This document shows positions 1 through 64,000 of a DNA stretch of 64,000 nucleotides, one piece after another. Numbering within the stretch: position 1 is the first letter of the stretch; the number at the start of each line of letters is the position of its first letter. A program made the position numbers and the translations under genes. Below the pieces are notes generated by a model that had not been told where the DNA came from, did no database searches, and saw only the letters and a list, made by a program, of their open reading frames with translations. The stretch covers positions 1 through 64,000 of the forward strand of contig LNEY01000019.1 of NCBI GenBank assembly GCA_001464195.1. Direction: 5' to 3'. Origin of the DNA: Burkholderiales bacterium Ga0077547. Lineage in GTDB: Bacteria; Pseudomonadota; Gammaproteobacteria; Burkholderiales; Burkholderiaceae_C.

Positions 1-401
<401 letters not shown>

Positions 402-426
402 CTATGTTGTCCCGTGTGCGTCTTGC

Positions 427-915
427 TTAACGACCAGATCCGCGGCCGCGCCACAACAGCGCCAGCCAATACACCTTCATGCACAACACCAAGCTCACCA
501 GCAAGGCCGGCCAGCTCAGCGGCTCCACGAGTTTCGGCGCCAGCACGAGCATGGCCATCGAAACCGAAATCTTGACCGCCTCCCAGACCATGAAGCTGAC
601 GGCGCTGGCGCCGGGCGACACGCTGGAAAGCTTGCTGGTCATGCCGCGCGCCATCAGGGCACCCGGAAACACCGCAACGAGCGCGCCATACAGCACCGAT
701 CCGATGAGCTGCGGCTGGCCAAGAACCAACCACACCGCAACCGCCGACAGACATCCCACCGCCACCTGCGCCGCAATCACCCACCATGGCGAAACCGGCG
801 GGTTGCGCACACGCAAGGCTTGGGCCTCGGCGCGGGTCAGGGGGGTGATGGGCGGGTCGACTGCCTCATCGTCGAATCCTCTGCTTGCCACCCGATGGGC
901 GATTGAATCAGTCAT
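427..915 (-). CDS. atpI: ATP synthase subunit I
   Basis: Small four-helix membrane protein encoded first in proteobacterial atp operons and thought to help assemble the c-ring or supply Mg2+. The 162-residue product has a charged N-terminus of about 45 residues and then four hydrophobic segments, including WWVIAAQVAVGCLSAVAVWL and the VLYGALVAVFPGALMARG motif typical of AtpI. The ATG at 915 follows a good sigma-70 promoter by about 30 nt. The N-terminal extension is longer than in enteric AtpI, as I recall is usual in Burkholderiales. The call rests on the hydropathy pattern and on position before atpB. Confidence 0.88.
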   Translation of the reverse strand: MTDSIAHRVASRGFDDEAVDPPITPLTRAEAQALRVRNPPVSPWWVIAAQVAVGCLSAVAVWLVLGQPQLIGSVLYGALVAVFPGALMARGMTSKLSSVSPGASAVSFMVWEAVKISVSMAMLVLAPKLVEPLSWPALLVSLVLCMKVYWLALLWRGRGSGR

Positions 916-950
916 CGGACGGCTTGCAGTGGCTTTCAGCTCAGCCTCTG

Positions 951-980
951 ATTATACGTGCAAACCCGCAGTCTTCTCAA
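951..980 (-). promoter_or_regulatory. Candidate sigma-70 promoter of the atp operon
   Basis: On the minus strand TTGAGA (980-975) and a perfect TATAAT (956-951) are separated by 18 nt. The predicted start point near 944 leaves a leader of about 29 nt before the atpI ATG. Position ahead of the first gene of an operon and the perfect -10 make this the most convincing housekeeping promoter I saw in the window. Confidence 0.6.
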
Positions 981-1058
981 GCCTGAATTGAGGGCTCGGC
1001 AAGCACTGTGCTTTTTGGACGTCGATCCGCTCAGCGCCCGACGCACCCGATTCGCCGC

Positions 1059-1955
1059 TCAGGCGAACAAGTTGGCGGGCAGGCCCGGGACCTCGACGCG
1101 CATCGAGAGCACGCATCCAGCCAGCGGCTGACACGCCAGCTCGGCGGCGGGCCGGTTCTCGCGCGCCGTGGTGATGTAGAGCGTCCTCAGGTCGGTACCG
1201 CCGAAACACGGCATCGTCGGGCAGCGCACCGGCAGGGGGATCTCGCGCAGCAGTTGGCCTGCAGGCGAGAGACACAGCAAGCGCTGTCCCTCGAACATCG
1301 CAACCCAGTAATTACCGGCAGCATCCACCGCCGCGCCATCCGGGCGGCCGCCATAGTTCGCCGGTGTCGGGCCGGCCGGCTTCAATGGAAACTGGCAGAA
1401 CACCCGCCGGCCGCTCAGCGTGCCACCCAGCGCGTCGAAGTCGAATGCGTAAATGACATGCGCCTTGGTGTCGCTCCAGTACATGGTGCGACCATCGGGA
1501 CTCCAGGCCAGACCGTTGGAGGTGGTGATGCCATCTGCGCAGGGGCTCAGCGTGTCGCGGTGAAAGCGATAAAGCACCGCCCGGGTGGCATCGCGGGGCT
1601 CATAGATCGTGCCGACCCAGAAGCGGCCTTGCGGGTCGCACTTGCCGTCATTGAAACGCTCGATCTGCGGGTCATAGGGCGGTGGCGCCAAGGGAGACCG
1701 AGCGCCGGTGTGAGCTTCGAAGCGCCACAACCCATCTCGGGCGGCCAGCAACAGGCCGCCATCGAGCATCGGTGCCAGGCTCGCGACCTCGGTGTCGAAG
1801 GGCCAGTGAGACAGGTCACCCGTCGCCGGGTCGTAGCGGTTCACACAGCGCCCTGGGATGTCGCAGTAATACAGCACCTGTTCGCGCGGATGCCACATCG
1901 GTGATTCGCCCAGCGCACTGGGCAGCGCCACCGCCACGTGGATGTCGGGGGCCAT
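1059..1955 (-). CDS. SMP-30/gluconolactonase-family protein
   Basis: Six-bladed beta-propeller lactonase of the SMP-30/regucalcin family, which hydrolyses sugar-acid lactones in the cytoplasm using a bound divalent metal. The 298-residue product shows ALGESPMWHPREQVLYYCDIPG (metal-binding Glu of the ESP motif), FNDGKCDPQGRFWVG, TTSNGLAWSPDGRTMYWSD (the SNGLAWSPD signature) and GRPDGAAVDAAGNYW. The ATG at 1955 is preferred over a GTG one codon upstream. It lies 22 nt after the aldose 1-epimerase gene in the same direction, which fits a role in sugar oxidation. The exact substrate is unknown. Confidence 0.88.
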   Translation of the reverse strand: MAPDIHVAVALPSALGESPMWHPREQVLYYCDIPGRCVNRYDPATGDLSHWPFDTEVASLAPMLDGGLLLAARDGLWRFEAHTGARSPLAPPPYDPQIERFNDGKCDPQGRFWVGTIYEPRDATRAVLYRFHRDTLSPCADGITTSNGLAWSPDGRTMYWSDTKAHVIYAFDFDALGGTLSGRRVFCQFPLKPAGPTPANYGGRPDGAAVDAAGNYWVAMFEGQRLLCLSPAGQLLREIPLPVRCPTMPCFGGTDLRTLYITTARENRPAAELACQPLAGCVLSMRVEVPGLPANLFA

Positions 1956-1977
1956 CACGCTCGCGTGCGCGCAGGCT

Positions 1978-2862
1978 TCACAGCGCAGTCACGCCGAGCG
2001 TCATCGACGCTACGAACGTCTCCCCGGGTTGCAGCGTGCGCAAGCCGAGCGCGGCCGGGTCGGCGCCATGGATCGCATCGCTGACATGGCTGACTGGCTC
2101 AACGCAGTAGTACGCCTTGTCGGCCGGCGTGTACACCACCAGGTGCGTCAGGTTCGAGCTGAGTTGCAACGCCAACACCTCGTCGCTGATGCTCGCCGAT
2201 CCGTGCCAACCATCGAAGCAGTTGTCCAAGCGCAGACTGGAGACCTCTCCGTCAATGGACGCCTGCGCCACCCTGCGAACGGGCAATTGCGTTTCGTCCG
2301 AGTCCCAGCGATCGCTCACCGTGATACGCAGGCGGCTGCGGTCACGCTTGGGAAAGTAGGGATGCCAACCCAGCCCGACCGGCTGCGCGATCTCAGCCGC
2401 GTTCGTGACAGCGAGCGTGACGACCAGGGCGTCGGGCGTCAGCGTGAAAGACTGCTGCGCCTCGAAAGCGAACGGCCAGTGCGCATCCGGCCGGTGGCTG
2501 TAGCGCAGCACAGCCTCAGCTTCGCGATGCGCCACGACCTCCCACGCACGCAACCAGCCCACGCCATGCACCGAATGGGGGTTGTCGTCGAAGTTGGTGG
2601 TGGTGGTGTAGTCGTTGCCGAGCCAGTGGAAGCGTTGGTACGCCAGTCGGTTCGAGTACGGCACCAATGGATAGCAGGCCGACTGCCGCGCGCTACCCAG
2701 ATTGCCGGGTTCGGTTGACCGAAGGATCGGCGTGCCGCGGTGCCACAGCCCGGCGATCGAGCCGCCCAGATCGGCGCGCAGCGCCAGACGCAGATCGCCG
2801 GCGCGCACTTCGACGGCGCCGCCCCGATCGCGACCATCCTGAACCAGCGCTGTGTCGTTCAA
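1978..2862 (-). CDS. Aldose 1-epimerase-family protein
   Basis: Galactose-mutarotase-like enzyme that interconverts alpha and beta anomers of sugars. The product (about 294 residues) contains the family landmarks: PLVPYSNRLAYQRF with the substrate-contacting N-R, NPHSVHGVGWLRAWEV with a catalytic His, and LGWHPYFPKRDRSRL with the second His. A TTG start at 2862 is chosen because its TTGA overlaps the stop of the upstream acetyltransferase gene and because family similarity begins there; no ATG is available nearby. Together with the SMP-30 gene it forms a three-gene sugar-related unit of unknown substrate. Confidence 0.85.
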   Translation of the reverse strand: MNDTALVQDGRDRGGAVEVRAGDLRLALRADLGGSIAGLWHRGTPILRSTEPGNLGSARQSACYPLVPYSNRLAYQRFHWLGNDYTTTTNFDDNPHSVHGVGWLRAWEVVAHREAEAVLRYSHRPDAHWPFAFEAQQSFTLTPDALVVTLAVTNAAEIAQPVGLGWHPYFPKRDRSRLRITVSDRWDSDETQLPVRRVAQASIDGEVSSLRLDNCFDGWHGSASISDEVLALQLSSNLTHLVVYTPADKAYYCVEPVSHVSDAIHGADPAALGLRTLQPGETFVASMTLGVTAL

Positions 2863-3350
2863 TTCAGATCGGCCTTGAGATAGTGAGAGCCTGCGATCGG
2901 GCTGAAGTAGTACGGCGGGATCTCTTCGAAGCCCAACGAGGCGTAGAGACTGCGCGCAGCTTCCATGTCGTCCAGAGTGTCCAGCAGCGTGGCCGAGTAC
3001 CCGGCCCGGCGCGCTTCGTCGAGCAAGGCCTGCGCCAGCAGCCGGCCCAACCCGAATCGGCGGAATGCGGGTCGCACATACAGACGCTTCATCTCGCAGG
3101 CGTTGGGGTAATCCACATCGGACAGACCGCGGAAGGCGCCGCAACCCGCCAGTTCGCCGTCCACGAAGGCCAGCATCAGGTGCCCATCAGGCGGCGCGTA
3201 GGGTCCGGGCAGGCCGGCCAGTTCGGCGTCGAAGTCCTGAAACGCCAAGTCGATGCCCAGGCTGTCGGCGTACTCTCGGAAGATGCCTCGCGCGAGATCG
3301 ATCAGCTCGCCATCATTGGGCGTCACGAGGCTGATCTCAGAGGGCGGCAT
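2859..3350 (-). CDS. GNAT-family N-acetyltransferase
   Basis: Acetyl-CoA-dependent acetyltransferase of the GCN5 superfamily, 163 residues. The central CEMKRLYVRPAFRRFGLGRLL contains the Q/RxxGxG/A-type acetyl-CoA pyrophosphate loop (RRFGLG), followed by the C-terminal AGYSATLLDTL...AARSLYASLGFEEIPPYY typical of the fold. The ATG at 3350 starts a complete domain; an upstream extension of the open frame to 3665 crosses the divergent gene and is not used. Its stop overlaps the TTG start of the epimerase gene, suggesting translational coupling. The acceptor is unknown. Confidence 0.85.
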   Translation of the reverse strand: MPPSEISLVTPNDGELIDLARGIFREYADSLGIDLAFQDFDAELAGLPGPYAPPDGHLMLAFVDGELAGCGAFRGLSDVDYPNACEMKRLYVRPAFRRFGLGRLLAQALLDEARRAGYSATLLDTLDDMEAARSLYASLGFEEIPPYYFSPIAGSHYLKADLN

Positions 3351-3486
3351 AGGGTGTACGGGGTCGCTCGGCGCCAGTTTATCGCCGACGCCCGACCGCT
3401 TGACTCGAGCGCAGGGACAAGCGCGCGACGTCACAAGCGGCGACATATGATGCAACCGGCCACTTGGTCGTGTTCGCGAGGATGTG

Positions 3487-4221
3487 ATGTTCGACTCCAC
3501 GATCCCTTTCGGCGAACCCGACCTCATGCGGGCCAGCCGCTTCAAGCGGTACCTGCCAAATGCCCCGTACGGCTCGGACGCAACGTTCCTGAGCCAGCAG
3601 TTGGCCGCGCTGAGTCCCTCGTTGATGGCGGATCTGGGTCCAGGCGCGAACCACGAGCCGCGCACCGAGCTGCTGGATGTGCTGGCTGCTTGTGTCCGCC
3701 ACGCTCAGGCCGTCACCTTGCACTTGCAGAGCAGTGAACACGCGGTGCCGGTGACTCTGTTTCCGCGCGAGCGTCTGCTGCATTGCCCGATCCCGATCGA
3801 CGTGCTGACGGCCCAACGGGAACCTGCACTGCAGGTGATCCACATCGAGCCCGCCCTGCTGGCAACGCCGTATTCAGCCGCTGACCTCTGCATTCATCCC
3901 ATGGGCGCGATCCTGTGGGACCTGGCCCTGCACGGCGGTCGCCAGGAGCTGCTGCCGGAGATCAACGGCCCAGCGGTCTACCGCGTCAGCTACGGGCTGG
4001 ACATCGGCGACGTCACGATGTCCGGCACCTTGTTGTCGGCGGTCTACCGCCTGCGGCGCGAATCCTGCCGCCTTCGGGACATTGCCGCTTGGCCCGGCTT
4101 CGACCGCGAGCGCGCGGCGCGATTGCTCAACGGGCTCTACCTGCAATCGGGGCTGATCGTCAGCCGCTCGCACCCCGATGCGCTGCGCGACAGCTGGTTC
4201 GCAGCGCTCGGCCCGCGCTGA
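3487..4221 (+). CDS. Hypothetical protein, 244 residues
   Basis: I do not recognise this protein. It is a soluble, moderately acidic product without signal peptide or membrane helix. The middle (about residues 60-150) looks like an alpha/beta domain with HAVPVTLFPRERLLHCPIPID. The last 60 residues (LLSAVYRLRRESCRLRDIAAWPGFDRERAARLLNGLYLQSGL) resemble a winged-helix unit. The ATG at 3487 has GAGGA four bases upstream; the adjacent GTG at 3484 is too close to it. It stands alone, divergent from the acetyltransferase gene and convergent with uup. Codon use looks normal for the window, so it is probably a real gene. Confidence 0.65.
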   Translation: MFDSTIPFGEPDLMRASRFKRYLPNAPYGSDATFLSQQLAALSPSLMADLGPGANHEPRTELLDVLAACVRHAQAVTLHLQSSEHAVPVTLFPRERLLHCPIPIDVLTAQREPALQVIHIEPALLATPYSAADLCIHPMGAILWDLALHGGRQELLPEINGPAVYRVSYGLDIGDVTMSGTLLSAVYRLRRESCRLRDIAAWPGFDRERAARLLNGLYLQSGLIVSRSHPDALRDSWFAALGPR

Positions 4222-4248
4222 CCTCTGGCGCGGTCCTCTCCCGCGCCC

Positions 4249-6171
4249 TCAGCGCTGCCCGAGCACTTCCCAACGCTCGAGTGCGCCCAGCAGTTCATCG
4301 TCAATCTTCGCGACACGCGCCTGGGCCACCGCGATGCCTTTCGGGTCGCGTGTGTAGGCCTCTGCATCGGCCAACAGCGCGGCGAGCTGGGCCTGCTCGG
4401 CTTCGAGCGCTTCGATGCGCCCCGGCAACTCGTCGAGCTCGCGCTGTTCCTTGTAGCTGAGCTTGCGCGGCTTGGGGGCCGCAGGAGCCGGCGCAGGTAC
4501 GGGTCTGGCGGCGGCTGGTGCGTCGCTGAGTCGCGTGTCCTTGCCCTTGGCCGCCCGCGCGGCTTGCGCGCGAATCGCCAGCGCCCGATCGCGCTGCACT
4601 TTCCAGTCTTCGTAGCCCCCTTCGTACTCGCGCCACTGCCCGGGTGACTCGTCGCCCTCCCACACGATGGTGCTGGTCACGACGTTGTCGAGGAAGCGCC
4701 GGTCGTGGCTGACCAGAAACACGGTGCCCTTGTAGGCCTGCAGCAGTTCCTCGAGCAACTCCAGCGTGTCGATGTCCAGGTCGTTCGTCGGCTCGTCCAG
4801 CACCAGCACATTCGCCGGCAAGGCGAACAAGCGGGCCAGCAGCACACGGTTGCGCTCGCCCCCACTGAGCGTGCGCACCGGTGAGTTGGCGCGCTCCGGC
4901 GAGAACAGAAAATCGTTCAGGTAGCTCATGATGTGCTTGCGCTGACCGCCAATCTCCACCCACTCGCTGCCCGGGCTGATGGTGTCGGCGAGCGTCGCAT
5001 CCAGGTTCAGCGTGCTGCGCATCTGGTCGAAGTAGGCCACCTCGATCTTGGTGCCCTGGCGCACGCTGCCACTGTCGGGCTGCAACTCGCCGAGGATCAG
5101 CTTGAGCAGCGTCGTCTTGCCGGCGCCGTTCGGGCCGATCAGCCCCACCTTGTCGCCGCGCAGGATGGTCGCGCTGAAGTTCTTCACGATCAGCTTCGGC
5201 GTGGCGTGGTCGTTGAACTGCAGCGTCACGTCGCGCAACTCGCCAACGATCTTGCCGCTGGGCGCACCCGAGTCAACCTCGAGGCGCACCTGGCCGAGCG
5301 AGTCCCGGCGCTTCTGCCGCTGATCGCGCAGCACCTCCAGGCGTTGGATGCGCGCGACGCTGCGGGTACGGCGTGCCTCGACGCCTTTGCGGATCCACAC
5401 CTCTTCCTGGGCGAGCAGCTTGTCGGCGCGTGCGTTGGCCAGTGCGTCGGAGGCCAGTTGCTCCTCCTTCATGCGCTCGTAAGCGCTGAAGTTGCCGGGG
5501 TAGCTGCGGATGATCCCGCGGTCGAGTTCGATGATGCGCGTGGCCACGCCGTCGAGAAAGGCGCGGTCGTGGGTGATCAGCATCACGCTGCCCTTGAAGC
5601 CTCGCAACAGTTCTTCGAGCCACGCAATCGAATCCAGGTCGAGGTGGTTGGTGGGCTCATCGAGCAGCAGCACATCGGGCACCGCGACCAGCGCCTGAGC
5701 CAGCGCGACGCGCTTCTTCATGCCACCCGACAACTGCCCGATCTCGCGCGTGCCGTCGAGGTGCAGTTGTGCCAGCGTGGTCTCGACGCGAAGCTCCCAA
5801 TTCCACGCATCGAGCGCCTCGATGCGGGTTTGCAATGCATCGAGGTCCACACCTTCGGCATGCTCCTCGTAGGCCTGGCGCACCGCGCGCGCCTCGGCCA
5901 CGCCCTCGCTGACCGCATCAAAAACCGTGTGTCCCGGATCGAACGCCGGCTCCTGCGGCACATAGCAGATGCGCAGGCCCTGCGTCATTTGCAGCAAGCC
6001 GTCGTCGAGTTTTTCAAGCCCAGCAACGATTTTCAGCATCGAGGACTTGCCGGCGCCGTTGCGGCCGATCAGGCCGAGCCGTTCACCGATGTCGAGCGAA
6101 AACGCCGCGTTGTCGAGCAGGGCCACGTGGCCGAAAGCCAGGTGGGCGTTGGAGAGTGAGAAGACAGCCAT
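4249..6171 (-). CDS. uup: ABC-F family ATPase Uup
   Basis: Cytosolic ABC-F protein with two ATPase domains and no membrane part. Family members act on ribosomes, and Uup also affects transposon excision and replication intermediates in E. coli. The 640-residue product has Walker A GRNGAGKSS (about 36-44) and GPNGAGKTT, signature motifs LSGGMKKR and LSGGERNR, Walker B VLLLDEPTNHLD and VLVLDEPTNDLD, and the inter-domain linker. The C-terminus (about 570-640) is a charged coiled coil, KLSYKEQRELDELPGRIEAL, that separates Uup from other ABC-F proteins. It converges with the hypothetical gene on its left and diverges from trhO. Confidence 0.93.
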   Translation of the reverse strand: MAVFSLSNAHLAFGHVALLDNAAFSLDIGERLGLIGRNGAGKSSMLKIVAGLEKLDDGLLQMTQGLRICYVPQEPAFDPGHTVFDAVSEGVAEARAVRQAYEEHAEGVDLDALQTRIEALDAWNWELRVETTLAQLHLDGTREIGQLSGGMKKRVALAQALVAVPDVLLLDEPTNHLDLDSIAWLEELLRGFKGSVMLITHDRAFLDGVATRIIELDRGIIRSYPGNFSAYERMKEEQLASDALANARADKLLAQEEVWIRKGVEARRTRSVARIQRLEVLRDQRQKRRDSLGQVRLEVDSGAPSGKIVGELRDVTLQFNDHATPKLIVKNFSATILRGDKVGLIGPNGAGKTTLLKLILGELQPDSGSVRQGTKIEVAYFDQMRSTLNLDATLADTISPGSEWVEIGGQRKHIMSYLNDFLFSPERANSPVRTLSGGERNRVLLARLFALPANVLVLDEPTNDLDIDTLELLEELLQAYKGTVFLVSHDRRFLDNVVTSTIVWEGDESPGQWREYEGGYEDWKVQRDRALAIRAQAARAAKGKDTRLSDAPAAARPVPAPAPAAPKPRKLSYKEQRELDELPGRIEALEAEQAQLAALLADAEAYTRDPKGIAVAQARVAKIDDELLGALERWEVLGQR

Positions 6172-6241
6172 CCCTCGATTGTGCGGGTTGACCCTGGCAC
6201 GTCACCGATGCACCCGCGGCCTGAGCGCCGAAAATGGCGCG

Positions 6242-7102
6242 ATGCCTTTCTCCGACATCCTTCACGACGCCTTCTACAAGTTCATCGACATTGCGGATGT
6301 GGAAGGCACCGCATCGACGCTGCGCGAGTTGACGGCCCAGTTGACCGGCACCCTGCTGGTGGCCCCTGAGGGCATCAATGGCACGCTGGCCGGCACCGCG
6401 GCCACGCTCAATGCGTTTCAGGTTGCACTGGCGACCGACCCGCGACTTGAAGGCCGCTTCGGCGGCATCGCCTTCAAGCGCAGCCCCTGCAACACCCCGC
6501 CATTCCAGCGTATGAAGGTGCACAGCCGACCTGAGATCCTGCCGCTGGGTGTGGAAGGCGTGAACGCGGTCGGCCACACCGGCCTGCAGGTGTCGCCTGC
6601 GCAATGGCGTGCGCTGCTCGACGACCCGAACGTCGTCGTGATCGACAACCGCAACCACTTCGAGGTGCGGCTCGGTCGCTTCCGCAACGCTGTCGATCCG
6701 CAAGTGCACAACTTCCGGGATTTCCCCGCCTACATCGAAGCGCAATTGCCCATTTGGCAGGCGGAGGGCAAGCAAGTGGCGATGTACTGCACCGGCGGCA
6801 TCCGCTGCGAGAAGACCAGCGCCTGGCTGCACAAGCGCGGCGTGCCGGTGCTGCAACTCGAGGGCGGCATCCTGAACTACTTCGCGCAGATGCCCGACGC
6901 CGAGCGCGACTGGACCGGCGAGTGCTTCGTCTTTGACAACCGCATCGCGCTCGACACCCACCTTCAGGAAACCGGCACGACCGCTGAGCAGGTGTATGCC
7001 GACGACCCGGACGAAGCGTGGCGTCTGCGGCGTGCGCAGCAGCTGGCGAGCGCTGTCGATGCTGACGATGACAGCAGCGGCAGCGAGAAGCGCTCGCCTT
7101 GA
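6242..7102 (+). CDS. trhO: tRNA uridine(34) hydroxylase, rhodanese domain
   Basis: YceA/TrhO-family enzyme that uses oxygen to hydroxylate U34 of tRNAs carrying 5-oxyacetyluridine-type modifications. The 286-residue protein starts MPFSDILHDAFYKFIDI and has an N-terminal domain with APEGINGTLAGT (about 44-55). A rhodanese domain follows with NRNHFEVRLGRF and the active-site loop YCTGGIRCEKTS, whose first Cys is catalytic. The ATG at 6242 is preferred because similarity begins there. Its stop overlaps the start of the pseudouridine synthase gene, so two RNA-modification genes are coupled. Confidence 0.92.
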   Translation: MPFSDILHDAFYKFIDIADVEGTASTLRELTAQLTGTLLVAPEGINGTLAGTAATLNAFQVALATDPRLEGRFGGIAFKRSPCNTPPFQRMKVHSRPEILPLGVEGVNAVGHTGLQVSPAQWRALLDDPNVVVIDNRNHFEVRLGRFRNAVDPQVHNFRDFPAYIEAQLPIWQAEGKQVAMYCTGGIRCEKTSAWLHKRGVPVLQLEGGILNYFAQMPDAERDWTGECFVFDNRIALDTHLQETGTTAEQVYADDPDEAWRLRRAQQLASAVDADDDSSGSEKRSP

Positions 7103-7998
7103 AGGCCCAGCCACCGCTGCCGACAAAAGACGGCGTGGGCCCGAGCTGCGTGGCGCTGCCGCCCGGCCCGTGGAGGACGATCGGCGACTTCCTCATCGAC
7201 CGCTTCCCAGCAGTCCCCACCGCGACCTGGCAAGCCCGCATGCAGCAAGGCGAGCTGGTCGATGAGCAGGGCGTTGCCGTCACGCCGCAACAGCCGTACC
7301 GATCTGGCATTCGGCTGTACTACTACCGCTCAATCCCCGACGAGCCGCGCTTGCCGTTCGACGAGGTCGTGCTGTTCCATGACGAACTGCTGGTCGTCGC
7401 CGACAAGCCGCACTTCCTGCCCGTCACCCCTGGCGGCAGGCACCTGCAGGAAACGCTGCTGGTGCGCTTGAAGCGCCGCCTCGGCATCGACACGCTGGCA
7501 CCCCTGCACCGGCTGGACCGCGAGACCGCAGGTGTCGTGGTTTTCGCGGTACGACCCGAGACGCGCGGCGCCTACCAGGCCTTGTTCGCGCAGCGGCAGG
7601 TGACCAAGCACTACGAAGCCATCGCGCCGTGGCGCCCTGAACTGAGCTTTCCGCTGACGCACCGCAGCCGGCTGGTGCAGGACGATCACTTCCTACGAAT
7701 GCGCGAAGTGCCGGGCGTGGCGAACGCTGAAACCCTGATCGAGGTGCTGGCGGTGCAAGGCACCGCGGCCCGCTACCGCCTGACGCCGCTGACGGGCCGC
7801 ACCCACCAGTTGCGCGTGCACTGTGCTGCGCTCGGCATGCCGATCGTCGGAGACAGGATGTACCCGACCTTGCTGCCCGCCGACACCGACGACCACGCCC
7901 AGCCTTTGCAGCTGCTGGCCCGCTCGATTGCGCTCGTTGATCCGATCAGCGGGCAGATGCGCCGCTTCGAGAGCGCACAAGCGCTGTCCCTGGCGTGA
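7099..7998 (+). CDS. RluA-family RNA pseudouridine synthase
   Basis: Pseudouridine synthase converting uridine to pseudouridine in rRNA or tRNA. The 299-residue protein contains the RluA catalytic motif HRLDRETAGVVVFA (catalytic Asp in HRLDR), the FAQRQVTKHYEAI segment, and the C-terminal LTGRTHQLRVHCAALGMPIVGD substrate-binding motif. The N-terminal 90 residues replace a canonical S4 domain, which suggests the RluA/TruC-like group acting on 23S rRNA and tRNA U32, though the target cannot be fixed. The TTG start overlaps the trhO stop (TTGA). A later start cannot be excluded. Confidence 0.87.
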   Translation: MKAQPPLPTKDGVGPSCVALPPGPWRTIGDFLIDRFPAVPTATWQARMQQGELVDEQGVAVTPQQPYRSGIRLYYYRSIPDEPRLPFDEVVLFHDELLVVADKPHFLPVTPGGRHLQETLLVRLKRRLGIDTLAPLHRLDRETAGVVVFAVRPETRGAYQALFAQRQVTKHYEAIAPWRPELSFPLTHRSRLVQDDHFLRMREVPGVANAETLIEVLAVQGTAARYRLTPLTGRTHQLRVHCAALGMPIVGDRMYPTLLPADTDDHAQPLQLLARSIALVDPISGQMRRFESAQALSLA

Positions 7999-8011
7999 CG
8001 CGGCGGATCCG

Positions 8012-8974
8012 TCAGGCCGCCAGCCGCGCCTCCAGCGCGTCGATGAACGCCTTCGCGACGTCGAACCCGGTCTGCTTCGTGATTTCCTGAAAACCCGTCG
8101 GGCTGGTGACGTTGATCTCGGTCACGCAGTCCCCGATCACGTCCAGGCCGACCAGCAGCAGGCCCCGCGCGGCGAGCACCGGGCCGATGGCTTCGGCGAT
8201 CTCGCGGTCGCGCGGGCTCAGGGGCTGAGCCACCCCTTTGCCACCGACGGCCATGTTGCCGCGAATCTCGCTGCCCTGCGGAATACGCGCCAGCGCGAAG
8301 GGGATCGGCTGGCCATCGATCAGCAGAATTCTCTTGTCACCGCGAATGATCTCCGGCAGGTAGCGCTGCACCATCACCGTCTGCTCGCCGTGCCGGTTCA
8401 GCGTTTCGATGATGCTGCCGAGGTTGAGGGCATCGGGCCCGACGCGGAAGATGCCCATGCCACCCATGCCGTCGAGCGGTTTCAAGATGATGTCCTGGTG
8501 CTCGGCATGAAAGCGGCGGATGTCACTCGCATCGCGGGTGACCAGGGTCGGGCCGATGAACTGCGGGAACTCCAGGATCGCCAGCTTCTCCGGGTGGTCG
8601 CGCAGCGCGGACGCGCGGTTGAACACCCTGGCACCCTCGCGCTCGGCCTGGCCGAGCAGATGGGTGGCGTAGAAGTACTCGCTGTCGAACGGGGGATCCT
8701 TGCGCATCACGACGGCATCGACCTCCGCCAGCACCATGGGCCACTCGTCGGGTGCCTGCTGTTTGGCGCAGAACCAGCTCGGCCCATCGGGCGTCAGCGT
8801 GATCTCGCGCACATAGCCCGTCACGCGACCGCCGCGCTGCCACATCAGATCGCGCGGCTGACAAGCCAGCAGCGTGTGGCCGCGGGCAGCCGCCTCGCGC
8901 ATCATCACGAAGGTGGTGTCCTTGGCGGTGTTGAAGCCTTCCAGGGGGTCGGCAACGAACAGCAATTTCATCAT
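8012..8974 (-). CDS. gshB: Glutathione synthetase
   Basis: ATP-grasp ligase joining gamma-glutamylcysteine and glycine, the second step of glutathione synthesis. The 320-residue product shows MKLLFVADPLEGFNTAKDTT at the N-terminus, MRKDPPFDSEYFYATHLL, the ATP-grasp segment DIILKPLDGMGGMGIFRV, GDKRILLIDGQPIPFALARIP, and the C-terminal GLDVIGDCVTEINVTSPTGFQE that binds Mg-ATP and substrate. ATG codons at 8974 and 8971 are both possible. It is followed by kup and gshA upstream on the same strand, so the two glutathione genes are separated by a potassium transporter. Confidence 0.95.
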   Translation of the reverse strand: MMKLLFVADPLEGFNTAKDTTFVMMREAAARGHTLLACQPRDLMWQRGGRVTGYVREITLTPDGPSWFCAKQQAPDEWPMVLAEVDAVVMRKDPPFDSEYFYATHLLGQAEREGARVFNRASALRDHPEKLAILEFPQFIGPTLVTRDASDIRRFHAEHQDIILKPLDGMGGMGIFRVGPDALNLGSIIETLNRHGEQTVMVQRYLPEIIRGDKRILLIDGQPIPFALARIPQGSEIRGNMAVGGKGVAQPLSPRDREIAEAIGPVLAARGLLLVGLDVIGDCVTEINVTSPTGFQEITKQTGFDVAKAFIDALEARLAA

Positions 8975-8987
8975 GGGCACAGCCGAC

Positions 8988-10862
8988 TCAGATCTCGACC
9001 TTGGAGCCCAGCTCCACGACGCGGTTGGTGGGCAGTCGCAGGAAATCTGCCGCCGCAGCCGCATTGCGGTGCATGCTGGCGAAGAGCTTCTCGCGCCACA
9101 TGGCCATGCCATGGCCCAGCGTGGGGATCACGATGTCACGCGACAGGAAGTAACTGGTGTCCATCGGGTCCAGGGCCACGCCGCGCAGCTTCAGCAACTC
9201 CAAGGCCTCGGGAACATCGGGGTCGTTCTTGAAACCGAAACTCAACGTCACCTGCCAGCAATCGCGGCCGAGCGGCTCGATCTGGCACCGACGGTCGAAG
9301 CTCAGCCAGGGCACCTCGAGGTGGGTGACGGTGACAAACAGGTTGGTCTCGTGCAGCACCTTGTTGTGCTTCAGGTTGTGCAGCAGCGCGTTCGGCGTCA
9401 AGCCTTGCTCGCTGACCAGGAACACGGCCGTGCCCGGCACGCGCACAGGGGGGCTGACGAACACCGCATCCAGGAAGCTGTTCAGGTCGATCGCCTCGTC
9501 GCGCATGCGATCGTGCATCAGCCGCCGACCCTGCTTCCAGGTCATCATCAGCGTGAACAGCACGCCACCGAGCACCACCGGGAACCAGCCACCGTCGAAC
9601 AGCTTGACGGCATTGGCCGCGAAGAACAGCACATCGATCACGAAGAAGAAGAACGTGGCAGCGATGCACAGCGACCACGGGTACTTCCAGGCGTAGCGAA
9701 TGACAAAGAAGGTCATCGTCGTGGTAATGAGCATGTCGATCGTCACCGCGATGCCATAGGCACCGGCGAGCTTGCTGCTGGAGCCGAAGATGATCACGGC
9801 CAACACGATGCAGCCGTACAGGCTCCAGTTGACGAAGGGCACATAGATCTGCCCGGTTTCCTTGATGGAGGTGTGGGCAATGCGCAGGCGCGGCAGATAG
9901 CCCAGCTGGATGGCCTGCTTGGTAACGGAGAAGGCGGCTGTGATCAGCGCCTGCGAGGCGATCACCGTCGCACAGGTGGCCAGACCGATGAGGGGATACA
10001 GCGCCCACTGTGGCGCCATTTCGTAGAACGGGTTGCGCACGTTCTCCGGGTGATCCAGCAGCATCGCCCCTTGGCCAAAGTAGTTGATCACGAGCGCAGG
10101 CATCACCAGACCGAACCAGGCCAGGCGGATGGGCCGCTTTCCGAAATGGCCCATGTCGGCATACAGCGCCTCGGCGCCAGTGACGCACAACACGACCGAG
10201 CCCAGTGCGATGAAGGCGATCGTCGGTTGCGACGCCATGAACCTCACCGCATGGTGCGGGCTCAACGCCCACAACACATCAGGGTTGTTGACGATATGGA
10301 CGGCACCCAAAGCCGCCAGCACCACAAACCACAGCACCGTGATCGGCCCGAACAAGCGGCCGACGCTCGCCGTGCCAAAGCGCTGGAAGATGAACAGCAC
10401 AGTGAGCACGAGCAGCGTCAGCGGAACGACAAATCGATGCAGAGAAGGCGCAGCCACCTCCAGACCCTCGACCGCCGACAGCACCGAGATCGCCGGGGTG
10501 ATCACGCCATCGCCGAAAAAGATCGCCGTGCCGAAAATGCCGACCAACAGCAGCCGCTGTCGCAGCACGGGCCGGTGCTTCACCGCCTGTGATGCCAGTG
10601 CCAGCATGGCAATCAATCCGCCCTCGCCGTTGTTGTCGGCGCGCAGGATCAGCATCACGTACTTGAGCGAGACCACAACGGTCAGCGTCCAGAACACCAG
10701 CGACAGCACGCCGTAGATGTTGTCCGGCGTCAGCGGCACATGCCCACGGGCGAATACCTCCTTGAGCGCGTAAAGCGGGCTGGTCCCGATGTCACCGTAG
10801 ACGACACCGACAGCGCCTAGCGTCAGGGCAGCAAGACTGGAAGCGGGGCGGTGGGGAGTCAA
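8988..10862 (-). CDS. kup: Potassium uptake protein Kup
   Basis: Inner-membrane K+/H+ symporter of the Kup/HAK family, 624 residues. The N-terminal signature [21 protein letters not shown] (about 14-34) is diagnostic. About twelve membrane helices occupy residues 10-435, including [17 protein letters not shown], and a cytoplasmic C-terminal domain of about 190 residues follows. It lies 13 nt upstream of gshB and downstream of gshA on the same strand. Potassium efflux and glutathione are physiologically linked in proteobacteria (KefB/C gating), so the neighbourhood may be functional, but this is inference. Confidence 0.94.
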
Positions 10863-11031
10863 GATGAACCGGCTTCAGATCCGGCAGAGGCGTTTGGAAA
10901 ACGACAGCGGATTGTGCGCCTCGGGGCGCACCCTCACGCTGTGGCGAAGCCCCGCGCGAGGGCTCAATCAGTCAGGATTGTTGCGGTGCAGCAACGCCCA
11001 TGCTTGGCGTGACGCTGACCTTACTTCTTGC

Positions 11032-12327
11032 TTACTCGTAGACCTCGGCTTCCGGGTCGGTCGACTCCAGTTCGTAGCTCGCAGCGACCATGGCCAGGCG
11101 CGCAATCACGCCATACATGTAGAAGCGATTGGGCGCACTGGCGCCAGGCTTGACACCCGGGCGCGGCAGGTGGCCCGATTCAGCGAAGGCCAGCGGCACA
11201 AAGCTCGCCCCGGGCGAGTTCAGGTTCTCGTCAATGCCGCGTTCTGCGTTGACGCGGTAGAAGCCGCCGACGACATAGCGGTCGATCATGTAGACCACCG
11301 GCTCGGCCACTGCGTCGTTGACGCGCTCATACGTCGGCACGCCTTCCTGCAGGATCACCTCGCTGACCTCCTGACCGTCCTTGATCACGCTCATCTTGTT
11401 GCGCGAGCGGCGGTTCAGATCGACCAGATCCTTCGGGTCGCGCACGGTCATGATGCCCATGCCATACGTACCGGCATCGGCCTTCACGATGATGAACGGC
11501 TTCTCCTGGATGCCGTATTCCTTGTACTTGCGGCGGATCTTGGCGAGCAGCGCCTCGGCGTTGCTCATCAGGCACTCGGCGCCGGTACCGTCGGTGAAAT
11601 TGACTTCGCCACAACGTGCGAACAGCGGGTTGATCAGCCAGGGGTCCATGCCCAGGAGCTTCGCGAACTTCTTCGCCACCTCCTCGTAGGCCGCGAAATG
11701 GTTGGTCTTGCGGCGCACGGCCCAGCCCGCATGCAAGGGGGGCAGCAGGTACTGCTCGTGCAGGTTCTCCAGCACCTTCGGGATACCGGCCGACAGGTCG
11801 TTGTTCAGCAGGATCGTGCAGGGATCGAAGTCCTTCAGGCCCAGGCGGCCCCGACTGCGAACCAGCGGCTCCAGCATCAGTGAAGTGCCGTCGGGCAATT
11901 CGATCGCGGTCGGGCTCGTGATCGCATCGTCCAGCGTGCCCAGGCGCACGTTCATGCCGGCCATGTGGAAGATTTGCATCAGCCGCTGCACGTTGGCCAG
12001 ATAGAAGGTGTTCCGCGTGTGCTTCTCTGGAATCAGCAGCAGGTTCTTCGCTTCGGGGCAGATCTTTTCAATCGCCGCCATCGCAGCCTGCACGGCCAAC
12101 GGCAACATCTCGGCCGTCAGGTTGTTGAAGCCGCCGGGAAAGAGGTTGGTGTCCACCGGCGCCAGCTTGAAGCCCGCATTTCGCACGTCGACCGAGGTGT
12201 AGAACGGGGGCGTGTGCTCCATCCATTCGAGGCGGAACCAGCGCTCGATCGCCGGCAGCGATTCCAGAATGCGCTGCTCGAGCTCGTTGGTGGGGCCTGT
12301 CAGTGCGGTGATGAGGTGTGGAACCAT
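11032..12327 (-). CDS. gshA: Glutamate–cysteine ligase, proteobacterial type
   Basis: First enzyme of glutathione synthesis, making gamma-glutamylcysteine with ATP. The 431-residue sequence is the GshA form found in beta- and some gammaproteobacteria, unrelated in length to the 518-residue E. coli enzyme. It has PFYTSVDVRNAGFKLAPVDT, LFPGGFNNL, PEKHTRNTFYLANVQRL, ILLNNDLSAGIP, FIIVKADAGTYGMGIMTV and PVVYMIDRYVVGGFYRVN. It starts at the ATG at 12327 and lies 169 nt upstream of kup. That gap holds a short inverted sequence (TTGCGGTGCAGCAA) but no clear terminator. Confidence 0.93.
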   Translation of the reverse strand: MVPHLITALTGPTNELEQRILESLPAIERWFRLEWMEHTPPFYTSVDVRNAGFKLAPVDTNLFPGGFNNLTAEMLPLAVQAAMAAIEKICPEAKNLLLIPEKHTRNTFYLANVQRLMQIFHMAGMNVRLGTLDDAITSPTAIELPDGTSLMLEPLVRSRGRLGLKDFDPCTILLNNDLSAGIPKVLENLHEQYLLPPLHAGWAVRRKTNHFAAYEEVAKKFAKLLGMDPWLINPLFARCGEVNFTDGTGAECLMSNAEALLAKIRRKYKEYGIQEKPFIIVKADAGTYGMGIMTVRDPKDLVDLNRRSRNKMSVIKDGQEVSEVILQEGVPTYERVNDAVAEPVVYMIDRYVVGGFYRVNAERGIDENLNSPGASFVPLAFAESGHLPRPGVKPGASAPNRFYMYGVIARLAMVAASYELESTDPEAEVYE

Positions 12328-12422
12328 GGTGCTGCCTGATTGCGATTGGCGACATGCAGAAGCGCATCGCGACAGGTCATTCTAGAAGTGCATCGCAGAT
12401 GCCGTTTGCATCGCCCAAAAAC

Positions 12423-12446
12423 AAGAGCCGCCTTGCGGCGGCTCTT
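12423..12446 (-). terminator. Rho-independent terminator after amtB
   Basis: A perfect 10-bp stem (AAGAGCCGCC / GGCGGCTCTT) with a four-base loop is followed on the minus strand by TGTTTTTGGG. It lies about 50 nt beyond the amtB stop and upstream of gshA, so it should end the porin–glnK–amtB transcript. Confidence 0.85.
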
Positions 12447-12496
12447 GAACTCGCATCGGATCGGACCTGAATCAGGCCCGATCCTGTGCAACGAGC

Positions 12497-14050
12497 TTAC
12501 TGGTGATAAGCGGTTTCGCCGTGCGACGAAATGTCGAGGCCTTCGCGCTCTTCGTCTTCTGCCACACGCAGACCGATCACCAGGTCGACCACCTTGAACG
12601 CGACGATGGAGACCACGCCAGACCACACCACGGTGATCGCCACCGCCTTGGCCTGAATCCAGACCTGAGCCGCGATCGAGTAGTCGGCCGGAGCGACCAT
12701 CGCCACGGTCACCCAGTCGGCCACATAGCCCGGGCCACCGAGGCTTGGGGCATTGAAGACGCCGGTCAGCAACGCACCGACGATGCCGCCGACGCCGTGA
12801 ACGCCGAACACATCGAGCGAGTCATCGGCACCGAGGAGCTTCTTCAGACCCGTGACGCCCCACAGGCAGGCGAAGCCAGCCACCGCACCGATCACGAGCG
12901 CACCGCCGATGCCCACGTTGCCGCAGGCCGGGGTGATCGCGACCAAGCCCGCAACGGCACCCGACGCAGCACCCAGCATCGAAGCCTTGCCCTTCATCAG
13001 CGCTTCACCGACGCACCAAGCCAGCACCGCGATGGCGGTAGCGGCAAAGGTATTGATGAAAGCCAGCGCGGCGAAGCCGTTCGCTTCGAGGGCGGAGCCG
13101 GCATTGAAGCCGAACCAGCCCACCCACAGCAGCGAGGCCCCGACCATGGTCAACGTGAGCGAGTGAGGCGTGAACGCTTCCTTGCCGTAGCCCACCCGCT
13201 TACCGACCATGTAGGCACCCACCAAACCGGCAACCGCCGCGTTGATGTGCACCACGGTGCCGCCAGCGAAGTCAAGCGCGCCCGATTGCCAGATGAAACC
13301 GGCCTTGGAGGTCATCTCCGCCGCCACATCGGCCGACGAGTACGCGTCAGGGCCCATCCAGAACCAGACCATGTGGGCCATCGGCGCGTAGCTGAAGGTG
13401 AACCAGATCGCCATGAACGCCAGCACGGCGGAAAACTTCATCCGCTCGGCAAACGCACCCACGATCAGCGCACAGGTAATGGCTGCAAAGGAAGCCTGGA
13501 AGGCGGCAAAGACGACCTCAGGGATGTAGACACCTTTGCTGAAGGTGGCCGCATTGGCGAACGTGCCCGCCGCGTTGTCCCAGACGCCCTTCATCATCAG
13601 ACGATCCAGGCCACCAAAGAAGGCATTGCCCTCGGTAAATGCCAGGCTGTAGCCGTACACGAACCACAGCACGGCGATCATCGAGAACGTCACCATCACC
13701 TGCATCAGCACCGACAGCATGTTCTTGCTGCGGACGAGGCCACCGTAGAAGAGCGCGAGCCCCGGGATGGCCATCATGATGACGATGATGGTGGCGACCA
13801 TCATCCATGCAGTGTCGCCCTTGTTGGGCACGGGCGCCGCAGCGGGAGGAGCCTCGGTTGCAGCGGCCTCAGTGGCAGCGGCAGCCTCGACTGGCGGTGC
13901 GGCCATCGGCTCAGCCGCAGCCTCGGGTGCAGCGACCGCCGCAACCGGTGCCGCCTCTGGCGCAGAGGCCGCTGCATCCTCGGCGAACGATGTCGCGGAG
14001 TAGCCCAGGACCGCGAGGCCCAAGGCAAGGGAAGCAATCAGTTTTTTCAT
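12497..14050 (-). CDS. amtB: Ammonium transporter AmtB
   Basis: Inner-membrane ammonium channel of the Amt/Mep/Rh family, 517 residues. A signal peptide (MKKLIASLALGLAVLGYSATSFA) is followed by an Ala/Pro/Glu-rich stretch (about residues 24-78). The eleven-helix Amt domain then begins at GDTAWMMVATIIVIMMAIPGLALFYGG. It includes DFAGGTVVHINAAVAGLVGA with a pore His and DVFGVHGVGGIVGALLTGVF with the second pore His and the family signature. The C-terminus (LRVAEDEEREGLDISSHGE) is the conserved tail that contacts PII. Co-transcribed with glnK, as usual for this pair. The low-complexity extension is unusually long compared with E. coli AmtB. Confidence 0.96.
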   Translation of the reverse strand: MKKLIASLALGLAVLGYSATSFAEDAAASAPEAAPVAAVAAPEAAAEPMAAPPVEAAAATEAAATEAPPAAAPVPNKGDTAWMMVATIIVIMMAIPGLALFYGGLVRSKNMLSVLMQVMVTFSMIAVLWFVYGYSLAFTEGNAFFGGLDRLMMKGVWDNAAGTFANAATFSKGVYIPEVVFAAFQASFAAITCALIVGAFAERMKFSAVLAFMAIWFTFSYAPMAHMVWFWMGPDAYSSADVAAEMTSKAGFIWQSGALDFAGGTVVHINAAVAGLVGAYMVGKRVGYGKEAFTPHSLTLTMVGASLLWVGWFGFNAGSALEANGFAALAFINTFAATAIAVLAWCVGEALMKGKASMLGAASGAVAGLVAITPACGNVGIGGALVIGAVAGFACLWGVTGLKKLLGADDSLDVFGVHGVGGIVGALLTGVFNAPSLGGPGYVADWVTVAMVAPADYSIAAQVWIQAKAVAITVVWSGVVSIVAFKVVDLVIGLRVAEDEEREGLDISSHGETAYHQ

Positions 14051-14076
14051 GGGAAGAGTTCTTTCTCGGTTGGGCT

Positions 14077-14427
<351 letters not shown>

Positions 14428-15219
14428 TCAGAACGTCTTCGAGAGCGAAACGACGCCGGTGCCATTGCTGATGTTGCGGGTCACGCCAGCCAGGCTGCGG
14501 TTGGTGTCGATGTAGCTCACAGCTGCCACGAAGCCATTGCTGAAGCCGTAGGTGAAGCCAATCTTCCAGTCGATGATGTCGTTCTCAATGGCGGTCTTGC
14601 CAATCTCGGTGACCTTGGCAGATCCTTTGAGCTTTTGGAATCCGACGTGGGCGTTCACGCCGAAGCCGCTGCCCAGGTCGTAGGCGCCAGACAAATCGAT
14701 GTAGTAAGAGCCGCCAGCGTTGCCGCCACCGGGAAAGATCTGCTCAGCGTTGAAGAAGTCGCTCAGCGGGTAATAGAACTTGGCGCTGACCGGGCCATAG
14801 CTGCCGCCGACGTACAGCTCGGTGTTCTTGACCTTCGTTTGACCGGCACGACCGCTGCCAGGGTAGTAGTAATAGATCGCGCCAAGGTCGTAGCCGAAAT
14901 CAGCCAGCGTGCCCTTGTAGCCACCGTAGAAGTCCATCTCGATGTTGGCGCCCTGGAAGAAGTCAGAGTCGATGTTCGAGTTCCAGTTGCCGATGTAGAA
15001 ACCCGAGCTGTGAGCCACATCGAAGCCGCCGGAGATGGCTGGCTGCTTGTTCGTCTGCGAGATGCCGCGGAAGCGGTAGTCGGACGCCAATGACAAGTTG
15101 CCCGTGACGGTCCAGTCAGGCGCAGGAGCGGCCGCTGCAGGGGCTGCGCTTTGGGCGTGGGCCAGGGTGGACACCTAAGCGATCAGTGCGGAAGCCAGTG
15201 CGATGTAAGTTTTGTTCAT
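14428..15219 (-). pseudogene. TorF-family putative porin, amber codon in signal peptide
   Basis: Outer-membrane beta-barrel of the TorF/TIGR02001 family. The mature part is intact: NLSLASDYRFRGISQTNKQPAISGGFDVAHSSGFYIGNWNS at the N-terminus, aromatic-rich beta strands, and a terminal Phe (VVSLSKTF) as expected for BAM recognition. From the ATG at 15219 the frame reads MNKTYIALASALIA, then TAG (15177-15175), then VSTLAHAQSA, so the stop lies inside an otherwise perfect signal peptide. A GTG at 15174 would start after the stop but would remove most of the signal sequence. It is the first gene of the glnK–amtB operon. Either a recent nonsense mutation, suppression, or a sequence error. Confidence 0.8.
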
Positions 15220-15263
15220 GTTTGATGTTTGAGAGTGGAGGGGAGCCGTGCGAACAAGCTTTC

Positions 15264-15279
15264 TGCAGAAACCGTGCCC
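15264..15279 (-). promoter_or_regulatory. Sigma-54 promoter of the porin–glnK–amtB operon
   Basis: Minus-strand GGGCACGGTTTCTGCA matches the -24/-12 consensus TGGCACG-N4-TTGCA. The invariant GG (15278-15277) and GC (15266-15265) are exactly 10 nt apart. The predicted start near 15253 gives a leader of about 34 nt to the ATG at 15219. Confidence 0.75.
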
Positions 15280-15362
15280 GCGCTCGCCACGCCCAAAGCC
15301 GCCCGCGACACCCCGACCTCCGGTGTCTCGGCGCCCCGTTTACGGGCAATTGCACGCTGAGC

Positions 15363-15377
15363 GCACTTGTTTGGTGC
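15363..15377. promoter_or_regulatory. Candidate NtrC binding site
   Basis: The palindrome GCAC-N7-GTGC at 15363-15377 has the spacing of the NtrC consensus (TGCACC-N5-GGTGCA). It lies about 110 bp upstream of the expected start of the sigma-54 promoter, a normal enhancer distance, and points to nitrogen-limitation control of the operon. Confidence 0.65.
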
Positions 15378-15438
15378 CGTTTGGCGTTGCCCACTTCCGG
15401 GGGAATTCAACATCCGGACGACCTGCCACCATGCCGTC

Positions 15439-16971
15439 ATGGCCCTCGCTCTTGTCCACAGCCGCGCCCTCGACGGACTGAATGCACCCCCCGTCACTGT
15501 CGAAGTCCACCTGGCCAACGGCCTGCCCAGCTTCACGCTGGTGGGCCTGGCCGATACCGAGGTCAAAGAAGCTCGCGAGCGGGTACGCGCGGCCTTGCAA
15601 AACAGTGAACTGGAGTTCCCGCACAACAAGCGCATCACGGTGAACCTAGCGCCGGCCGATCTGCCCAAGGAGTCGGGACGCTTCGACTTGCCGATCGCGC
15701 TGGGCATCCTCGCAGCCAGTGGGCAAATTGACGCCAATCTCCTGGGTCAGGCCGAGTACGCGGGTGAGTTGTCCCTGGCCGGTGACTTGCGGCCGGTTCG
15801 CGGCGCGATTGCGATGGCTTTGGCATTGCGGCGCGTCGGCTCACTGCGATCCCTGGTGTTGCCCCAGGCCAGCGCCCAGGAGGCATCGCTCGTTCCGGGC
15901 TTGCGCGTGCACAGCGCAGGGCATCTGCTCGACGTGGTGCGCTCACTGCTGCCGACCGAAGCGGACGGCGCCGTCTCTCTCCCGCTGGCTGAAGCACCCT
16001 CCTTCACCACAGCGCCGACACCCCGCATCGCAATCGACCTGCGCGATGTGAAGGGACAAGCAGCCGCCAAACGGGCCCTCGAAGTGGCCGCCGCCGGCGG
16101 CCACAGCGTCCTGATGAGCGGGCCGCCCGGCACCGGCAAGTCGATGCTCGCCCAGTGCTTCGCCGGCATGCTGCCCAGCTTGTCAGAGGCCCAGGCCCTG
16201 GAATCGGCTGCGGTGATCAGCCTGAACGGTCGTCCCTTCGATGCCACTCAATGGGCGCAGCGGCCCTATCGCAGTCCACACCACACGGCCTCCTCGGTGG
16301 CGTTGGTCGGTGGCGGCTCGCCGCCGCGGCCGGGTGAGATTTCATTGGCTCACGAGGGCGTGCTGTTCCTGGACGAACTGCCCGAGTTCCCGAGGATGGC
16401 ACTGGAAGCGCTGCGCGAACCGCTCGAAACCGGCCGCATCATCATTTCTCGCGCAGCACGCCAAGCTGAGTTTCCCGCCCGCTTTCAGTTGCTCGCTGCC
16501 ATGAATCCCTGTCCCTGCGGTCACCATGGCAGCACCCTGAAACCCTGTTGCTGCGCACCGGACACGGTGAGCCGTTACCAGGCGCGCATCAGCGGTCCCC
16601 TGCTCGACCGCATCGATCTGCAAGTCGAGGTGCCGGCGATGTCAGCCGAGGCGCTGATGCAGGCCCCCGACGGTGAGTCCTCCGCCACCGTCGCCACCCG
16701 GGTGGCCATCGCTCAACAACGCCAGCAGCAGCGTCAGGGCTGCTTGAATGCCGCGCTGTCCGGCAACGCGCTGGAAGAACACTGCGCGCTGGACGAGCCC
16801 GCGTCACGATTTCTGGCGGCTGCCGCATCGCGCCTGGCCTGGTCTGCTCGCAGCCACCACCGGGTGCTGCGCATGGCGCGCACTGTCGCCGACCTGGCCA
16901 GCAGCGCCTCGATCCACAGCGCGCACCTGGCCGAAGCCATCCAGTACCGGCGGGTGCTCTCCGCACGCTGA
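15439..16971 (+). CDS. comM: YifB/ComM-family Mg-chelatase-like AAA+ ATPase
   Basis: Hexameric AAA+ helicase of the ComM family, which promotes branch migration during natural transformation. The 510-residue protein has the N-terminal Lon-like domain (MALALVHSRALDGLNAPPVTVEVHLANGLP...ADLPKESGRFDLPIALGIL), Walker A SGPPGTGKSM (about 231-240), Walker B GVLFLDELPEF, and the Cys-rich NPCPCGHHGSTLKPCCCAPD insertion. The C-terminal lid includes SHHRVLRMARTVADLA. Start is the ATG at 15439. It is divergent from the nitrogen operon, so the NtrC site lies between the two. Confidence 0.93.
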   Translation: MALALVHSRALDGLNAPPVTVEVHLANGLPSFTLVGLADTEVKEARERVRAALQNSELEFPHNKRITVNLAPADLPKESGRFDLPIALGILAASGQIDANLLGQAEYAGELSLAGDLRPVRGAIAMALALRRVGSLRSLVLPQASAQEASLVPGLRVHSAGHLLDVVRSLLPTEADGAVSLPLAEAPSFTTAPTPRIAIDLRDVKGQAAAKRALEVAAAGGHSVLMSGPPGTGKSMLAQCFAGMLPSLSEAQALESAAVISLNGRPFDATQWAQRPYRSPHHTASSVALVGGGSPPRPGEISLAHEGVLFLDELPEFPRMALEALREPLETGRIIISRAARQAEFPARFQLLAAMNPCPCGHHGSTLKPCCCAPDTVSRYQARISGPLLDRIDLQVEVPAMSAEALMQAPDGESSATVATRVAIAQQRQQQRQGCLNAALSGNALEEHCALDEPASRFLAAAASRLAWSARSHHRVLRMARTVADLASSASIHSAHLAEAIQYRRVLSAR

Positions 16972-16999
16972 GTGCACCGCAGCACCCGGCAACCGCTCG

Positions 17000-19753
<2,754 letters not shown>

Positions 19754-19917
19754 GGAGGCATCACTTGCTGGCCGCGCGATCACCACGGCCCGTGGGTCGG
19801 GTGAGCGCGGTTGACGACTGCCCTGCCCAAGCCTGGAAGCCGAAACGCCGTGTGACGGCGGGGCTCTCGCAGCGCTCCTTGAGCACTGCATATTCTAGGC
19901 GTCGCGTCAGCCATGAA

Positions 19918-19947
19918 AAAAGGCCGACGCGTTGACGTCGGCCTTTT
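19918..19947 (-). terminator. Rho-independent terminator after the SWIB gene
   Basis: A perfect 12-bp stem (AAAAGGCCGACG / CGTCGGCCTTTT) with a six-base loop is followed by T-rich sequence on the minus strand. It lies about 45 nt after the SWIB stop and upstream of metH. Confidence 0.85.
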
Positions 19948-19992
19948 CATTGACGGCGTTCGGACGCCGACTTCACGCCATCGCAGGCGCGA

Positions 19993-20358
19993 TCACTTCA
20001 GGTGCGCGCTGACCAGCTTGGTCATTTCGAACATCGTGACCTGAGGCTTCTTGAAGATTTCCTTCAGCTTCGCATCGGCGTTGATGTTCGTCTTCTTGGT
20101 CGCGTCTTGCAGCTTGTGGGCCTTGATGTACTCCCACAGCTTCTTCGTCACCTCGGTGCGGGGCACCGGTGTCGCGCCGATGATCGCTGCCAGTTGCGGG
20201 CTCGGCGTCACCGCCTTCATGAACGCCGCATTCGGTGAGCGCTTCGCGGCTGGCGCAGCGGCCTTCTTGGCCGCAGGCTTGGCCACCGCATTCTTCACGG
20301 CTGCGGCCTTCTTTGCGGGTGCCGCTTTCTTGGCCGGAGCCTTCTTCGCAGTTGCCAT
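19993..20358 (-). CDS. SWIB/MDM2 domain protein with Lys/Ala-rich tail
   Basis: Small basic protein of 121 residues. Residues 1-45 are a Lys/Ala/Pro repeat region (MATAKKAPAKKAAPAKKAAA), like histone H1 tails, suited to DNA binding. Residues 50-121 form a SWIB domain (LAAIIGATPVPRTEVTKKLWEYIKAHKLQD...INADAKLKEIFKKPQVTMFEMTKLVSAHLK). Such proteins are known from chlamydiae and betaproteobacteria; the role is probably nucleoid-related but unproven. The ATG at 20358 is preceded by GGAGAGAAC. Ends at a strong terminator. Confidence 0.88.
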   Translation of the reverse strand: MATAKKAPAKKAAPAKKAAAVKNAVAKPAAKKAAAPAAKRSPNAAFMKAVTPSPQLAAIIGATPVPRTEVTKKLWEYIKAHKLQDATKKTNINADAKLKEIFKKPQVTMFEMTKLVSAHLK

Positions 20359-20538
20359 GTCTGTTCTCTCCATCAAGTAAGGGGTTGATGTGCCGGGCTG
20401 GCGGAGAGCCGCGTGAGCCCTCGTCGTCACAGCCTTCGTGCGCCGCCGATGGTACTGCTTGCCCCGTGCGTTGAGAAGCCAGTTTCCTAGGAGAAACACG
20501 CATTCTTGCGCCCAGCACACCGGAATGTCGTGTCTGCG

Positions 20539-21525
20539 TCACGCAGAAGCGTCGCTTCGACCGGCCTCACCGACTCGCGGCGCCGTGCGCACGCTCCACA
20601 CCATCGTGATCGCGAGCACGCCCACGACGACACCGAGCGAGACCAGTACCGGAATCTTGTAGACGTCGATCAGCAGCATCTTGGTGCCGATGAAGACCAG
20701 GATCACGGCGAGGCCGTAGCTCAGCAGGTGGAACTTCGCAGCGACTGCGGCCAGCAGGAAGAACATGGCGCGCAGGCCGAGGATCGCGAAGATGTTCGAG
20801 GTGAGCACGATGAACGGATCGTCGGTGATGGCAAAGATGGCCGGGATCGAGTCGACCGCGAAGATCACATCGGTGATGCCCACGAGCGCCACCACCATGA
20901 GCAGCGGCGTGGCGATGCGCTTGCCGTTCTCGACGGTGAAGAACTTCTCGCCGTCGAAGTTTTTCGACACCGGCATCATGCGGCGCATCAGCTTCAGCGC
21001 CGGGTTGTCGTCGAGCGACTGTTCCTTACCGGCCGCCCACCACATCTTGATGCCGGTGAGCAACAAGAACGCGCCGAACACGTACAGTACCCAATGGAAC
21101 TGCGCGATCAACCAGCTGCCCACCAGGATCATCACGGTTCGCAGCACGATCGCCCCGACGATGCCCAGCATCAGCACTCGCTTCTGGTACGCCGGCGGCA
21201 CCGCGAAGTAGGTGAAGATCATCAGGAAGATGAAGATGTTGTCGACGGCGAGCGACTTCTCGATCAGGTAACCCGTCAGGAACTCCATCGCCCGCGTGTC
21301 GGCCTGTGCCACCACGGCAGGGTCGGGGCTTTGCGTCAGCGCCCACCAGAACAAGGCGTTGAAGGCCAAGCTCAGCGCGACCCACAGCAGCGACCACCGG
21401 ACCGCCTCCTTGACGGAGACCTCGTGGGCGCCTTGCTTCTTCAGTACGACGAAATCAATGAACAGCGCCGCCAGAACCGACAGCACAAAGAAACCCCACA
21501 GCCAAACGGGCGCGATAGAACTCAT
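20539..21525 (-). CDS. TerC/Alx-family membrane protein (riboswitch-controlled)
   Basis: Integral membrane protein of 328 residues with about nine helices, of the TerC family to which the manganese exporter Alx belongs. Characteristic acidic motifs within membrane segments are ALFIDFVVLKKQGAHEVSVKEA, GYLIEKSLAVDNIFIFLMIF and VVALVGITDVIFAVDSIPAIFAIT. It starts MSSIAPVWLWG. A yybP-ykoY element in its 5' leader strongly supports a role in Mn2+ homeostasis, by analogy with E. coli alx. It differs from the second TerC-family gene at 48332, which is shorter and has no riboswitch. Confidence 0.9.
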   Translation of the reverse strand: MSSIAPVWLWGFFVLSVLAALFIDFVVLKKQGAHEVSVKEAVRWSLLWVALSLAFNALFWWALTQSPDPAVVAQADTRAMEFLTGYLIEKSLAVDNIFIFLMIFTYFAVPPAYQKRVLMLGIVGAIVLRTVMILVGSWLIAQFHWVLYVFGAFLLLTGIKMWWAAGKEQSLDDNPALKLMRRMMPVSKNFDGEKFFTVENGKRIATPLLMVVALVGITDVIFAVDSIPAIFAITDDPFIVLTSNIFAILGLRAMFFLLAAVAAKFHLLSYGLAVILVFIGTKMLLIDVYKIPVLVSLGVVVGVLAITMVWSVRTAPRVGEAGRSDASA

Positions 21526-21621
21526 GAAAACTCCCGGACAGGTTGATTGAACCGACCCGGTCGGAGGTGTCGCACCGATGGCTGCAAGTACAGCACCACC
21601 GCGCTCTCACGAACGACCGGG

Positions 21622-21765
21622 TGCCAAAGAGTCTTGCGGGTGAGGACCGGCCACGTGGTGGCGGATCTGACTGCGGGCCCGAGCCGACGACATTGACGCC
21701 ACCGGCCGTATTGACGGGCTGCCGCGACGGCGGGGCGCCGTTCGCTACTCCCCCTTCAGCAAGGC
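21622..21765 (-). promoter_or_regulatory. yybP-ykoY manganese riboswitch
   Basis: On the minus strand the leader of the TerC gene contains AAGGGGGAGTAGCGAA (near 21755-21740), then CCCGTCAATACGGCCGG, and closes with CCGCAAGACTCTTTGG (21638-21623). These match the conserved 5' strand (GGGGAGUAGC), the GUCAAU loop segment and the 3' strand (GCAAGACCUUU) of the yybP-ykoY aptamer. Downstream, ACCCGGTCG and CGACCGGGT can pair and may form the expression switch before the start codon at 21525. Confidence 0.85.
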
Positions 21766-21843
21766 ACGATTGTGCCGTGGTTTCAGCCCGCGTTCGGCGC
21801 CGATGCATCGCTTTCTTCGCCGATCGCAGGTTATTCTCGAGCC

Positions 21844-22197
21844 ATGAAGATCATTGTCCGTTGGCTGTTGCTGGCCGCTGCGCTGCTGTTGGTGGCTTAC
21901 TTGTATCCCGGCGTCACCGTCAACAGTTTCAGCTCGGCCATGGTCGCCGCGCTGGTACTGGGACTGTTCAACACCCTGCTGCGGCCGGTGCTGGTGTTGC
22001 TGACCCTGCCCGTCACGCTGATCACGCTCGGGCTGTTCCTGTTCGTGATCAATGCGTTGATGTTCTATTTCGCGGCGAACGTCCTGTCGGGTTTCAACGT
22101 CGCCGGCTTCACGGCAGCGCTCATCGGATCACTGATTTACAGCCTGTGCGGCATGGTGATCGACGTGGCGATGGAGCGGATCTTCCCGTCGAAATGA
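21844..22197 (+). CDS. Phage holin family (4_2)-like membrane protein
   Basis: Small inner-membrane protein of 117 residues with four hydrophobic helices covering nearly its entire length. It has the family-typical NTLLRPVLVLLTLPVTLITLGLFLFVINALMFY and a short C-terminal tail, MERIFPSK. Despite the family name, chromosomal copies like this are common and not part of a prophage. Function is unknown. The ATG at 21844 is chosen as the point where the membrane domain starts. It is divergent from the TerC gene and its riboswitch. Confidence 0.82.
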   Translation: MKIIVRWLLLAAALLLVAYLYPGVTVNSFSSAMVAALVLGLFNTLLRPVLVLLTLPVTLITLGLFLFVINALMFYFAANVLSGFNVAGFTAALIGSLIYSLCGMVIDVAMERIFPSK

Positions 22198-22219
22198 CAA
22201 CCAGCGGGCGCTGCCCGCT

Positions 22220-23923
22220 TCATTGGTAGCCGAGCTGCTCTGTCAGCAGTTGCTTGCGCCGCGCTTCAATCACGCGCAGTCGCGAATCGATGACCGATGA
22301 CTCGACGAAGTCGGCCATGGCCGGGTTGCTGCGTGCGAGGTTCTGGCCCGCACGCAGCCGGTCGATGGCGCCGCGCAGGTCGCCCCTGGCGTAGTGCGAT
22401 TCCGCCTCGGCACGCAGAGACCGCAAGCCCCAGCCGAACTGCGCTGACACCCGGCCCAACATGGCCCACGCCTCCGAATCGGAGGGGTAGCGCGCGACCC
22501 AGGTCTGCAATTGTTCAGAGATGTTCCGCAGCGATTCGTCATCCTTGCTGGTGTTCAGTGCGAGCGCGGTCTGCGCCGCCAACAGCAAGACCGGCCGCGA
22601 CATGATCACAGCCGAGGCCGCCTGCGAGCCCGCCGAGGGTGGCGTCAACCGAGCCAAGGTCGCCTGAGCGCGCAGGGCATCGCCGCGCTGCAATTGCGAT
22701 TCAGCGGCGAGCAGAAGCACCGCTCGCACCGCCCGCCGATCGGCTGGTAGTTTGGCATCGGAGTCCGGCGGGGCCTTGGGCGCAGCGCTGCCGAGTGCGA
22801 GGTCCAGCGCCTTCTTGATCGACGCGTCAGCCTGCGACCAATCGCGCAACAGGCTGGACGCCAACGCTGACGAGTACGCATCGGCAAACTGATCGGTGCG
22901 TGTGGCATCGGCAGACGGGCTCTGGCCTCCCAGTCGCTGCCAGCGCTGAAGCGCCTCGACACGTGCGTCCATCAGCACGCGGGCACGCGCCTGCGCAGCG
23001 GTGTGCTCGAGAGGCGTCGCGATCGATCCCGACACTGCAGCCGGCGGGACCGGCGCACTTGCGGTTTCGCCGGCCTCCAGCCGCGCTCGCGCCTCGCCGA
23101 TGCGCGCGGTGGTCAGCGGGTGACTGCGCAGATAGGGGAAGTTGCCGCTGTCGTTCAGGCGCGAGGCCTTTTGCAGACGTTCGAACATCGAGGCCATGCC
23201 CGAGGGATCGAAGCCTGCACTGGCCATGACCGACGCCCCGATGCGATCGGCCTCGCGCTCCATGTCACGCGAGAAGTTCAATTGACCCTGGATGCCGACG
23301 GCCTGTCCGCTGGTGATCAGCGCACCTGCGGCGTCGCCGCCACCGGACTGCGTCGCAGCGATCACGCCGAGGATGGTGGTGGCGATGCCGATCAGCGATT
23401 GCTGCCGGCTGTTGGCGAAGCCGCGGGCGATGTGACGCTGGTTGATGTGCGTCATCTCATGCGCGAGCACCGAGGCCAGCTCATCGCGGGTCTGCGTGAT
23501 CGCCATCAAGCCGAGGTGCACGCCCATGTAGCCGCCGGGCAGCGCAAACGCGTTGACGCTGGGGTCCTTGACCAGGAACGGCTGATAGGGGAAGCGCTCG
23601 CTCAGGTCCTCGCCGAGGTCACCACGAACCCTGGCCGCAGCCAGCAAGGGCTGCCACAGCGATTGCAGATATTCCAGCAGGATGGGATCGTCGAGGTAGT
23701 CGGGATCGCGGCGGATGTCGCGCATGATCGCGTCGCCCAATTGCCGCTCGGTCGCCAGACCGAAGTCCTCGGAAACACTGTCGCCAAGTGTCGGGAGGTT
23801 GTTCTGAGCCTGGACGCCGGGTGCCAGCATGCACGCCATCACGGCGACGCTGACAAGCCCAAGCCCAGCCCGAAGCGGCAGGCGCCGAACGATTCGGGGC
23901 GAACGGGGCAGTTTGAGGATCAA
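22220..23923 (-). CDS. bepA: M48 family metalloprotease, BepA-like
   Basis: Periplasmic zinc metalloprotease and chaperone that monitors assembly of outer-membrane proteins and LptD. The 567-residue precursor has a signal sequence (about 17-40, LRAGLGLVSVAVMACMLAPGVQAQ). The M48 domain has SVNAFALPGGYMGVHLGLM, zinc motif HEMTHINQRH (about 154-163), and the downstream Glu of DMEREADRIG. A helical TPR-like region fills the C-terminal half (about 320-567). An intact HExxH implies an active protease. The C-terminal half is longer than in E. coli BepA (487 residues). It diverges from moaC. Confidence 0.9.
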   Translation of the reverse strand: MILKLPRSPRIVRRLPLRAGLGLVSVAVMACMLAPGVQAQNNLPTLGDSVSEDFGLATERQLGDAIMRDIRRDPDYLDDPILLEYLQSLWQPLLAAARVRGDLGEDLSERFPYQPFLVKDPSVNAFALPGGYMGVHLGLMAITQTRDELASVLAHEMTHINQRHIARGFANSRQQSLIGIATTILGVIAATQSGGGDAAGALITSGQAVGIQGQLNFSRDMEREADRIGASVMASAGFDPSGMASMFERLQKASRLNDSGNFPYLRSHPLTTARIGEARARLEAGETASAPVPPAAVSGSIATPLEHTAAQARARVLMDARVEALQRWQRLGGQSPSADATRTDQFADAYSSALASSLLRDWSQADASIKKALDLALGSAAPKAPPDSDAKLPADRRAVRAVLLLAAESQLQRGDALRAQATLARLTPPSAGSQAASAVIMSRPVLLLAAQTALALNTSKDDESLRNISEQLQTWVARYPSDSEAWAMLGRVSAQFGWGLRSLRAEAESHYARGDLRGAIDRLRAGQNLARSNPAMADFVESSVIDSRLRVIEARRKQLLTEQLGYQ

Positions 23924-24043
23924 GAAGGCTTTCGCAACGATGAAGGGTCAGAGTGTCCGTCGTCGCAACGGTTCCATTCGGCGACCGACCCATGTTCAGC
24001 GTCACTATGATGCCAACTCGACATTGCTGCTTTGTTGCTCACC

Positions 24044-24607
24044 ATGACCCCATCTGCCGAAGGCACGGACAGCGCCAGCACCTCTGGCGAGCCCTCGGTG
24101 GTCGCCGCCACATCAGCGGGCTCGCCGCTCACGCATTTCGATGCCACGGGTCAGGCGCACATGGTCGATGTGTCGGCGAAAGCCGAAACCCACCGTGTTG
24201 CGCGGGCCACGGGCGAGATCCGCATGCTGCCCACCACGCTGGCGCTGATCGAGGACGGCGCGGCGAAGAAAGGTGATGTGCTGGGCGTGGCACGCATTGC
24301 CGCCATCCAGGCCGCCAAACGCACTGCCGATCTGATTCCGCTGTGCCACCCGTTGCCGATCACACGTGTGGCCATCGACTTCGACATCGACCGCGCGACC
24401 AGCGTCATCCGGTGCACCGCCCAGGTTGAAACGCGGGGTCGCACGGGCGTCGAAATGGAGGCGTTGACGGCGGTGCAGATCGGGCTGCTCACCATTTACG
24501 ACATGTGCAAGGCCGCCGACCGCGGCATGGTGATGGGCGGGATTCGGGTGCTTGAGAAGCATGGCGGGAAATCCGGCGACTGGGTCAGCCCCGAGGGCCC
24601 TCGCTGA
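24044..24607 (+). CDS. moaC: Cyclic pyranopterin monophosphate synthase MoaC
   Basis: Second step of molybdenum cofactor synthesis, forming cPMP from the MoaA product. The 187-residue protein has an N-terminal extension of about 28 residues before the conserved core [25 protein letters not shown]. It also contains [13 protein letters not shown] and [28 protein letters not shown], which carry the active-site His, Asp and Lys residues. The ATG at 24044 is used; a start four codons upstream (24032) is possible. No other moa genes are in the window. Confidence 0.95.
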
Positions 24608-24631
24608 GGTTCAGGCCGCACGGTTCGATGC

Positions 24632-26491
24632 TCACCTGAAGTCTCGGTAGTCCATCGGGCGCGACGGCGCCACGCACTGAAACGGCAGCTCGACGCCCGG
24701 ATCGGGCTCAGCCTCGCACGGCGCAAAGAACCCTTTCGACCCCGCATTTCGGAATTCGCGCAGGCGCGCGGCAATGTGTCGCGCACGCTCGATGTCGCCA
24801 GACTCGGCCAGTGCATTCGCCCAGGCCACCATCAGTCGCGTATCGAGCAGAAAGTGCTTCGCGCCGTGCACCGCGCTCAGCACCTCGGCAGGCGACTGGC
24901 TGGTGGTGGCCGCTGCATAGTCGGCGTGGTGTGAAAACAGCCAGCTGCGGCGCCCTTCCGCGATGCGGTCGGCCAGCGGCGGGGCATCGTCGGCCGGCTC
25001 GAAGATCGCCACCACCGGCAGGTAGTCCATCACCGATGCCAGGCCGCCGGCCATCAGCATCAGTGCAGCCGTCAGCCAGGCCGCACCTCGGGCAGAGAAG
25101 CCCTGCTGAACAGGCTGCGCCCTCTGGGTGATCGCGCGCGACGCTGGGCCCCGCAGACCGTGGCCCAGACCGTCGGCACCCAGACACAGCCCGAGGGCGA
25201 AAGCCGCCGGCAGCAGGAAATAGGCGTACCACAGCGGGTACTCGAGCAGGCTGTGGCAAGCCACCAGCAGCACCATCATCCATGCCGCGCGCAGCAGCAG
25301 CGCGCGTTCGCGGTTTGGCGTCGCCATGGCGCTCTGGCAGCTGGCGCGCCAGCCGCGCCACAGGGCCCAGCTCATCAGCGCCGTGACCAGCAGGGCAAGT
25401 GGCACGCCCAGCTCAACCGCCCATTGCAACAGCAGGTTGTGGGTGTGGTCGAAGAACGCGCCGGGCCGATGCGGGAACGGCGTCAGCGACCAGGCCAGAT
25501 TGAACTCACCCCAACCCACGCCAAACCAGGGATGCCGCTCGATCAGGCTCAGGGTGTCAGACCAGATACCAAAGCGCGAGCTGGAAATGTCGGTCTCGCT
25601 GCGCAGCCGTGCGGCGCCGCCGAAGACATGGCCGGTGAGATCGGCCCAGGTCGCGAGGCCGCTCCAGCACAGCGTGTAAATCAGCGGCGACACGCACAGC
25701 ACCCACCGCGATCGCCGCGACAGCGTGCCATCGAGCGCGCCCCACACCGCCAGCATCAGCACGCCCAACATGCCCGTGCGCGAGCCACTGAGCACCAGGC
25801 CGAAGATGCAGGCGACCATCAGCACCAGCAAGGCGATGCGCCCCATTCGGCCGCGACGATCGTCCCGTGATTCGAAAAGCCACAGCGCGGCGACCAGCGA
25901 CCACAGCAGCAGGCTGCTCAGGTGGTTGGGCTGGCGCAGATTGCCCGACGCACGCCCCTCCAGCGAGGTGCTCGCAATCCACTGGCCGTCGGCCCAAGCG
26001 GGTGCAAACACCTGCACCATGCCGACGGCCACGCTGAGCACACCAGCCACCACCAACGCGATGCACAGGGCGCGGAAGGCGGCTTGGCCGTGGCCCGATG
26101 ACATCATTGCCGCACCCACCACCGCCACCAGGGCGGCAGCGGCCAACAAACCCATGGCTGACGAAGCCATGGAAAGCGGTAGGCCATGGCGCGCCCAGGA
26201 CACGGCGCATGCAGTGATCAACAGCGCCAGAGTCAGCAGCAAGGCACTCAACCCGCCATTTGCACGCTGTGCCGGTGCGCCGGCGGGCGCTCGCCTCATC
26301 TGAAGCGCCAACACCGCGCAAAACACGCCCCAGCCCGATACCGCCGCCGCCTGATTCAGAAAAGTCGCCGATGGCGGGAGGTTGATGGCCAGCAAGACGG
26401 CAGGCACCACCGCCAGCAGGGCAGCCAGCAACGGGAAGATCCCGTCACTGCGGCGCGGCGCACAGCCCGACGTCACCAGGCCAGCGGTCAA
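24632..26491 (-). CDS. PglL/Wzy_C-type O-oligosaccharyltransferase or O-antigen ligase
   Basis: Polytopic inner-membrane protein of 619 residues with about twelve helices. The N-terminal part has LLAINLPPSATFLNQAAAVSGWGVF, typical of PglL, and the periplasmic Wzy_C loop has PHRPGAFFDHTHNLLLQWAVELGVP with the conserved His residues. A soluble C-terminal part (about 490-619) with alpha-helical repeats follows. Related enzymes transfer lipid-linked glycans to type IV pilin. Its ATG overlaps the tfpX stop (ATGA), the standard tfpX–pglL pairing. Acting as an LPS O-antigen ligase is the alternative, relevant because a Wzx-type cluster lies next door and no other ligase was seen. Confidence 0.85.
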   Translation of the reverse strand: MTAGLVTSGCAPRRSDGIFPLLAALLAVVPAVLLAINLPPSATFLNQAAAVSGWGVFCAVLALQMRRAPAGAPAQRANGGLSALLLTLALLITACAVSWARHGLPLSMASSAMGLLAAAALVAVVGAAMMSSGHGQAAFRALCIALVVAGVLSVAVGMVQVFAPAWADGQWIASTSLEGRASGNLRQPNHLSSLLLWSLVAALWLFESRDDRRGRMGRIALLVLMVACIFGLVLSGSRTGMLGVLMLAVWGALDGTLSRRSRWVLCVSPLIYTLCWSGLATWADLTGHVFGGAARLRSETDISSSRFGIWSDTLSLIERHPWFGVGWGEFNLAWSLTPFPHRPGAFFDHTHNLLLQWAVELGVPLALLVTALMSWALWRGWRASCQSAMATPNRERALLLRAAWMMVLLVACHSLLEYPLWYAYFLLPAAFALGLCLGADGLGHGLRGPASRAITQRAQPVQQGFSARGAAWLTAALMLMAGGLASVMDYLPVVAIFEPADDAPPLADRIAEGRRSWLFSHHADYAAATTSQSPAEVLSAVHGAKHFLLDTRLMVAWANALAESGDIERARHIAARLREFRNAGSKGFFAPCEAEPDPGVELPFQCVAPSRPMDYRDFR

Positions 26492-27215
26492 AAGAAGCCC
26501 TCAACCGGCAGATACCCCACCACCTTGGCGCCCGGCTCGGCAATCACCGACACCCAGCTTTCGCGACGCGACATCAGCGGCAGGAAGCTAAGGTCCTGCA
26601 CCGGCTGGCCCGCCTCCTTCGCGATGCGTGCCACTTCGCCAGCTACCTGCGGATACTTCGCCAGCAGCAGCGGCAGGGGCCTCGCGGCCCGCCATGCCGC
26701 GTCTGCCAGTGGGGCGTACTCGCGCCAGTACTTCGGTCGCATCGACAGATCGAAGCCCGCCAAGCCCAGCTCCAGTGCTTTTATCTGCTCGGCCGGGTCA
26801 GTCGGCTTGATGGCTGCAATCTGCCTCGGCCCCGTCCAGGGCAGTGTCTGCAACCCAGGTGGCGCCTCGGCCAGCGACGCTGTCTCGATGTCGGCTGCCG
26901 TCACGACCCGAAAGCGATCGATCTCGAACGCCAGCGCCACCGGCCGCGCCATCGCCATCGTGTACAGCCCATAGCCAAATGCTGCCAGCTGCAGAACCAC
27001 GATCACCGCCAGGTCGCGCGTCAGCTCGGCCCACCTCTCTTGCCCGGGCTCGCTACGACCGCCGTCAGCGCCGGCCCCATCACCACGTCGACGGAAACGA
27101 TCAGAAGGAACAGGCCTGTGCCCCCGGCCAGCGTCGAATACGGCGACGGGTACCAGACCAGAAATACAAGCGCTGCCGCAAGCGCGGCGATAAACGCCCT
27201 GTGGTTCAGCGACAT
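26488..27215 (-). pseudogene. tfpX: TfpX/TfpZ type IV pilin accessory protein, frameshifted
   Basis: Accessory protein found with pilin and pilin-glycosylation genes. The N-terminus, from the ATG at 27215, reads MSLNHRAFIAALAAALVFLVWYPSPYS and continues through DVVMGPALTAVVASPGKRG, with two membrane helices, then reaches a stop. The rest of the family sequence (WAELTRDLAVIVVLQLAAFGYGLY to the end, VGYLPVEGFF) continues in another frame from about 27031. Restoring one base at 27031-27036 (GGN-TGG in place of GGTGG) joins both halves as GKRGWAELTRDLAV, which is what the family predicts. The gene is therefore broken by a one-base loss, or the sequence has an error there. Confidence 0.85.
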
Positions 27216-27311
27216 CGATGAGCAAATTCGAATTCCTAGAGTGCACTGACGAGAGCTTACTTTGGTTCGATGGATTGGAGCGGCCGCATTTCCTGCAGAT
27301 ACCATCGCGGC

Positions 27312-28469
27312 ATGCTGCCTGCAGTCTCGCCCCGCAACGTTGCTGTCGTGCACGAATGGCTGGTCGACTACGCGGGCTCGGAGCGGGTGCTGGAGCAAAT
27401 CCTTTCGATCTATCCAGACGCGACGCTTTACCTGCTGATCGACCGGATGGAGCCTGCCCTACGAGCGCGCTTCAGGAGCCAGTGCACCGTCACCTCGTTT
27501 CTTGATCGTTGGCCGTGCATCGAGCGCTACTTCACCCAATGCCTGCCGTTGATGCCCTTTGCAATGCAGCAATTCGACCTCAGCGGTCACGACCTGATCA
27601 TTTCCAGCAGCCACTGCGTGGCCAAGGGAGTGATCGTTCCCCCCGATGCGCTGCATCTCTGCTACTGCCATTCGCCGATGCGCTACGTTTGGGATATGCA
27701 GGCAACTTACCTTGCACAGGAAGGGCTTGACCGCGGCGTGATGGGCTGGCTCGCGCGGCACTTCTTTCATCGCTTGAGGGTTTGGGACGCCGCCAGCCAC
27801 CATGGGGTGGATCATTTCGCAGCCAACTCCGACTTCGTACGGCGCCGCATCCTCAAGTGCTATCGGCGAGCGGCGAATGTCATCCACCCGCCGGTGGCGG
27901 TGGATGTCGAGCCGCTCGCAACCGTTGCGCGCGATCCCCGGCACTGCGTCACCCTCGGCCGCTTGCTGGGCTACAAGAACGTCGCACTGATGATCGAAGC
28001 ATTCCGGCTGCTGCCCGACTGGAAGCTCACTGTCGCCGGTGACGGCCCCCAGCGGAATGCACTTCAGACGAGGGCACCATCCAACGTGCAGTTTCTGGGC
28101 GCCGTGTCAGAAGCAGACAAGCAGCGTCTGCTGCAGTTAGCCAGCATGTTCGTCTTCGCTGCGGTCGAGGACTTCGGAATTGCCCCGGCCGAATCCCTCG
28201 CCGCTGGTACGCCTGTGGTGGCGTTGGCCCGTGGCGGTGTGCTGGACTATCTGCGTCACGGCGACAACGCGTGGCTCTTCGATGAGCCGACGCCCGAAGC
28301 GCTGGCCCAGGCCATCCGATCGGCGTCTGACAATTGGCCAGATGATGTCGCGGACCGCTGCAGACGCAGTGTTGCAGGGCTCTCAGAAGCATGCTTTCGA
28401 ACCAGCTTTTCAACCTGGGTCGCCGAGAAATGGGCTGAGTGGCAACGCGCGCCCAACCCACTGCCTTGA
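27312..28469 (+). CDS. Family 4 glycosyltransferase
   Basis: Cytoplasmic GT-B-fold sugar transferase of 385 residues. It begins VAVVHEWLVDYAGSERVLEQIL, close to the start of WbaZ-type mannosyltransferases, and has the LCYCHSPMRYVWDM segment. The C-terminal donor-binding region has GRLLGYKNVALMIEAFRLLPDWKLTVAGDGP and EDFGIAPAESLAAGTPVVALARGG, with the catalytic EX7E pattern. It is the first of two plus-strand genes, 26 nt before the next, and divergent from tfpX. Probably adds a hexose to the lipid-linked repeat unit; donor and acceptor are unknown. Confidence 0.88.
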   Translation: MLPAVSPRNVAVVHEWLVDYAGSERVLEQILSIYPDATLYLLIDRMEPALRARFRSQCTVTSFLDRWPCIERYFTQCLPLMPFAMQQFDLSGHDLIISSSHCVAKGVIVPPDALHLCYCHSPMRYVWDMQATYLAQEGLDRGVMGWLARHFFHRLRVWDAASHHGVDHFAANSDFVRRRILKCYRRAANVIHPPVAVDVEPLATVARDPRHCVTLGRLLGYKNVALMIEAFRLLPDWKLTVAGDGPQRNALQTRAPSNVQFLGAVSEADKQRLLQLASMFVFAAVEDFGIAPAESLAAGTPVVALARGGVLDYLRHGDNAWLFDEPTPEALAQAIRSASDNWPDDVADRCRRSVAGLSEACFRTSFSTWVAEKWAEWQRAPNPLP

Positions 28470-28495
28470 TGCGGTGGGCGGTCGCACCGTAAGCC

Positions 28496-29677
28496 ATGCA
28501 CGTGCTCATCGTCAGCGAAATGTCGCCCCCGTACGCCATGGGCGGTGGCGAGAAGCGGTATGCGATTCTGGCGAGGGAGTTGGTCGCGAAGGGGCATCAG
28601 GTCACCTGGCTGTCCATGCGCCAGAAAGACAGTGCCGACGCTGAAGAATTTGACGGCGCGCGCCACCTGCATGCGGGCCCCCGGATCATGCAACCCCCGC
28701 TGCGATCGTTCGGTGCCAAGCTGCGATTCATGCTCAGTGTCATCGTGCATCTGGCGCGTCATCGGCCCGATGTGGTCGACTGCCAGACTTACGCGCCGCT
28801 GCCGGCGGCATGGCTCATCTGCAAGCTCAGGGGCATTCCGTTGGTCGCCACCATTCACGACACATCGACGGCGTACTCGAGCAAACCAGCTGCCGATCAA
28901 TGGATGTCGGCATGGGATGGTTGGCTTGCCGGTTTCGTCGAGCGCCGTCTTTACCGCCTGAGTTACAGCCGCGTTCTGACGGTGAGCGATGCCGTGAAGA
29001 GCGCGCTTGTGCAGCGCATGGGCCTGGCGCCATCCTCGATTTCAGTCGTGCCGAATGGAATCGACATCAAGGCCATCGATGCCATCGCGCCGCACCCCAG
29101 CACGACTGATCTGATCTTTGTCGGGCGCATGGTTCCGCACAAGCACCCCGAAGTCTTTCTTGAAGTCGCTGCTTTACTCAGTGCCGCACGCAAGAGCCGA
29201 GGACTCCAGCCGCTGAAGCTGCGGATGATCGGCGGCGGACCTGTTGCGGACGCGATTCGGGCGCAGGCCGAAGCCGTTGGCGTGTCACATCAACTCGAGT
29301 GGCTTGGTGAACTGGAAAGCCACGCCGATGTGATTGCACATATCAAGGCGGCAAAGGTGCTGGTGCTGCCGTCGACCCGAGAGGGTTTCGGGCTTGTTCT
29401 TGCGGAGGCCATGGCGTGCTGCACGGCCTTTGCCGCATACGGCATCGCGCCAGTCGCCGAAACAGTCGGGCCTGTACTGGCCGACTGTTTGGCAGCGCCC
29501 GCGGATCTGCGTCACTTGGCCAGCGTCGTGGCACTTCTCATTGACAACGAGGACTTGCGCTCGCAGCGAGTTACCTTGGGGAATATCCGGGTGCGCGAAC
29601 AGTTTGGTGCCGACAACTTTGCGCGCGCGACCGTGGGCGTTTACCAACTCGCCATCGGCGTTGGCGGCACGGCTTGA
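28496..29677 (+). CDS. Family 4 glycosyltransferase
   Basis: GT-B glycosyltransferase of 393 residues. It shows MHVLIVSEMSPPYAMGGGEKRYAILARELVAKGHQV at the N-terminus with the Gly-rich acceptor-side loop, VVPNGIDIKAID, LIFVGRMVPHKHPEVFLE, and the donor-site REGFGLVLAEAMACCTAFAAYG (EX7E). It follows the preceding glycosyltransferase gene by 26 nt and ends convergently with the minus-strand cluster. The 122-nt convergent gap (29678-29799) shows no strong terminator. Specificity cannot be assigned. Confidence 0.88.
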   Translation: MHVLIVSEMSPPYAMGGGEKRYAILARELVAKGHQVTWLSMRQKDSADAEEFDGARHLHAGPRIMQPPLRSFGAKLRFMLSVIVHLARHRPDVVDCQTYAPLPAAWLICKLRGIPLVATIHDTSTAYSSKPAADQWMSAWDGWLAGFVERRLYRLSYSRVLTVSDAVKSALVQRMGLAPSSISVVPNGIDIKAIDAIAPHPSTTDLIFVGRMVPHKHPEVFLEVAALLSAARKSRGLQPLKLRMIGGGPVADAIRAQAEAVGVSHQLEWLGELESHADVIAHIKAAKVLVLPSTREGFGLVLAEAMACCTAFAAYGIAPVAETVGPVLADCLAAPADLRHLASVVALLIDNEDLRSQRVTLGNIRVREQFGADNFARATVGVYQLAIGVGGTA

Positions 29678-29799
29678 TGCCTTGTTGGGTTGATCGCGCT
29701 CAACGGTTACGCGCTGGCGATCCAGAAACCGCGGCACCAGCTTCACGATCGCTGCAGCGCTGCACCTGAGTCGATCCCCGCAAACTGCATCGACTCCGC

Positions 29800-30696
29800 T
29801 CACGTATCAGCGGGACGGGAAGCTGGCTTTGGATAAAAGTCACGTACCCGTCGGAGCCCATAGCGATATCCAGAGTATCGAATCAGGTGAAGCCACAGCA
29901 TCCCATGCAAAAGCAGCAGGACGCGTTTGTCCTTCACGTGCTGCTGGGCAAAGCCGGCACGCACGATGTCGTAGTGCAGGAGACGACGCCCCGTCCCGGA
30001 ACCCATCGAGATCGAGCCCGGATGTGACCGAAACAGCGCCAAGGGTTGCTTGACGAAGGCGAACTTTGGGTAGACCTTGGCTGTCAGCAAGAACAACAGC
30101 AAATCGTTACCTATCGCGTGCATGCTGAAGTCGCTGCCGATCGCGTTGGGAATGTCCAACCACAGGTTGCGCAACAGGTCGCTGGTTCGGAACAACGCGC
30201 ATCCGGGAGAGCACGGGAAAGGCCCATTCAGCAAGGCACCCCGTACGAAGGTGCTTGTTGGATGGATGCCTGCACTCAGGGAGTCAAAGTCGACGGGAGC
30301 GTCTTGCGGCATTGCTCCGTGCTCAAAGACGCGAGCCGCGGAGTAGGCGAAACCGACGTCCGCTGACTTCAAGTAAGGTACGCAGGCACTCAGAAACTCA
30401 GGCTCGATCAAATCGTCTGACCACAAGATCTTGGAGTACACCCCCTGAGCACGTTGGGCGCAAGCGATCCAGTTGCGCACCGGGCCGATATTGCTGTCGT
30501 TGCGGAAGGCCCGAATCCGCGAGTCCGTTGCCGCCAACGACTGAATCTTCTCCCAAGTGCCGTCCGTGCTCGCGTTGTCGACAACGACCACTTCAACCGC
30601 TTCGTAAGTCTGAGCCAGCGCCGAACCTATCGTATCTTCGATCAGGTCCCATCGGTTGTAGACGGGGATGAGAATACTGACGAGTTCTGCGTTCAA
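29800..30696 (-). CDS. Family 2 glycosyltransferase (WbaV position)
   Basis: GT-A-fold inverting glycosyltransferase, 298 residues, beginning LVSILIPVYNRWDLIEDTIGSALAQTYEAVEVVVVDNASTDGTW with the nucleotide-binding Asp (VDNAS) and the DxD-like LWSDDLIEPEF. A TTG at 30696 is used: its TTGA overlaps the flippase stop and no ATG lies near. It occupies the place that wbaV, the dideoxyhexosyl transferase, holds after wzx in Salmonella, so transfer of the 3,6-dideoxyhexose branch is a reasonable but untested guess. Confidence 0.85.
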   Translation of the reverse strand: MNAELVSILIPVYNRWDLIEDTIGSALAQTYEAVEVVVVDNASTDGTWEKIQSLAATDSRIRAFRNDSNIGPVRNWIACAQRAQGVYSKILWSDDLIEPEFLSACVPYLKSADVGFAYSAARVFEHGAMPQDAPVDFDSLSAGIHPTSTFVRGALLNGPFPCSPGCALFRTSDLLRNLWLDIPNAIGSDFSMHAIGNDLLLFLLTAKVYPKFAFVKQPLALFRSHPGSISMGSGTGRRLLHYDIVRAGFAQQHVKDKRVLLLLHGMLWLHLIRYSGYRYGLRRVRDFYPKPASRPADT

Positions 30697-31997
30697 TTTG
30701 TCCTCGCCTGAAGCAAGCGCCGCACCTGGATCGGACCCAGGACCGAGAAGAAACCCAGAGAGACAAGAGTGCCCAGCAGGATCCCCGTCAGGCCGTAGTC
30801 CAACGTCACCGTGAAAAAGTAGGTGGCGGGAATGTTGACAAGGCATGCCGCAACGGCCGACAGTAGTTGCACGCTGGTGTTGCCAACTCCGTTGAGGAAG
30901 TAGGCGAAGATGTTCGACCAGCAACCCAGCACGGTTGTCAACGCAAACAAGGCATACACGGAAGGGCTGCCCACTTGATCGGCGCCGAGCCACTGAATGA
31001 TCAGCCACGGGCAAACCCAGGCCAGCGCGGCGCAGCCAACAACCAGGATCAGCATTGCCTGCATCAAGCGCAGCAGGCTGCCGCGTATCCATTGCAACTC
31101 ACCTTGCTCATGCGCCTGGGTGAAGCTTGACCACAGCGTCGACATCACCAGGGTGTGAACCATCGTGATCACTGAAAAAATCTTGAATCCGGCCTCATAG
31201 ACCACGACGCTCTCCGGGCCCAGCAGCAAGCTGGACATCACGCGCGATGTCGTGAAGATCACCAAGGCTGCCAGTTGGATGACGAACAGACGCAGGCCGA
31301 AACCGACAATTGCGTACCGGATGCGGTGATCGATCGATGAAAGCCGAGGCCGGTATTGGGGATACAAGACATAGAAGCGAGCGATGAGCCAGGCGTTCGC
31401 GCCGACGATCGCCATCAGATACAAGGCTGCGACTTCGGACATACGATCGAGCGAAAGCCACTGCGCAAGCAGCAGCAGTGCCGCAAACATGACGTTCGAT
31501 AGCAGTGCGAAGAGCGAGACGGCCGACGCCTTTTCCAGTGCCGCAAAGGCACTCTGGACGTAACCCATGGCGAAAGCAATGCAAGCGCCTGCGGCAACAA
31601 GCCAGAGGGCAGCGCCGGGATCGACCCCGCCGAAGACGTGGACAGCCAGCCAATGACGCGCAGGCGTCAGCCACAAGACACTCGCCGTCAAGAGGAACAG
31701 GGCAAAAGAAATGAGGCTCACGTAGAGCCAGCCCGTGGTGATGGCGCGGCGCACCCGCTCATGGTCCTGCAGAGCCGCCGCGCGAGCGATCTCGTTGCGC
31801 GCGCCAGCAGACACACCCAGATCCAACAGCGTGAGCCACTGGAATACCGACAGCAGCACCAGCCACACACCAAAGGACTGCTTGCTCAGCAACTGCAACA
31901 TCAGCGGCATCGTTGCGAAGGTGGCTGCGGCCGCGCCCAGAGCACAGGCCAGCCCCAGCATCGACTGCCGGACCACAACGCGGGTTCTTGCAGTCAT
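30693..31997 (-). CDS. wzx: Wzx-type oligosaccharide flippase
   Basis: Integral membrane protein of 434 residues with about twelve hydrophobic helices, of the MATE/MVF-like polysaccharide transporter superfamily. It opens with VRQSMLGLACALGAAAATFATMPLMLQLLSKQSFGVWLVLLSVFQWLTLLDLGVSAGARNEIARA, the family-typical start in which a polar DLG motif follows the second helix. It would flip undecaprenyl-linked O-units to the periplasm. The ATG at 31997 gives a complete first helix. Order tyv–wzx–GT2 on the same strand supports the assignment; wzx genes are poorly conserved in sequence. Confidence 0.85.
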   Translation of the reverse strand: MTARTRVVVRQSMLGLACALGAAAATFATMPLMLQLLSKQSFGVWLVLLSVFQWLTLLDLGVSAGARNEIARAAALQDHERVRRAITTGWLYVSLISFALFLLTASVLWLTPARHWLAVHVFGGVDPGAALWLVAAGACIAFAMGYVQSAFAALEKASAVSLFALLSNVMFAALLLLAQWLSLDRMSEVAALYLMAIVGANAWLIARFYVLYPQYRPRLSSIDHRIRYAIVGFGLRLFVIQLAALVIFTTSRVMSSLLLGPESVVVYEAGFKIFSVITMVHTLVMSTLWSSFTQAHEQGELQWIRGSLLRLMQAMLILVVGCAALAWVCPWLIIQWLGADQVGSPSVYALFALTTVLGCWSNIFAYFLNGVGNTSVQLLSAVAACLVNIPATYFFTVTLDYGLTGILLGTLVSLGFFSVLGPIQVRRLLQARTN

Positions 31998-32020
31998 CAA
32001 TGGCGCGGATGTGGCTGGGC

Positions 32021-33055
32021 TCAACTGGGCCTTCGCATCATGCTGTCTACCCACTGGAGCATCCTCAGAACGCCTTCGGCAGCGCTGACCTTGGGTGTCC
32101 ATCCCGTGACACCGTGCACCTTGGCGATGTCGGCTACAAAGACGCGTTGATCGCTGCTGCGCGGCGGCAGATGTTCGTACGACAACGGCGCGCCAATCGC
32201 CGACTCAAGCAACTCGAACAACTCCAGCAGCGACAAACTGTTGGCCATGCTGCCACCGACGTTGAACGACTGACCAGCCGCCTCATCGATGTGCTGCGCC
32301 ATGGAGAAGTACAGATCGATCATGTCTTGCGCATGCAGCACATCTCGCACCTGCTTGCCGTTGCCAGAGATCGAAAAAGGCTCCTTGCGCAACCCGGCGC
32401 GCGTTTCGGCGGCCATCTGGCAGAACCAACCGATCCAGCCCTGATCGAACGTCGCGAATTGCCTGCCGCCGTACATGGACGAATGTCTGAAAACCGCCGT
32501 CCGCAGCCCGAAGATGCGGTGGTAATCCAGAAGATACTGGTCGGCTGCGCCCTTTGAGCAGCCATAGGGCGAATGCAAGTCCAGTGGAACGTTTTCTGAA
32601 AACCCGCGCGGATGGTCGATGCAGATGTACCGCGTCGCAGACTCCTCGTAGCGGTATTGCTCGAGATCGCCATACACCTTGTTGGTGGATGAATAGATCA
32701 CCCCGGCCTCAGGCGCGAAGTGGCGCACGGCTTCGAGCAGGTTGAGCATCCCCAGCGCATTGGTCTCGAAGTCCAGCCGCGGGTTGGCGATCGACGTGGT
32801 CATGGCCACTTGGCCTGCTAGATGGAACACCATCTGAGGACGAAACGATTGGACGACGCGATTCACGTCGTTCGGGTTACGAATGTCGCCGTGGATGAAG
32901 TCGAACTGCCCCGCACCTCGCAGCCAGGTGAGATTGAGTTGGGAACCCTGGCGAGACAAGTTGTCGAACACGCAAAGCTCAAAGCCTTGCGCAACCGCGT
33001 GGGCAGCCAGGTTGCTTCCCAGGAATCCGCAGCCCCCTGTGATCAAGAGTTTCAC
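32021..33055 (-). CDS. tyv: CDP-paratose 2-epimerase
   Basis: Short-chain dehydrogenase-fold enzyme that epimerises CDP-paratose to CDP-tyvelose using bound NAD+. The 344-residue protein closely follows my memory of Salmonella RfbE along its whole length: KLLITGGCGFLGSNLAAHA (NAD-binding), VFDNLSRQGSQLNLTWL, HLAGQVAMTTSI, YSSTNKVYGDLEQY, SPYGCSKGAADQYLLDY (Tyr-x3-Lys), FRHSSMYGGRQFATFDQGWIGWF and SGNGKQVRDVLHAQDMI. A GTG start at 33055 overlaps the preceding stop (GTGA). It is the last dedicated step of the dideoxyhexose pathway here. Confidence 0.93.
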   Translation of the reverse strand: MKLLITGGCGFLGSNLAAHAVAQGFELCVFDNLSRQGSQLNLTWLRGAGQFDFIHGDIRNPNDVNRVVQSFRPQMVFHLAGQVAMTTSIANPRLDFETNALGMLNLLEAVRHFAPEAGVIYSSTNKVYGDLEQYRYEESATRYICIDHPRGFSENVPLDLHSPYGCSKGAADQYLLDYHRIFGLRTAVFRHSSMYGGRQFATFDQGWIGWFCQMAAETRAGLRKEPFSISGNGKQVRDVLHAQDMIDLYFSMAQHIDEAAGQSFNVGGSMANSLSLLELFELLESAIGAPLSYEHLPPRSSDQRVFVADIAKVHGVTGWTPKVSAAEGVLRMLQWVDSMMRRPS

Positions 33056-33936
33056 TTGTTGAATTCCTTCCAAAGTGTGTCGCGCAGGCCAGAAATGATG
33101 TCGTACCGTGGTGCCCAGCCCATGGCGCGCAGGCGGCTGGTATCAGCGATGTTCAACATGGCCTCGCCGGGGCGGTAATCCAAAGCGCCAAAGTCGAGTG
33201 CCGTGCTTGAGCCGGTCAGCAGATGAACGGCCTCGACGAACTCGCGCACCGAATGTGCAGAACCCGAGCCGACATCGATGGAATCCACCGCGCCCAAGCT
33301 CCCGATGTGGTGCAGCACGGTGTCGTAGGCCCGCACGACATCATCGATGTGGACGAAGTCGCGGCGCTGCGCGCCAGCGGTCAGTGCCAGCCGGGGTTCA
33401 TTGGCATGGCACGCATGCAGCACACGCGTCGTGAATTTTGAGAGAGCGTCTCCCGGGCCGTACATGTGCTGCAAACGCATGTCTGCGAACCGCAAGCGCT
33501 CGGGATGCAGTTTGGCCAGCCGCACGCCCCATTCGCTGAACTGCTGCTTGCTCAGCGCGTAAAGGCTGACCTCGGGTTCAAGTACGGTGTCGGTGTTCAG
33601 CATTGTCACCGGCTGTTCAGTGCCGGCAAGGATAGCCTGGAGCAACATGACGCCCAGGCGAACGTTCGCGTCCAGCAGTTGCAAGGGCGTCTCTCCATCG
33701 CGGCCGTAAGCACAAGCGGTATGCACGACGACCTGCGGACGGGCGACCTCGAACGCCTCAAGTACCTCGGCGTCGCTGCTGAATGTCAACGGGATGAAGT
33801 CGGCAGCCTGATCATTGGGTCCGCACCGGCGAGAACTGCTCCGCACAAGCGCGAACACATCGTGGCCCGCTGCGGCCCAATGCCTGGCAAGCACGCCGCC
33901 CAAGAAGCCCGTTGCACCGGTGAGGAAGATGCGCAC
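33052..33936 (-). CDS. CDP-paratose (or CDP-abequose) synthase
   Basis: NAD(P)H-dependent 4-reductase of the extended short-chain dehydrogenase family, 294 residues. It reduces CDP-3,6-dideoxy-4-ketoglucose. Visible are MRIFLTGATGFLGGVLARHW, VVVHTACAYGRDGETPLQLLDANV, SLYALSKQQFSEW (Tyr-x3-Lys), LQHMYGPGDALSKFTTRV, QRRDFVHIDDVVRAYD and VGSGSAHSVREFVE. The layout parallels RfbS (paratose synthase) and RfbJ (abequose synthase). The downstream 2-epimerase requires paratose, so the RfbS role is favoured. Located directly after ddhC, as in Salmonella. Confidence 0.85.
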   Translation of the reverse strand: MRIFLTGATGFLGGVLARHWAAAGHDVFALVRSSSRRCGPNDQAADFIPLTFSSDAEVLEAFEVARPQVVVHTACAYGRDGETPLQLLDANVRLGVMLLQAILAGTEQPVTMLNTDTVLEPEVSLYALSKQQFSEWGVRLAKLHPERLRFADMRLQHMYGPGDALSKFTTRVLHACHANEPRLALTAGAQRRDFVHIDDVVRAYDTVLHHIGSLGAVDSIDVGSGSAHSVREFVEAVHLLTGSSTALDFGALDYRPGEAMLNIADTSRLRAMGWAPRYDIISGLRDTLWKEFNK

Positions 33937-33954
33937 TGTTGCGTCAGAAATGGC

Positions 33955-35328
33955 TTAGAAGCCGAGGCCGAAAAATTCTTCCAGCTTTTGAACGATGTAC
34001 GCGAGGTGCGGTTCCTGCAACCCCGGGTAGACGCCCAGCCAGAAGGTCTGGTTCATCACGATGTCGGTGTGGGTCAACGCGCCGCTGACGCGGAAGTTCT
34101 GGCCGCTCATGTAAGGCTGACGCGTCAGGTTTCCGGCAAACAGCAGGCGCGTGCCGATCTTGTGATCGTCCAGATAGGTCAGCAGGTCCACGCGATTGAC
34201 ACCCGACGTCCCTTTCAGCACCACCGGGAAGCCGAACCACGAGGGATCGCTACCCGGCGTGGCCGTGGGCAGATGCAGGAACTCAGCGCAGCTCTGCAAT
34301 CGGGCGTGCAGGTATGCGAAATTGGCCCGACGCGCTGCGATGAATTCGTCCAGGCGATCGAGTTGCGCCAGCGCACAGGCGGCCTGCATGTCGCTGATCT
34401 TCAGGTTGTAGCCGAGGTGGCTGTAGGTGTACTTGTGGTCGTAGCCCTGCGGCAGATCGCCCAGCTTCCAGCAGAAGCGCTTGTTGCAGGTGTTGTCCTT
34501 TCCCGGCGGACAAAAACAGTCACGGCCCCAATCGCGGAACGACTCGGCGATCAGCTTCAGCTCGGGGTTGTTGGTAAACACAGCCCCGCCCTCGCCCATC
34601 GTGATGTGGTGGGCAGGGTAGAAGCTCAGCGTCGCGATGTCGCCGAAGGTGCCGACCATTTGGCCCTGGTAAGTGGCACCCAGCGCATCGCAGCAGTCTT
34701 CCACCAACCAGAGACCGTACTTCCTGCAAAGCGCAGTCACCCGCTCCACATGGAAGGGGTTACCCAGGCTGTGGGCCAGCATGATGGCCTTGGTCTTGGG
34801 CGTGATGGCAGCTTCGATCAGGCTGGCGTCAATGTTGTGTGTGGCCAGCTCGATGTCGACGAACACGGGCACGGCGCCAAACTGCAAGATCGGGTTGACG
34901 GTCGTGGGAAAGCCTGCGGCCACGCCGATGACCTCGTCACCCGGCCGTATGGCGCGGTCACCCAGCCGCGGCGAGGTCAGCGTTGAAAACGCAACCAAAT
35001 TGGCCGAAGAGCCCGAGTTTACGGTGATCAGGTGCTTGACGCCCAAGAAGCGGGCCAGCCGTTCCTCGAAGGCGGCATTGAAACGGCCCGTCGTCAACCA
35101 ACCGTCGAGGCTGGCTTCGACCATCAGCTTCAACTCCTGGGCCCCGATGACCTTGCCGGACACAGGCACAGGCGTGACACCTGGAATGAATGGGTTCGGT
35201 GCATATTGCACGTCGGCGTACTGCTGCACCAGGTCAACGATCTGCTCGCGCAACTTGGCCTGCGCCATCGTTTCGCCGGACACACCAGCGCTGACCGGCT
35301 GGAGGACGATGGTCTTGACTTCGCTCAT
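33955..35328 (-). CDS. rfbH: CDP-4-dehydro-6-deoxyglucose 3-dehydrase (E1)
   Basis: PMP-dependent iron–sulfur dehydrase that removes the C3 hydroxyl of CDP-4-keto-6-deoxyglucose; also called DdhC. The 457-residue protein has the aminotransferase fold. The PLP lysine is replaced by His in [15 protein letters not shown] (His240/241), the hallmark that separates E1 from ordinary sugar aminotransferases. Cysteines for the [2Fe-2S] cluster lie in [17 protein letters not shown] (271, 273, 281). The ATG at 35328 overlaps the rfbG stop. Works with RfbI, which is encoded four genes upstream in transcription. Confidence 0.95.
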
Positions 35329-36401
35329 GACGGACTCGATTCGAAGGCTTCGCTGTATGCGGAAATCTGCTGCAGGCACAGGGCATGGACGTCGTCTTGC
35401 GCCAGCCAAGCCTGATGCCATTGAACAATCTGGTCCAAGGTCTGCGCCAGGTGCCACCGCGGCCGCCAGCCCAGGCGTGCATTGGCCTTGCTGATGTCCA
35501 GCTTCAGGCAATTGGCTTCGTGCGGGAGAGCACGACCATCAAGCTGCCAGCGGGCGCCGTTCCCCCAGAGCTCGGCCAGACGTTCGACGATCCATTGCAC
35601 CGGCCGTGCATCCTCATCGCAAGGCCCGAAATTGAAGGCTTCGGCGTTGGCCTGACCTTCACGTGCGAGGCTTTGCGCCAGCGTCAGGTAGCCCGACAGC
35701 GGCTCGAGAACATGCTGCCAGGGCCTTGTGGCGTTCGGTCTGCGAACCACTACGGGCTCGCCGCACTCGAACGCCCGCAGGACGTCCGGAACCAACCGGT
35801 CAAGCGCCCAGTCGCCACCGCCGACGACATTGCCCGCGCGGGCGGACGCAACGCCTGTGCCAGCGGGCGCCAGAAAGGAACGGCGATAGGCACTCGTTAC
35901 CAATTCGGCGCAGCCCTTGCTGTTGCTGTAGGGGTCGTGCCCGCCCATTGGCTCGTGTTCGCGATAGCCCCACACCCACTCCTGATTCTCGTAACACTTG
36001 TCGGTGGTCACACAGACCACGGCGCGAACGCTCGGGTTCTGACGCACAGCCTCCAGCAAATGAACCGTGCCCATGACATTGGTGGCGTAGGTGTCCACGG
36101 GCTCGGCATACGACAGGCGCACGAGAGGCTGAGCGGCCATGTGGATCACGATGTCGGGGCTGACCTCAGCCACGGCGCGAGCCACTGCCGCTGCATCTCG
36201 AACGTCGCCGATGATGCTGTGCATTCCCTGCGCCACGCGGGCTTCGACAAACAGGCTGGGCACCGTCGGAGGCTCCAGCGCGAAGCCATGGACCTCCGCA
36301 CCCATGCGCTGCAGCCACAGGCTCAGCCAGCTGCCCTTGAAGCCGGTGTGACCGGTGAGCAGAACGCGCTGCTTGCGCCAGAACCCGGGGTCGACGGTCA
36401 T
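35325..36401 (-). CDS. rfbG: CDP-glucose 4,6-dehydratase
   Basis: NAD+-dependent dehydratase converting CDP-glucose to CDP-4-keto-6-deoxyglucose; also called DdhB. The 358-residue protein has [33 protein letters not shown] ([10 protein letters not shown] signature), [65 protein letters not shown] with the catalytic Tyr-x3-Lys, and [20 protein letters not shown]. The ATG at 36401 lies 4 nt after the rfbF stop. Confidence 0.95.
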
Positions 36402-36405
36402 CGGC

Positions 36406-37179
36406 TCAGTCCCACTTTTTCCACGGGGCATTTCCCGAGGCCCACAGTTCCTCAAGCAGTACCTTGTCCCGCAGCGTGTCCATCGCTTGCCAGAAACCGT
36501 GATGTTCGAAAGCCATGAGTTGCCCATCCTTGGCCAGGCGCATTAATGGCTCCTGTTCCCAGACGCTGCTGTCGCCGTCGATGTACCGCAACACGTCGGG
36601 CTTCAGCACGAAGAAGCCACCGTTGATCATCGCGCCATCACCCCTCGGCTTCTCCTTAAAGTTCAGCACCTGGCGCTGGCGAATGTCCAGCGCACCGAAT
36701 CGCCCTGGTGGATAGGCCGATGTGAGCGTCGCGGCCTTCCCGTGCTCGCGATGAAAGGCGATCGATTCGCCAATGTCTATGTCTCCGACACCATCGCCGT
36801 ACGTGAAGCAAAAGTCTTCTTCGTTCTCGACATACTGGGCCACTCGCAGCAATCGGCCCCCCGTCATCGATCGGTCGCCAGTGTCTACCAGGGTCACCGA
36901 CCACGGCTCGGCACGCTTGCTGTGCACTTGCATTTGGTTGTTGCGCATGTCAAAGGTCACGTCTGACATGTGCAGGAAATAGTTGGCGAAGTACTCCTTG
37001 ATGACATAGCCCTTGTAGCCGCAGCAGATCACGAAATCGTGGATGCCATGCGCTGCATAGACCTTCATGATGTGCCACAGGATGGGTTTGCCCCCGATCT
37101 CCACCATCGGCTTCGGACGCGTGGCGGTTTCCTCGCTGAGCCGCGTACCTAATCCACCGGCCAGAATGACTGCTTTCAT
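36406..37179 (-). CDS. rfbF: Glucose-1-phosphate cytidylyltransferase
   Basis: Makes CDP-glucose from CTP and glucose-1-phosphate, the first committed step; also called DdhA. The 257-residue protein has the nucleotidyltransferase start [39 protein letters not shown], then [36 protein letters not shown] and [19 protein letters not shown], all typical of the CTP-using enzyme rather than RmlA. It is 36 nt downstream of rfbI and just upstream of rfbG. Confidence 0.96.
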
Positions 37180-37215
37180 GGGGTTGACTCTTTCGGGCTC
37201 ATGGCCATCAGATGG

Positions 37216-38205
37216 TCACGCCGAACTGACGAACGCATCGAAGTGAAAGCGGCGTGGTGGCAGGCCTGCGGCGAGCAATGTGCGCCGCGCCGCATTCACC
37301 ATGACCTCGGAACCGCATGCATAAATGTGTGTGTTGGGGTCAGCCCGTGTTCGCGACAAGAACACATCCTGTACGTACCCGCGTTCGCCGTGCCAGCCTG
37401 CCCCCGCCCGCGAAAGCACCGGCACGTACTCAAGCGCCGGATAAATGTCGGAAGGATCGCAGTACAGGTCCTGCGGAACGCGCCCACCCCAGTACAAGGC
37501 GACTGAGGCAGGCCGGCTCCCATCGGGCATGGCATGGAGTTGCGCTAGCATCGAGGTGATGGGAGCGATCCCCGTGCCCGTGGCGAGGAACACCACGTCG
37601 TGCCCTGAAACCTCTCTCAGAAAGAACGTGCCACTCGGTCCCCTGAAGCGAAGCAGGTCATTGACCTTGGCTTCGCCAAACCAGTAGGCGCTGAGAACGC
37701 CGCCAGGGACTTCTCGAACATGCAGTTCGATGCGCCCCAGGCGGTCAGGGTCGCCGGCCAGGGAATAGCTGCGCCTCGCCCCACTCGGACCCGTGAGTGA
37801 GATGGATTGCCCCGCCACGAAGTTGAAGCCGGTCGTCGGTGGCAGCCGAAGCTCGACACGCATGACATCAGACGCCACGCGCTGCAATGCATCGATGCGT
37901 GCGGGCAGCGTTTTCTCAGAGATGCCTGCCAATGCGCCAAGGTCTTCGATGTCCAGAACAAGGCTGGACATGGCTTCATGGGTGCAGGTGAGGACCCAGC
38001 CGGCAGCTTCTTCTTCTGCGGTCAGCGCCACCGCATCGCGCAGCGGCCTTGTCTGGCCAGCCAAGCACATGGCGCGACAGGCGCCGCACCTTCCCGTGCG
38101 GCAGCTGTGTTCAAGAAGCACCCCGGCAGCGATAGCGCCTTCGAGAATGGAGGCACCAGCAGCGGTATCGAATGAGACACCGGTCGATAAGCGTACTGTG
38201 TTCAC
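37216..38205 (-). CDS. rfbI: CDP-6-deoxy-delta-3,4-glucoseen reductase (E3)
   Basis: Electron-transfer flavoprotein that passes electrons from NADH through FAD and a plant-type [2Fe-2S] cluster to RfbH; also called DdhD. The 329-residue protein has an N-terminal ferredoxin domain with LEHSCRTGRCGACRAMCLAG plus a later Cys (WVLTC). An FAD domain (SYSLAGDP) and an NAD domain (FLATGTGIAPITSML, IYACGSEVMVNAARRTL) follow. The GTG at 38205 is preferred over the TTG at 38214 because GAGGA lies nine bases before it and its GTGA overlaps an upstream stop. It begins the dideoxyhexose unit. Confidence 0.93.
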   Translation of the reverse strand: MNTVRLSTGVSFDTAAGASILEGAIAAGVLLEHSCRTGRCGACRAMCLAGQTRPLRDAVALTAEEEAAGWVLTCTHEAMSSLVLDIEDLGALAGISEKTLPARIDALQRVASDVMRVELRLPPTTGFNFVAGQSISLTGPSGARRSYSLAGDPDRLGRIELHVREVPGGVLSAYWFGEAKVNDLLRFRGPSGTFFLREVSGHDVVFLATGTGIAPITSMLAQLHAMPDGSRPASVALYWGGRVPQDLYCDPSDIYPALEYVPVLSRAGAGWHGERGYVQDVFLSRTRADPNTHIYACGSEVMVNAARRTLLAAGLPPRRFHFDAFVSSA

Positions 38206-38524
38206 GTCGCCCAATCCTCGCGAGGCAACCCTTGCCGAGCAAGCAGTGCAGACCGAAACCCATCGCTGTCAGTCTTCAGCAATTCAGGCTCCTTGTCTTT
38301 GACGCGCAGAAGCTGCTGTGTGAGCGGTCGACTCTCATCAACTTTAACAGCGGCCGGCGCAAGATGGTCGCTTTGGAAAGGGCTTCTTTCCACTGCACGG
38401 CCACCACGATGCAGACATCGCTGAGATTGCAAGACCGAAGTGCGGCAGCCAGGACTGCCGCGCCCCCAGGCGCCTTCTGGTCAGGGAAACATCGCTTCAA
38501 TTTCCTTGCCTCGGTGAGCAGCAC
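38202..38524 (-). pseudogene. Small unidentified ORF with apparent frameshift
   Basis: Between the family 4 glycosyltransferase gene and rfbI lie two overlapping frames that make sense only when joined. The first, from a GTG at 38524, reads MLLTEARKLKRCFPDQ and on to VVAVQWKEALSKA. The second continues DHLAPAAVKVDESRPLTQQ to PREDWAT and stops in a GTGA overlap with rfbI. One missing base near 38366-38374 would fuse them into about 107 residues. I do not recognise the product. The small spacing to both neighbours suggests a gene of the operon rather than a spacer; codon use in the second half is less GC-biased than in the flanking genes. Confidence 0.4.
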
Positions 38525-38544
38525 CTTTGTCCGGCTCGGGCGCG

Positions 38545-39729
38545 TCAGTCGAGGACAGCCGCGTAGGCGGCGAGATAGCCCGACAACATCGCCTCGGCGC
38601 TGAAGCGGCGTGCCGCCTCCCGCGCAGCGGCACTCAGAGGTTCCAGGGAGTCGCGCCGGGCGATGATTTCACTGAGGATCTCCGGCAGGCGGGATCGATC
38701 ATCGGGATCGTACAGCCAGCCGCAATCGTCGCGCACCAGTTCCGCCAGGCCACCGCGCCGCGCCGCGACGACCGGCAGGCCCTGCGCCATGGCCTCAATC
38801 GCGACCAGCCCCATCGCCTCCTTGCACAGGGACGGCACGACCAGAACGTCGAGCTGGGCCAGAAAGTCCTCGGCCCGAACACGACCCATCCAGCGGATGT
38901 CGGATCGCGATGCAGTGCGGGCCCTGAGAGACGCCTCGCAGCCCGCGTCGCCCGTGCCGCCGATGCGCAGTTCCGCGGCGCCGGCCGGCAAGGCGAGGAA
39001 AGCGTCGATCAGGCGATCCAGGCCCTTGTTCGGCGCGAGCGTGCCAAGGAAACCCGCGCGCAGCGGCTCGCCGGGCGTGCGCGGCGCAGGCTCGCCTGCA
39101 GACGTGCGAAAGCCGTTGTAGACGACCGAGGCCGCCGCGCTGCTGAACAGACCCTCATCCCGGTGCCGATCAAGGATGTAGTGGCTCACGCCGATCACCG
39201 CGCCCACGTGCCGCGCCAGTCCACGCCGCGGCGCCGTGGCGATCCGGCAGCGTAGGCAGGGCCGCACACAGTTACGGTCGTTCCGGAACATCGTGCTGTA
39301 CGGGCAAAGCAGGTAGTGGTCGTGCAGCGTGTGGACGAGCGGCAGGCCCCTGTCGGCAGCGGCCTCCCATATCGCCGCGGAGAAGCCGGCCAGGTTGTGC
39401 GTGTTCACCACCTGCGGGCGGATCCTGTCGAGGAGCGCGCCGACACTGCGCGCCATGGTGGCGTTGTTCGAGTCACGCGCGTGCCACACCACCTTGGCCG
39501 GGAAGCCCGCGCGGGCAACGGGAAACGGCCAGTAGAGGTTGCGCAGAGGAACGCGGTGCACGCGAACGCCGTTCAGTTCGTCCTCAGGCGGATCCTCCGA
39601 CTTGCCAAGCGTGATCACGTCCACGCCGTGGCCCTGTGCCGCAAGGCCTTCGGCCACCTGCTGCGCAACGCGCTCGGCGCCGCCATGGGTGTGCGGCGAG
39701 TAGAGCGAACTGATCAGCACCAGCTTCAA
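38545..39729 (-). CDS. Family 4 glycosyltransferase
   Basis: GT-B glycosyltransferase of 394 residues. It begins LVLISSLYSPHTHGGAERVAQQVAEGLAAQGHGV and has a Cys-rich insertion, RNDRNCVRPCLRCRIATAPRRG (about 149-170). The donor site has GFLGTLAPNKGLDRLIDAFLALP and KEAMGLVAIEAMAQGLPVVAARRGGLAELV (EX7E). The four spaced cysteines occur in a subset of such enzymes and may bind metal. Its start overlaps the preceding family 2 gene by 4 nt. This two-gene pair appears more GC-rich than the genes at 27-33 kb, suggesting a different origin. Confidence 0.88.
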   Translation of the reverse strand: MKLVLISSLYSPHTHGGAERVAQQVAEGLAAQGHGVDVITLGKSEDPPEDELNGVRVHRVPLRNLYWPFPVARAGFPAKVVWHARDSNNATMARSVGALLDRIRPQVVNTHNLAGFSAAIWEAAADRGLPLVHTLHDHYLLCPYSTMFRNDRNCVRPCLRCRIATAPRRGLARHVGAVIGVSHYILDRHRDEGLFSSAAASVVYNGFRTSAGEPAPRTPGEPLRAGFLGTLAPNKGLDRLIDAFLALPAGAAELRIGGTGDAGCEASLRARTASRSDIRWMGRVRAEDFLAQLDVLVVPSLCKEAMGLVAIEAMAQGLPVVAARRGGLAELVRDDCGWLYDPDDRSRLPEILSEIIARRDSLEPLSAAAREAARRFSAEAMLSGYLAAYAAVLD

Positions 39730-40610
39730 CGCGCGCTTTCCTCCGGGCCCGCCGTTTGCGCAACGGAATACCGGGGCTTACGGAACGTGAGTACACGGTA
39801 GAGGTCGGCAAGGCGACGTGCGTTGCGCTCGCCTACCAGCGCGCGCAGCACGGTGTACGCGTGCGCGAGGAGCGACCAGTAGGCCCAGGCGAGGGGCGGC
39901 GGACGCAATCCGTGCAGACGGAGCGCACGCAGCGTCTCTTGCATGCCGAGGATGAAGTTCCCGGGCGACGTGGTGGTTCCGCCCCAGCCCACGCCGACGG
40001 TCAGCGCATGCACGAAAAGCGCGTCGGCGTTCGCCAGCTCACGCAGCAGGAATTCGTAGTCCGCCGAGAGGCGGAAGCTGTCGTCAAACCCGCCGTACTG
40101 GTCGAAGAGCGTGCGGTGGTGCATGAGGCCCGGGTGCGGCAGGCAGACGTGCGAGCGGAAGCGTTCGCGGCAGGCCTCCCAGGGCTCGCCCAGTTCGTCG
40201 ATGACACGACCGGTCGCGTCCAGCTGGCGCAACCTGCTGTAGACAACGCGGTGGCGCGGCGCGGCGCGGCGCAGTGCCGGAGCGAGGTGTGCGAGCGCGT
40301 CGGCGTCCCACAGCCAGTCGTCGGCGCCGAGGAAGGCAATCCACTCGCCTCTCGCCAGCGGCAGCGCCTTGTTCCAGGCATCGTAGATGCCTCGGTCGGC
40401 GCCCGAACGCCACTCGGTGACCACGTCGGAGGCCGCCTGCAACAGATCCACCGTGCCGTCGGTGGATCCGCCGTCCATGACGATGACCTCGAAATCACGG
40501 AAGGACTGCGCGCGCAAGCTGTCCAGGCAACGGGGCAGGCAGTGCGCCACGTTGCGCGTCGCGACAACGAGACTGATCAACGGCGCAGCTGAGGGATAAA
40601 GGTACGACAT
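39726..40610 (-). CDS. Family 2 glycosyltransferase
   Basis: GT-A glycosyltransferase of 294 residues. It has LISLVVATRNVAHCLPRCLDSLRAQSFRDFEVIVMDGGSTDGTVDLL, then DRGIYDAWNKALPLARGEWIAFLGADDWLWD, the form seen in WcaA/WcaE-like enzymes with the DxD-like ADDW. LSADYEFLLRELA is the region expected to carry the catalytic base. The ATG at 40610 is chosen over a GTG five codons upstream. It overlaps the following family 4 gene by 4 nt and follows the broken membrane gene by 55 nt. Confidence 0.87.
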   Translation of the reverse strand: MSYLYPSAAPLISLVVATRNVAHCLPRCLDSLRAQSFRDFEVIVMDGGSTDGTVDLLQAASDVVTEWRSGADRGIYDAWNKALPLARGEWIAFLGADDWLWDADALAHLAPALRRAAPRHRVVYSRLRQLDATGRVIDELGEPWEACRERFRSHVCLPHPGLMHHRTLFDQYGGFDDSFRLSADYEFLLRELANADALFVHALTVGVGWGGTTTSPGNFILGMQETLRALRLHGLRPPPLAWAYWSLLAHAYTVLRALVGERNARRLADLYRVLTFRKPRYSVAQTAGPEESAR

Positions 40611-40665
40611 CAGAGCATCTCGCACACAGTTGCTGTTCGCTTCGACGCTGCATCACCGCGAATGA

Positions 40666-42618
40666 TCATTCCTCGCTCCACGGCATCTGGTAGCGGCCCG
40701 GAGGCTTGTCGCACTGAACCACGAACTTACCAGCGCGTATGTCCGCCACGCTGCCAATGGAGCGATGGTTGAGCGCGCGAAAGTACTTGTAGGTGACATC
40801 GCCAGGGCCCCAGATGCTGATCAGCATGTCGATGCTGGGATACCACCGACTGGCCGTTCCATCGAACTCTCGCGTCACACCGCTGCCCGGCGGAAAGAAC
40901 CTCGGGCACCGTTGTTCGATCGCTTCAAAAACGTCTGACCATTGCAATGCCTGAGGCGGCTTCGCGATGGCGGCAATGCGGTCAGCATCCGAGTAACTCA
41001 TCGGGCAGAACCAGAACCCCCGCTCCGGTTCCTTCGGCACTGTGCCTGGCTGAGAGGTCACCGCCGCGCCCGCGCTGACACGAGGCAGGGTTGACCGCAG
41101 CACCATGCACGGCTCACCGTTCAGGGTCAGCCCGTAAGTCGACAGCGACTGGCCCAGGAGCTTGCGCAGTTCCAAATCGGGCTGGTTGTGCTTGTCCGAC
41201 CAGCCGCCCGGAATCGGGATGACCAGCAGCTTCGGAAGCTCACTCGACAGCAGTTCCACGACCGACGCGTACTCACGCGCCGCCGGTGAAATGTCGCGCT
41301 GCCCGACCAGCTGTGCCCATCGCGAGTCGGGATGGAACCGTGGCACCAGGATCGAGTAGGCGTTGACGCTCGCCATGATGAAGACCGCCGGGCGGTGACG
41401 CAGCGCGGCCTCCTCGATGTCAATGCCTGTCCCGCTGACCCAGTCTGCTCTGCCCCATACATCAGGTTTGTAGCTGCTGGCGAGCGCTACCGCCTGGAGG
41501 CCGCCGATCAGTACCAGCGTCGCCCAGCGAAAAGGCTTCGTCCCCGGCAGGCCTCGCCAGGCCAGCATGATCAATGGGCCGAGCAGCAGCAGCGCCGAAA
41601 GGAAGTAGCGACCATTGCCGATGACGAAGGTCCACAGATAGAGGGTGAGCCAGAAGGCCATCAACAGCCGCCACGTTTCAGCAGTCAGCCGACCCTTCAG
41701 CGAACCAAAGACAGCACCAATGAACAGCATGGCAATCAGAAACGCCGGACGCAGATCGGGCGCCATGAATTCCACGTACATGAACGCCGACGGGTCGGCC
41801 ATCAGGAAGGGCCGGAGCAGCCACTCGAGAAACACGTCTGGCGTGAAGCGGTCCATGTGATCGGGGCAGGAGGTTCAGCGGCCCATGAACGGGTACAGCG
41901 GGTGGCCCATGTTCGTCCACAGCTGCACCCCCCAAGGTGCGTACGCCACCAGAAAGCCGACGGCAGCACCGCCCCACAGGCGCAATCCTCTGTGCAGAGA
42001 CAGGTACGGTGACCGGGTCTCGAATCCCCACATCAGCATCATCGGTACGAAAAGCGCGTTGGACAATTTGAAAGCCACGGACACCCCGAACAGCGCGCCC
42101 ATCGCCAGCAGCCTTCGTTGGCTGGCATCAGGCTTCAGTGCGATGGCCACGGACCAGAGCAACGGCGTCGCTGCGAGCACATCGTTCGCAGTCGTTTGCA
42201 GTGAGGCCCACAACACGATGCTCATGACGCCGAGCACGCAGGCAGCCACTCGCTCGGCAGCCGCCTCGGCAGCGCCGCCCTCCTGGGGCAACATGCGGTA
42301 TGCCGCCAGCCACACGGGTGGCATCACGCAAGCCGCCTGTACCGCAGCCCATGCCGCAGCAACCCAGGCACCTTGGGCGTCCAGCAAGGCCATGCGGTAG
42401 ACGGGCCAGTAGAGGTACGGGTACTGGTAGGTCTGCCCACTGGCGGCCACCACGTCCAGGTGCCAGCGCGGGTGCTCGGCCGTCATGCCCAGGTAGACCT
42501 GGTGGTTGATGGCGTCCCAGCTCCACCCCAGGTGGCCGTTCATCAGGGGGAGGCTGGCCGCCGCCATCGCAGCCATCAAAGTGACTACAAGCAGTTCAAA
42601 CCAGTGGCGGCGACTCAT
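40666..42618 (-). pseudogene. Polytopic membrane glycan protein interrupted by in-frame TGA
   Basis: Two open frames in the same phase are separated only by a TGA (41877-41875) and six codons. The first part (42618-41878, 247 residues) is a membrane protein with about six helices beginning MSRRHWFELLVVTLMAAMAA and ending GHPLYPFMGR. The second (ATG at 41856) resumes DRFTPDVFLEWLLRPFLMADPSAFMYVEF and has about five helices and a soluble tail of 250 residues. Membrane glycosyltransferases of the DUF2029/GtrC-like type often have NPLYPFxN followed by FxWLLRPF, so the two parts look like one 650-residue protein. A TGG-to-TGA change would explain it. Its start overlaps the next gene by 4 nt. Confidence 0.7.
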
Positions 42619-43832
42619 GCGTCGCTGCTCGGCCAGCCCGCGCGCACCCGACCCGTTGCCGGCAGGGGGCGGCTCGAATCAAAGGCGCTTCGCATCGCCG
42701 CAAAGAACACCGAAGCTAGCAGTGACTGTGTGCCCATCAGCAGCAGTGCCACGCCCGGAATGATCTGCCGCATGGCCGACTCGGGGATCAGCGCACCGAA
42801 GCCGGATTGACCCCACTGCAGGGTCAGGCCTGCGCACAGCACCAGGCCGGCGGTGGTGGCAAGGCCGCCGGCCACCGGCAGCACTGGGCCGCTGGCGACG
42901 CGGCGAATGACCTGCTCGCTCGGGTCGGGCGCTGCCAGTTGCGCGTGATGCCTGGCCAAGACTGCCCCCATGGCAAACAGCACCGCTTGGTAGCCCATCA
43001 TCATCGCTGCGGCTGCGAACAGCTGGGTGTGAATACCGATCGGCCACCCCGGGGTCAGGGCAAAGTGGAGATTCGCAATGACCAGTTGCACCAGGCCAGC
43101 CACTGCCAGCGCCGCCCCCGGGTACAGGAAAAGCCAACGGGGCGAGTAAAGCATCAGGAAGCGCAGGTGCCGCCAGCCATCGCGCCAGCTGCGAAGGTGC
43201 GGGGGACGATCTCTGCCATCGGGCGACAACACCGTCGGCACTTCGGCGATGGCCAGACCGCTGAGCGTGGCCTTCACCACCATCTCACTGGCGAACTCCA
43301 TGCCTTCGCAACGCAGGTCGAGCGAGCGGATGGCATCGCGCGAGAACCCGCGCAACCCGCAGTGAAAGTCCTTCACTGGCGACTTGAACAGCACCTGCCC
43401 AACGAAGCTCAGCACCGGGTTGCCCAGGTAGCGGTGCAAGACCGGCATGGCGCCAGGCATGATGCCGCCAGCAAATCGGTTGCCCATGACCAGCTGCGCA
43501 CCGCGTCGCAACTCGGCAAGAAAGTGATCGAGCCGGCTGAAGTCGTAGCTGTCGTCCGAGTCGCCCATCACGATGAAGCGACCCGATGCCGAGTCGATGC
43601 CCGCGATCAGCGCGGCGCCATAGCCGCGCACCGAAACCGACACCACCCGTGCACCAAGCGACAGGGCCAGCTGCTGCGATCCGTCTGTAGAGCCGTTGTC
43701 AGCGATGAGTACTTCTCCGGCAACACCGGTGCGCGTCAAGAAGGCCCTGGCCTTCTCAATGCACGTGCCTAAGGTCAATGCCTCGTTCAGGCAGGGCATC
43801 AGGATGGTGAGTTCGACCTCGCTGTGACTCAT
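42615..43832 (-). CDS. Dolichol-phosphate-hexose synthase-like glycosyltransferase
   Basis: Family 2 enzyme of 405 residues with a DPM1/DPG-like catalytic domain (about 1-230). The domain has LTILMPCLNEALTLGTCIEKA, VLIADNGSTDGSQQLA, RGYGAALIAGIDSASGRFIVMGDSDDSYDF (DxD), and KDFHCGLRGFSRDAI. Four hydrophobic segments follow (about 240-395). It should load a sugar onto undecaprenyl phosphate, which a membrane GT-C transferase would then use; the next gene in the operon is such a membrane protein but is broken. First gene of the minus-strand cluster. Confidence 0.87.
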   Translation of the reverse strand: MSHSEVELTILMPCLNEALTLGTCIEKARAFLTRTGVAGEVLIADNGSTDGSQQLALSLGARVVSVSVRGYGAALIAGIDSASGRFIVMGDSDDSYDFSRLDHFLAELRRGAQLVMGNRFAGGIMPGAMPVLHRYLGNPVLSFVGQVLFKSPVKDFHCGLRGFSRDAIRSLDLRCEGMEFASEMVVKATLSGLAIAEVPTVLSPDGRDRPPHLRSWRDGWRHLRFLMLYSPRWLFLYPGAALAVAGLVQLVIANLHFALTPGWPIGIHTQLFAAAAMMMGYQAVLFAMGAVLARHHAQLAAPDPSEQVIRRVASGPVLPVAGGLATTAGLVLCAGLTLQWGQSGFGALIPESAMRQIIPGVALLLMGTQSLLASVFFAAMRSAFDSSRPLPATGRVRAGWPSSDA

Positions 43833-44098
43833 GAAGCTGGTGTGGGTGTGGTCAGGGCGAGCTGGAATCGGAAGCTGCCTGGGCCGAGCATTCTTACCTG
43901 CCAGAACCGCACGCAGCCCGGCTAGGACCGATCCGACTGTGCACGCTTTTCCCGTTCGTGTTCACAGCATGAACCGCCGGTTCGTCACGCATTTCGGCTG
44001 AATCCCGCTGGGCAGTCAAATCGGCAGAGGTCGCTGGGCGCCGTTGGCCAGCGCGGCAATGCAGATTACTTCGGAATGGAAGTCACCAGGCAAAGAAA

Positions 44099-44122
44099 AA
44101 AGGCGGCTCGCAAGCCGCCTTT
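44099..44122 (-). terminator. Rho-independent terminator after pilA
   Basis: A 10-bp stem (AAAGGCGGCT / AGCCGCCTTT) with a CGCA loop is followed on the minus strand by TTTTTCTTTG. It lies 19 nt after the pilin stop and separates pilA from the glycan cluster. The remaining spacer, 43833-44098, shows no gene. Confidence 0.88.
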
Positions 44123-44140
44123 CCATTTCGCAAACCAAGT

Positions 44141-44623
44141 TCAACCGCGGCATGAGCCTGGCAGGAACTTGGGCGGAACCGTCGTGACGAATGCAGAACC
44201 GCTGATCGCCGCTTGATTACCGCACTTCCATTCAAACACTTGAGCACCGAGTCCGGAGATTACCCCACCGGAGTCCACAGGAATCAGACTGACAAAAGCG
44301 CCATCGATGTTGCTATCGCCAATCCCTCGGACGGTCACTTGAATCGCACCGGCATCATCAGTGGCAACAGCGGCAACGTACTTTGAGGAAGGCGATGCAC
44401 TTTCGCATCCCCACGAACCAGCCTCCGGCAGGCTGCTGGCAGACTGCAGAACCTCACTGATGGTGGTGCGGCAGCTCGATGCAGCTAAGATGACTTCGGA
44501 CAGCTTCGCCCGCTTCGTGTAGTCCTGATACGCCGGCAGCGCAACCGCTGCCAAGATGCCGATGATCGCGACAACGATCATCAATTCGATGAGGGTGAAA
44601 CCTTGTTGAATTCGACGCTGCAT
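44141..44623 (-). CDS. pilA: Type IV pilin
   Basis: Major subunit candidate for type IV pili. The 160-residue prepilin has a short positively charged leader MQRRIQQG, the prepilin peptidase site G/FTLIELM with Glu5, and the hydrophobic N-terminal helix [27 protein letters not shown]-terminal globular domain follows with a Cys pair near the end (WKCGNQ...LPGSC) forming the usual disulfide loop, plus two further Cys residues. The ATG at 44623 has AGGAG nine bases upstream. It has its own sigma-54-like promoter and a terminator, so it is monocistronic. Confidence 0.95.
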
Positions 44624-44668
44624 GGTGAGCTCCTGTGTGGGAATGGGGGGTAAAGACGAAGCAGTAGT

Positions 44669-44684
44669 CGCATGCCGCATGCCA
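44669..44684 (-). promoter_or_regulatory. Candidate sigma-54 promoter of pilA
   Basis: Minus-strand TGGCATGCGGCATGCG has GG and GC separated by 10 nt, as in TGGCAYG-N4-TTGCW. The -12 half (ATGCG) is weaker than consensus. It lies about 46 nt upstream of the pilin ATG. Sigma-54 control through PilR is established for many pilA genes, which supports the call. Confidence 0.6.
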
Positions 44685-44795
44685 TCGTTTTTCCACGTGA
44701 ATAGTGGGCACTTGGGCGGTATTGGCGACACAAACGGTCACCAAGGGCAGCAGAAATCGGGGATTTGCGTCGGATGGGTGACGCAAATTGTCAGA

Positions 44796-45575
44796 TCAGA
44801 CCAGCCTCAGGTCGTCGCCTGCGCTGAGGGCGCGCACCTTGTGCGGCAGGCGCAGGCGGCCAATCTCGGCCATCACGGCGTCCATCTCGCCGGGTTTGAT
44901 ATGGGTGATGCCCACATCGACGCTGCCGGCCAGTTGCGCCAGTTCCTGGCCGAGCGCGGTCGGGCACAGGTGGCGGCTGATGTCGGCGAGCTGGCGCTCT
45001 TCGTCGCTGAACGCGGTTTCGATGACGAGGTGCGCCACCGTCATCGCGCGCAGCCGTTGCCACAGCGCTGGGTTGGGGCCGGTGTCGCCGCTGTAGACCC
45101 AGCGCCCGTCGTCGACTGCAAAGCCGACCGCCGGCACGGTATGGGCTGCGCTCAACACCTCGATGCGGCGGCGCTTTCGGCCCAGGCCGGTCAGCACGTC
45201 GCCCACGGCGAAGGGCAACAGCCGCAACACCGGGCTGTCGGCACTCGGCAAGCGGGTGAAGTCGGGCCAGATGACGCCGTTGAAGATGTGGGCGCGCAAA
45301 GCGGTCAGGGTCTCGGGCAGCGCATGCACCTGGATCGGCCCGCGGCCTTGAGCCAACCGGGCGCGCATCACGCTGTCGGCCAGCAGGGCGATCGACAGGA
45401 TGTGGTCGAGGTGGGAGTGGCTGACGAACACGTGGTCGATGCGTGTCAGCGCGTCGAGCGACAGGTCGCCGACGCCGCTGCCGGCGTCGATCAGCACATC
45501 GTCATCGAGCAGGAAGGCGGTGGTCTTGCAACCCGCAGCGATCGAGCCGGAACAGCCGAGCACGCGCAGGCTCAT
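44796..45575 (-). CDS. Metallo-beta-lactamase-fold hydrolase, class II cyclic-nucleotide phosphodiesterase-like
   Basis: Zinc-dependent hydrolase of 259 residues. The metal motif HSHLDH (about 53-58) sits in IDHVFVSHSHLDHILSIALLADSV. Later metal ligands are likely in LSAAHTVPAVGFAVDDGRWVYSGDTGPNPAL and in GITHIKPGEMDAVM. The HxHLDH start and the VYSGDTGPN segment recall class II 3',5'-cyclic-nucleotide phosphodiesterases, so cAMP hydrolysis is possible. It is the last gene of a same-strand group with FHA, phosphatase and kinase genes. The 195 nt before it hold nothing I can call. Confidence 0.75.
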   Translation of the reverse strand: MSLRVLGCSGSIAAGCKTTAFLLDDDVLIDAGSGVGDLSLDALTRIDHVFVSHSHLDHILSIALLADSVMRARLAQGRGPIQVHALPETLTALRAHIFNGVIWPDFTRLPSADSPVLRLLPFAVGDVLTGLGRKRRRIEVLSAAHTVPAVGFAVDDGRWVYSGDTGPNPALWQRLRAMTVAHLVIETAFSDEERQLADISRHLCPTALGQELAQLAGSVDVGITHIKPGEMDAVMAEIGRLRLPHKVRALSAGDDLRLV

Positions 45576-45770
45576 GGGGTGGGGTGTGAAGCGAAGGCGG
45601 GCACGGCGCGGGAGGCATCAAGGGCTGCGCCAAATAGTGAGGCAGAGCGACATCGCCGACAAGGGGCGAAAGTCGCGTTTGCGGGCCTCACTTGCAGCGC
45701 ATCAGCGCCGAAACGGCGTTGCCGTGAAACGTGTCACGGCCAAGCTCGCGCAGCAGGAGGCTTGCAGCCC

Positions 45771-46433
45771 CTAGCGGTTGATGAACTGCATCTGCGTGCC
45801 TGCCAGCTCGATCACGTCGCCGTCGCGCAGCTGGGTGGTCTCGGTGACCAGCGGGTTGCCGTTGACGGTGGGGCGGGCAGCGCCCTCCACGTGCGCAAAA
45901 ACATAACCGGTGGGCCGTTTGGTGATCGACGCGACCTGCACGCCCGGCTTGCCGATGGTGGTGACCACCTTGGTCAAGCTGACTTCACGGCCCGCAGCGG
46001 CGCCGTTCAAGACCTTGATCGACGCCACACCGCCCAGCGCGCCGAAGCCCGAGGGGCCGCCAAAACCCGAGGCGCGCTGCAAGCCCGGTGGTTGCGGGGT
46101 CTGCACGCCCGGCCGCAGGATCTGCGTGGCTTCGTAGTCGCCGCCGTCGGCCACCAGGAACTTGATCTTGTACTTGCCGATCTCGACGGTGTCGTTGTGC
46201 GCCAGCAGCTGCTTCTTGACGGCCTTGCCGTTGATGTAGGTGCCGTTGGTGCTGTTGAGGTCTTCGATGAACACGTCGGCGCCCAGCATCTGCAGCACGG
46301 CGTGCTCGCCGCTGACGGCCAGGTTGTCGATGACGATGTCGTTGTAGGGCCGGCGTCCGAGCGTGGTCTTGTCTTTGGTGATCTGCACTTCCTTGATCAC
46401 CACGCCATCGAGCGATACCACCAGTTTGCCCAT
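45771..46433 (-). CDS. FHA-domain protein
   Basis: Phosphothreonine-binding protein of 220 residues with two forkhead-associated modules. The first (about 1-92) has LVVSLDGVVIKEVQITKDKTTLGRRPYNDIVIDNLAVSGEHAVL and LNSTNGTYINGKAV, with the conserved Gly-Arg, Ser-x2-His and Asn residues. The second (about 130-218) is degenerate, with INGAAAGREVSLTKVVTTIGKPGVQVASITKRPTGYVF and PTVNGNPL; its SxxH is replaced. The two are joined by a Gly/Pro-rich linker. It lies between a PP2C phosphatase and a phosphodiesterase-like gene, so it probably reads phosphorylation by the nearby kinase. Confidence 0.88.
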   Translation of the reverse strand: MGKLVVSLDGVVIKEVQITKDKTTLGRRPYNDIVIDNLAVSGEHAVLQMLGADVFIEDLNSTNGTYINGKAVKKQLLAHNDTVEIGKYKIKFLVADGGDYEATQILRPGVQTPQPPGLQRASGFGGPSGFGALGGVASIKVLNGAAAGREVSLTKVVTTIGKPGVQVASITKRPTGYVFAHVEGAARPTVNGNPLVTETTQLRDGDVIELAGTQMQFINR

Positions 46434-46503
46434 GCTTGACCTCGTCTATTGTTGTGTCGTCGTGGTGGAAGGGGCCGCGCGGGCCGTCAAACGGTTGTGC
46501 GAT

Positions 46504-47286
46504 TCAGCGCTTGAACGGCCACCAGGACCGCCCGGCTCCCGCTGCGCCATGGACTCGCGCCAAGATGACGGCAATGTTATCTTTTCCGCCGGCTTCGTTG
46601 GCGGCGGCAATCAGGGCGTGGGCCAGCGCCTCGATGTCCTGGCTTGACTGCACCACCTGCCCAATGTGCTCATCGTCGAGCATGTCCGACAAGCCATCGG
46701 AGCACAGCAACACCAGATCGCCCGGCAGCAGCTCGTGCAGGTGCGATTCCAGCATCACGCTGTCCTCGACGCCCACGGCGCGCGTCACCAGATTCTTGTT
46801 CGACGAGAAGGCGGCCTGCTCTTCGGTGATCAGCCCGGCGTCGATCTGCTCCTGCAGCAGCGAATGGTCATGGGTGATGCGCATGAACTTGCCAGCGCGC
46901 AGCCGGTAGCCGCGCGAGTCGCCGACATGGCCGAGCAGCAGCCGGCCTTCGCGGAACACACCCACCACCAGCGTCGTTCCCATGCCAGCGTACTGCGGGT
47001 TGGTGCTGGCGGCGTTGAAGATGGCGCGGTTGGCGTTGTCCACGCAGATGTCCATCGCGCGGCGAACATCGGCATCGGTGGCGTTGGAGGCCGCCTCGGT
47101 CAGCCAGCGGCCGAGCTCGGTGGTGATGAAGGAAGTGGCCATCTGGCTGGCGACCTCGCCGGCGTTGTAGCCGCCCATGCCGTCGGCCAGCACCACCAGC
47201 GCCGAGGCCGGGTCGACCGCTACCGAATCTTCGTTGTTGTTGCGCGCGCGTCCGGTATCGGTGGCGCTGAAGAACTCGAAAGGCAT
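46504..47286 (-). CDS. PP2C-family serine/threonine phosphatase
   Basis: Metal-dependent protein phosphatase of 260 residues. Motifs in order: FSATDTGRARNNNEDSVAV (metal Asp), VVLADGMGGYNAGEVASQMA, GMGTTLVVGVFREGRLLLGHVGDSRGYRLRAGKFMRITHDHSL, VTRAVGVED, LLCSDGLSDMLDDEHI and GGKDNIAVILAR. All metal-binding Asp residues are present, so it should be active. It is the expected antagonist of the Ser/Thr kinase encoded 131 nt upstream on the same strand. Confidence 0.93.
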   Translation of the reverse strand: MPFEFFSATDTGRARNNNEDSVAVDPASALVVLADGMGGYNAGEVASQMATSFITTELGRWLTEAASNATDADVRRAMDICVDNANRAIFNAASTNPQYAGMGTTLVVGVFREGRLLLGHVGDSRGYRLRAGKFMRITHDHSLLQEQIDAGLITEEQAAFSSNKNLVTRAVGVEDSVMLESHLHELLPGDLVLLCSDGLSDMLDDEHIGQVVQSSQDIEALAHALIAAANEAGGKDNIAVILARVHGAAGAGRSWWPFKR

Positions 47287-47417
47287 GGAAAAAGGCTGAG
47301 GGGCTCAGGCAGGACAGGTCGACGCGTCAGCACCGACCCAACGACCCTGCCAGAGCCGCTGCCGCGAGGACCATTGCAGCAACAGGCGACGTCGGCAGGC
47401 GGTGCGGGCAGCGGCGA

Positions 47418-48320
47418 TCACAGGACGGAATTGTGCCCCGAATCGGGGCGTGACAATGTCACGGTCGAGGCAAAAGCATCCACTTCGGGGGCCACGGCGT
47501 CCAATGCCAGGGCCAGTTGCACCCCGTCGGCATGGCGGGCTTCTGGCGTCTTGGCCAGCATCTGTGCCAGTACGCCGGCCAGTGCCGGCGGAACCTCGGG
47601 GCGCAGCGTGCGCACATCGGGGGCCACTTCGTTGACGATGCCGTACATCAGACGCGCCATCGATTCGGCGCGGTGTGGCAGCGCGCCGGTCAGCAGTTGG
47701 AAGAGCGTGACGCCCAGCGAGTACAAATCGGTGCGCCCGTCGACACACTGGCCGGACAGCTGCTCGGGCGACATGTAGGTAGGCGTGCCCAACAGCATGC
47801 CGGTTCGGGTGCGACAGGCGTCGGCGAGACGCGCCACGCCGAAGTCGGTGACCTTCACCACGCCTGCCTTCGGATCGATCAGCACGTTGGCGGGCTTGAT
47901 GTCGCGGTGCACCACCCCCTGGCGGTGTGCATGAGCCAGCGCGCGGGCCACGCGTGAGCCGATGTGGACGACCCATGGCAGCGGCAGCTGCTGGCTGACA
48001 TGCGTGTACTGCTGCAGATCTCGCCCGGCGACGTACTCCATCGCGATGTAGGCCAGCTCGGCCTCTTGGCCAGTGTCGTAGACCGCCACGATGTCCGGGT
48101 GCTGCAGCCGCCGAGCCGCATCGGCCTCGCGCAAGAAACGCGCGCGCACTTCGGTCACTTCGCCGGCGGAGAACTCGTTAGAGAGCGACAAGGTCTTGAG
48201 GGCGGCCAGACGACCGGTGTCCACGTCACGGCCCAGCACCACCGCGCCCATGGCACCGCGGCCCAGCAGGCGTTCGATCCGATAACGGCCCAGCCGGTCG
48301 CGGTCGAACTGCTGAGCCAT
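47418..48320 (-). CDS. Serine/threonine protein kinase
   Basis: Soluble Hanks-type kinase of 300 residues. The Gly-rich loop is LLGRGAMGAVVLGRDVDTGRLAALKTL with the ATP Lys, the catalytic loop is HRDIKPANVLIDPKAGVVKVTDFGVARLADACRTRTG with HRD and DFG, and GTPTYMSPEQLSGQCVDGRTDLYSLGVTLFQLLTG follows. No membrane helix or sensory domain follows the kinase domain, unlike PknB types, so partner proteins must supply input. Linked to PP2C and FHA genes. Confidence 0.93.
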   Translation of the reverse strand: MAQQFDRDRLGRYRIERLLGRGAMGAVVLGRDVDTGRLAALKTLSLSNEFSAGEVTEVRARFLREADAARRLQHPDIVAVYDTGQEAELAYIAMEYVAGRDLQQYTHVSQQLPLPWVVHIGSRVARALAHAHRQGVVHRDIKPANVLIDPKAGVVKVTDFGVARLADACRTRTGMLLGTPTYMSPEQLSGQCVDGRTDLYSLGVTLFQLLTGALPHRAESMARLMYGIVNEVAPDVRTLRPEVPPALAGVLAQMLAKTPEARHADGVQLALALDAVAPEVDAFASTVTLSRPDSGHNSVL

Positions 48321-48331
48321 GGCCCGTTCGC

Positions 48332-49054
48332 TCAGCCGGAGGTGCGGCGCCGCGCCTGGAGGGCACGGCCCAGCGCATAGACCAGCAGCGCACCGAACAC
48401 ACCGGCCGCGTACTTGATCCAGGCGTCAGGCGGCAGTTTGGGCAACTGCGACATGACCTCGGGCTTGACCAGCGCCGGATCGCTCACCGCCATGGTGCCC
48501 GCGATCCAGCCGAGCAGCATCGCTCCCAAGGTGATGATGAGGGGGTAGCGGTCCATCAGCTTGATGACCAGCTGGCTGCCCCAGACGATGATGGGGATGC
48601 TGACCAAGAGGCCGAAGATCACCAGCGGCATGGTGTGATCGCCACCGGCCGTTTCAGCGGCACCGGCAATGGCAATCACGTTGTCGACGCTCATCACCAG
48701 ATCGGCCACGATGACGGTCTTCACGGCACCCCACAGCTTGTCACTGCCCTCGATGTTGGTGTGCCCATCGTCGTCTTCAGGAAGCAGCAGCTTCACGCCG
48801 ATCCACACCAGCAGGATCGCGCCGACCAGCTTCAGCAAGGGAACCGCCAGCAGCTGCAGCGCGAAGAAGATCAGGATCACGCGCAGCGCGATCGCGCCAG
48901 CGGTCCCCCAAAGGATGCCCAGGCGGCGCTGGGCCGGGGGGAGCTTGCGGCAGGCCAGCGCGATGACCACCGCGTTGTCGCCGCCGAGCAGGATGTCGAT
49001 CATGATGATCTGGCCGACGGCGAACCAGAACTCGGGGGTCATGAAAGCTTGCAT
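48332..49054 (-). CDS. TerC family membrane protein (YjbE-like)
   Basis: Integral membrane protein of 240 residues with about seven helices. It has FWFAVGQIIMIDILLGGDNAVVIALACRKLPPAQRR, LVWIGVKLLLPEDDDGHTNIEGSDKLWGAVKTVIVADLVMSVDNVIAIAGAA and a hydrophobic C-terminus. The paired acidic motifs GGDNAVV and SVDNVIA inside helices are the TerC ion-binding hallmarks; related proteins handle Mn2+ at the secretion machinery. The ATG at 49054 overlaps the end of the P450 gene by 16 nt; MTPEF a few codons later is an alternative start. Confidence 0.9.
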   Translation of the reverse strand: MQAFMTPEFWFAVGQIIMIDILLGGDNAVVIALACRKLPPAQRRLGILWGTAGAIALRVILIFFALQLLAVPLLKLVGAILLVWIGVKLLLPEDDDGHTNIEGSDKLWGAVKTVIVADLVMSVDNVIAIAGAAETAGGDHTMPLVIFGLLVSIPIIVWGSQLVIKLMDRYPLIITLGAMLLGWIAGTMAVSDPALVKPEVMSQLPKLPPDAWIKYAAGVFGALLVYALGRALQARRRTSG

Positions 49055-50466
49055 GCAGGGTCCGGTGTAAGGGCTGTAAGGGAAGGCGGCAGTGTAGGTG
49101 CCGAAATCGGGGTGCTCGCTGGCAAGCCTGAACACTGCAACGGTAGTTCGTGCAGGCCTCTGTACAAGGCGTTGCCGATCCAGCGAGGCTCGGTGGTTGG
49201 GCTCGGCAACAGGTCGGGCCAATGGTCCAGCACCTGCCCAAAGACGGTCTGGGCTTCCATCAAGGTCAGCGCCGCGCCGATGCACACGTGCGGCCCTTGC
49301 CCGAAGGCCAGTGGCGGCGCGGGACGGCGGGTGATGTCCAGCTCGTCGGGCCGCTCGTGCCGCGCGGGGTCCCGGTTGGCCGCGCCAATGAGCGCAACGA
49401 CCAGATCGCCGCGGTGCAGGGTCTGTCCGTGCAGCTCGAGATCAGTCGCCACGCGGCGGCCGGTGTATTGCACCGGGCTGTCAAAACGCAGCAATTCGCG
49501 CACGGCACCGGGCAGCAACGCCCGGTCACGCTGCAACAAACGCCACTGCTCCGGATGAGTCAGCAGCGTGCGCAACCCGTTGGCCAGCAGATGCCGCGTG
49601 GTTTCATGGCCGGCGAACAGCAGCATCACGCACTGCGCCAGCAGCTCGGCGCTGCCGCGGATCTGACCATCGCGCTCGGCCTGCAGCAGGCGGCCGATGA
49701 CGTCGTCGCGCGGCTCAGCTCCGTCCGCCAGCGCGGCGCGGCGCCGCGCCAGCAACCCATCGAAATACCGGGCCATCGCGAGCAGCGCCGTCTGGGCGCG
49801 CAAGGCCTGCACATGGCTGGGTGCGGGAGCGCCGATGAAGTCGGCGAGCTCATCCGACCAAGCCACGACATCGGCCTGCGAATCGCTCTCGTCGTCGTCC
49901 AGGCCCATCAACAGGCCGATCACCTGGGCCGGCAGCGGACGCGCCAGCGCACGCACGAAATCGAACGGTGCGCGCGCATCAATGGCCGCCAGACGCTCGG
50001 CCACCGCCTGCTCGATACGGGGCATCAGGCGCTGCAGGTCGGCCGGCCGGAAGGCCGCCGACATGGCCTGGCGCACGCGTGCGTGGTCGGGCGCGTCAAG
50101 GAAGATCATCGCCCGCGAGAACAGCCGCTGGAAGCCTTTCAGCGCGTTGCGCCCTGCGCGGCGATCGGGGTGCTCCGCGTCGGCGGGGCGCATGAGCCAG
50201 CCACCGGTGCGCTGCGCCGAGAAGCGCGCATCGCGCAGCACCAGCTCGACATCGGCGTGCCGCGTGACCAGCCAGGCGCCGCCGAAGAACTCGTCGCTCC
50301 AGACCAGCGGCCCCGCCTCGCGCAGCGCGCGATACGTGGGATACGGATCGCGCAGAAACGCGTCGTCGAGCAGCGATCTCCCGAGCACCACCCGGGCATC
50401 GAGAGGCCTGGAGATCAAGGCGCCGGGCGGCGCATCAAACGCCGACGCCCGGCGCCCGTGTGGCAT
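49039..50466 (-). CDS. Cytochrome P450
   Basis: Soluble bacterial P450 monooxygenase, about 475 residues, longer than the usual 400-420 because of a tail of about 40 residues. It has DPYPTYRALREAGPLVW, the I-helix oxygen motif MLLFAGHETT, the K-helix ExxR (VRELLRFDSPVQYTGR), and the heme loop LAFGQGPHVCIGAALTLMEA with the Cys ligand. Its ATG overlaps the sucD stop by one base, so it is translationally coupled to a citric-acid-cycle gene. No ferredoxin partner is nearby. The substrate cannot be inferred. Confidence 0.92.
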   Translation of the reverse strand: MPHGRRASAFDAPPGALISRPLDARVVLGRSLLDDAFLRDPYPTYRALREAGPLVWSDEFFGGAWLVTRHADVELVLRDARFSAQRTGGWLMRPADAEHPDRRAGRNALKGFQRLFSRAMIFLDAPDHARVRQAMSAAFRPADLQRLMPRIEQAVAERLAAIDARAPFDFVRALARPLPAQVIGLLMGLDDDESDSQADVVAWSDELADFIGAPAPSHVQALRAQTALLAMARYFDGLLARRRAALADGAEPRDDVIGRLLQAERDGQIRGSAELLAQCVMLLFAGHETTRHLLANGLRTLLTHPEQWRLLQRDRALLPGAVRELLRFDSPVQYTGRRVATDLELHGQTLHRGDLVVALIGAANRDPARHERPDELDITRRPAPPLAFGQGPHVCIGAALTLMEAQTVFGQVLDHWPDLLPSPTTEPRWIGNALYRGLHELPLQCSGLPASTPISAPTLPPSLTALTPDPACKLS

Positions 50467-52523
50467 CAGAGCAGCTTCTTCAGCAGCTTGCCCATCTCGG
50501 ACGGATTGCGCGTCACGGTGAAGCCGCTGGCTTCCATCACCGCCAGTTTGGCGTCGGCCGTGTCGGCACCGCCCGAGATCAGCGCACCGGCATGGCCCAT
50601 GCGCTTGCCGGCCGGAGCGGTGACGCCCGCGATGAAGCCAACGATCGGCTTCTTCATGTTCGCCTTGCACCAGACGGCGGCTTCGGCCTCGTCGGGGCCG
50701 CCGATCTCGCCGATCATGATCACCGCATCGGTGTCCGGGTCGTCGTTGAAGAGCCGCATGATGTCGATGTGCTTGAGCCCATTGATCGGGTCGCCGCCGA
50801 TGCCGACCGCGCTGGACTGGCCGAGGCCGATCTCGGTGAGTTGGGCAACCGCTTCGTAGGTCAGCGTGCCGGAGCGGCTGACCACGCCGATGCGGCCCTT
50901 GCGGTGGATGTGGCCCGGCATGATGCCGATCTTGATTTCTTCCGGCGTGATCAGGCCAGGGCAGTTCGGGCCCAGCAGCAGCGTCTTCTTGCCGCCCTGG
51001 GCCTCCTTGACCTTCATCTTGTTGCGCACTTCGAGCATGTCGCGCACCGGGATGCCTTCGGTGATGCAGATGGCCAGATCGAGGTCAGCCTCGACCGCTT
51101 CCCAGATGGCGGCTGCCGCGCCCGCGGGCGGCACGTAGATGACGCTGACGGTGGCGCCGGTGGCCTTGGCCGCCTCGGTCACATTGGCGTAGATGGGGAT
51201 GCCTTCGAAGTCTTCGCCGGCCTTCTTCGGGTTCACGCCGGCGACGAAGCAGTTCTGGCCGTTGGCGTAATCGCGGCACATGCGGGTGTGGAACTGGCCC
51301 GTCTTGCCGGTGATGCCCTGCGTGATGACCTTGGTGTTCTTGTTGATCAGGATGCTCATGTGTGTGTCCTTGGCGGCCATCACGGCCTGGGCGGCGTCGG
51401 CCATCGAATCGGCGCTGATGATCGGCAGGCCCGAATCCTTCAGCATCTTCTTGCCGATGTCCTCGTTGGTGCCCTTCATGCGCACGACGAGCGGCACGGT
51501 CAGGTTGACCGCCTTGCAGGCGGCGATCACGCCTTCGGCGATGGTGTCGCAGCGCATGATGCCGCCGAAGATGTTGACCAGGATGGCCTTGACCTTCGGG
51601 TTGCCCAGCATGATCTTGAACGCTTCGGTGACCTTCTCGGCGGTGGCGCCGCCACCCACGTCGAGGAAGTTGGCCGGCTCGGCGCCGAACAGCTTGATGG
51701 TGTCCATCGTCGCCATCGCGAGGCCGGCACCGTTGACCAGGCAGCCGATGTTGCCGTCGAGCTGGATATAGGCCAGGTCGAACTTGCTGGCCTCGATCTC
51801 GGCCGGGTCTTCTTCATCGAGGTCGCGGTAGGCGACGATCTCGGGGTGACGGAACAGCGCATTCGCGTCGAAGTTGAACTTCGCGTCGAGCGCAATCAGG
51901 TTGCCCTTGCTGTCGCAGTTCAGCGGGTTGATCTCGACCAGCGAGGCGTCCGTCTCCATGTAGCAGCGGTACAGGCTCTGGAACAGCGTCACCGCCTGGG
52001 CGTGCGAGCCCTCGGCCAGGCCGATGGCAATGGCCACCTTCCTGGCTTGCGCGTCGGTCATGCCGACCAGCGGGTCGATCAGCTCGGTCACGATCTTCTC
52101 GGGCGTGTCGTGCGCGACCTGCTCGATGTCCATGCCGCCCTCGCTCGACGCGATCATCGCGACCTTCTGGGACCCGCGGTCGGTCACGAGCGAGACGTAG
52201 AGCTCTTTCTTGATGTCCGCGCCTTCTTCGATGTACAGGCGCCGCACCTTCTGGCCTTCGGGGCCGGTCTGGTGCGTCTTGAGTTGCATGCCGAGGATCT
52301 CGCCCGACAGCTTCTTCACATCGTCGAGCGAGCGGGCCAGCTTGACGCCACCGCCCTTGCCGCGGCCACCCGCATGAATCTGTGCCTTCACGACCCACAC
52401 CGGGCCGCCGAGTTTTTGTGCAGCTTCGAGCGCCTCGTGGACGCTGAACGCTGGATAGCCCTTCGGCACCGGGATGCCATAACGGCTCAGCAATTCTTTG
52501 CCTTGGTATTCATGGATTTTCAT
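50466..52523 (-). CDS. sucCD: Succinyl-CoA synthetase, beta and alpha subunits in one frame
   Basis: A continuous frame of 685 residues encodes SucC (residues 1-388) and SucD (389-685). SucC shows [40 protein letters not shown] (ATP-grasp), [20 protein letters not shown] and [12 protein letters not shown]. SucD shows [70 protein letters not shown] and [18 protein letters not shown] with the phosphohistidine His. Normally these are two genes. Here the junction is [13 protein letters not shown] with no stop. AAGGA lies seven bases before the SucD ATG (51359), so SucD can also be made alone. True fusion or an indel at the SucC stop. Confidence 0.9.
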
Positions 52524-52770
52524 TCGGGGACTTTCTGACGAGGAAGAAATCAACCGAAATTATCGGTGCAAGCGAGGGATATCCCGGCATTCGCTCGGAC
52601 TGGGCCGCCGAAGCTGTCGGATGGAGGCTTGTAAGGAGCTGGCCCGACATCTTCGGGCAGGAACCTGACAAATACCTGTATTCCGAACTACCGCGCAGTT
52701 GCTGCCGAGGGCGTGGGGCGACTGTGGTTGCACTCCAAGAAATTCAATCCCAACTGCCTCGGTGGCGGCA

Positions 52771-52899
52771 GAGCGCTGCGGCGGGCCGCTGTGTGAAGTG
52801 AAGTAAAGGCGGAGGGCCGGCGAGACTTGAGCCGAAGCGAATGGCTGGTGAACCGGCCCGGGGGACATGAACGCAACACAGCGGCCCGCCGCAGCGCTC
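52771..52899. repeat. 24-bp perfect inverted repeat with 81-nt spacer
   Basis: Arms at 52771-52794 (starting GAGCGCTGCGGCGGGCC) and 52876-52899 are exact reverse complements. The spacer (52795-52875) contains no ORF of note. The element fills much of the 422-nt gap between sucC and recX (52524-52945), in which I see no gene. It lacks a T-run and so is not a typical terminator. It may be one copy of an interspersed palindromic repeat family, which needs the whole genome to test. Confidence 0.7.
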
Positions 52900-52945
52900 A
52901 GAAGCCAACCTCAGTTCAATCGGCCTATCGGAGCTCGAGCCGGCT

Positions 52946-53443
52946 TCAATCGCCATCGCTATCACCTGCCCCTCGCAACACCTGCCAAACCACCTCGGCC
53001 GAGAAACCGCGCCCGGCCAGAAACCGCGCCTGTCGCGCACGGTCGGCGGGTGTGGCGGGCGGAGCGCCGAACTTGCGCTGCTGCACCTCGCGCGCCCTCG
53101 CCCTTTCGCTGTCGCGCAACTCGCCGGCGATCGCCGGCGTGAGCTCGACGCCGTGCTGCGACAGCTCCTGCTGGATGCGCAAATTGCCGAATCGCGCCGC
53201 TCTCGCATGAACCCGGCTTTCGACGAAGCGCTCGTCGCTCAGGTAGCGGTGGGCTTGCAGCCAATCGAGGACGGCTTCGACCTCGGCGTGGCGATCGGCC
53301 GGGGTGGCTTGCGCCCCTGTGTCGTCGCGGCGGGCATCGTCGCGCACCCTTCGCAGCAGCTTGCGGCGCAGCTCCAGGCGGCTGTGCTCTCGCTGCGCCA
53401 GCAGTTGCAACGCACGGCCTTTCAATGAAAGCCGCGGCTTCAT
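52946..53443 (-). CDS. recX: Recombination regulator RecX
   Basis: Modulator that binds RecA filaments and limits their growth. The 165-residue protein is helical and charged, with LSLKGRALQLLAQREHSRLELRRKLLRR at the N-terminus and AVLDWLQAHRYLSDERFVESRVHARAARFGNLRIQQELSQHGV in the middle, both diagnostic. RARQARFLAGRGFSAEVVWQVLRG lies at the end. The ATG at 53443 is used rather than a GTG four codons upstream. It lies 59 nt downstream of recA on the same strand, the standard arrangement. Confidence 0.92.
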   Translation of the reverse strand: MKPRLSLKGRALQLLAQREHSRLELRRKLLRRVRDDARRDDTGAQATPADRHAEVEAVLDWLQAHRYLSDERFVESRVHARAARFGNLRIQQELSQHGVELTPAIAGELRDSERARAREVQQRKFGAPPATPADRARQARFLAGRGFSAEVVWQVLRGAGDSDGD

Positions 53444-53502
53444 CGCGCCGGGCACCCTGCCGCCACGCGCTGAGGCCGTGTCATGTCAGGCCACCGCGCA
53501 GA

Positions 53503-54579
<1,077 letters not shown>

Positions 54580-54616
54580 GGGGTTCTCCGGAGTGACGGA
54601 TGGATTATTGCAAAAG

Positions 54617-54632
54617 CTGGATGTCTGTACAG
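54617..54632 (-). promoter_or_regulatory. Candidate LexA box of recA
   Basis: Minus-strand CTGTACAGACATCCAG fits the CTG-N10-CAG LexA pattern, with the left half CTGT perfect and the right half CCAG instead of ACAG. Position 38 nt upstream of the recA start supports SOS control. Confidence 0.6.
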
Positions 54633-54801
54633 TAGTGTAGAGGCGATTTTTTGCGGTGGCTTGAAGCCTAGGGGGGTATGGCTGGGCGCAGGGCTACGGG
54701 TATACAGCCATGCCCCAGTCGCTCCTGGGAGACAGGTCGAACCCTAAACTGGACCTGTATTCCGGCGGATGTCATGCCGGGCCAGTCAAAAGGACACAGG
54801 G

Positions 54802-55473
54802 ATGCGGGTTCTGATCGCCGAAGACGACCAGGTGCTGGCCGACGGCCTGCTGCGCTCGCTGCGCAGCGCAGGCTATGCGGTCGATCAGGTCAGCAGCGGC
54901 AGCGAAGCCGATGCGGCATTGACTTCGCACGAGTTCGACATGGTGATCCTCGACCTCGGGTTGCCCAAGATCCATGGTCTGGAGGTGCTGCGCAAGCTGC
55001 GCGCGCGCGGCTCGAACGTGCCGGTGCTGATCCTGACGGCGGCAGACAGCGTCGAGCAGCGCGTCAAGGGCCTGGACCTCGGTGCCGACGACTACATGGC
55101 CAAGCCGTTCTCGCTGCAGGAGCTGGAAGCCCGCGTGCGGGCGCTGACGCGACGCGGCCTGGGCACCGCCTCAAGCGTGATCAAGCACGGGCCGCTGAGC
55201 TTCGACGCGACCGGGCGCGTGGCCTACATCAACGACCAGATGATCGAGCTGTCGGCGCGCGAGATCAGCCTGCTGGAAGTGCTGCTGCAGCGCGCCGGGC
55301 GGTTGGTCAGCAAGGACCAGCTGGTCGAGCACCTGTGCGAATGGGGCGAAGAGGTCAGCAACAACGCGATCGAGGTCTACATCCACCGGCTGCGCAAGAA
55401 GATCGAGCAAGGCCCGGTGCGCATCGCCACCGTGCGCGGGCTGGGCTACTGTCTGGAGAAAATCTCGGCCTGA
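54802..55473 (+). CDS. OmpR-family response regulator (TctD/QseB-like)
   Basis: DNA-binding response regulator of 223 residues. The receiver domain has MRVLIAEDDQVLADGLLRSL with acidic residues Asp8/9, phospho-acceptor Asp51 in MVILDLGLPK, Thr in LILTAAD and Lys in MAKPF. The winged-helix C-terminal domain has LSFDATGRVAYINDQMIELSAREISLLEVLLQRAGRLVSKDQL and NAIEVYIHRLRKKIE. AAAAGGACACAGGG provides a ribosome site before the ATG at 54802. Its partner kinase starts 15 nt downstream. Confidence 0.92.
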   Translation: MRVLIAEDDQVLADGLLRSLRSAGYAVDQVSSGSEADAALTSHEFDMVILDLGLPKIHGLEVLRKLRARGSNVPVLILTAADSVEQRVKGLDLGADDYMAKPFSLQELEARVRALTRRGLGTASSVIKHGPLSFDATGRVAYINDQMIELSAREISLLEVLLQRAGRLVSKDQLVEHLCEWGEEVSNNAIEVYIHRLRKKIEQGPVRIATVRGLGYCLEKISA

Positions 55474-55488
55474 AGAGCTTCGAGTTTC

Positions 55489-57057
55489 ATGGCCACCACC
55501 CCGCGCGAGCAACGTTCCCTCTTCGGCGAGATCCTCGACTGGATGCTCGCGCCCTTGCTGGTGCTGTGGCCGATGAGCGTGGTGCTGACCTGGCTGGTCG
55601 CGCAAGGCATCTCCAACCGGCCGTATGACCGCGAACTGGCCGACATGGTGCGGGTGCTGTCCAAGCAGGTGGCCATCACGGCCACCGTGGGCACCCCCAC
55701 CGCCGTGTTCACGCTGCCCGCCGGTGCCTCGGAAATCCTGCGCGCCGACGAGGCCGACGATGTGTTTTATCAGGTGCTGGGCCTGCGCGGCGAGTACCTG
55801 AGTGGCGACCCCGCGCTGGCGGCGCCGTCAGCAGAGGATCGCGCGCCACCTGGCGAGCTGCGCTACCGCGACGACACCATCCACGACGAGAGCGTGCGTG
55901 TGGCCTACTTGTGGGTCGATGTGCCGGGGCGACCCGGCGATGCGGCACCGCTGATACAGGTGGCCGAAACGCTGGGCAAGCGCTCGCGTCTGGCCACCGA
56001 GATCATCAAGGGCGTGATCCTGCCGCAGTTCGTCATCCTGCCACTGGCCGTGCTGCTGGTGTGGCTGGCCCTGGTGCGCGGCATTGCGCCGCTGAATGAA
56101 TTGCAGCAACGCATCCGCAAGCGCGACAGCAGCGACCTGAGCCCGATCGACGAACGCGACGCACCGGAAGAGGTGTCGCCGCTGGTGCGTGCGATCAACG
56201 ATCTGCTGGCGCGGCTGGACCGCTCGATGGGTTCGCAAAAGCGCTTTTTGTCCGACGCGGCGCATCAACTGAAGACCCCGCTGGCAGGTCTGCGCATGCA
56301 GGCCGAGCTGGCGCAGCGCGAGATCGACGCCGGCCGCAGCGCGCCGGCCGACATCAAGCGCTCGCTGCGGCAGATCGCGCGGTCGAGCGAGCGCGCGGCA
56401 CACATGGTCAACCAGTTGCTGTCGATGGCGCGCGCTGAAAACCGCAACCAGGCCATCGCGCTGGTGCCGGTCGACCTGGCCGAGCTGGCCGTCGAGACGG
56501 TGCAGGACTTCGTGCCGCGAGCGCTCGACAAGCGCATCGACCTGGGCTACGAAGGGCCAGGGGTCGCGACGCCGGGCAGTGGGACCACCAGCGCGCCCAG
56601 TGGACTGAAGATTTGGGGCCACCGCGTGCTGCTGGGCGAGCTGATCCGCAACCTGGTCGACAACGCGCTGCACTACACGCCGGCCGGCGGTGTGGTCACG
56701 GTGCGGGTGATCGATGACCCGGTCGGCCAAGCGGTGACGATCCAGGTCGAGGACTCCGGGCCCGGCATTCCGCCGGCCGAGCGCGAGCAGGTGTTCCGCC
56801 CGTTCTACCGGCTGCTCGGCACGCAGGTCGACGGCTCGGGGCTGGGTCTGGCCATCGTGCGCCAGATCGCCACCCAGCACCGTGCCGAGCTGCTGATCGC
56901 CGACGCCAACCTGCCGCCGCGCGCGCAAGCAGGCGATCTGGCCGATGCGCCCTTCGGCCCCGGTGTGCGATTCACCTTGCGCTTCGCAGCAGTACGCGAG
57001 GTGCCTGCTGTCGATGGCACTCCTACACTGGCGGTGAACCCACCTGGAGAGCGCTGA
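55489..57057 (+). CDS. Sensor histidine kinase (TctE/QseC-like)
   Basis: Membrane-bound kinase of 522 residues. There are two membrane helices (about 17-40 and 180-202) around a periplasmic domain of about 140 residues, then a HAMP-like segment, and a phospho-acceptor region with His259 in SDAAHQLKTPLAGLRMQAEL. An N-box follows in GELIRNLVDNALHYTPAGG, then the G-boxes IQVEDSGPGIPPAEREQVF and GSGLGLAIVRQIA. The periplasmic domain fits the tricarboxylate/catecholamine sensor type, but the ligand is unknown. Its stop overlaps the start of the M20 gene by one base. Confidence 0.92.
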   Translation: MATTPREQRSLFGEILDWMLAPLLVLWPMSVVLTWLVAQGISNRPYDRELADMVRVLSKQVAITATVGTPTAVFTLPAGASEILRADEADDVFYQVLGLRGEYLSGDPALAAPSAEDRAPPGELRYRDDTIHDESVRVAYLWVDVPGRPGDAAPLIQVAETLGKRSRLATEIIKGVILPQFVILPLAVLLVWLALVRGIAPLNELQQRIRKRDSSDLSPIDERDAPEEVSPLVRAINDLLARLDRSMGSQKRFLSDAAHQLKTPLAGLRMQAELAQREIDAGRSAPADIKRSLRQIARSSERAAHMVNQLLSMARAENRNQAIALVPVDLAELAVETVQDFVPRALDKRIDLGYEGPGVATPGSGTTSAPSGLKIWGHRVLLGELIRNLVDNALHYTPAGGVVTVRVIDDPVGQAVTIQVEDSGPGIPPAEREQVFRPFYRLLGTQVDGSGLGLAIVRQIATQHRAELLIADANLPPRAQAGDLADAPFGPGVRFTLRFAAVREVPAVDGTPTLAVNPPGER

Positions 57058-58589
57058 TGAACGCCCGCGACCCTTCGTTGCCACCGCCGTCACCCGCGGC
57101 ACCCGACCACGCCGCGGCCATCGCGATGTTCTGTGATCGCCGCTGGGACGACACCATCGTGCCGGCGCTGATCGACTACATCGCGATCCCGGCCAAGAGC
57201 CCGCTGTTCGATGCCGACTGGCAGGCCCATGGCCACCTCGAACGCGTGGTCCGCGATGCCGCGCAATGGGTGGAGCAGCAACCGGTGGCCGGCCTCAAGC
57301 TCGAAGTGGTGCGACTGCCAGGCCGCACGCCGGTGATCTTTTTCGACGTGCCGGCCACCTGCTCTGGCGGCAACGCGCGCGACGCGCAAACCGTGCTGAT
57401 GTACGGCCACCTCGACAAGCAGCCCGAGTTCAACGGCTGGCGCAACGACCTCGGCCCCTGGACGCCGAAGCTGGAGAACGGGCTGCTGTACGGTCGCGGC
57501 GGCGCCGACGATGGCTATGCGGTCTACGCCTCGCTGACCGCCATCATGGCGCTCGATGCACAAGGCATCCCTCGCCCGCGCTGCGTCGGCCTCATCGAAA
57601 GCTGCGAGGAAAGCGGCTCGTACGACCTGCCGGCCTACATCGACGCGTTGAAGCCGCAGCTCGGCCGCGTCGGACTGGTGGTGTGCCTGGACAGCGGCGC
57701 CGGCAACTACGACCAGCTGTGGCTCACTACCAGCCTGCGCGGCATGGTCAGCGGTGTACTGAAGGTCGAGGTGCTGACCGAGGGCGTGCACTCCGGCGAC
57801 TCGAGCGGTCTGGTGCCGTCGAGCTTTCGCATCCTGCGCCAGGTGCTGGACCGCCTGGAAGACTCGACCACCGGCGAGCTGCTGCCGGAAAGTTTTCATT
57901 GCGAGATCCCTGCCGACCGCGTCGAGCAGGCCAGAGCCACGGCGCTGGCCCTGGGTGACGAGGTGTGGAAACGCTTTCCCTGGGCCTGCGGTGCCGACGG
58001 CGGGCCCACACTGCCCACCACCACCGACCCGTTCGAGGCGCTGATCCGCCGCACCTGGAAGCCGACACTCAGCGTCACCGGTGTCGACGGCTTTCCCGAG
58101 ATGCGCAGCGCCGGCAACGTGCTGCGGCCTTACACCGCCTTCAAGCTCAGCCTGCGCCTGCCGCCGCTGGTCGATGGCAACACGGCGGCGGCCCAACTGA
58201 AAGCACTGCTCGAAGACAACGCGCCGTACAACGCGAAGGTGACGTTCAGCGCCGATGGTCGATCGGGCGGTGGCGGCGGGAGCCAGCCTTCGGGCGCGAC
58301 GGGATGGAACGCACCCACGCTCGCGCCCTGGCTCGAAGACGCCCTGAACATGGCCTCACAAAACCACTTCGGTGCGCCGTGCGGCTACATCGGCCAGGGC
58401 GGAACGATCCCGCTGATGAGCCTGTTGCAGCGGGGCTTCCCCGAGGCGCAGATGCTGGTGTGCGGCGTGCTCGGCCCGAAGAGCAACGCCCACGGGCCGA
58501 ATGAGTTCCTGCACGTGCCCTACGGCAAGCGGCTGACCGCAGCCGTCGCTCAGGTGATCGCCGCCGCGGTGCCGCCCCAGGCCGCCTGA
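57057..58589 (+). CDS. M20-family metallopeptidase
   Basis: Zinc dipeptidase/carboxypeptidase-type enzyme of 510 residues. The metal site is visible in LMYGHLDKQPE (His and Asp), GRGGADDGYAVYASLTAIMAL (bridging Asp), LIESCEESGSYDLPAYID (Glu pair) and VVCLDSGAGNYDQLWLTTSLRGM. The dimerisation domain follows, and a C-terminal GTIPLMSLLQRGFPEAQMLVCGVLGPKSNAHGPNEFLHVPYGKRL supplies the last His ligand. The ATG at 57057 is coupled to the kinase stop. The two-component system may therefore sense peptides or amino acids, which is inference only. Confidence 0.9.
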   Translation: MNARDPSLPPPSPAAPDHAAAIAMFCDRRWDDTIVPALIDYIAIPAKSPLFDADWQAHGHLERVVRDAAQWVEQQPVAGLKLEVVRLPGRTPVIFFDVPATCSGGNARDAQTVLMYGHLDKQPEFNGWRNDLGPWTPKLENGLLYGRGGADDGYAVYASLTAIMALDAQGIPRPRCVGLIESCEESGSYDLPAYIDALKPQLGRVGLVVCLDSGAGNYDQLWLTTSLRGMVSGVLKVEVLTEGVHSGDSSGLVPSSFRILRQVLDRLEDSTTGELLPESFHCEIPADRVEQARATALALGDEVWKRFPWACGADGGPTLPTTTDPFEALIRRTWKPTLSVTGVDGFPEMRSAGNVLRPYTAFKLSLRLPPLVDGNTAAAQLKALLEDNAPYNAKVTFSADGRSGGGGGSQPSGATGWNAPTLAPWLEDALNMASQNHFGAPCGYIGQGGTIPLMSLLQRGFPEAQMLVCGVLGPKSNAHGPNEFLHVPYGKRLTAAVAQVIAAAVPPQAA

Positions 58590-58590
58590 G

Positions 58591-59433
58591 TCAGAACCGC
58601 CCGTCGGGCCGCCGGTGCGCGAGCGCCGGCAACTGCGCACGCACGGCCGCCAGCCGGTCCAGATCGAGCTCGGCCAGCACCACGCCCTCGCCCTCGGGCT
58701 GCACCGCGAGCACCTCACCCCAGGGGTCGATGACCATGCTGTGGCCCCAGGTGCGCCGACCGTTCTCATGCAGCCCGCCTTGCGCCGACGCGATGACATA
58801 GCACTGGTTCTCGACGGCACGCGCGCGCAGCAGCAGTTCCCAGTGTGCCTGGCCGGTGGTGTGGGTGAACGCGGCGGGCACGGCGATCAGATCACAGGGC
58901 GGTTGACCCGGCATGGCCATCAGCGCGCGGTACAGCTCGGGAAAGCGCAAGTCGTAGCAGATGCTCAGGCCGACCCGGATCGGTGATGGCGTCCCCGCCA
59001 CCGCCGCGCTGAACGCCACCGGAAGGCTGCCCGCACGCAGCACGCGGCCTTCGTCGTAATGCTCGCGACCGTTGTCGAAGCAGAACAGGTGGATCTTGTC
59101 GTACCGCGTGGCCTGCGTGCCATCGGGCGCATACACGCAGCAAGCGTTGTAGACATGGTCAGCGTCGTCGCTGCGGATCGGCAGCGTGCCACCGATCACC
59201 CACAGGCCATGCCGGCTGGCCGCAGCAGACAGGCGGTCCTGGATCGGGCCGGCGCCGGCATCTTCGGCAATCGCCAGCTTGTCGCGATCGTTGTGGCCCA
59301 TCAGGCAGAAGTACTCGGGCAACGCGACCAGCGCGGCGCCGGCGTCGGCCGCCTGGGCCATCAGCCGCTCGGCCGCCGCGAGGTTGCGCTCGACGTCGGG
59401 CGTGGCAACCATTTGCAGTGCGGCGATCTTCAT
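58591..59433 (-). CDS. Nitrilase-superfamily amidase, deaminated glutathione amidase-like
   Basis: Carbon–nitrogen hydrolase of 280 residues with the catalytic Glu in LVALPEYFCLMGH, Lys in ATRYDKIHLFCFDNG, and Cys in RVGLSICYDLRFPELYRALM. The last motif is typical of the Nit1 branch that repairs deaminated glutathione. GHSMVIDPWGEVLA follows near the C-terminus. It starts at the ATG at 59433, overlapping the yhdP stop by 4 nt, and converges with the M20 gene (1-nt gap). The window also encodes both glutathione synthesis enzymes, although far away. Confidence 0.88.
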   Translation of the reverse strand: MKIAALQMVATPDVERNLAAAERLMAQAADAGAALVALPEYFCLMGHNDRDKLAIAEDAGAGPIQDRLSAAASRHGLWVIGGTLPIRSDDADHVYNACCVYAPDGTQATRYDKIHLFCFDNGREHYDEGRVLRAGSLPVAFSAAVAGTPSPIRVGLSICYDLRFPELYRALMAMPGQPPCDLIAVPAAFTHTTGQAHWELLLRARAVENQCYVIASAQGGLHENGRRTWGHSMVIDPWGEVLAVQPEGEGVVLAELDLDRLAAVRAQLPALAHRRPDGRF

Positions 59434-62400
59434 GGCTTTCCTTCGGAATCACTGGCCGGCGAGGCCGCGGGGATGGGCGGGGCAGGGGCCACGCTGGGCG
59501 CCGGGATGTTCGGCACGGCGTCGGTGAAACTGCGCTCGACCTTGTCGACCTTCGGATCGGCCCAGGAACCGGTGATGCGGAACTCTCGCGTGTTGGCAGC
59601 GGCCAGCGGCTTGCTGAACAGCGTCTGCGCCAGGAATGCACCGAGGCCGATCGCCGGGTTGATCGCCGCGTAGGCCAGCGACGCGGTGCCCGCATCAATC
59701 TCGGGCACGACGATCACGCGCAGGTCCTGCGTTTCCTGTTCGATGTCGGCCTTGCCCTCCATCAGCACCGCCGCTTGCACGCCGCGCATGCGCAGGTTGT
59801 TGGTTTGTGCCACGCCACGGGCGATCTGCAGATCGCCACTGATGTCGTCGAAGGCAAAGCCCTGCTGGAACACGTCTCGGAAGTCGAGCACGAAGCGCCT
59901 CGGCAGTGCCTGCAGGCTCAGCACGCCGAGCAGCCGCCCGACCCCTGGATCGGCCTTGAGGAACTGGCCTGCAGCCACCGACAGGTTGATCTGGCCCGTC
60001 AGGCTCGGGTAGTCCATCGCCAAGGGCGAGCCGTCCCAGGCAATCTGCCCCGACAACCCGCCCTTGCCGCCCTTGACCAGCTTGCCGAATCCCAGCCGCT
60101 CGATCAAGGCGCCGCCGTTGCTGAGTTCGAGATTGAAGTTCAGCGTCACCCGGCGCACGGTGGCAGGCGTGCCAGCAGCGGCGCTCGGGCTGATGGCTTC
60201 GCCGGGCACCGCCGACCATTGCCCGCTGGCGGTGAGCCGCGCCTCCGGCGAGGTCAGCGCGAGGCGCGTCAGCCGCCATTCACGGGCACCCGCGCGATTC
60301 ACCGCATCGAGCTCCATGCGCCCGAGCCGCTTGCCGCGCAGCACCAGGTCATCAACAACGATGTCGAGTGCCGGAACCGACTGAGGCGGTTGATCGAGCA
60401 GTGTCTCGACGTCGGACGTGTCCTCCTTGGGCAGCGACAGCCGTGTCAGCCGTGCATAGATGCGACCGGCCGCGCTGGCAGAGCCGCCATCGCCACTGGC
60501 GGCCGTGGCATTCGGCGCCGTGCGCGGAGGGCGGTACTCGACGATGCCGCTGGCCTGCTCCGATTCGAGATTGACGCGCCAGAGCGGACCATCCATCGCC
60601 ACCTTGGCCACTACTTGATTCAGCCGACGGCTGCCGAACTGCACCTCTTGTGCGCGCAGACCGATGGTGCCGGGCAAATAGCCTGTGGAGGCCGCACTGT
60701 TCTCGCCGCCCGCGGCCGCGCTTGGCGACACGACCAGTCCGTCACTGAGCGTCTGCCACTCGCCCAGATTCACGCTGGCCAGGTTCAGGGTCGCCGCCAC
60801 GCCGGACGCGGGCAGTTGCACCGGCTCCATCACGCCGATGCCGCCGCGCAGCACACGAGGCGTTCCGGTGGACACGTCACGCACGTATTGCGCCTGGAGC
60901 AGGTTGCCGAGATCGAGGCGGAGAACGTCACGGGCGAGCGCGGGCGCCGCGCCTGCGGCCGCGTCCGCGAGCGATGACGTCTGAAATCGCAGCGCGAGGG
61001 GCGTGTCGGCAGTCTTGCGCAAGGGCTGGGGCAGATCGCTGCCCAGGCCTATGAGGTTGCTGGTCACCAGCAGGTCGGGCTTCCCGTTCACCAGGTTCAG
61101 CGCGACACGGTAAGCCGTCTGACCGCTCAGCGAGGACGCCATGCGGGCCAGCACCGGGCCACCGACATCACCGCTGCGCCGCAACCCGTCGGCGGTCGCG
61201 GTACCCTGCGCGACGAAGCGCATCGATCCATCGGGCTGCAAGCCGCCGTCGATGGACAGGTCACCCCCAAGCAGCTTGCCGGCGCCACCCGCGATGGAAA
61301 AGCCTCGCTGCGAAAAATCGATGCGGCCACGCGCGCCGCTCAGCATCGGCGTGCCGGGACGCAGCCGGAAGTCGCTGCCCGCCAACGCCACACTACCGCG
61401 CACCGTGGTGGCCGGCGGACTGGCCAGTGGCACGGTCAACGCCAGCGTCAGGTCGGCCTGACCGGTGGCCGTGCTTTGCGCCAGCGCGTTGTCGATCCAG
61501 CCGCCGACGGGCGACGCGTTGACAAAGCGCAGCATGTCGGCCACCCCACCGCGCCCAATCCCCTCGATCACCAGCACCGGCTGCTCGTCCAACCGCTTGA
61601 TGCCGCCCTGGACCCCCGTCAGCTTCACGCCTTGCGTGCTCGCCTGGGCATTGCGGATCTCCATCGAGAGCCGGTCGAAGACCAGTTCGCCACTCAGGGC
61701 TTCAAGTGCGGGCCATGGCGAGGCGTAAGCCGGCTCGGTGGCTGTCGCCGGCCAGTTGGGCACATAGGCGAGACGAACATCTTCGACCTGGCCGGCAATG
61801 CGGAACTCGCCCTCCGCTGCGGTGCGCGCGTCGGCAAACGGAAACTCGCTCAGATCGCCCTTCACGCGGACGCTGGCGCGCGACAAGCGACCGGCCTGCA
61901 CGGCATGTTCAACGTACTGCCGTGCCTCGGCGTCGATGCCCAGCGGCAGGTAGCGGGCGACGCGCGAGGCGACAACCTGGGTCAGCAGGCCGTCCAGGTC
62001 GAGCCGGCCAGGAAAGCGCCGATCGCCACCGTTGGTGGTCGAGGTCACCGTCGTTGTGCTGGTCGACCAGCTGCCCTTGAATTCGCCCTGCAGATCGGCG
62101 TTGGCAAAGCTGGCTTGCTGCACCTTCACCACCAGCTGCGGCAGCGCGCCGGCTGCGCTCGGGGTCTCGATGTGCCAGCTCAGCGCCGCGTCCAGGCGAT
62201 CCAGTGGCAACAGTGGCTCGGCGAGCACCCCTGGGAGCTCCAGCTCGCCCTGCTTCATCGCCAGTCGCGCCTCGCCTCCTCGCTCGTTCGCGCTGAGCAC
62301 CAGATCGGCTTGGCGCAGGCCCGGCCGGCCGACCTCCAATGGGTCAGCCGCCGCGGAGGAGGTCAGCGCCAGGCCGTTCACCGTGGCACGCAAGTCGTAC

Positions 62401-63725
62401 CGCGGCGGCAGGCGCCAGCTCGCCGCCGAGGCCGCAGGCCCCGCCGACGGCACCGCGGTGACGGTCTCGAGGCCGAAAGCGCCTTCCCAGCTCAGCTGGA
62501 CGCCCTCGACGCGGCCCTGCGGCTTCAGGTCGGCCATCCAGCGCTCGGCGGCGTCACCCAGCTGCAGCCGTTGCATCACCTGCGCGAGCAGCGCGAGGTC
62601 CAGGTGTTCGGCGCTCAGCTGGCCACCGGTCATTTCGCCCGCCGGTGACTGCTGCCAGCGCACGGCCACCGTGCTGGCCGGCCAGCGCAGGCCATCGGAC
62701 ATGCCAAAGCCAAATTCGCGAGCCTCCAGCGCCACCCCCTGCGCGTCGCGTCGGCCTGCCAGCCGGCCGGACATGTCGGCAAACACCAGCGCGTCGCGGT
62801 CGGCGTGCGGCTTCAGGTGCACTTGCCGCAGCGCCACATCCAGCGTGGCGACACCCGCCCGACCCTCGGCCACATCGATCCAAGCCCGCAAGGCACCGTG
62901 GGCCTGCGTCAACCCCGCAGGCAGCGTGAAGTGAGGCTGCAGCGCGGCAACATCCACTTTCGGAGCGCTGGCATACAGGGTTCCTCGCCAGCGCCTCCAA
63001 TCGGCAGGTTCAGCCAGCAGCGGCTGGGTGAAGCGGCCGATCAGCGTGACACGGTCACCCCAGCGCTCCGGCGGCGTCACATCGATGCGCAGATCATGGC
63101 GGCGCAGGCTGTTTCGGGTCACCCACTGGACATCGGTGAATCGCTGCGGCTCGCTCGGATGCAACGCGTCACGCCAGCGAACGACGCCGTTGCGCAAGAC
63201 CACTTCGTGCTGCCTGAAGAGCCAGTTGGACAGCGGGCGGTGGTCGGCGTCTGCCGCTGTGATCTCGAATCCGGCCACGAAGACCCTGCCGTCGACATCA
63301 CGGTGCACGTCGAGGTCGGCACCATCGATCAACAACTGCGCAAACCGTGGCTGCATGGCAAAGATGGACTTCACCGACAAAGCGCCGACCACCCGAGGCA
63401 GTTGCAACACGGGTCGGGCTTGGGCATCGAGCAAAGCCACATCGCGCAATTCGAGCGTCGGCAGCCAGCCCTTGGTGTTGACGACGATCTCGCCTATGCG
63501 CACCGGCTGCCCCAGGAACTGGCTGGCGTACTGCTCGATCGGCGCTCGCCATCGGTCGATGTGCGGCAAAATCACTGCGTGCAATGCGATCCACGCCGCG
63601 ATCAACAGGCCCCAGGCTGCCACCAGCAGCAGGCCCAGTGCCTTGAGGGCGCGAATCTGCCACCACACGGCTGCAACCCGTCTGGGCTGCGGTGCGGCAA
63701 TCGCGTCTTCTTGTGAAACAGGCAT
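59430..63725 (-). CDS. yhdP: YhdP-family AsmA-like envelope protein
   Basis: Very large inner-membrane-anchored protein (about 1,431 residues) of the AsmA-like family that bridges the periplasm and carries phospholipids to the outer membrane. One N-terminal membrane helix (ALKALGLLLVAAWGLLIAAWIALHAVILPHIDRWR) is followed by long beta-rich repeats. The conserved C-terminal region has GGKGGLSGQIAWDGSPLAMDYPSLTGQINLSVAAGQFLKADPGVGRLLGVLSLQALPRRFVLDFRDVFQQGFAFDDISGDLQIARGVAQTNNLRMRGVQAAVLMEGKADI. The ATG at 63725 is preferred; one at 63791 is possible. It precedes the amidase gene. Confidence 0.92.
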   Translation of the reverse strand: MPVSQEDAIAAPQPRRVAAVWWQIRALKALGLLLVAAWGLLIAAWIALHAVILPHIDRWRAPIEQYASQFLGQPVRIGEIVVNTKGWLPTLELRDVALLDAQARPVLQLPRVVGALSVKSIFAMQPRFAQLLIDGADLDVHRDVDGRVFVAGFEITAADADHRPLSNWLFRQHEVVLRNGVVRWRDALHPSEPQRFTDVQWVTRNSLRRHDLRIDVTPPERWGDRVTLIGRFTQPLLAEPADWRRWRGTLYASAPKVDVAALQPHFTLPAGLTQAHGALRAWIDVAEGRAGVATLDVALRQVHLKPHADRDALVFADMSGRLAGRRDAQGVALEAREFGFGMSDGLRWPASTVAVRWQQSPAGEMTGGQLSAEHLDLALLAQVMQRLQLGDAAERWMADLKPQGRVEGVQLSWEGAFGLETVTAVPSAGPAASAASWRLPPRYDLRATVNGLALTSSAAADPLEVGRPGLRQADLVLSANERGGEARLAMKQGELELPGVLAEPLLPLDRLDAALSWHIETPSAAGALPQLVVKVQQASFANADLQGEFKGSWSTSTTTVTSTTNGGDRRFPGRLDLDGLLTQVVASRVARYLPLGIDAEARQYVEHAVQAGRLSRASVRVKGDLSEFPFADARTAAEGEFRIAGQVEDVRLAYVPNWPATATEPAYASPWPALEALSGELVFDRLSMEIRNAQASTQGVKLTGVQGGIKRLDEQPVLVIEGIGRGGVADMLRFVNASPVGGWIDNALAQSTATGQADLTLALTVPLASPPATTVRGSVALAGSDFRLRPGTPMLSGARGRIDFSQRGFSIAGGAGKLLGGDLSIDGGLQPDGSMRFVAQGTATADGLRRSGDVGGPVLARMASSLSGQTAYRVALNLVNGKPDLLVTSNLIGLGSDLPQPLRKTADTPLALRFQTSSLADAAAGAAPALARDVLRLDLGNLLQAQYVRDVSTGTPRVLRGGIGVMEPVQLPASGVAATLNLASVNLGEWQTLSDGLVVSPSAAAGGENSAASTGYLPGTIGLRAQEVQFGSRRLNQVVAKVAMDGPLWRVNLESEQASGIVEYRPPRTAPNATAASGDGGSASAAGRIYARLTRLSLPKEDTSDVETLLDQPPQSVPALDIVVDDLVLRGKRLGRMELDAVNRAGAREWRLTRLALTSPEARLTASGQWSAVPGEAISPSAAAGTPATVRRVTLNFNLELSNGGALIERLGFGKLVKGGKGGLSGQIAWDGSPLAMDYPSLTGQINLSVAAGQFLKADPGVGRLLGVLSLQALPRRFVLDFRDVFQQGFAFDDISGDLQIARGVAQTNNLRMRGVQAAVLMEGKADIEQETQDLRVIVVPEIDAGTASLAYAAINPAIGLGAFLAQTLFSKPLAAANTREFRITGSWADPKVDKVERSFTDAVPNIPAPSVAPAPPIPAASPASDSEGKP

Positions 63726-63890
63726 CGGTGGTGCGGGGCGCCGGGATGGGCAGTGCGTCGGCGAGAGGGGGCTGAGGGCCCGGGGCGTCATCAGCGCGTG
63801 AAAGGCATGTCGCGCTGGCCTTCATGGCTGTCTCGCCACCCGGCTCGCAGTCGCCCCAAGGCAATCTAGCACAGAGCCGCAGACCGACCC

Positions 63891-64000
63891 ATGGGTTCCC
63901 TCCCCTCCGACAACGTCGCGAATTCGAGCTCAACGGTGTCTTCCACCGGTGCCAGGCTGGCGGCCCGCGCCGACCACAGTCGTTTCGTGCAGCGCATCCG
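63891..64000 (+). CDS. glnE: Probable GlnE adenylyltransferase/deadenylase, N-terminus only
   Basis: An ATG at 63891 opens a frame that runs off the right edge (36 codons). It reads MGSLPSDNVANSSS at first and ends ADHSRFVQRIR, which resembles the N-terminal HSRFVQR segment of betaproteobacterial GlnE. Divergent placement beside yhdP and the nitrilase gene is also what I recall for glnE in Burkholderiales. GlnE adenylylates glutamine synthetase under PII control, matching the glnK–amtB operon in this window. Too short for certainty. Confidence 0.55.
   Translation, partial: MGSLPSDNVANSSSTVSSTGARLAARADHSRFVQRI

What the first reader, a model, noticed from the sequence alone, without database searches (positions are those of the whole stretch)
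29800..38205. Complete CDP-tyvelose pathway in the Salmonella group D gene order in a betaproteobacterium
On the minus strand the order is ddhD–ddhA–ddhB–ddhC–paratose synthase–paratose 2-epimerase–wzx–GT2. As I remember it, this matches rfbI-F-G-H-S-E-X-V of the Salmonella D1 O-antigen locus gene for gene. All signature residues are present (His in place of Lys in RfbH, ferredoxin Cys in RfbI, NAD motifs). 3,6-dideoxyhexoses are best known from enteric bacteria, so conserved order here suggests transfer of a functional block including its flippase and transferase. It predicts tyvelose (or paratose) on the surface of this organism.
Basis: partly seen in the sequence, partly recalled or inferred. 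Interest (0 to 1): 0.75.

Follow-up and report, generated by a model that had tools for sequence, protein, structure and literature searches.

The report
Tyvelose gene cassette in pilin-sugar locus
A Burkholderiales bacterium carries a full set of genes for tyvelose, a rare sugar best known from Salmonella, as a plug-in block with its own flippase, set between a gene for a hair-like surface fibre and the gene for an enzyme that may attach sugars to it.

Summary
Eight minus-strand genes at 29800-38205 are ddhD-ddhA-ddhB-ddhC-prt-tyvE-wzx-GT2, the order read in a Salmonella group-D-type locus. The 32021 product is a CDP-tyvelose 2-epimerase (64% to Salmonella; 20 of 20 published functional residues kept); the 33052 product is a diverged paratose synthase. 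The six sugar genes keep this order in 7 of 7 other loci with a close tyvE, to which the window is closer than to Salmonella. Flippase and transferase are not the Salmonella pair; their one close match each is in Roseateles koreensis, which has the same eight genes. A same-genus genome has the same locus with 68 bp in place of 8,890 bp and another flippase that the window lacks: a cassette plus flippase swap. The locus runs from a type IV pilin gene to a PglL-type protein O-oligosaccharyltransferase, so I predict that tyvelose caps a pilin glycan. CDP-tyvelose synthesis: about 0.9 likely; pilin as acceptor: about 0.5. LPS or exopolysaccharide is not excluded: the genome has three other Wzy_C proteins and three initiating transferases. 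The order is reported as ancient; the setting is the new part.

The parts
29657..38546 (.). Block (8,890 bp) holding the eight genes; 68 bp in the same-genus genome G009
   Evidence: blastn to G009: window 27243-29656 = 7233-9652 (85%), window 38547-40589 = 9721-11763 (88%); GC 0.609 vs 0.648 and 0.660 in flanks
37216..38205 (-). ddhD (rfbI-like): ferredoxin + FAD/NAD reductase, E3 partner of ddhC
   Evidence: PF00111, PF00970, PF00175; 36% to Salmonella, 46-53% to L012-L018; Fer2 cysteines
36406..37179 (-). ddhA (rfbF): glucose-1-phosphate cytidylyltransferase
   Evidence: TIGR02623 469 bits, cut-off 300; 75% to Salmonella
35325..36401 (-). ddhB (rfbG): CDP-glucose 4,6-dehydratase
   Evidence: TIGR02622 501 bits, cut-off 278; 60% to Salmonella
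33955..35328 (-). ddhC (rfbH): CDP-4-keto-6-deoxyglucose 3-dehydrase (E1)
   Evidence: NF011936 742 bits, cut-off 423; 3bcx E 1.6e-209; His stretch and Fe-S cysteines
33052..33936 (-). prt (rfbS-like): CDP-paratose synthase, SDR
   Evidence: 30% / 167 bits to Salmonella Prt; 9-row clade 98/95, with Salmonella Prt and one other row on one side of a 90/84 branch; YxxxK and GxxGFLG
32021..33055 (-). tyvE (rfbE): CDP-paratose/tyvelose 2-epimerase
   Evidence: 1orr 507 bits, 9rl0 501 bits; 64% to Salmonella; 20 of 20 functional residues
30693..31976 (-). wzx-type flippase lying in the block
   Evidence: PF01943; 59% to Roseateles koreensis L015; 20%, 38 bits to Salmonella Wzx
29800..30696 (-). GT2 glycosyltransferase, candidate tyvelosyltransferase
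   Evidence: PF00535; 59% to L015; homologue of 128 bits or more in 7 of 15 tyvE+ loci and 0 of 39 ddhC loci without tyvE
28496..29677 (+). GT4 glycosyltransferase, left border of the block
   Evidence: PF13439, PF00534; 81% in G009
27270..28469 (+). GT4 glycosyltransferase
   Evidence: PF00534; 88% in G009
26488..27398 (-). tfpZ-like type IV pilin accessory gene, read in two frames (26488-27246 and 27021-27398): frame-broken in this assembly
   Evidence: NF041437 128 bits, below its cut-off of 200, residues 73-251; a single 252-aa ORF in G009
24632..26491 (-). pglL-type protein O-oligosaccharyltransferase
   Evidence: PglL_A PF15864 41 bits (cut-off 25), Wzy_C, Wzy_C_2; no NCBIfam hit
38545..39729 (-). 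GT4 glycosyltransferase, right border of the block
   Evidence: PF13692; 87% in G009
39726..40625 (-). GT2 glycosyltransferase
   Evidence: PF00535; 86% in G009
40666..41856 (-). protein of no family, hydrophobic by my reading, present in G009; a polymerase or a GT-C enzyme is not excluded
   Evidence: no Pfam or NCBIfam hit; 43% in G009
41875..42618 (-). protein of no family, hydrophobic by my reading, present in G009; a polymerase or a GT-C enzyme is not excluded
   Evidence: no Pfam or NCBIfam hit; 51% in G009
42615..43832 (-). GT2, polyprenyl-phosphate sugar transferase-like
   Evidence: PF00535; TIGR04182 121 bits, below cut-off 325
44141..44623 (-). type IV pilin gene, predicted acceptor
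   Evidence: PF00114 59 bits, PF07963

Best explanation
The block is a self-contained 'terminal sugar' cassette. DdhA makes CDP-glucose, DdhB CDP-4-keto-6-deoxyglucose, DdhC with DdhD removes the 3-OH, Prt reduces the 4-keto group to CDP-paratose and TyvE inverts C-2 to give CDP-tyvelose (inferred from orthology and conserved residues). The GT2 at 29800 caps an undecaprenyl-linked oligosaccharide, built by the flanking GT4/GT2 enzymes, with tyvelose (inferred). The cassette's own Wzx, in place of the one the sister locus has, flips the capped unit because the terminal dideoxyhexose decides flippase preference (inferred; shown in Yersinia pseudotuberculosis by PMC6436433). The PglL-type enzyme at one end of the locus moves it to the type IV pilin encoded at the other end (inferred from position and domain). 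The cassette entered as one 8.9-kb piece between two convergent glycosyltransferase genes (block difference shown; direction inferred).
For: Pathway. Same six-gene order in 7 of 7 other close tyvE loci of the genome collection and in Salmonella. Block edges: in G009 the four glycosyltransferase genes nearest the block are 81-88% identical and 68 bp stand in place of 8,890 bp; GC of the block 0.609 vs 0.648/0.660. Flippase swap: G009 has a Wzx and a FkbM methyltransferase between tfpZ and the first GT4, the window has 52 bp there, and that Wzx has no good match in the window's genome (best 23%, 28.8 bits). Same eight genes, wzx and GT2 at 59%, in Roseateles koreensis. Pilin setting: pilin, TfpZ-like and PglL with PglL_A; pilA and pglL in one locus in 6 of the 7 same-genus genomes read, the seventh (G001) showing pglL alone on 4.2 kb; PMC3643930 (passages read) built PglL_A to separate PglL from WaaL and found 21 of 31 pglL genes next to or near a pilin gene.
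Against: The acceptor is not shown. The genome has three other Wzy_C proteins and three Bac_transf initiating transferases, none of the latter in the window (WecA-type enzymes not searched). Two proteins of the locus have no family and could be a polymerase. TfpZ is no marker of glycosylation: Pseudomonas aeruginosa pilins of the TfpZ group were found unmodified (PMC11841053, passages), and tfpZ is frame-broken in this assembly. pilA and pglL lie in one locus in this genus also without these glycosyltransferases, so the cassette's place may be incidental. No pilin or pglL match was found in L012-L018 in the DNA held, and Roseateles has the eight genes beside export and Wzz genes. Only G009 shows the empty site, so loss there rather than gain here is possible. 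The GT2/tyvE threshold was set after seeing the table, and the loci are not independent.
Confidence: 0.5

Rival explanations
1. The cassette feeds LPS O-antigen or an exopolysaccharide; its place between pilin and pglL is incidental. Another ligase or polymerase handles the capped unit.
For: Three other Wzy_C proteins without PglL_A and three initiating transferases in the genome; Roseateles koreensis keeps the same eight genes beside Poly_export and Wzz genes; enteric precedents are O-antigens (PMC3715488, passages); two familyless proteins in the locus could include a polymerase.
Against: No Wzz-family hit and no Wzy_C protein other than PglL among the 18 proteins of the locus scanned; glycosyltransferases lie between pilA and pglL in G009 as well; the only Wzy_C protein in the locus carries PglL_A.
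Confidence: 0.35
2. Recent transfer of the whole block from an enteric bacterium.
For: Identical order of eight functions; lower GC than flanks; 14 of 14 other same-genus genomes searched lack a close tyvE, several of them incomplete; the ddhA tree puts Salmonella in one 13-row starred set with the window (98).
Against: Window genes are closer to Burkholderiales (tyvE 72-76%, ddhC 76-85%) than to Salmonella (64%, 69%); Wzx and GT2 unlike Salmonella's; prt only 30% alike; in the ddhB tree Salmonella falls outside the 11-row set (96) that holds the window. AU tests do not reject Salmonella beside the Burkholderiales ddhC rows (p 0.66 and 0.27), so an old shared source stays open.
Confidence: 0.04
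3. TyvE acts on another CDP-sugar, for instance CDP-glucose to CDP-mannose as the Thermodesulfatator enzyme does, or the end product is CDP-paratose or CDP-abequose.
For: The T. atlanticus enzyme, about as similar to the window protein (501 bits) as Salmonella's, epimerises CDP-glucose although its pocket residues are conserved (PMC7851689, sections 6 and 9 read). Prt is only 30% identical to Salmonella Prt.
Against: Full ddhDABC-prt precede tyvE in one run of genes, as in the Salmonella tyvelose locus; Prt groups with Salmonella Prt.
Confidence: 0.07
4. The locus is decaying and makes no glycan.
For: tfpZ is split over two frames (compared with G009).
Against: All eight cassette genes and the flanking glycosyltransferases are open, with catalytic residues kept in the enzymes checked; TfpY-like proteins are described as aiding pilus assembly, apart from the glycosyltransferases TfpO and TfpW (PMC11841053, passages); a single frame break in a draft assembly may be an error.
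Confidence: 0.08

Closest known systems
Salmonella enterica group D1-type O-antigen locus (rfb)
   Same: Order ddhD-A-B-C-prt-tyv-wzx-GT2; same predicted nucleotide sugar.
   Different: Wzx and GT2 not the same by the tests made; no rhamnose, mannose or WbaP genes among the neighbours scanned; flanked by pilin and pglL instead.
Yersinia pseudotuberculosis tyvelose/paratose O-antigen clusters
   Same: Same order reported in PMC3715488; Wzx choice follows the terminal dideoxyhexose (PMC6436433).
   Different: Known from passages only; not fetched or compared by sequence here.
Close tyvE loci of other genomes: Azohydromonas australica, Massilia phosphatilytica, Roseateles koreensis, and four MAGs (two Aquabacterium, one Burkholderiales, one 'Proteobacteria')
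   Same: Six-gene core in the same order in 7 of 7; Roseateles has the same wzx and GT2 too.
   Different: No pilin or pglL match near them in the DNA held.
PglL-type pilin O-glycosylation loci of betaproteobacteria (Rhodoferax, Polaromonas, Acidovorax, Methylibium in PMC3643930)
   Same: Pilin and pglL with the PglL_A motif in one locus.
   Different: Here the locus also holds glycosyltransferases and a dideoxyhexose cassette with its own flippase.
TyvE-like epimerases outside enterics (Thermodesulfatator atlanticus and other marine bacteria, PMC7851689; a putative one in Azospirillum brasilense, PMC4264754, passage)
   Same: Same family and active site (residues compared for T. atlanticus only).
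   Different: The characterised activity in T. atlanticus is CDP-glucose/CDP-mannose.

Membership tests
CDP-tyvelose biosynthesis pathway | ddhA, ddhB, ddhC orthologues | tested here: met
   All above NCBIfam equivalog cut-offs
CDP-tyvelose biosynthesis pathway | ddhD-type E3 reductase | tested here: met
   Domains and cysteines; 36% to Salmonella
CDP-tyvelose biosynthesis pathway | Prt orthologue | tested here: met
   Groups with Salmonella Prt, 90/84; only 30% identity, no equivalog model passed
CDP-tyvelose biosynthesis pathway | TyvE orthologue with catalytic residues | tested here: met
CDP-tyvelose biosynthesis pathway | Product formed | not testable with these tools
   Needs enzyme assay
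Salmonella D1-type O-antigen locus | Order ddhDABC-prt-tyv-wzx-GT | tested here: met
Salmonella D1-type O-antigen locus | Orthologous wzx and wbaV | tested here: not met
   Salmonella Wzx lists four of 1,210 ORFs (L072 37%, L013 25%, L078 and L015 weakly), not the window; WbaV matches the window over 101 residues only
Salmonella D1-type O-antigen locus | rml, man and wbaP genes around | tested here: not met
   No such gene among the 18 proteins scanned from 24632 to 44623: no equivalog cut-off for them reached and no PF02397
PglL pilin O-glycosylation locus | PglL_A motif with Wzy_C | tested here: met
   the three other Wzy_C proteins of the genome lack it
PglL pilin O-glycosylation locus | Type IV pilin gene in the locus | tested here: met
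   44141-44623; about 17.6 kb from pglL, not immediately adjacent
PglL pilin O-glycosylation locus | Pilin carries the glycan | not testable with these tools
   Needs glycoproteomics

The most novel reading that the evidence does not exclude
Type IV pili of this bacterium carry an O-linked oligosaccharide capped with tyvelose. Terminal-sugar cassettes that bring their own flippase are exchanged between exopolysaccharide, O-antigen and pilin-glycan loci, so that the 'sugar plus flippase' unit is the element of exchange rather than the locus.
Probability: 0.42. Interest if true: 0.68.

Novelty: new variant of a known kind. Interest (0 to 1): 0.5.

Why it matters
It puts a sugar known as an enteric O-antigen marker into a bacterium of another class and, by position, onto pili. 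If true, it makes the terminal sugar and its flippase a movable unit and gives a natural pair (window and G009 site) for testing whether the terminal dideoxyhexose sets flippase choice. It also shows that prt/tyv genes are not specific to enterics.

Tried and rejected
Enteric origin: disfavoured as a recent event on identity; the deeper relation is unresolved. The quick ddhC tree put Salmonella outside an 11-row set (99) that holds the window. The AU tests did not reject Salmonella with those 11 rows (p 0.66, the held tree scoring higher) or with the eight tyvE+ rows alone (p 0.27), so I make no claim from that placement. The eight tyvE+ ddhC rows as one clade were not rejected (p 0.58); all 15 tyvE+ rows as one clade were (p 5e-10). 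The long row L101 was dropped before those tests. The quick ddhA tree puts Salmonella in one 13-row set (98) with the window, the quick ddhB tree does not: the genes disagree. In these two trees eight cassette rows as one clade were not rejected (p 0.71, 0.62); the part-length rows L039 (ddhA) and L018 (ddhB) were dropped. The tyvE tree left 11 of 15 inner branches open. No tree was made for ddhD, wzx or GT2, so joint descent of all eight genes is not tested. L018 ddhC did not enter the ddhC tree (match broken).

Of 13 loci, six (L019-L024, 24-27%) were dropped as other epimerases. G160 and G262 (46-47%) form a separate branch and were not counted as tyvE+. G038 tyvE lies in pieces on three contigs and fell under the cut. 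Of 154 plasmid records with a match only three were at 60% or more (two Azospirillum, one Salmonella); the rest were not followed. Phages gave one 40% match, not followed. No shared word of 10-20 bases was found between the stretches around the two block ends.

Paper searches: dideoxyhexose with betaproteobacteria (none); O-oligosaccharyltransferase with Burkholderiales and pilin (none); tyvelose with pilin (two, unrelated by title, not opened); dideoxyhexose, pilin, glycoprotein, two of three (862, 15 listed; PMC3643930 among them was opened); PglL/TfpZ/pilin glycosylation (26, 15 listed, two opened for passages); two, both already seen; 1,509, 15 listed, none of the 15 holding paratose or tyvelose. 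None showed a tyvelose-bearing pilin in what I saw.

Full report
What is there. The window lies in a 2.84-Mb, 33-contig genome, 88% complete. Its recA is 80-94% identical to those of six of the seven genomes behind the related tyvE loci, the seventh (L017) giving no match. Eight minus-strand genes at 29800-38205 are, in transcription order, ddhD, ddhA, ddhB, ddhC, a short-chain reductase, a tyvE-like epimerase, a Wzx-type flippase and a GT2 glycosyltransferase. With the starts I chose, ddhB/ddhC, prt/tyvE and wzx/GT2 overlap by four bases, as in an operon.

Sugar pathway. ddhA, ddhB and ddhC pass curated equivalog cut-offs. ddhC keeps the histidine in place of the PLP lysine and the C-x57-C-x-C-x7-C pattern. 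The 32021 product is far closer to the two solved CDP-tyvelose 2-epimerases (507 and 501 bits) than to any other solved protein (next 130 bits). Twenty of 20 cofactor, catalytic and substrate-contact residues named in PMC7851689 (sections 6 and 9 read) and PMC13098431 (passages read) are identical. The 33052 product is the weak link: no family model names it, and it is 30% identical to Salmonella CDP-paratose synthase. In a tree of 28 reductases it belongs to a 9-row clade of cassette reductases (98/95), which lies with Salmonella Prt and one other row on one side of a 90/84 branch, away from most other reductases found beside ddhC. The tree is unrooted and two rows are long, so this grouping is less sure than the clade.

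Order and relatives. The same order was read in Salmonella enterica serovar India, with ddhD found by tblastn in an unannotated gap. It is also kept, ddhD to tyvE, in 7 of 7 loci with a close tyvE in the genome collection (L012-L018; in L018 ddhB and ddhC are broken in the assembly). PMC3715488 (passages read) reports the same pattern for Salmonella and Yersinia pseudotuberculosis and calls it ancient. Identities of the window to those seven loci (tyvE 72-76%; ddhC 76-85% where unbroken) exceed those to Salmonella (64%, 69%). Gene trees keep the window with these loci in ddhC, ddhB and ddhA but disagree on Salmonella: outside the window's starred set in ddhC and ddhB, inside it in ddhA; AU tests on ddhC leave it open. 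Of 300 genomes sampled over the order, 39 (own included) hold a ddhC over its cut-off. Close tyvE is rarer: the window and three others (59-64%) of 399 at E 1e-85, plus two at 46-47% and a split copy in G038; over the phylum the window and two of 398. Of 14 other same-genus genomes two have ddhC at 81-85% and none a close tyvE; G012 has ddhD-A-B-C without a prt or close tyvE match in the 20 kb read.

Flippase and transferase. They occupy the same positions, but Salmonella Wzx lists four of 1,210 ORFs: G226 (L072, 37% over 429 aa), Massilia (L013, 25%), L078 and, at 45 bits, the Roseateles relative of the window Wzx; the window itself is not listed, though tblastn gives 20% at 38 bits. So the two are distant relatives at most. 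WbaV matches the window GT2 over 101 residues only. The window Wzx and GT2 have one close relative each, both in Roseateles koreensis (59%), which has the same eight genes in the same order. GT2 homologues of 128 bits or more lie in 7 of 15 tyvE+ loci (G038 counted once) and 0 of 39 ddhC loci without tyvE (Fisher p 3.6e-5). The threshold was set after seeing the table, three of the 39 loci are short contigs, spans differ and the loci are related, so this is a lead to a tyvelosyltransferase, not proof.

The insertion. In the same-genus genome G009 the genes pglL, tfpZ, GT4, GT4 / GT4, GT2, two familyless proteins, GT2, pilA, and on to recA follow one another as in the window, apart from two genes named below. 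The four glycosyltransferases nearest the border are 81-88% identical; the familyless proteins, the outer GT2 and the pilin only 43-68%. The window stretch 29657-38546 (8,890 bp) corresponds to 68 bp there, between aligned flanks of 85% and 88% DNA identity. Between tfpZ and the first GT4, G009 has 2.8 kb coding for another Wzx and an FkbM-type methyltransferase, where the window has 52 bp. That Wzx has no good match in the window's genome as held (23%, 28.8 bits). So the window differs from its sister locus by a sugar cassette plus a flippase exchange. PMC6436433 (abstract and passages read) showed that two Yersinia Wzx proteins discriminate between terminal dideoxyhexoses, the simplest reason for a cassette to bring its flippase. 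Direction (gain here or loss in G009) rests on the lower GC of the block (0.609 against 0.648 and 0.660) and is not settled by one genome.

Where the sugar goes. The locus has a type IV pilin gene at one end and, at the other, a TfpZ-like accessory gene and a Wzy_C protein with the PglL_A motif. PMC3643930 (passages read) designed that motif to pick protein O-oligosaccharyltransferases, not WaaL, and found 21 of 31 such genes next to or near pilin genes, several in betaproteobacteria. In G002, G003, G005, G008 and G010 pilA and pglL stand 2.0-3.4 kb apart, with no match between them to the window's glycosyltransferases. I therefore predict a tyvelose-capped pilin glycan. Against it: three other Wzy_C proteins (none with PglL_A) and three initiating transferases elsewhere in the genome, so an LPS or exopolysaccharide route exists; two proteins of the locus have no family and might polymerise; the same eight genes in Roseateles stand by Poly_export and Wzz genes; TfpZ does not mark glycosylation (PMC11841053, passages) and is frame-broken here.

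Verdict. The pathway and order are confirmed; the enteric-transfer story is not. It is a new variant of a known kind: a known sugar module, in an order already held to be ancient, in a setting for which my searches showed no report. PMC7725333 (passages read) places these sugars primarily in Salmonella and Yersinia; the loci found here widen that.

Noticed in passing
window 26488-27398: tfpZ-like gene is read in two overlapping frames, while G009 has one 252-aa frame (L120:3723-4481); real break or assembly error.
   Followed up: partly
window 50466-52523: One 685-aa frame holds both the beta and alpha parts of succinyl-CoA ligase, apparently a sucC-sucD fusion or a lost stop.
   Followed up: no
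L064-L104, L113-L115: Of 44 loci checked, nearly all ddhC loci of the order, only L113 shows a strong ddhD homologue in the stretch held (L101 a weak one), though ddhC should need an E3 reductase: its source there is unknown.
   Followed up: partly
L056 (Azospirillum oryzae), L103, L104: The reductase between ddhC and tyvE belongs to another group than in the Burkholderiales cassettes and Salmonella: possible replacement of Prt or another product.
   Followed up: partly
L072 (G226) 2956-10360: ddhA-B-C-prt-tyvE-wzx-GT2 whose Wzx is the best match of Salmonella Wzx among 1,210 ORFs (37%).
   Followed up: partly
L055 (NZ_CP022016.1): A 473-kb Salmonella 'plasmid' carries galF and the O-antigen locus, so it may be a mislabelled chromosome piece.
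   Followed up: no
window 45771-48320: FHA-like, PP2C-like and Ser/Thr kinase-like genes (names from my reading, not scanned) stand near pilA and are conserved in the genus.
   Followed up: no
window 54714-56999: About 2.3 kb present here stand against 17 bp in G009.
   Followed up: no
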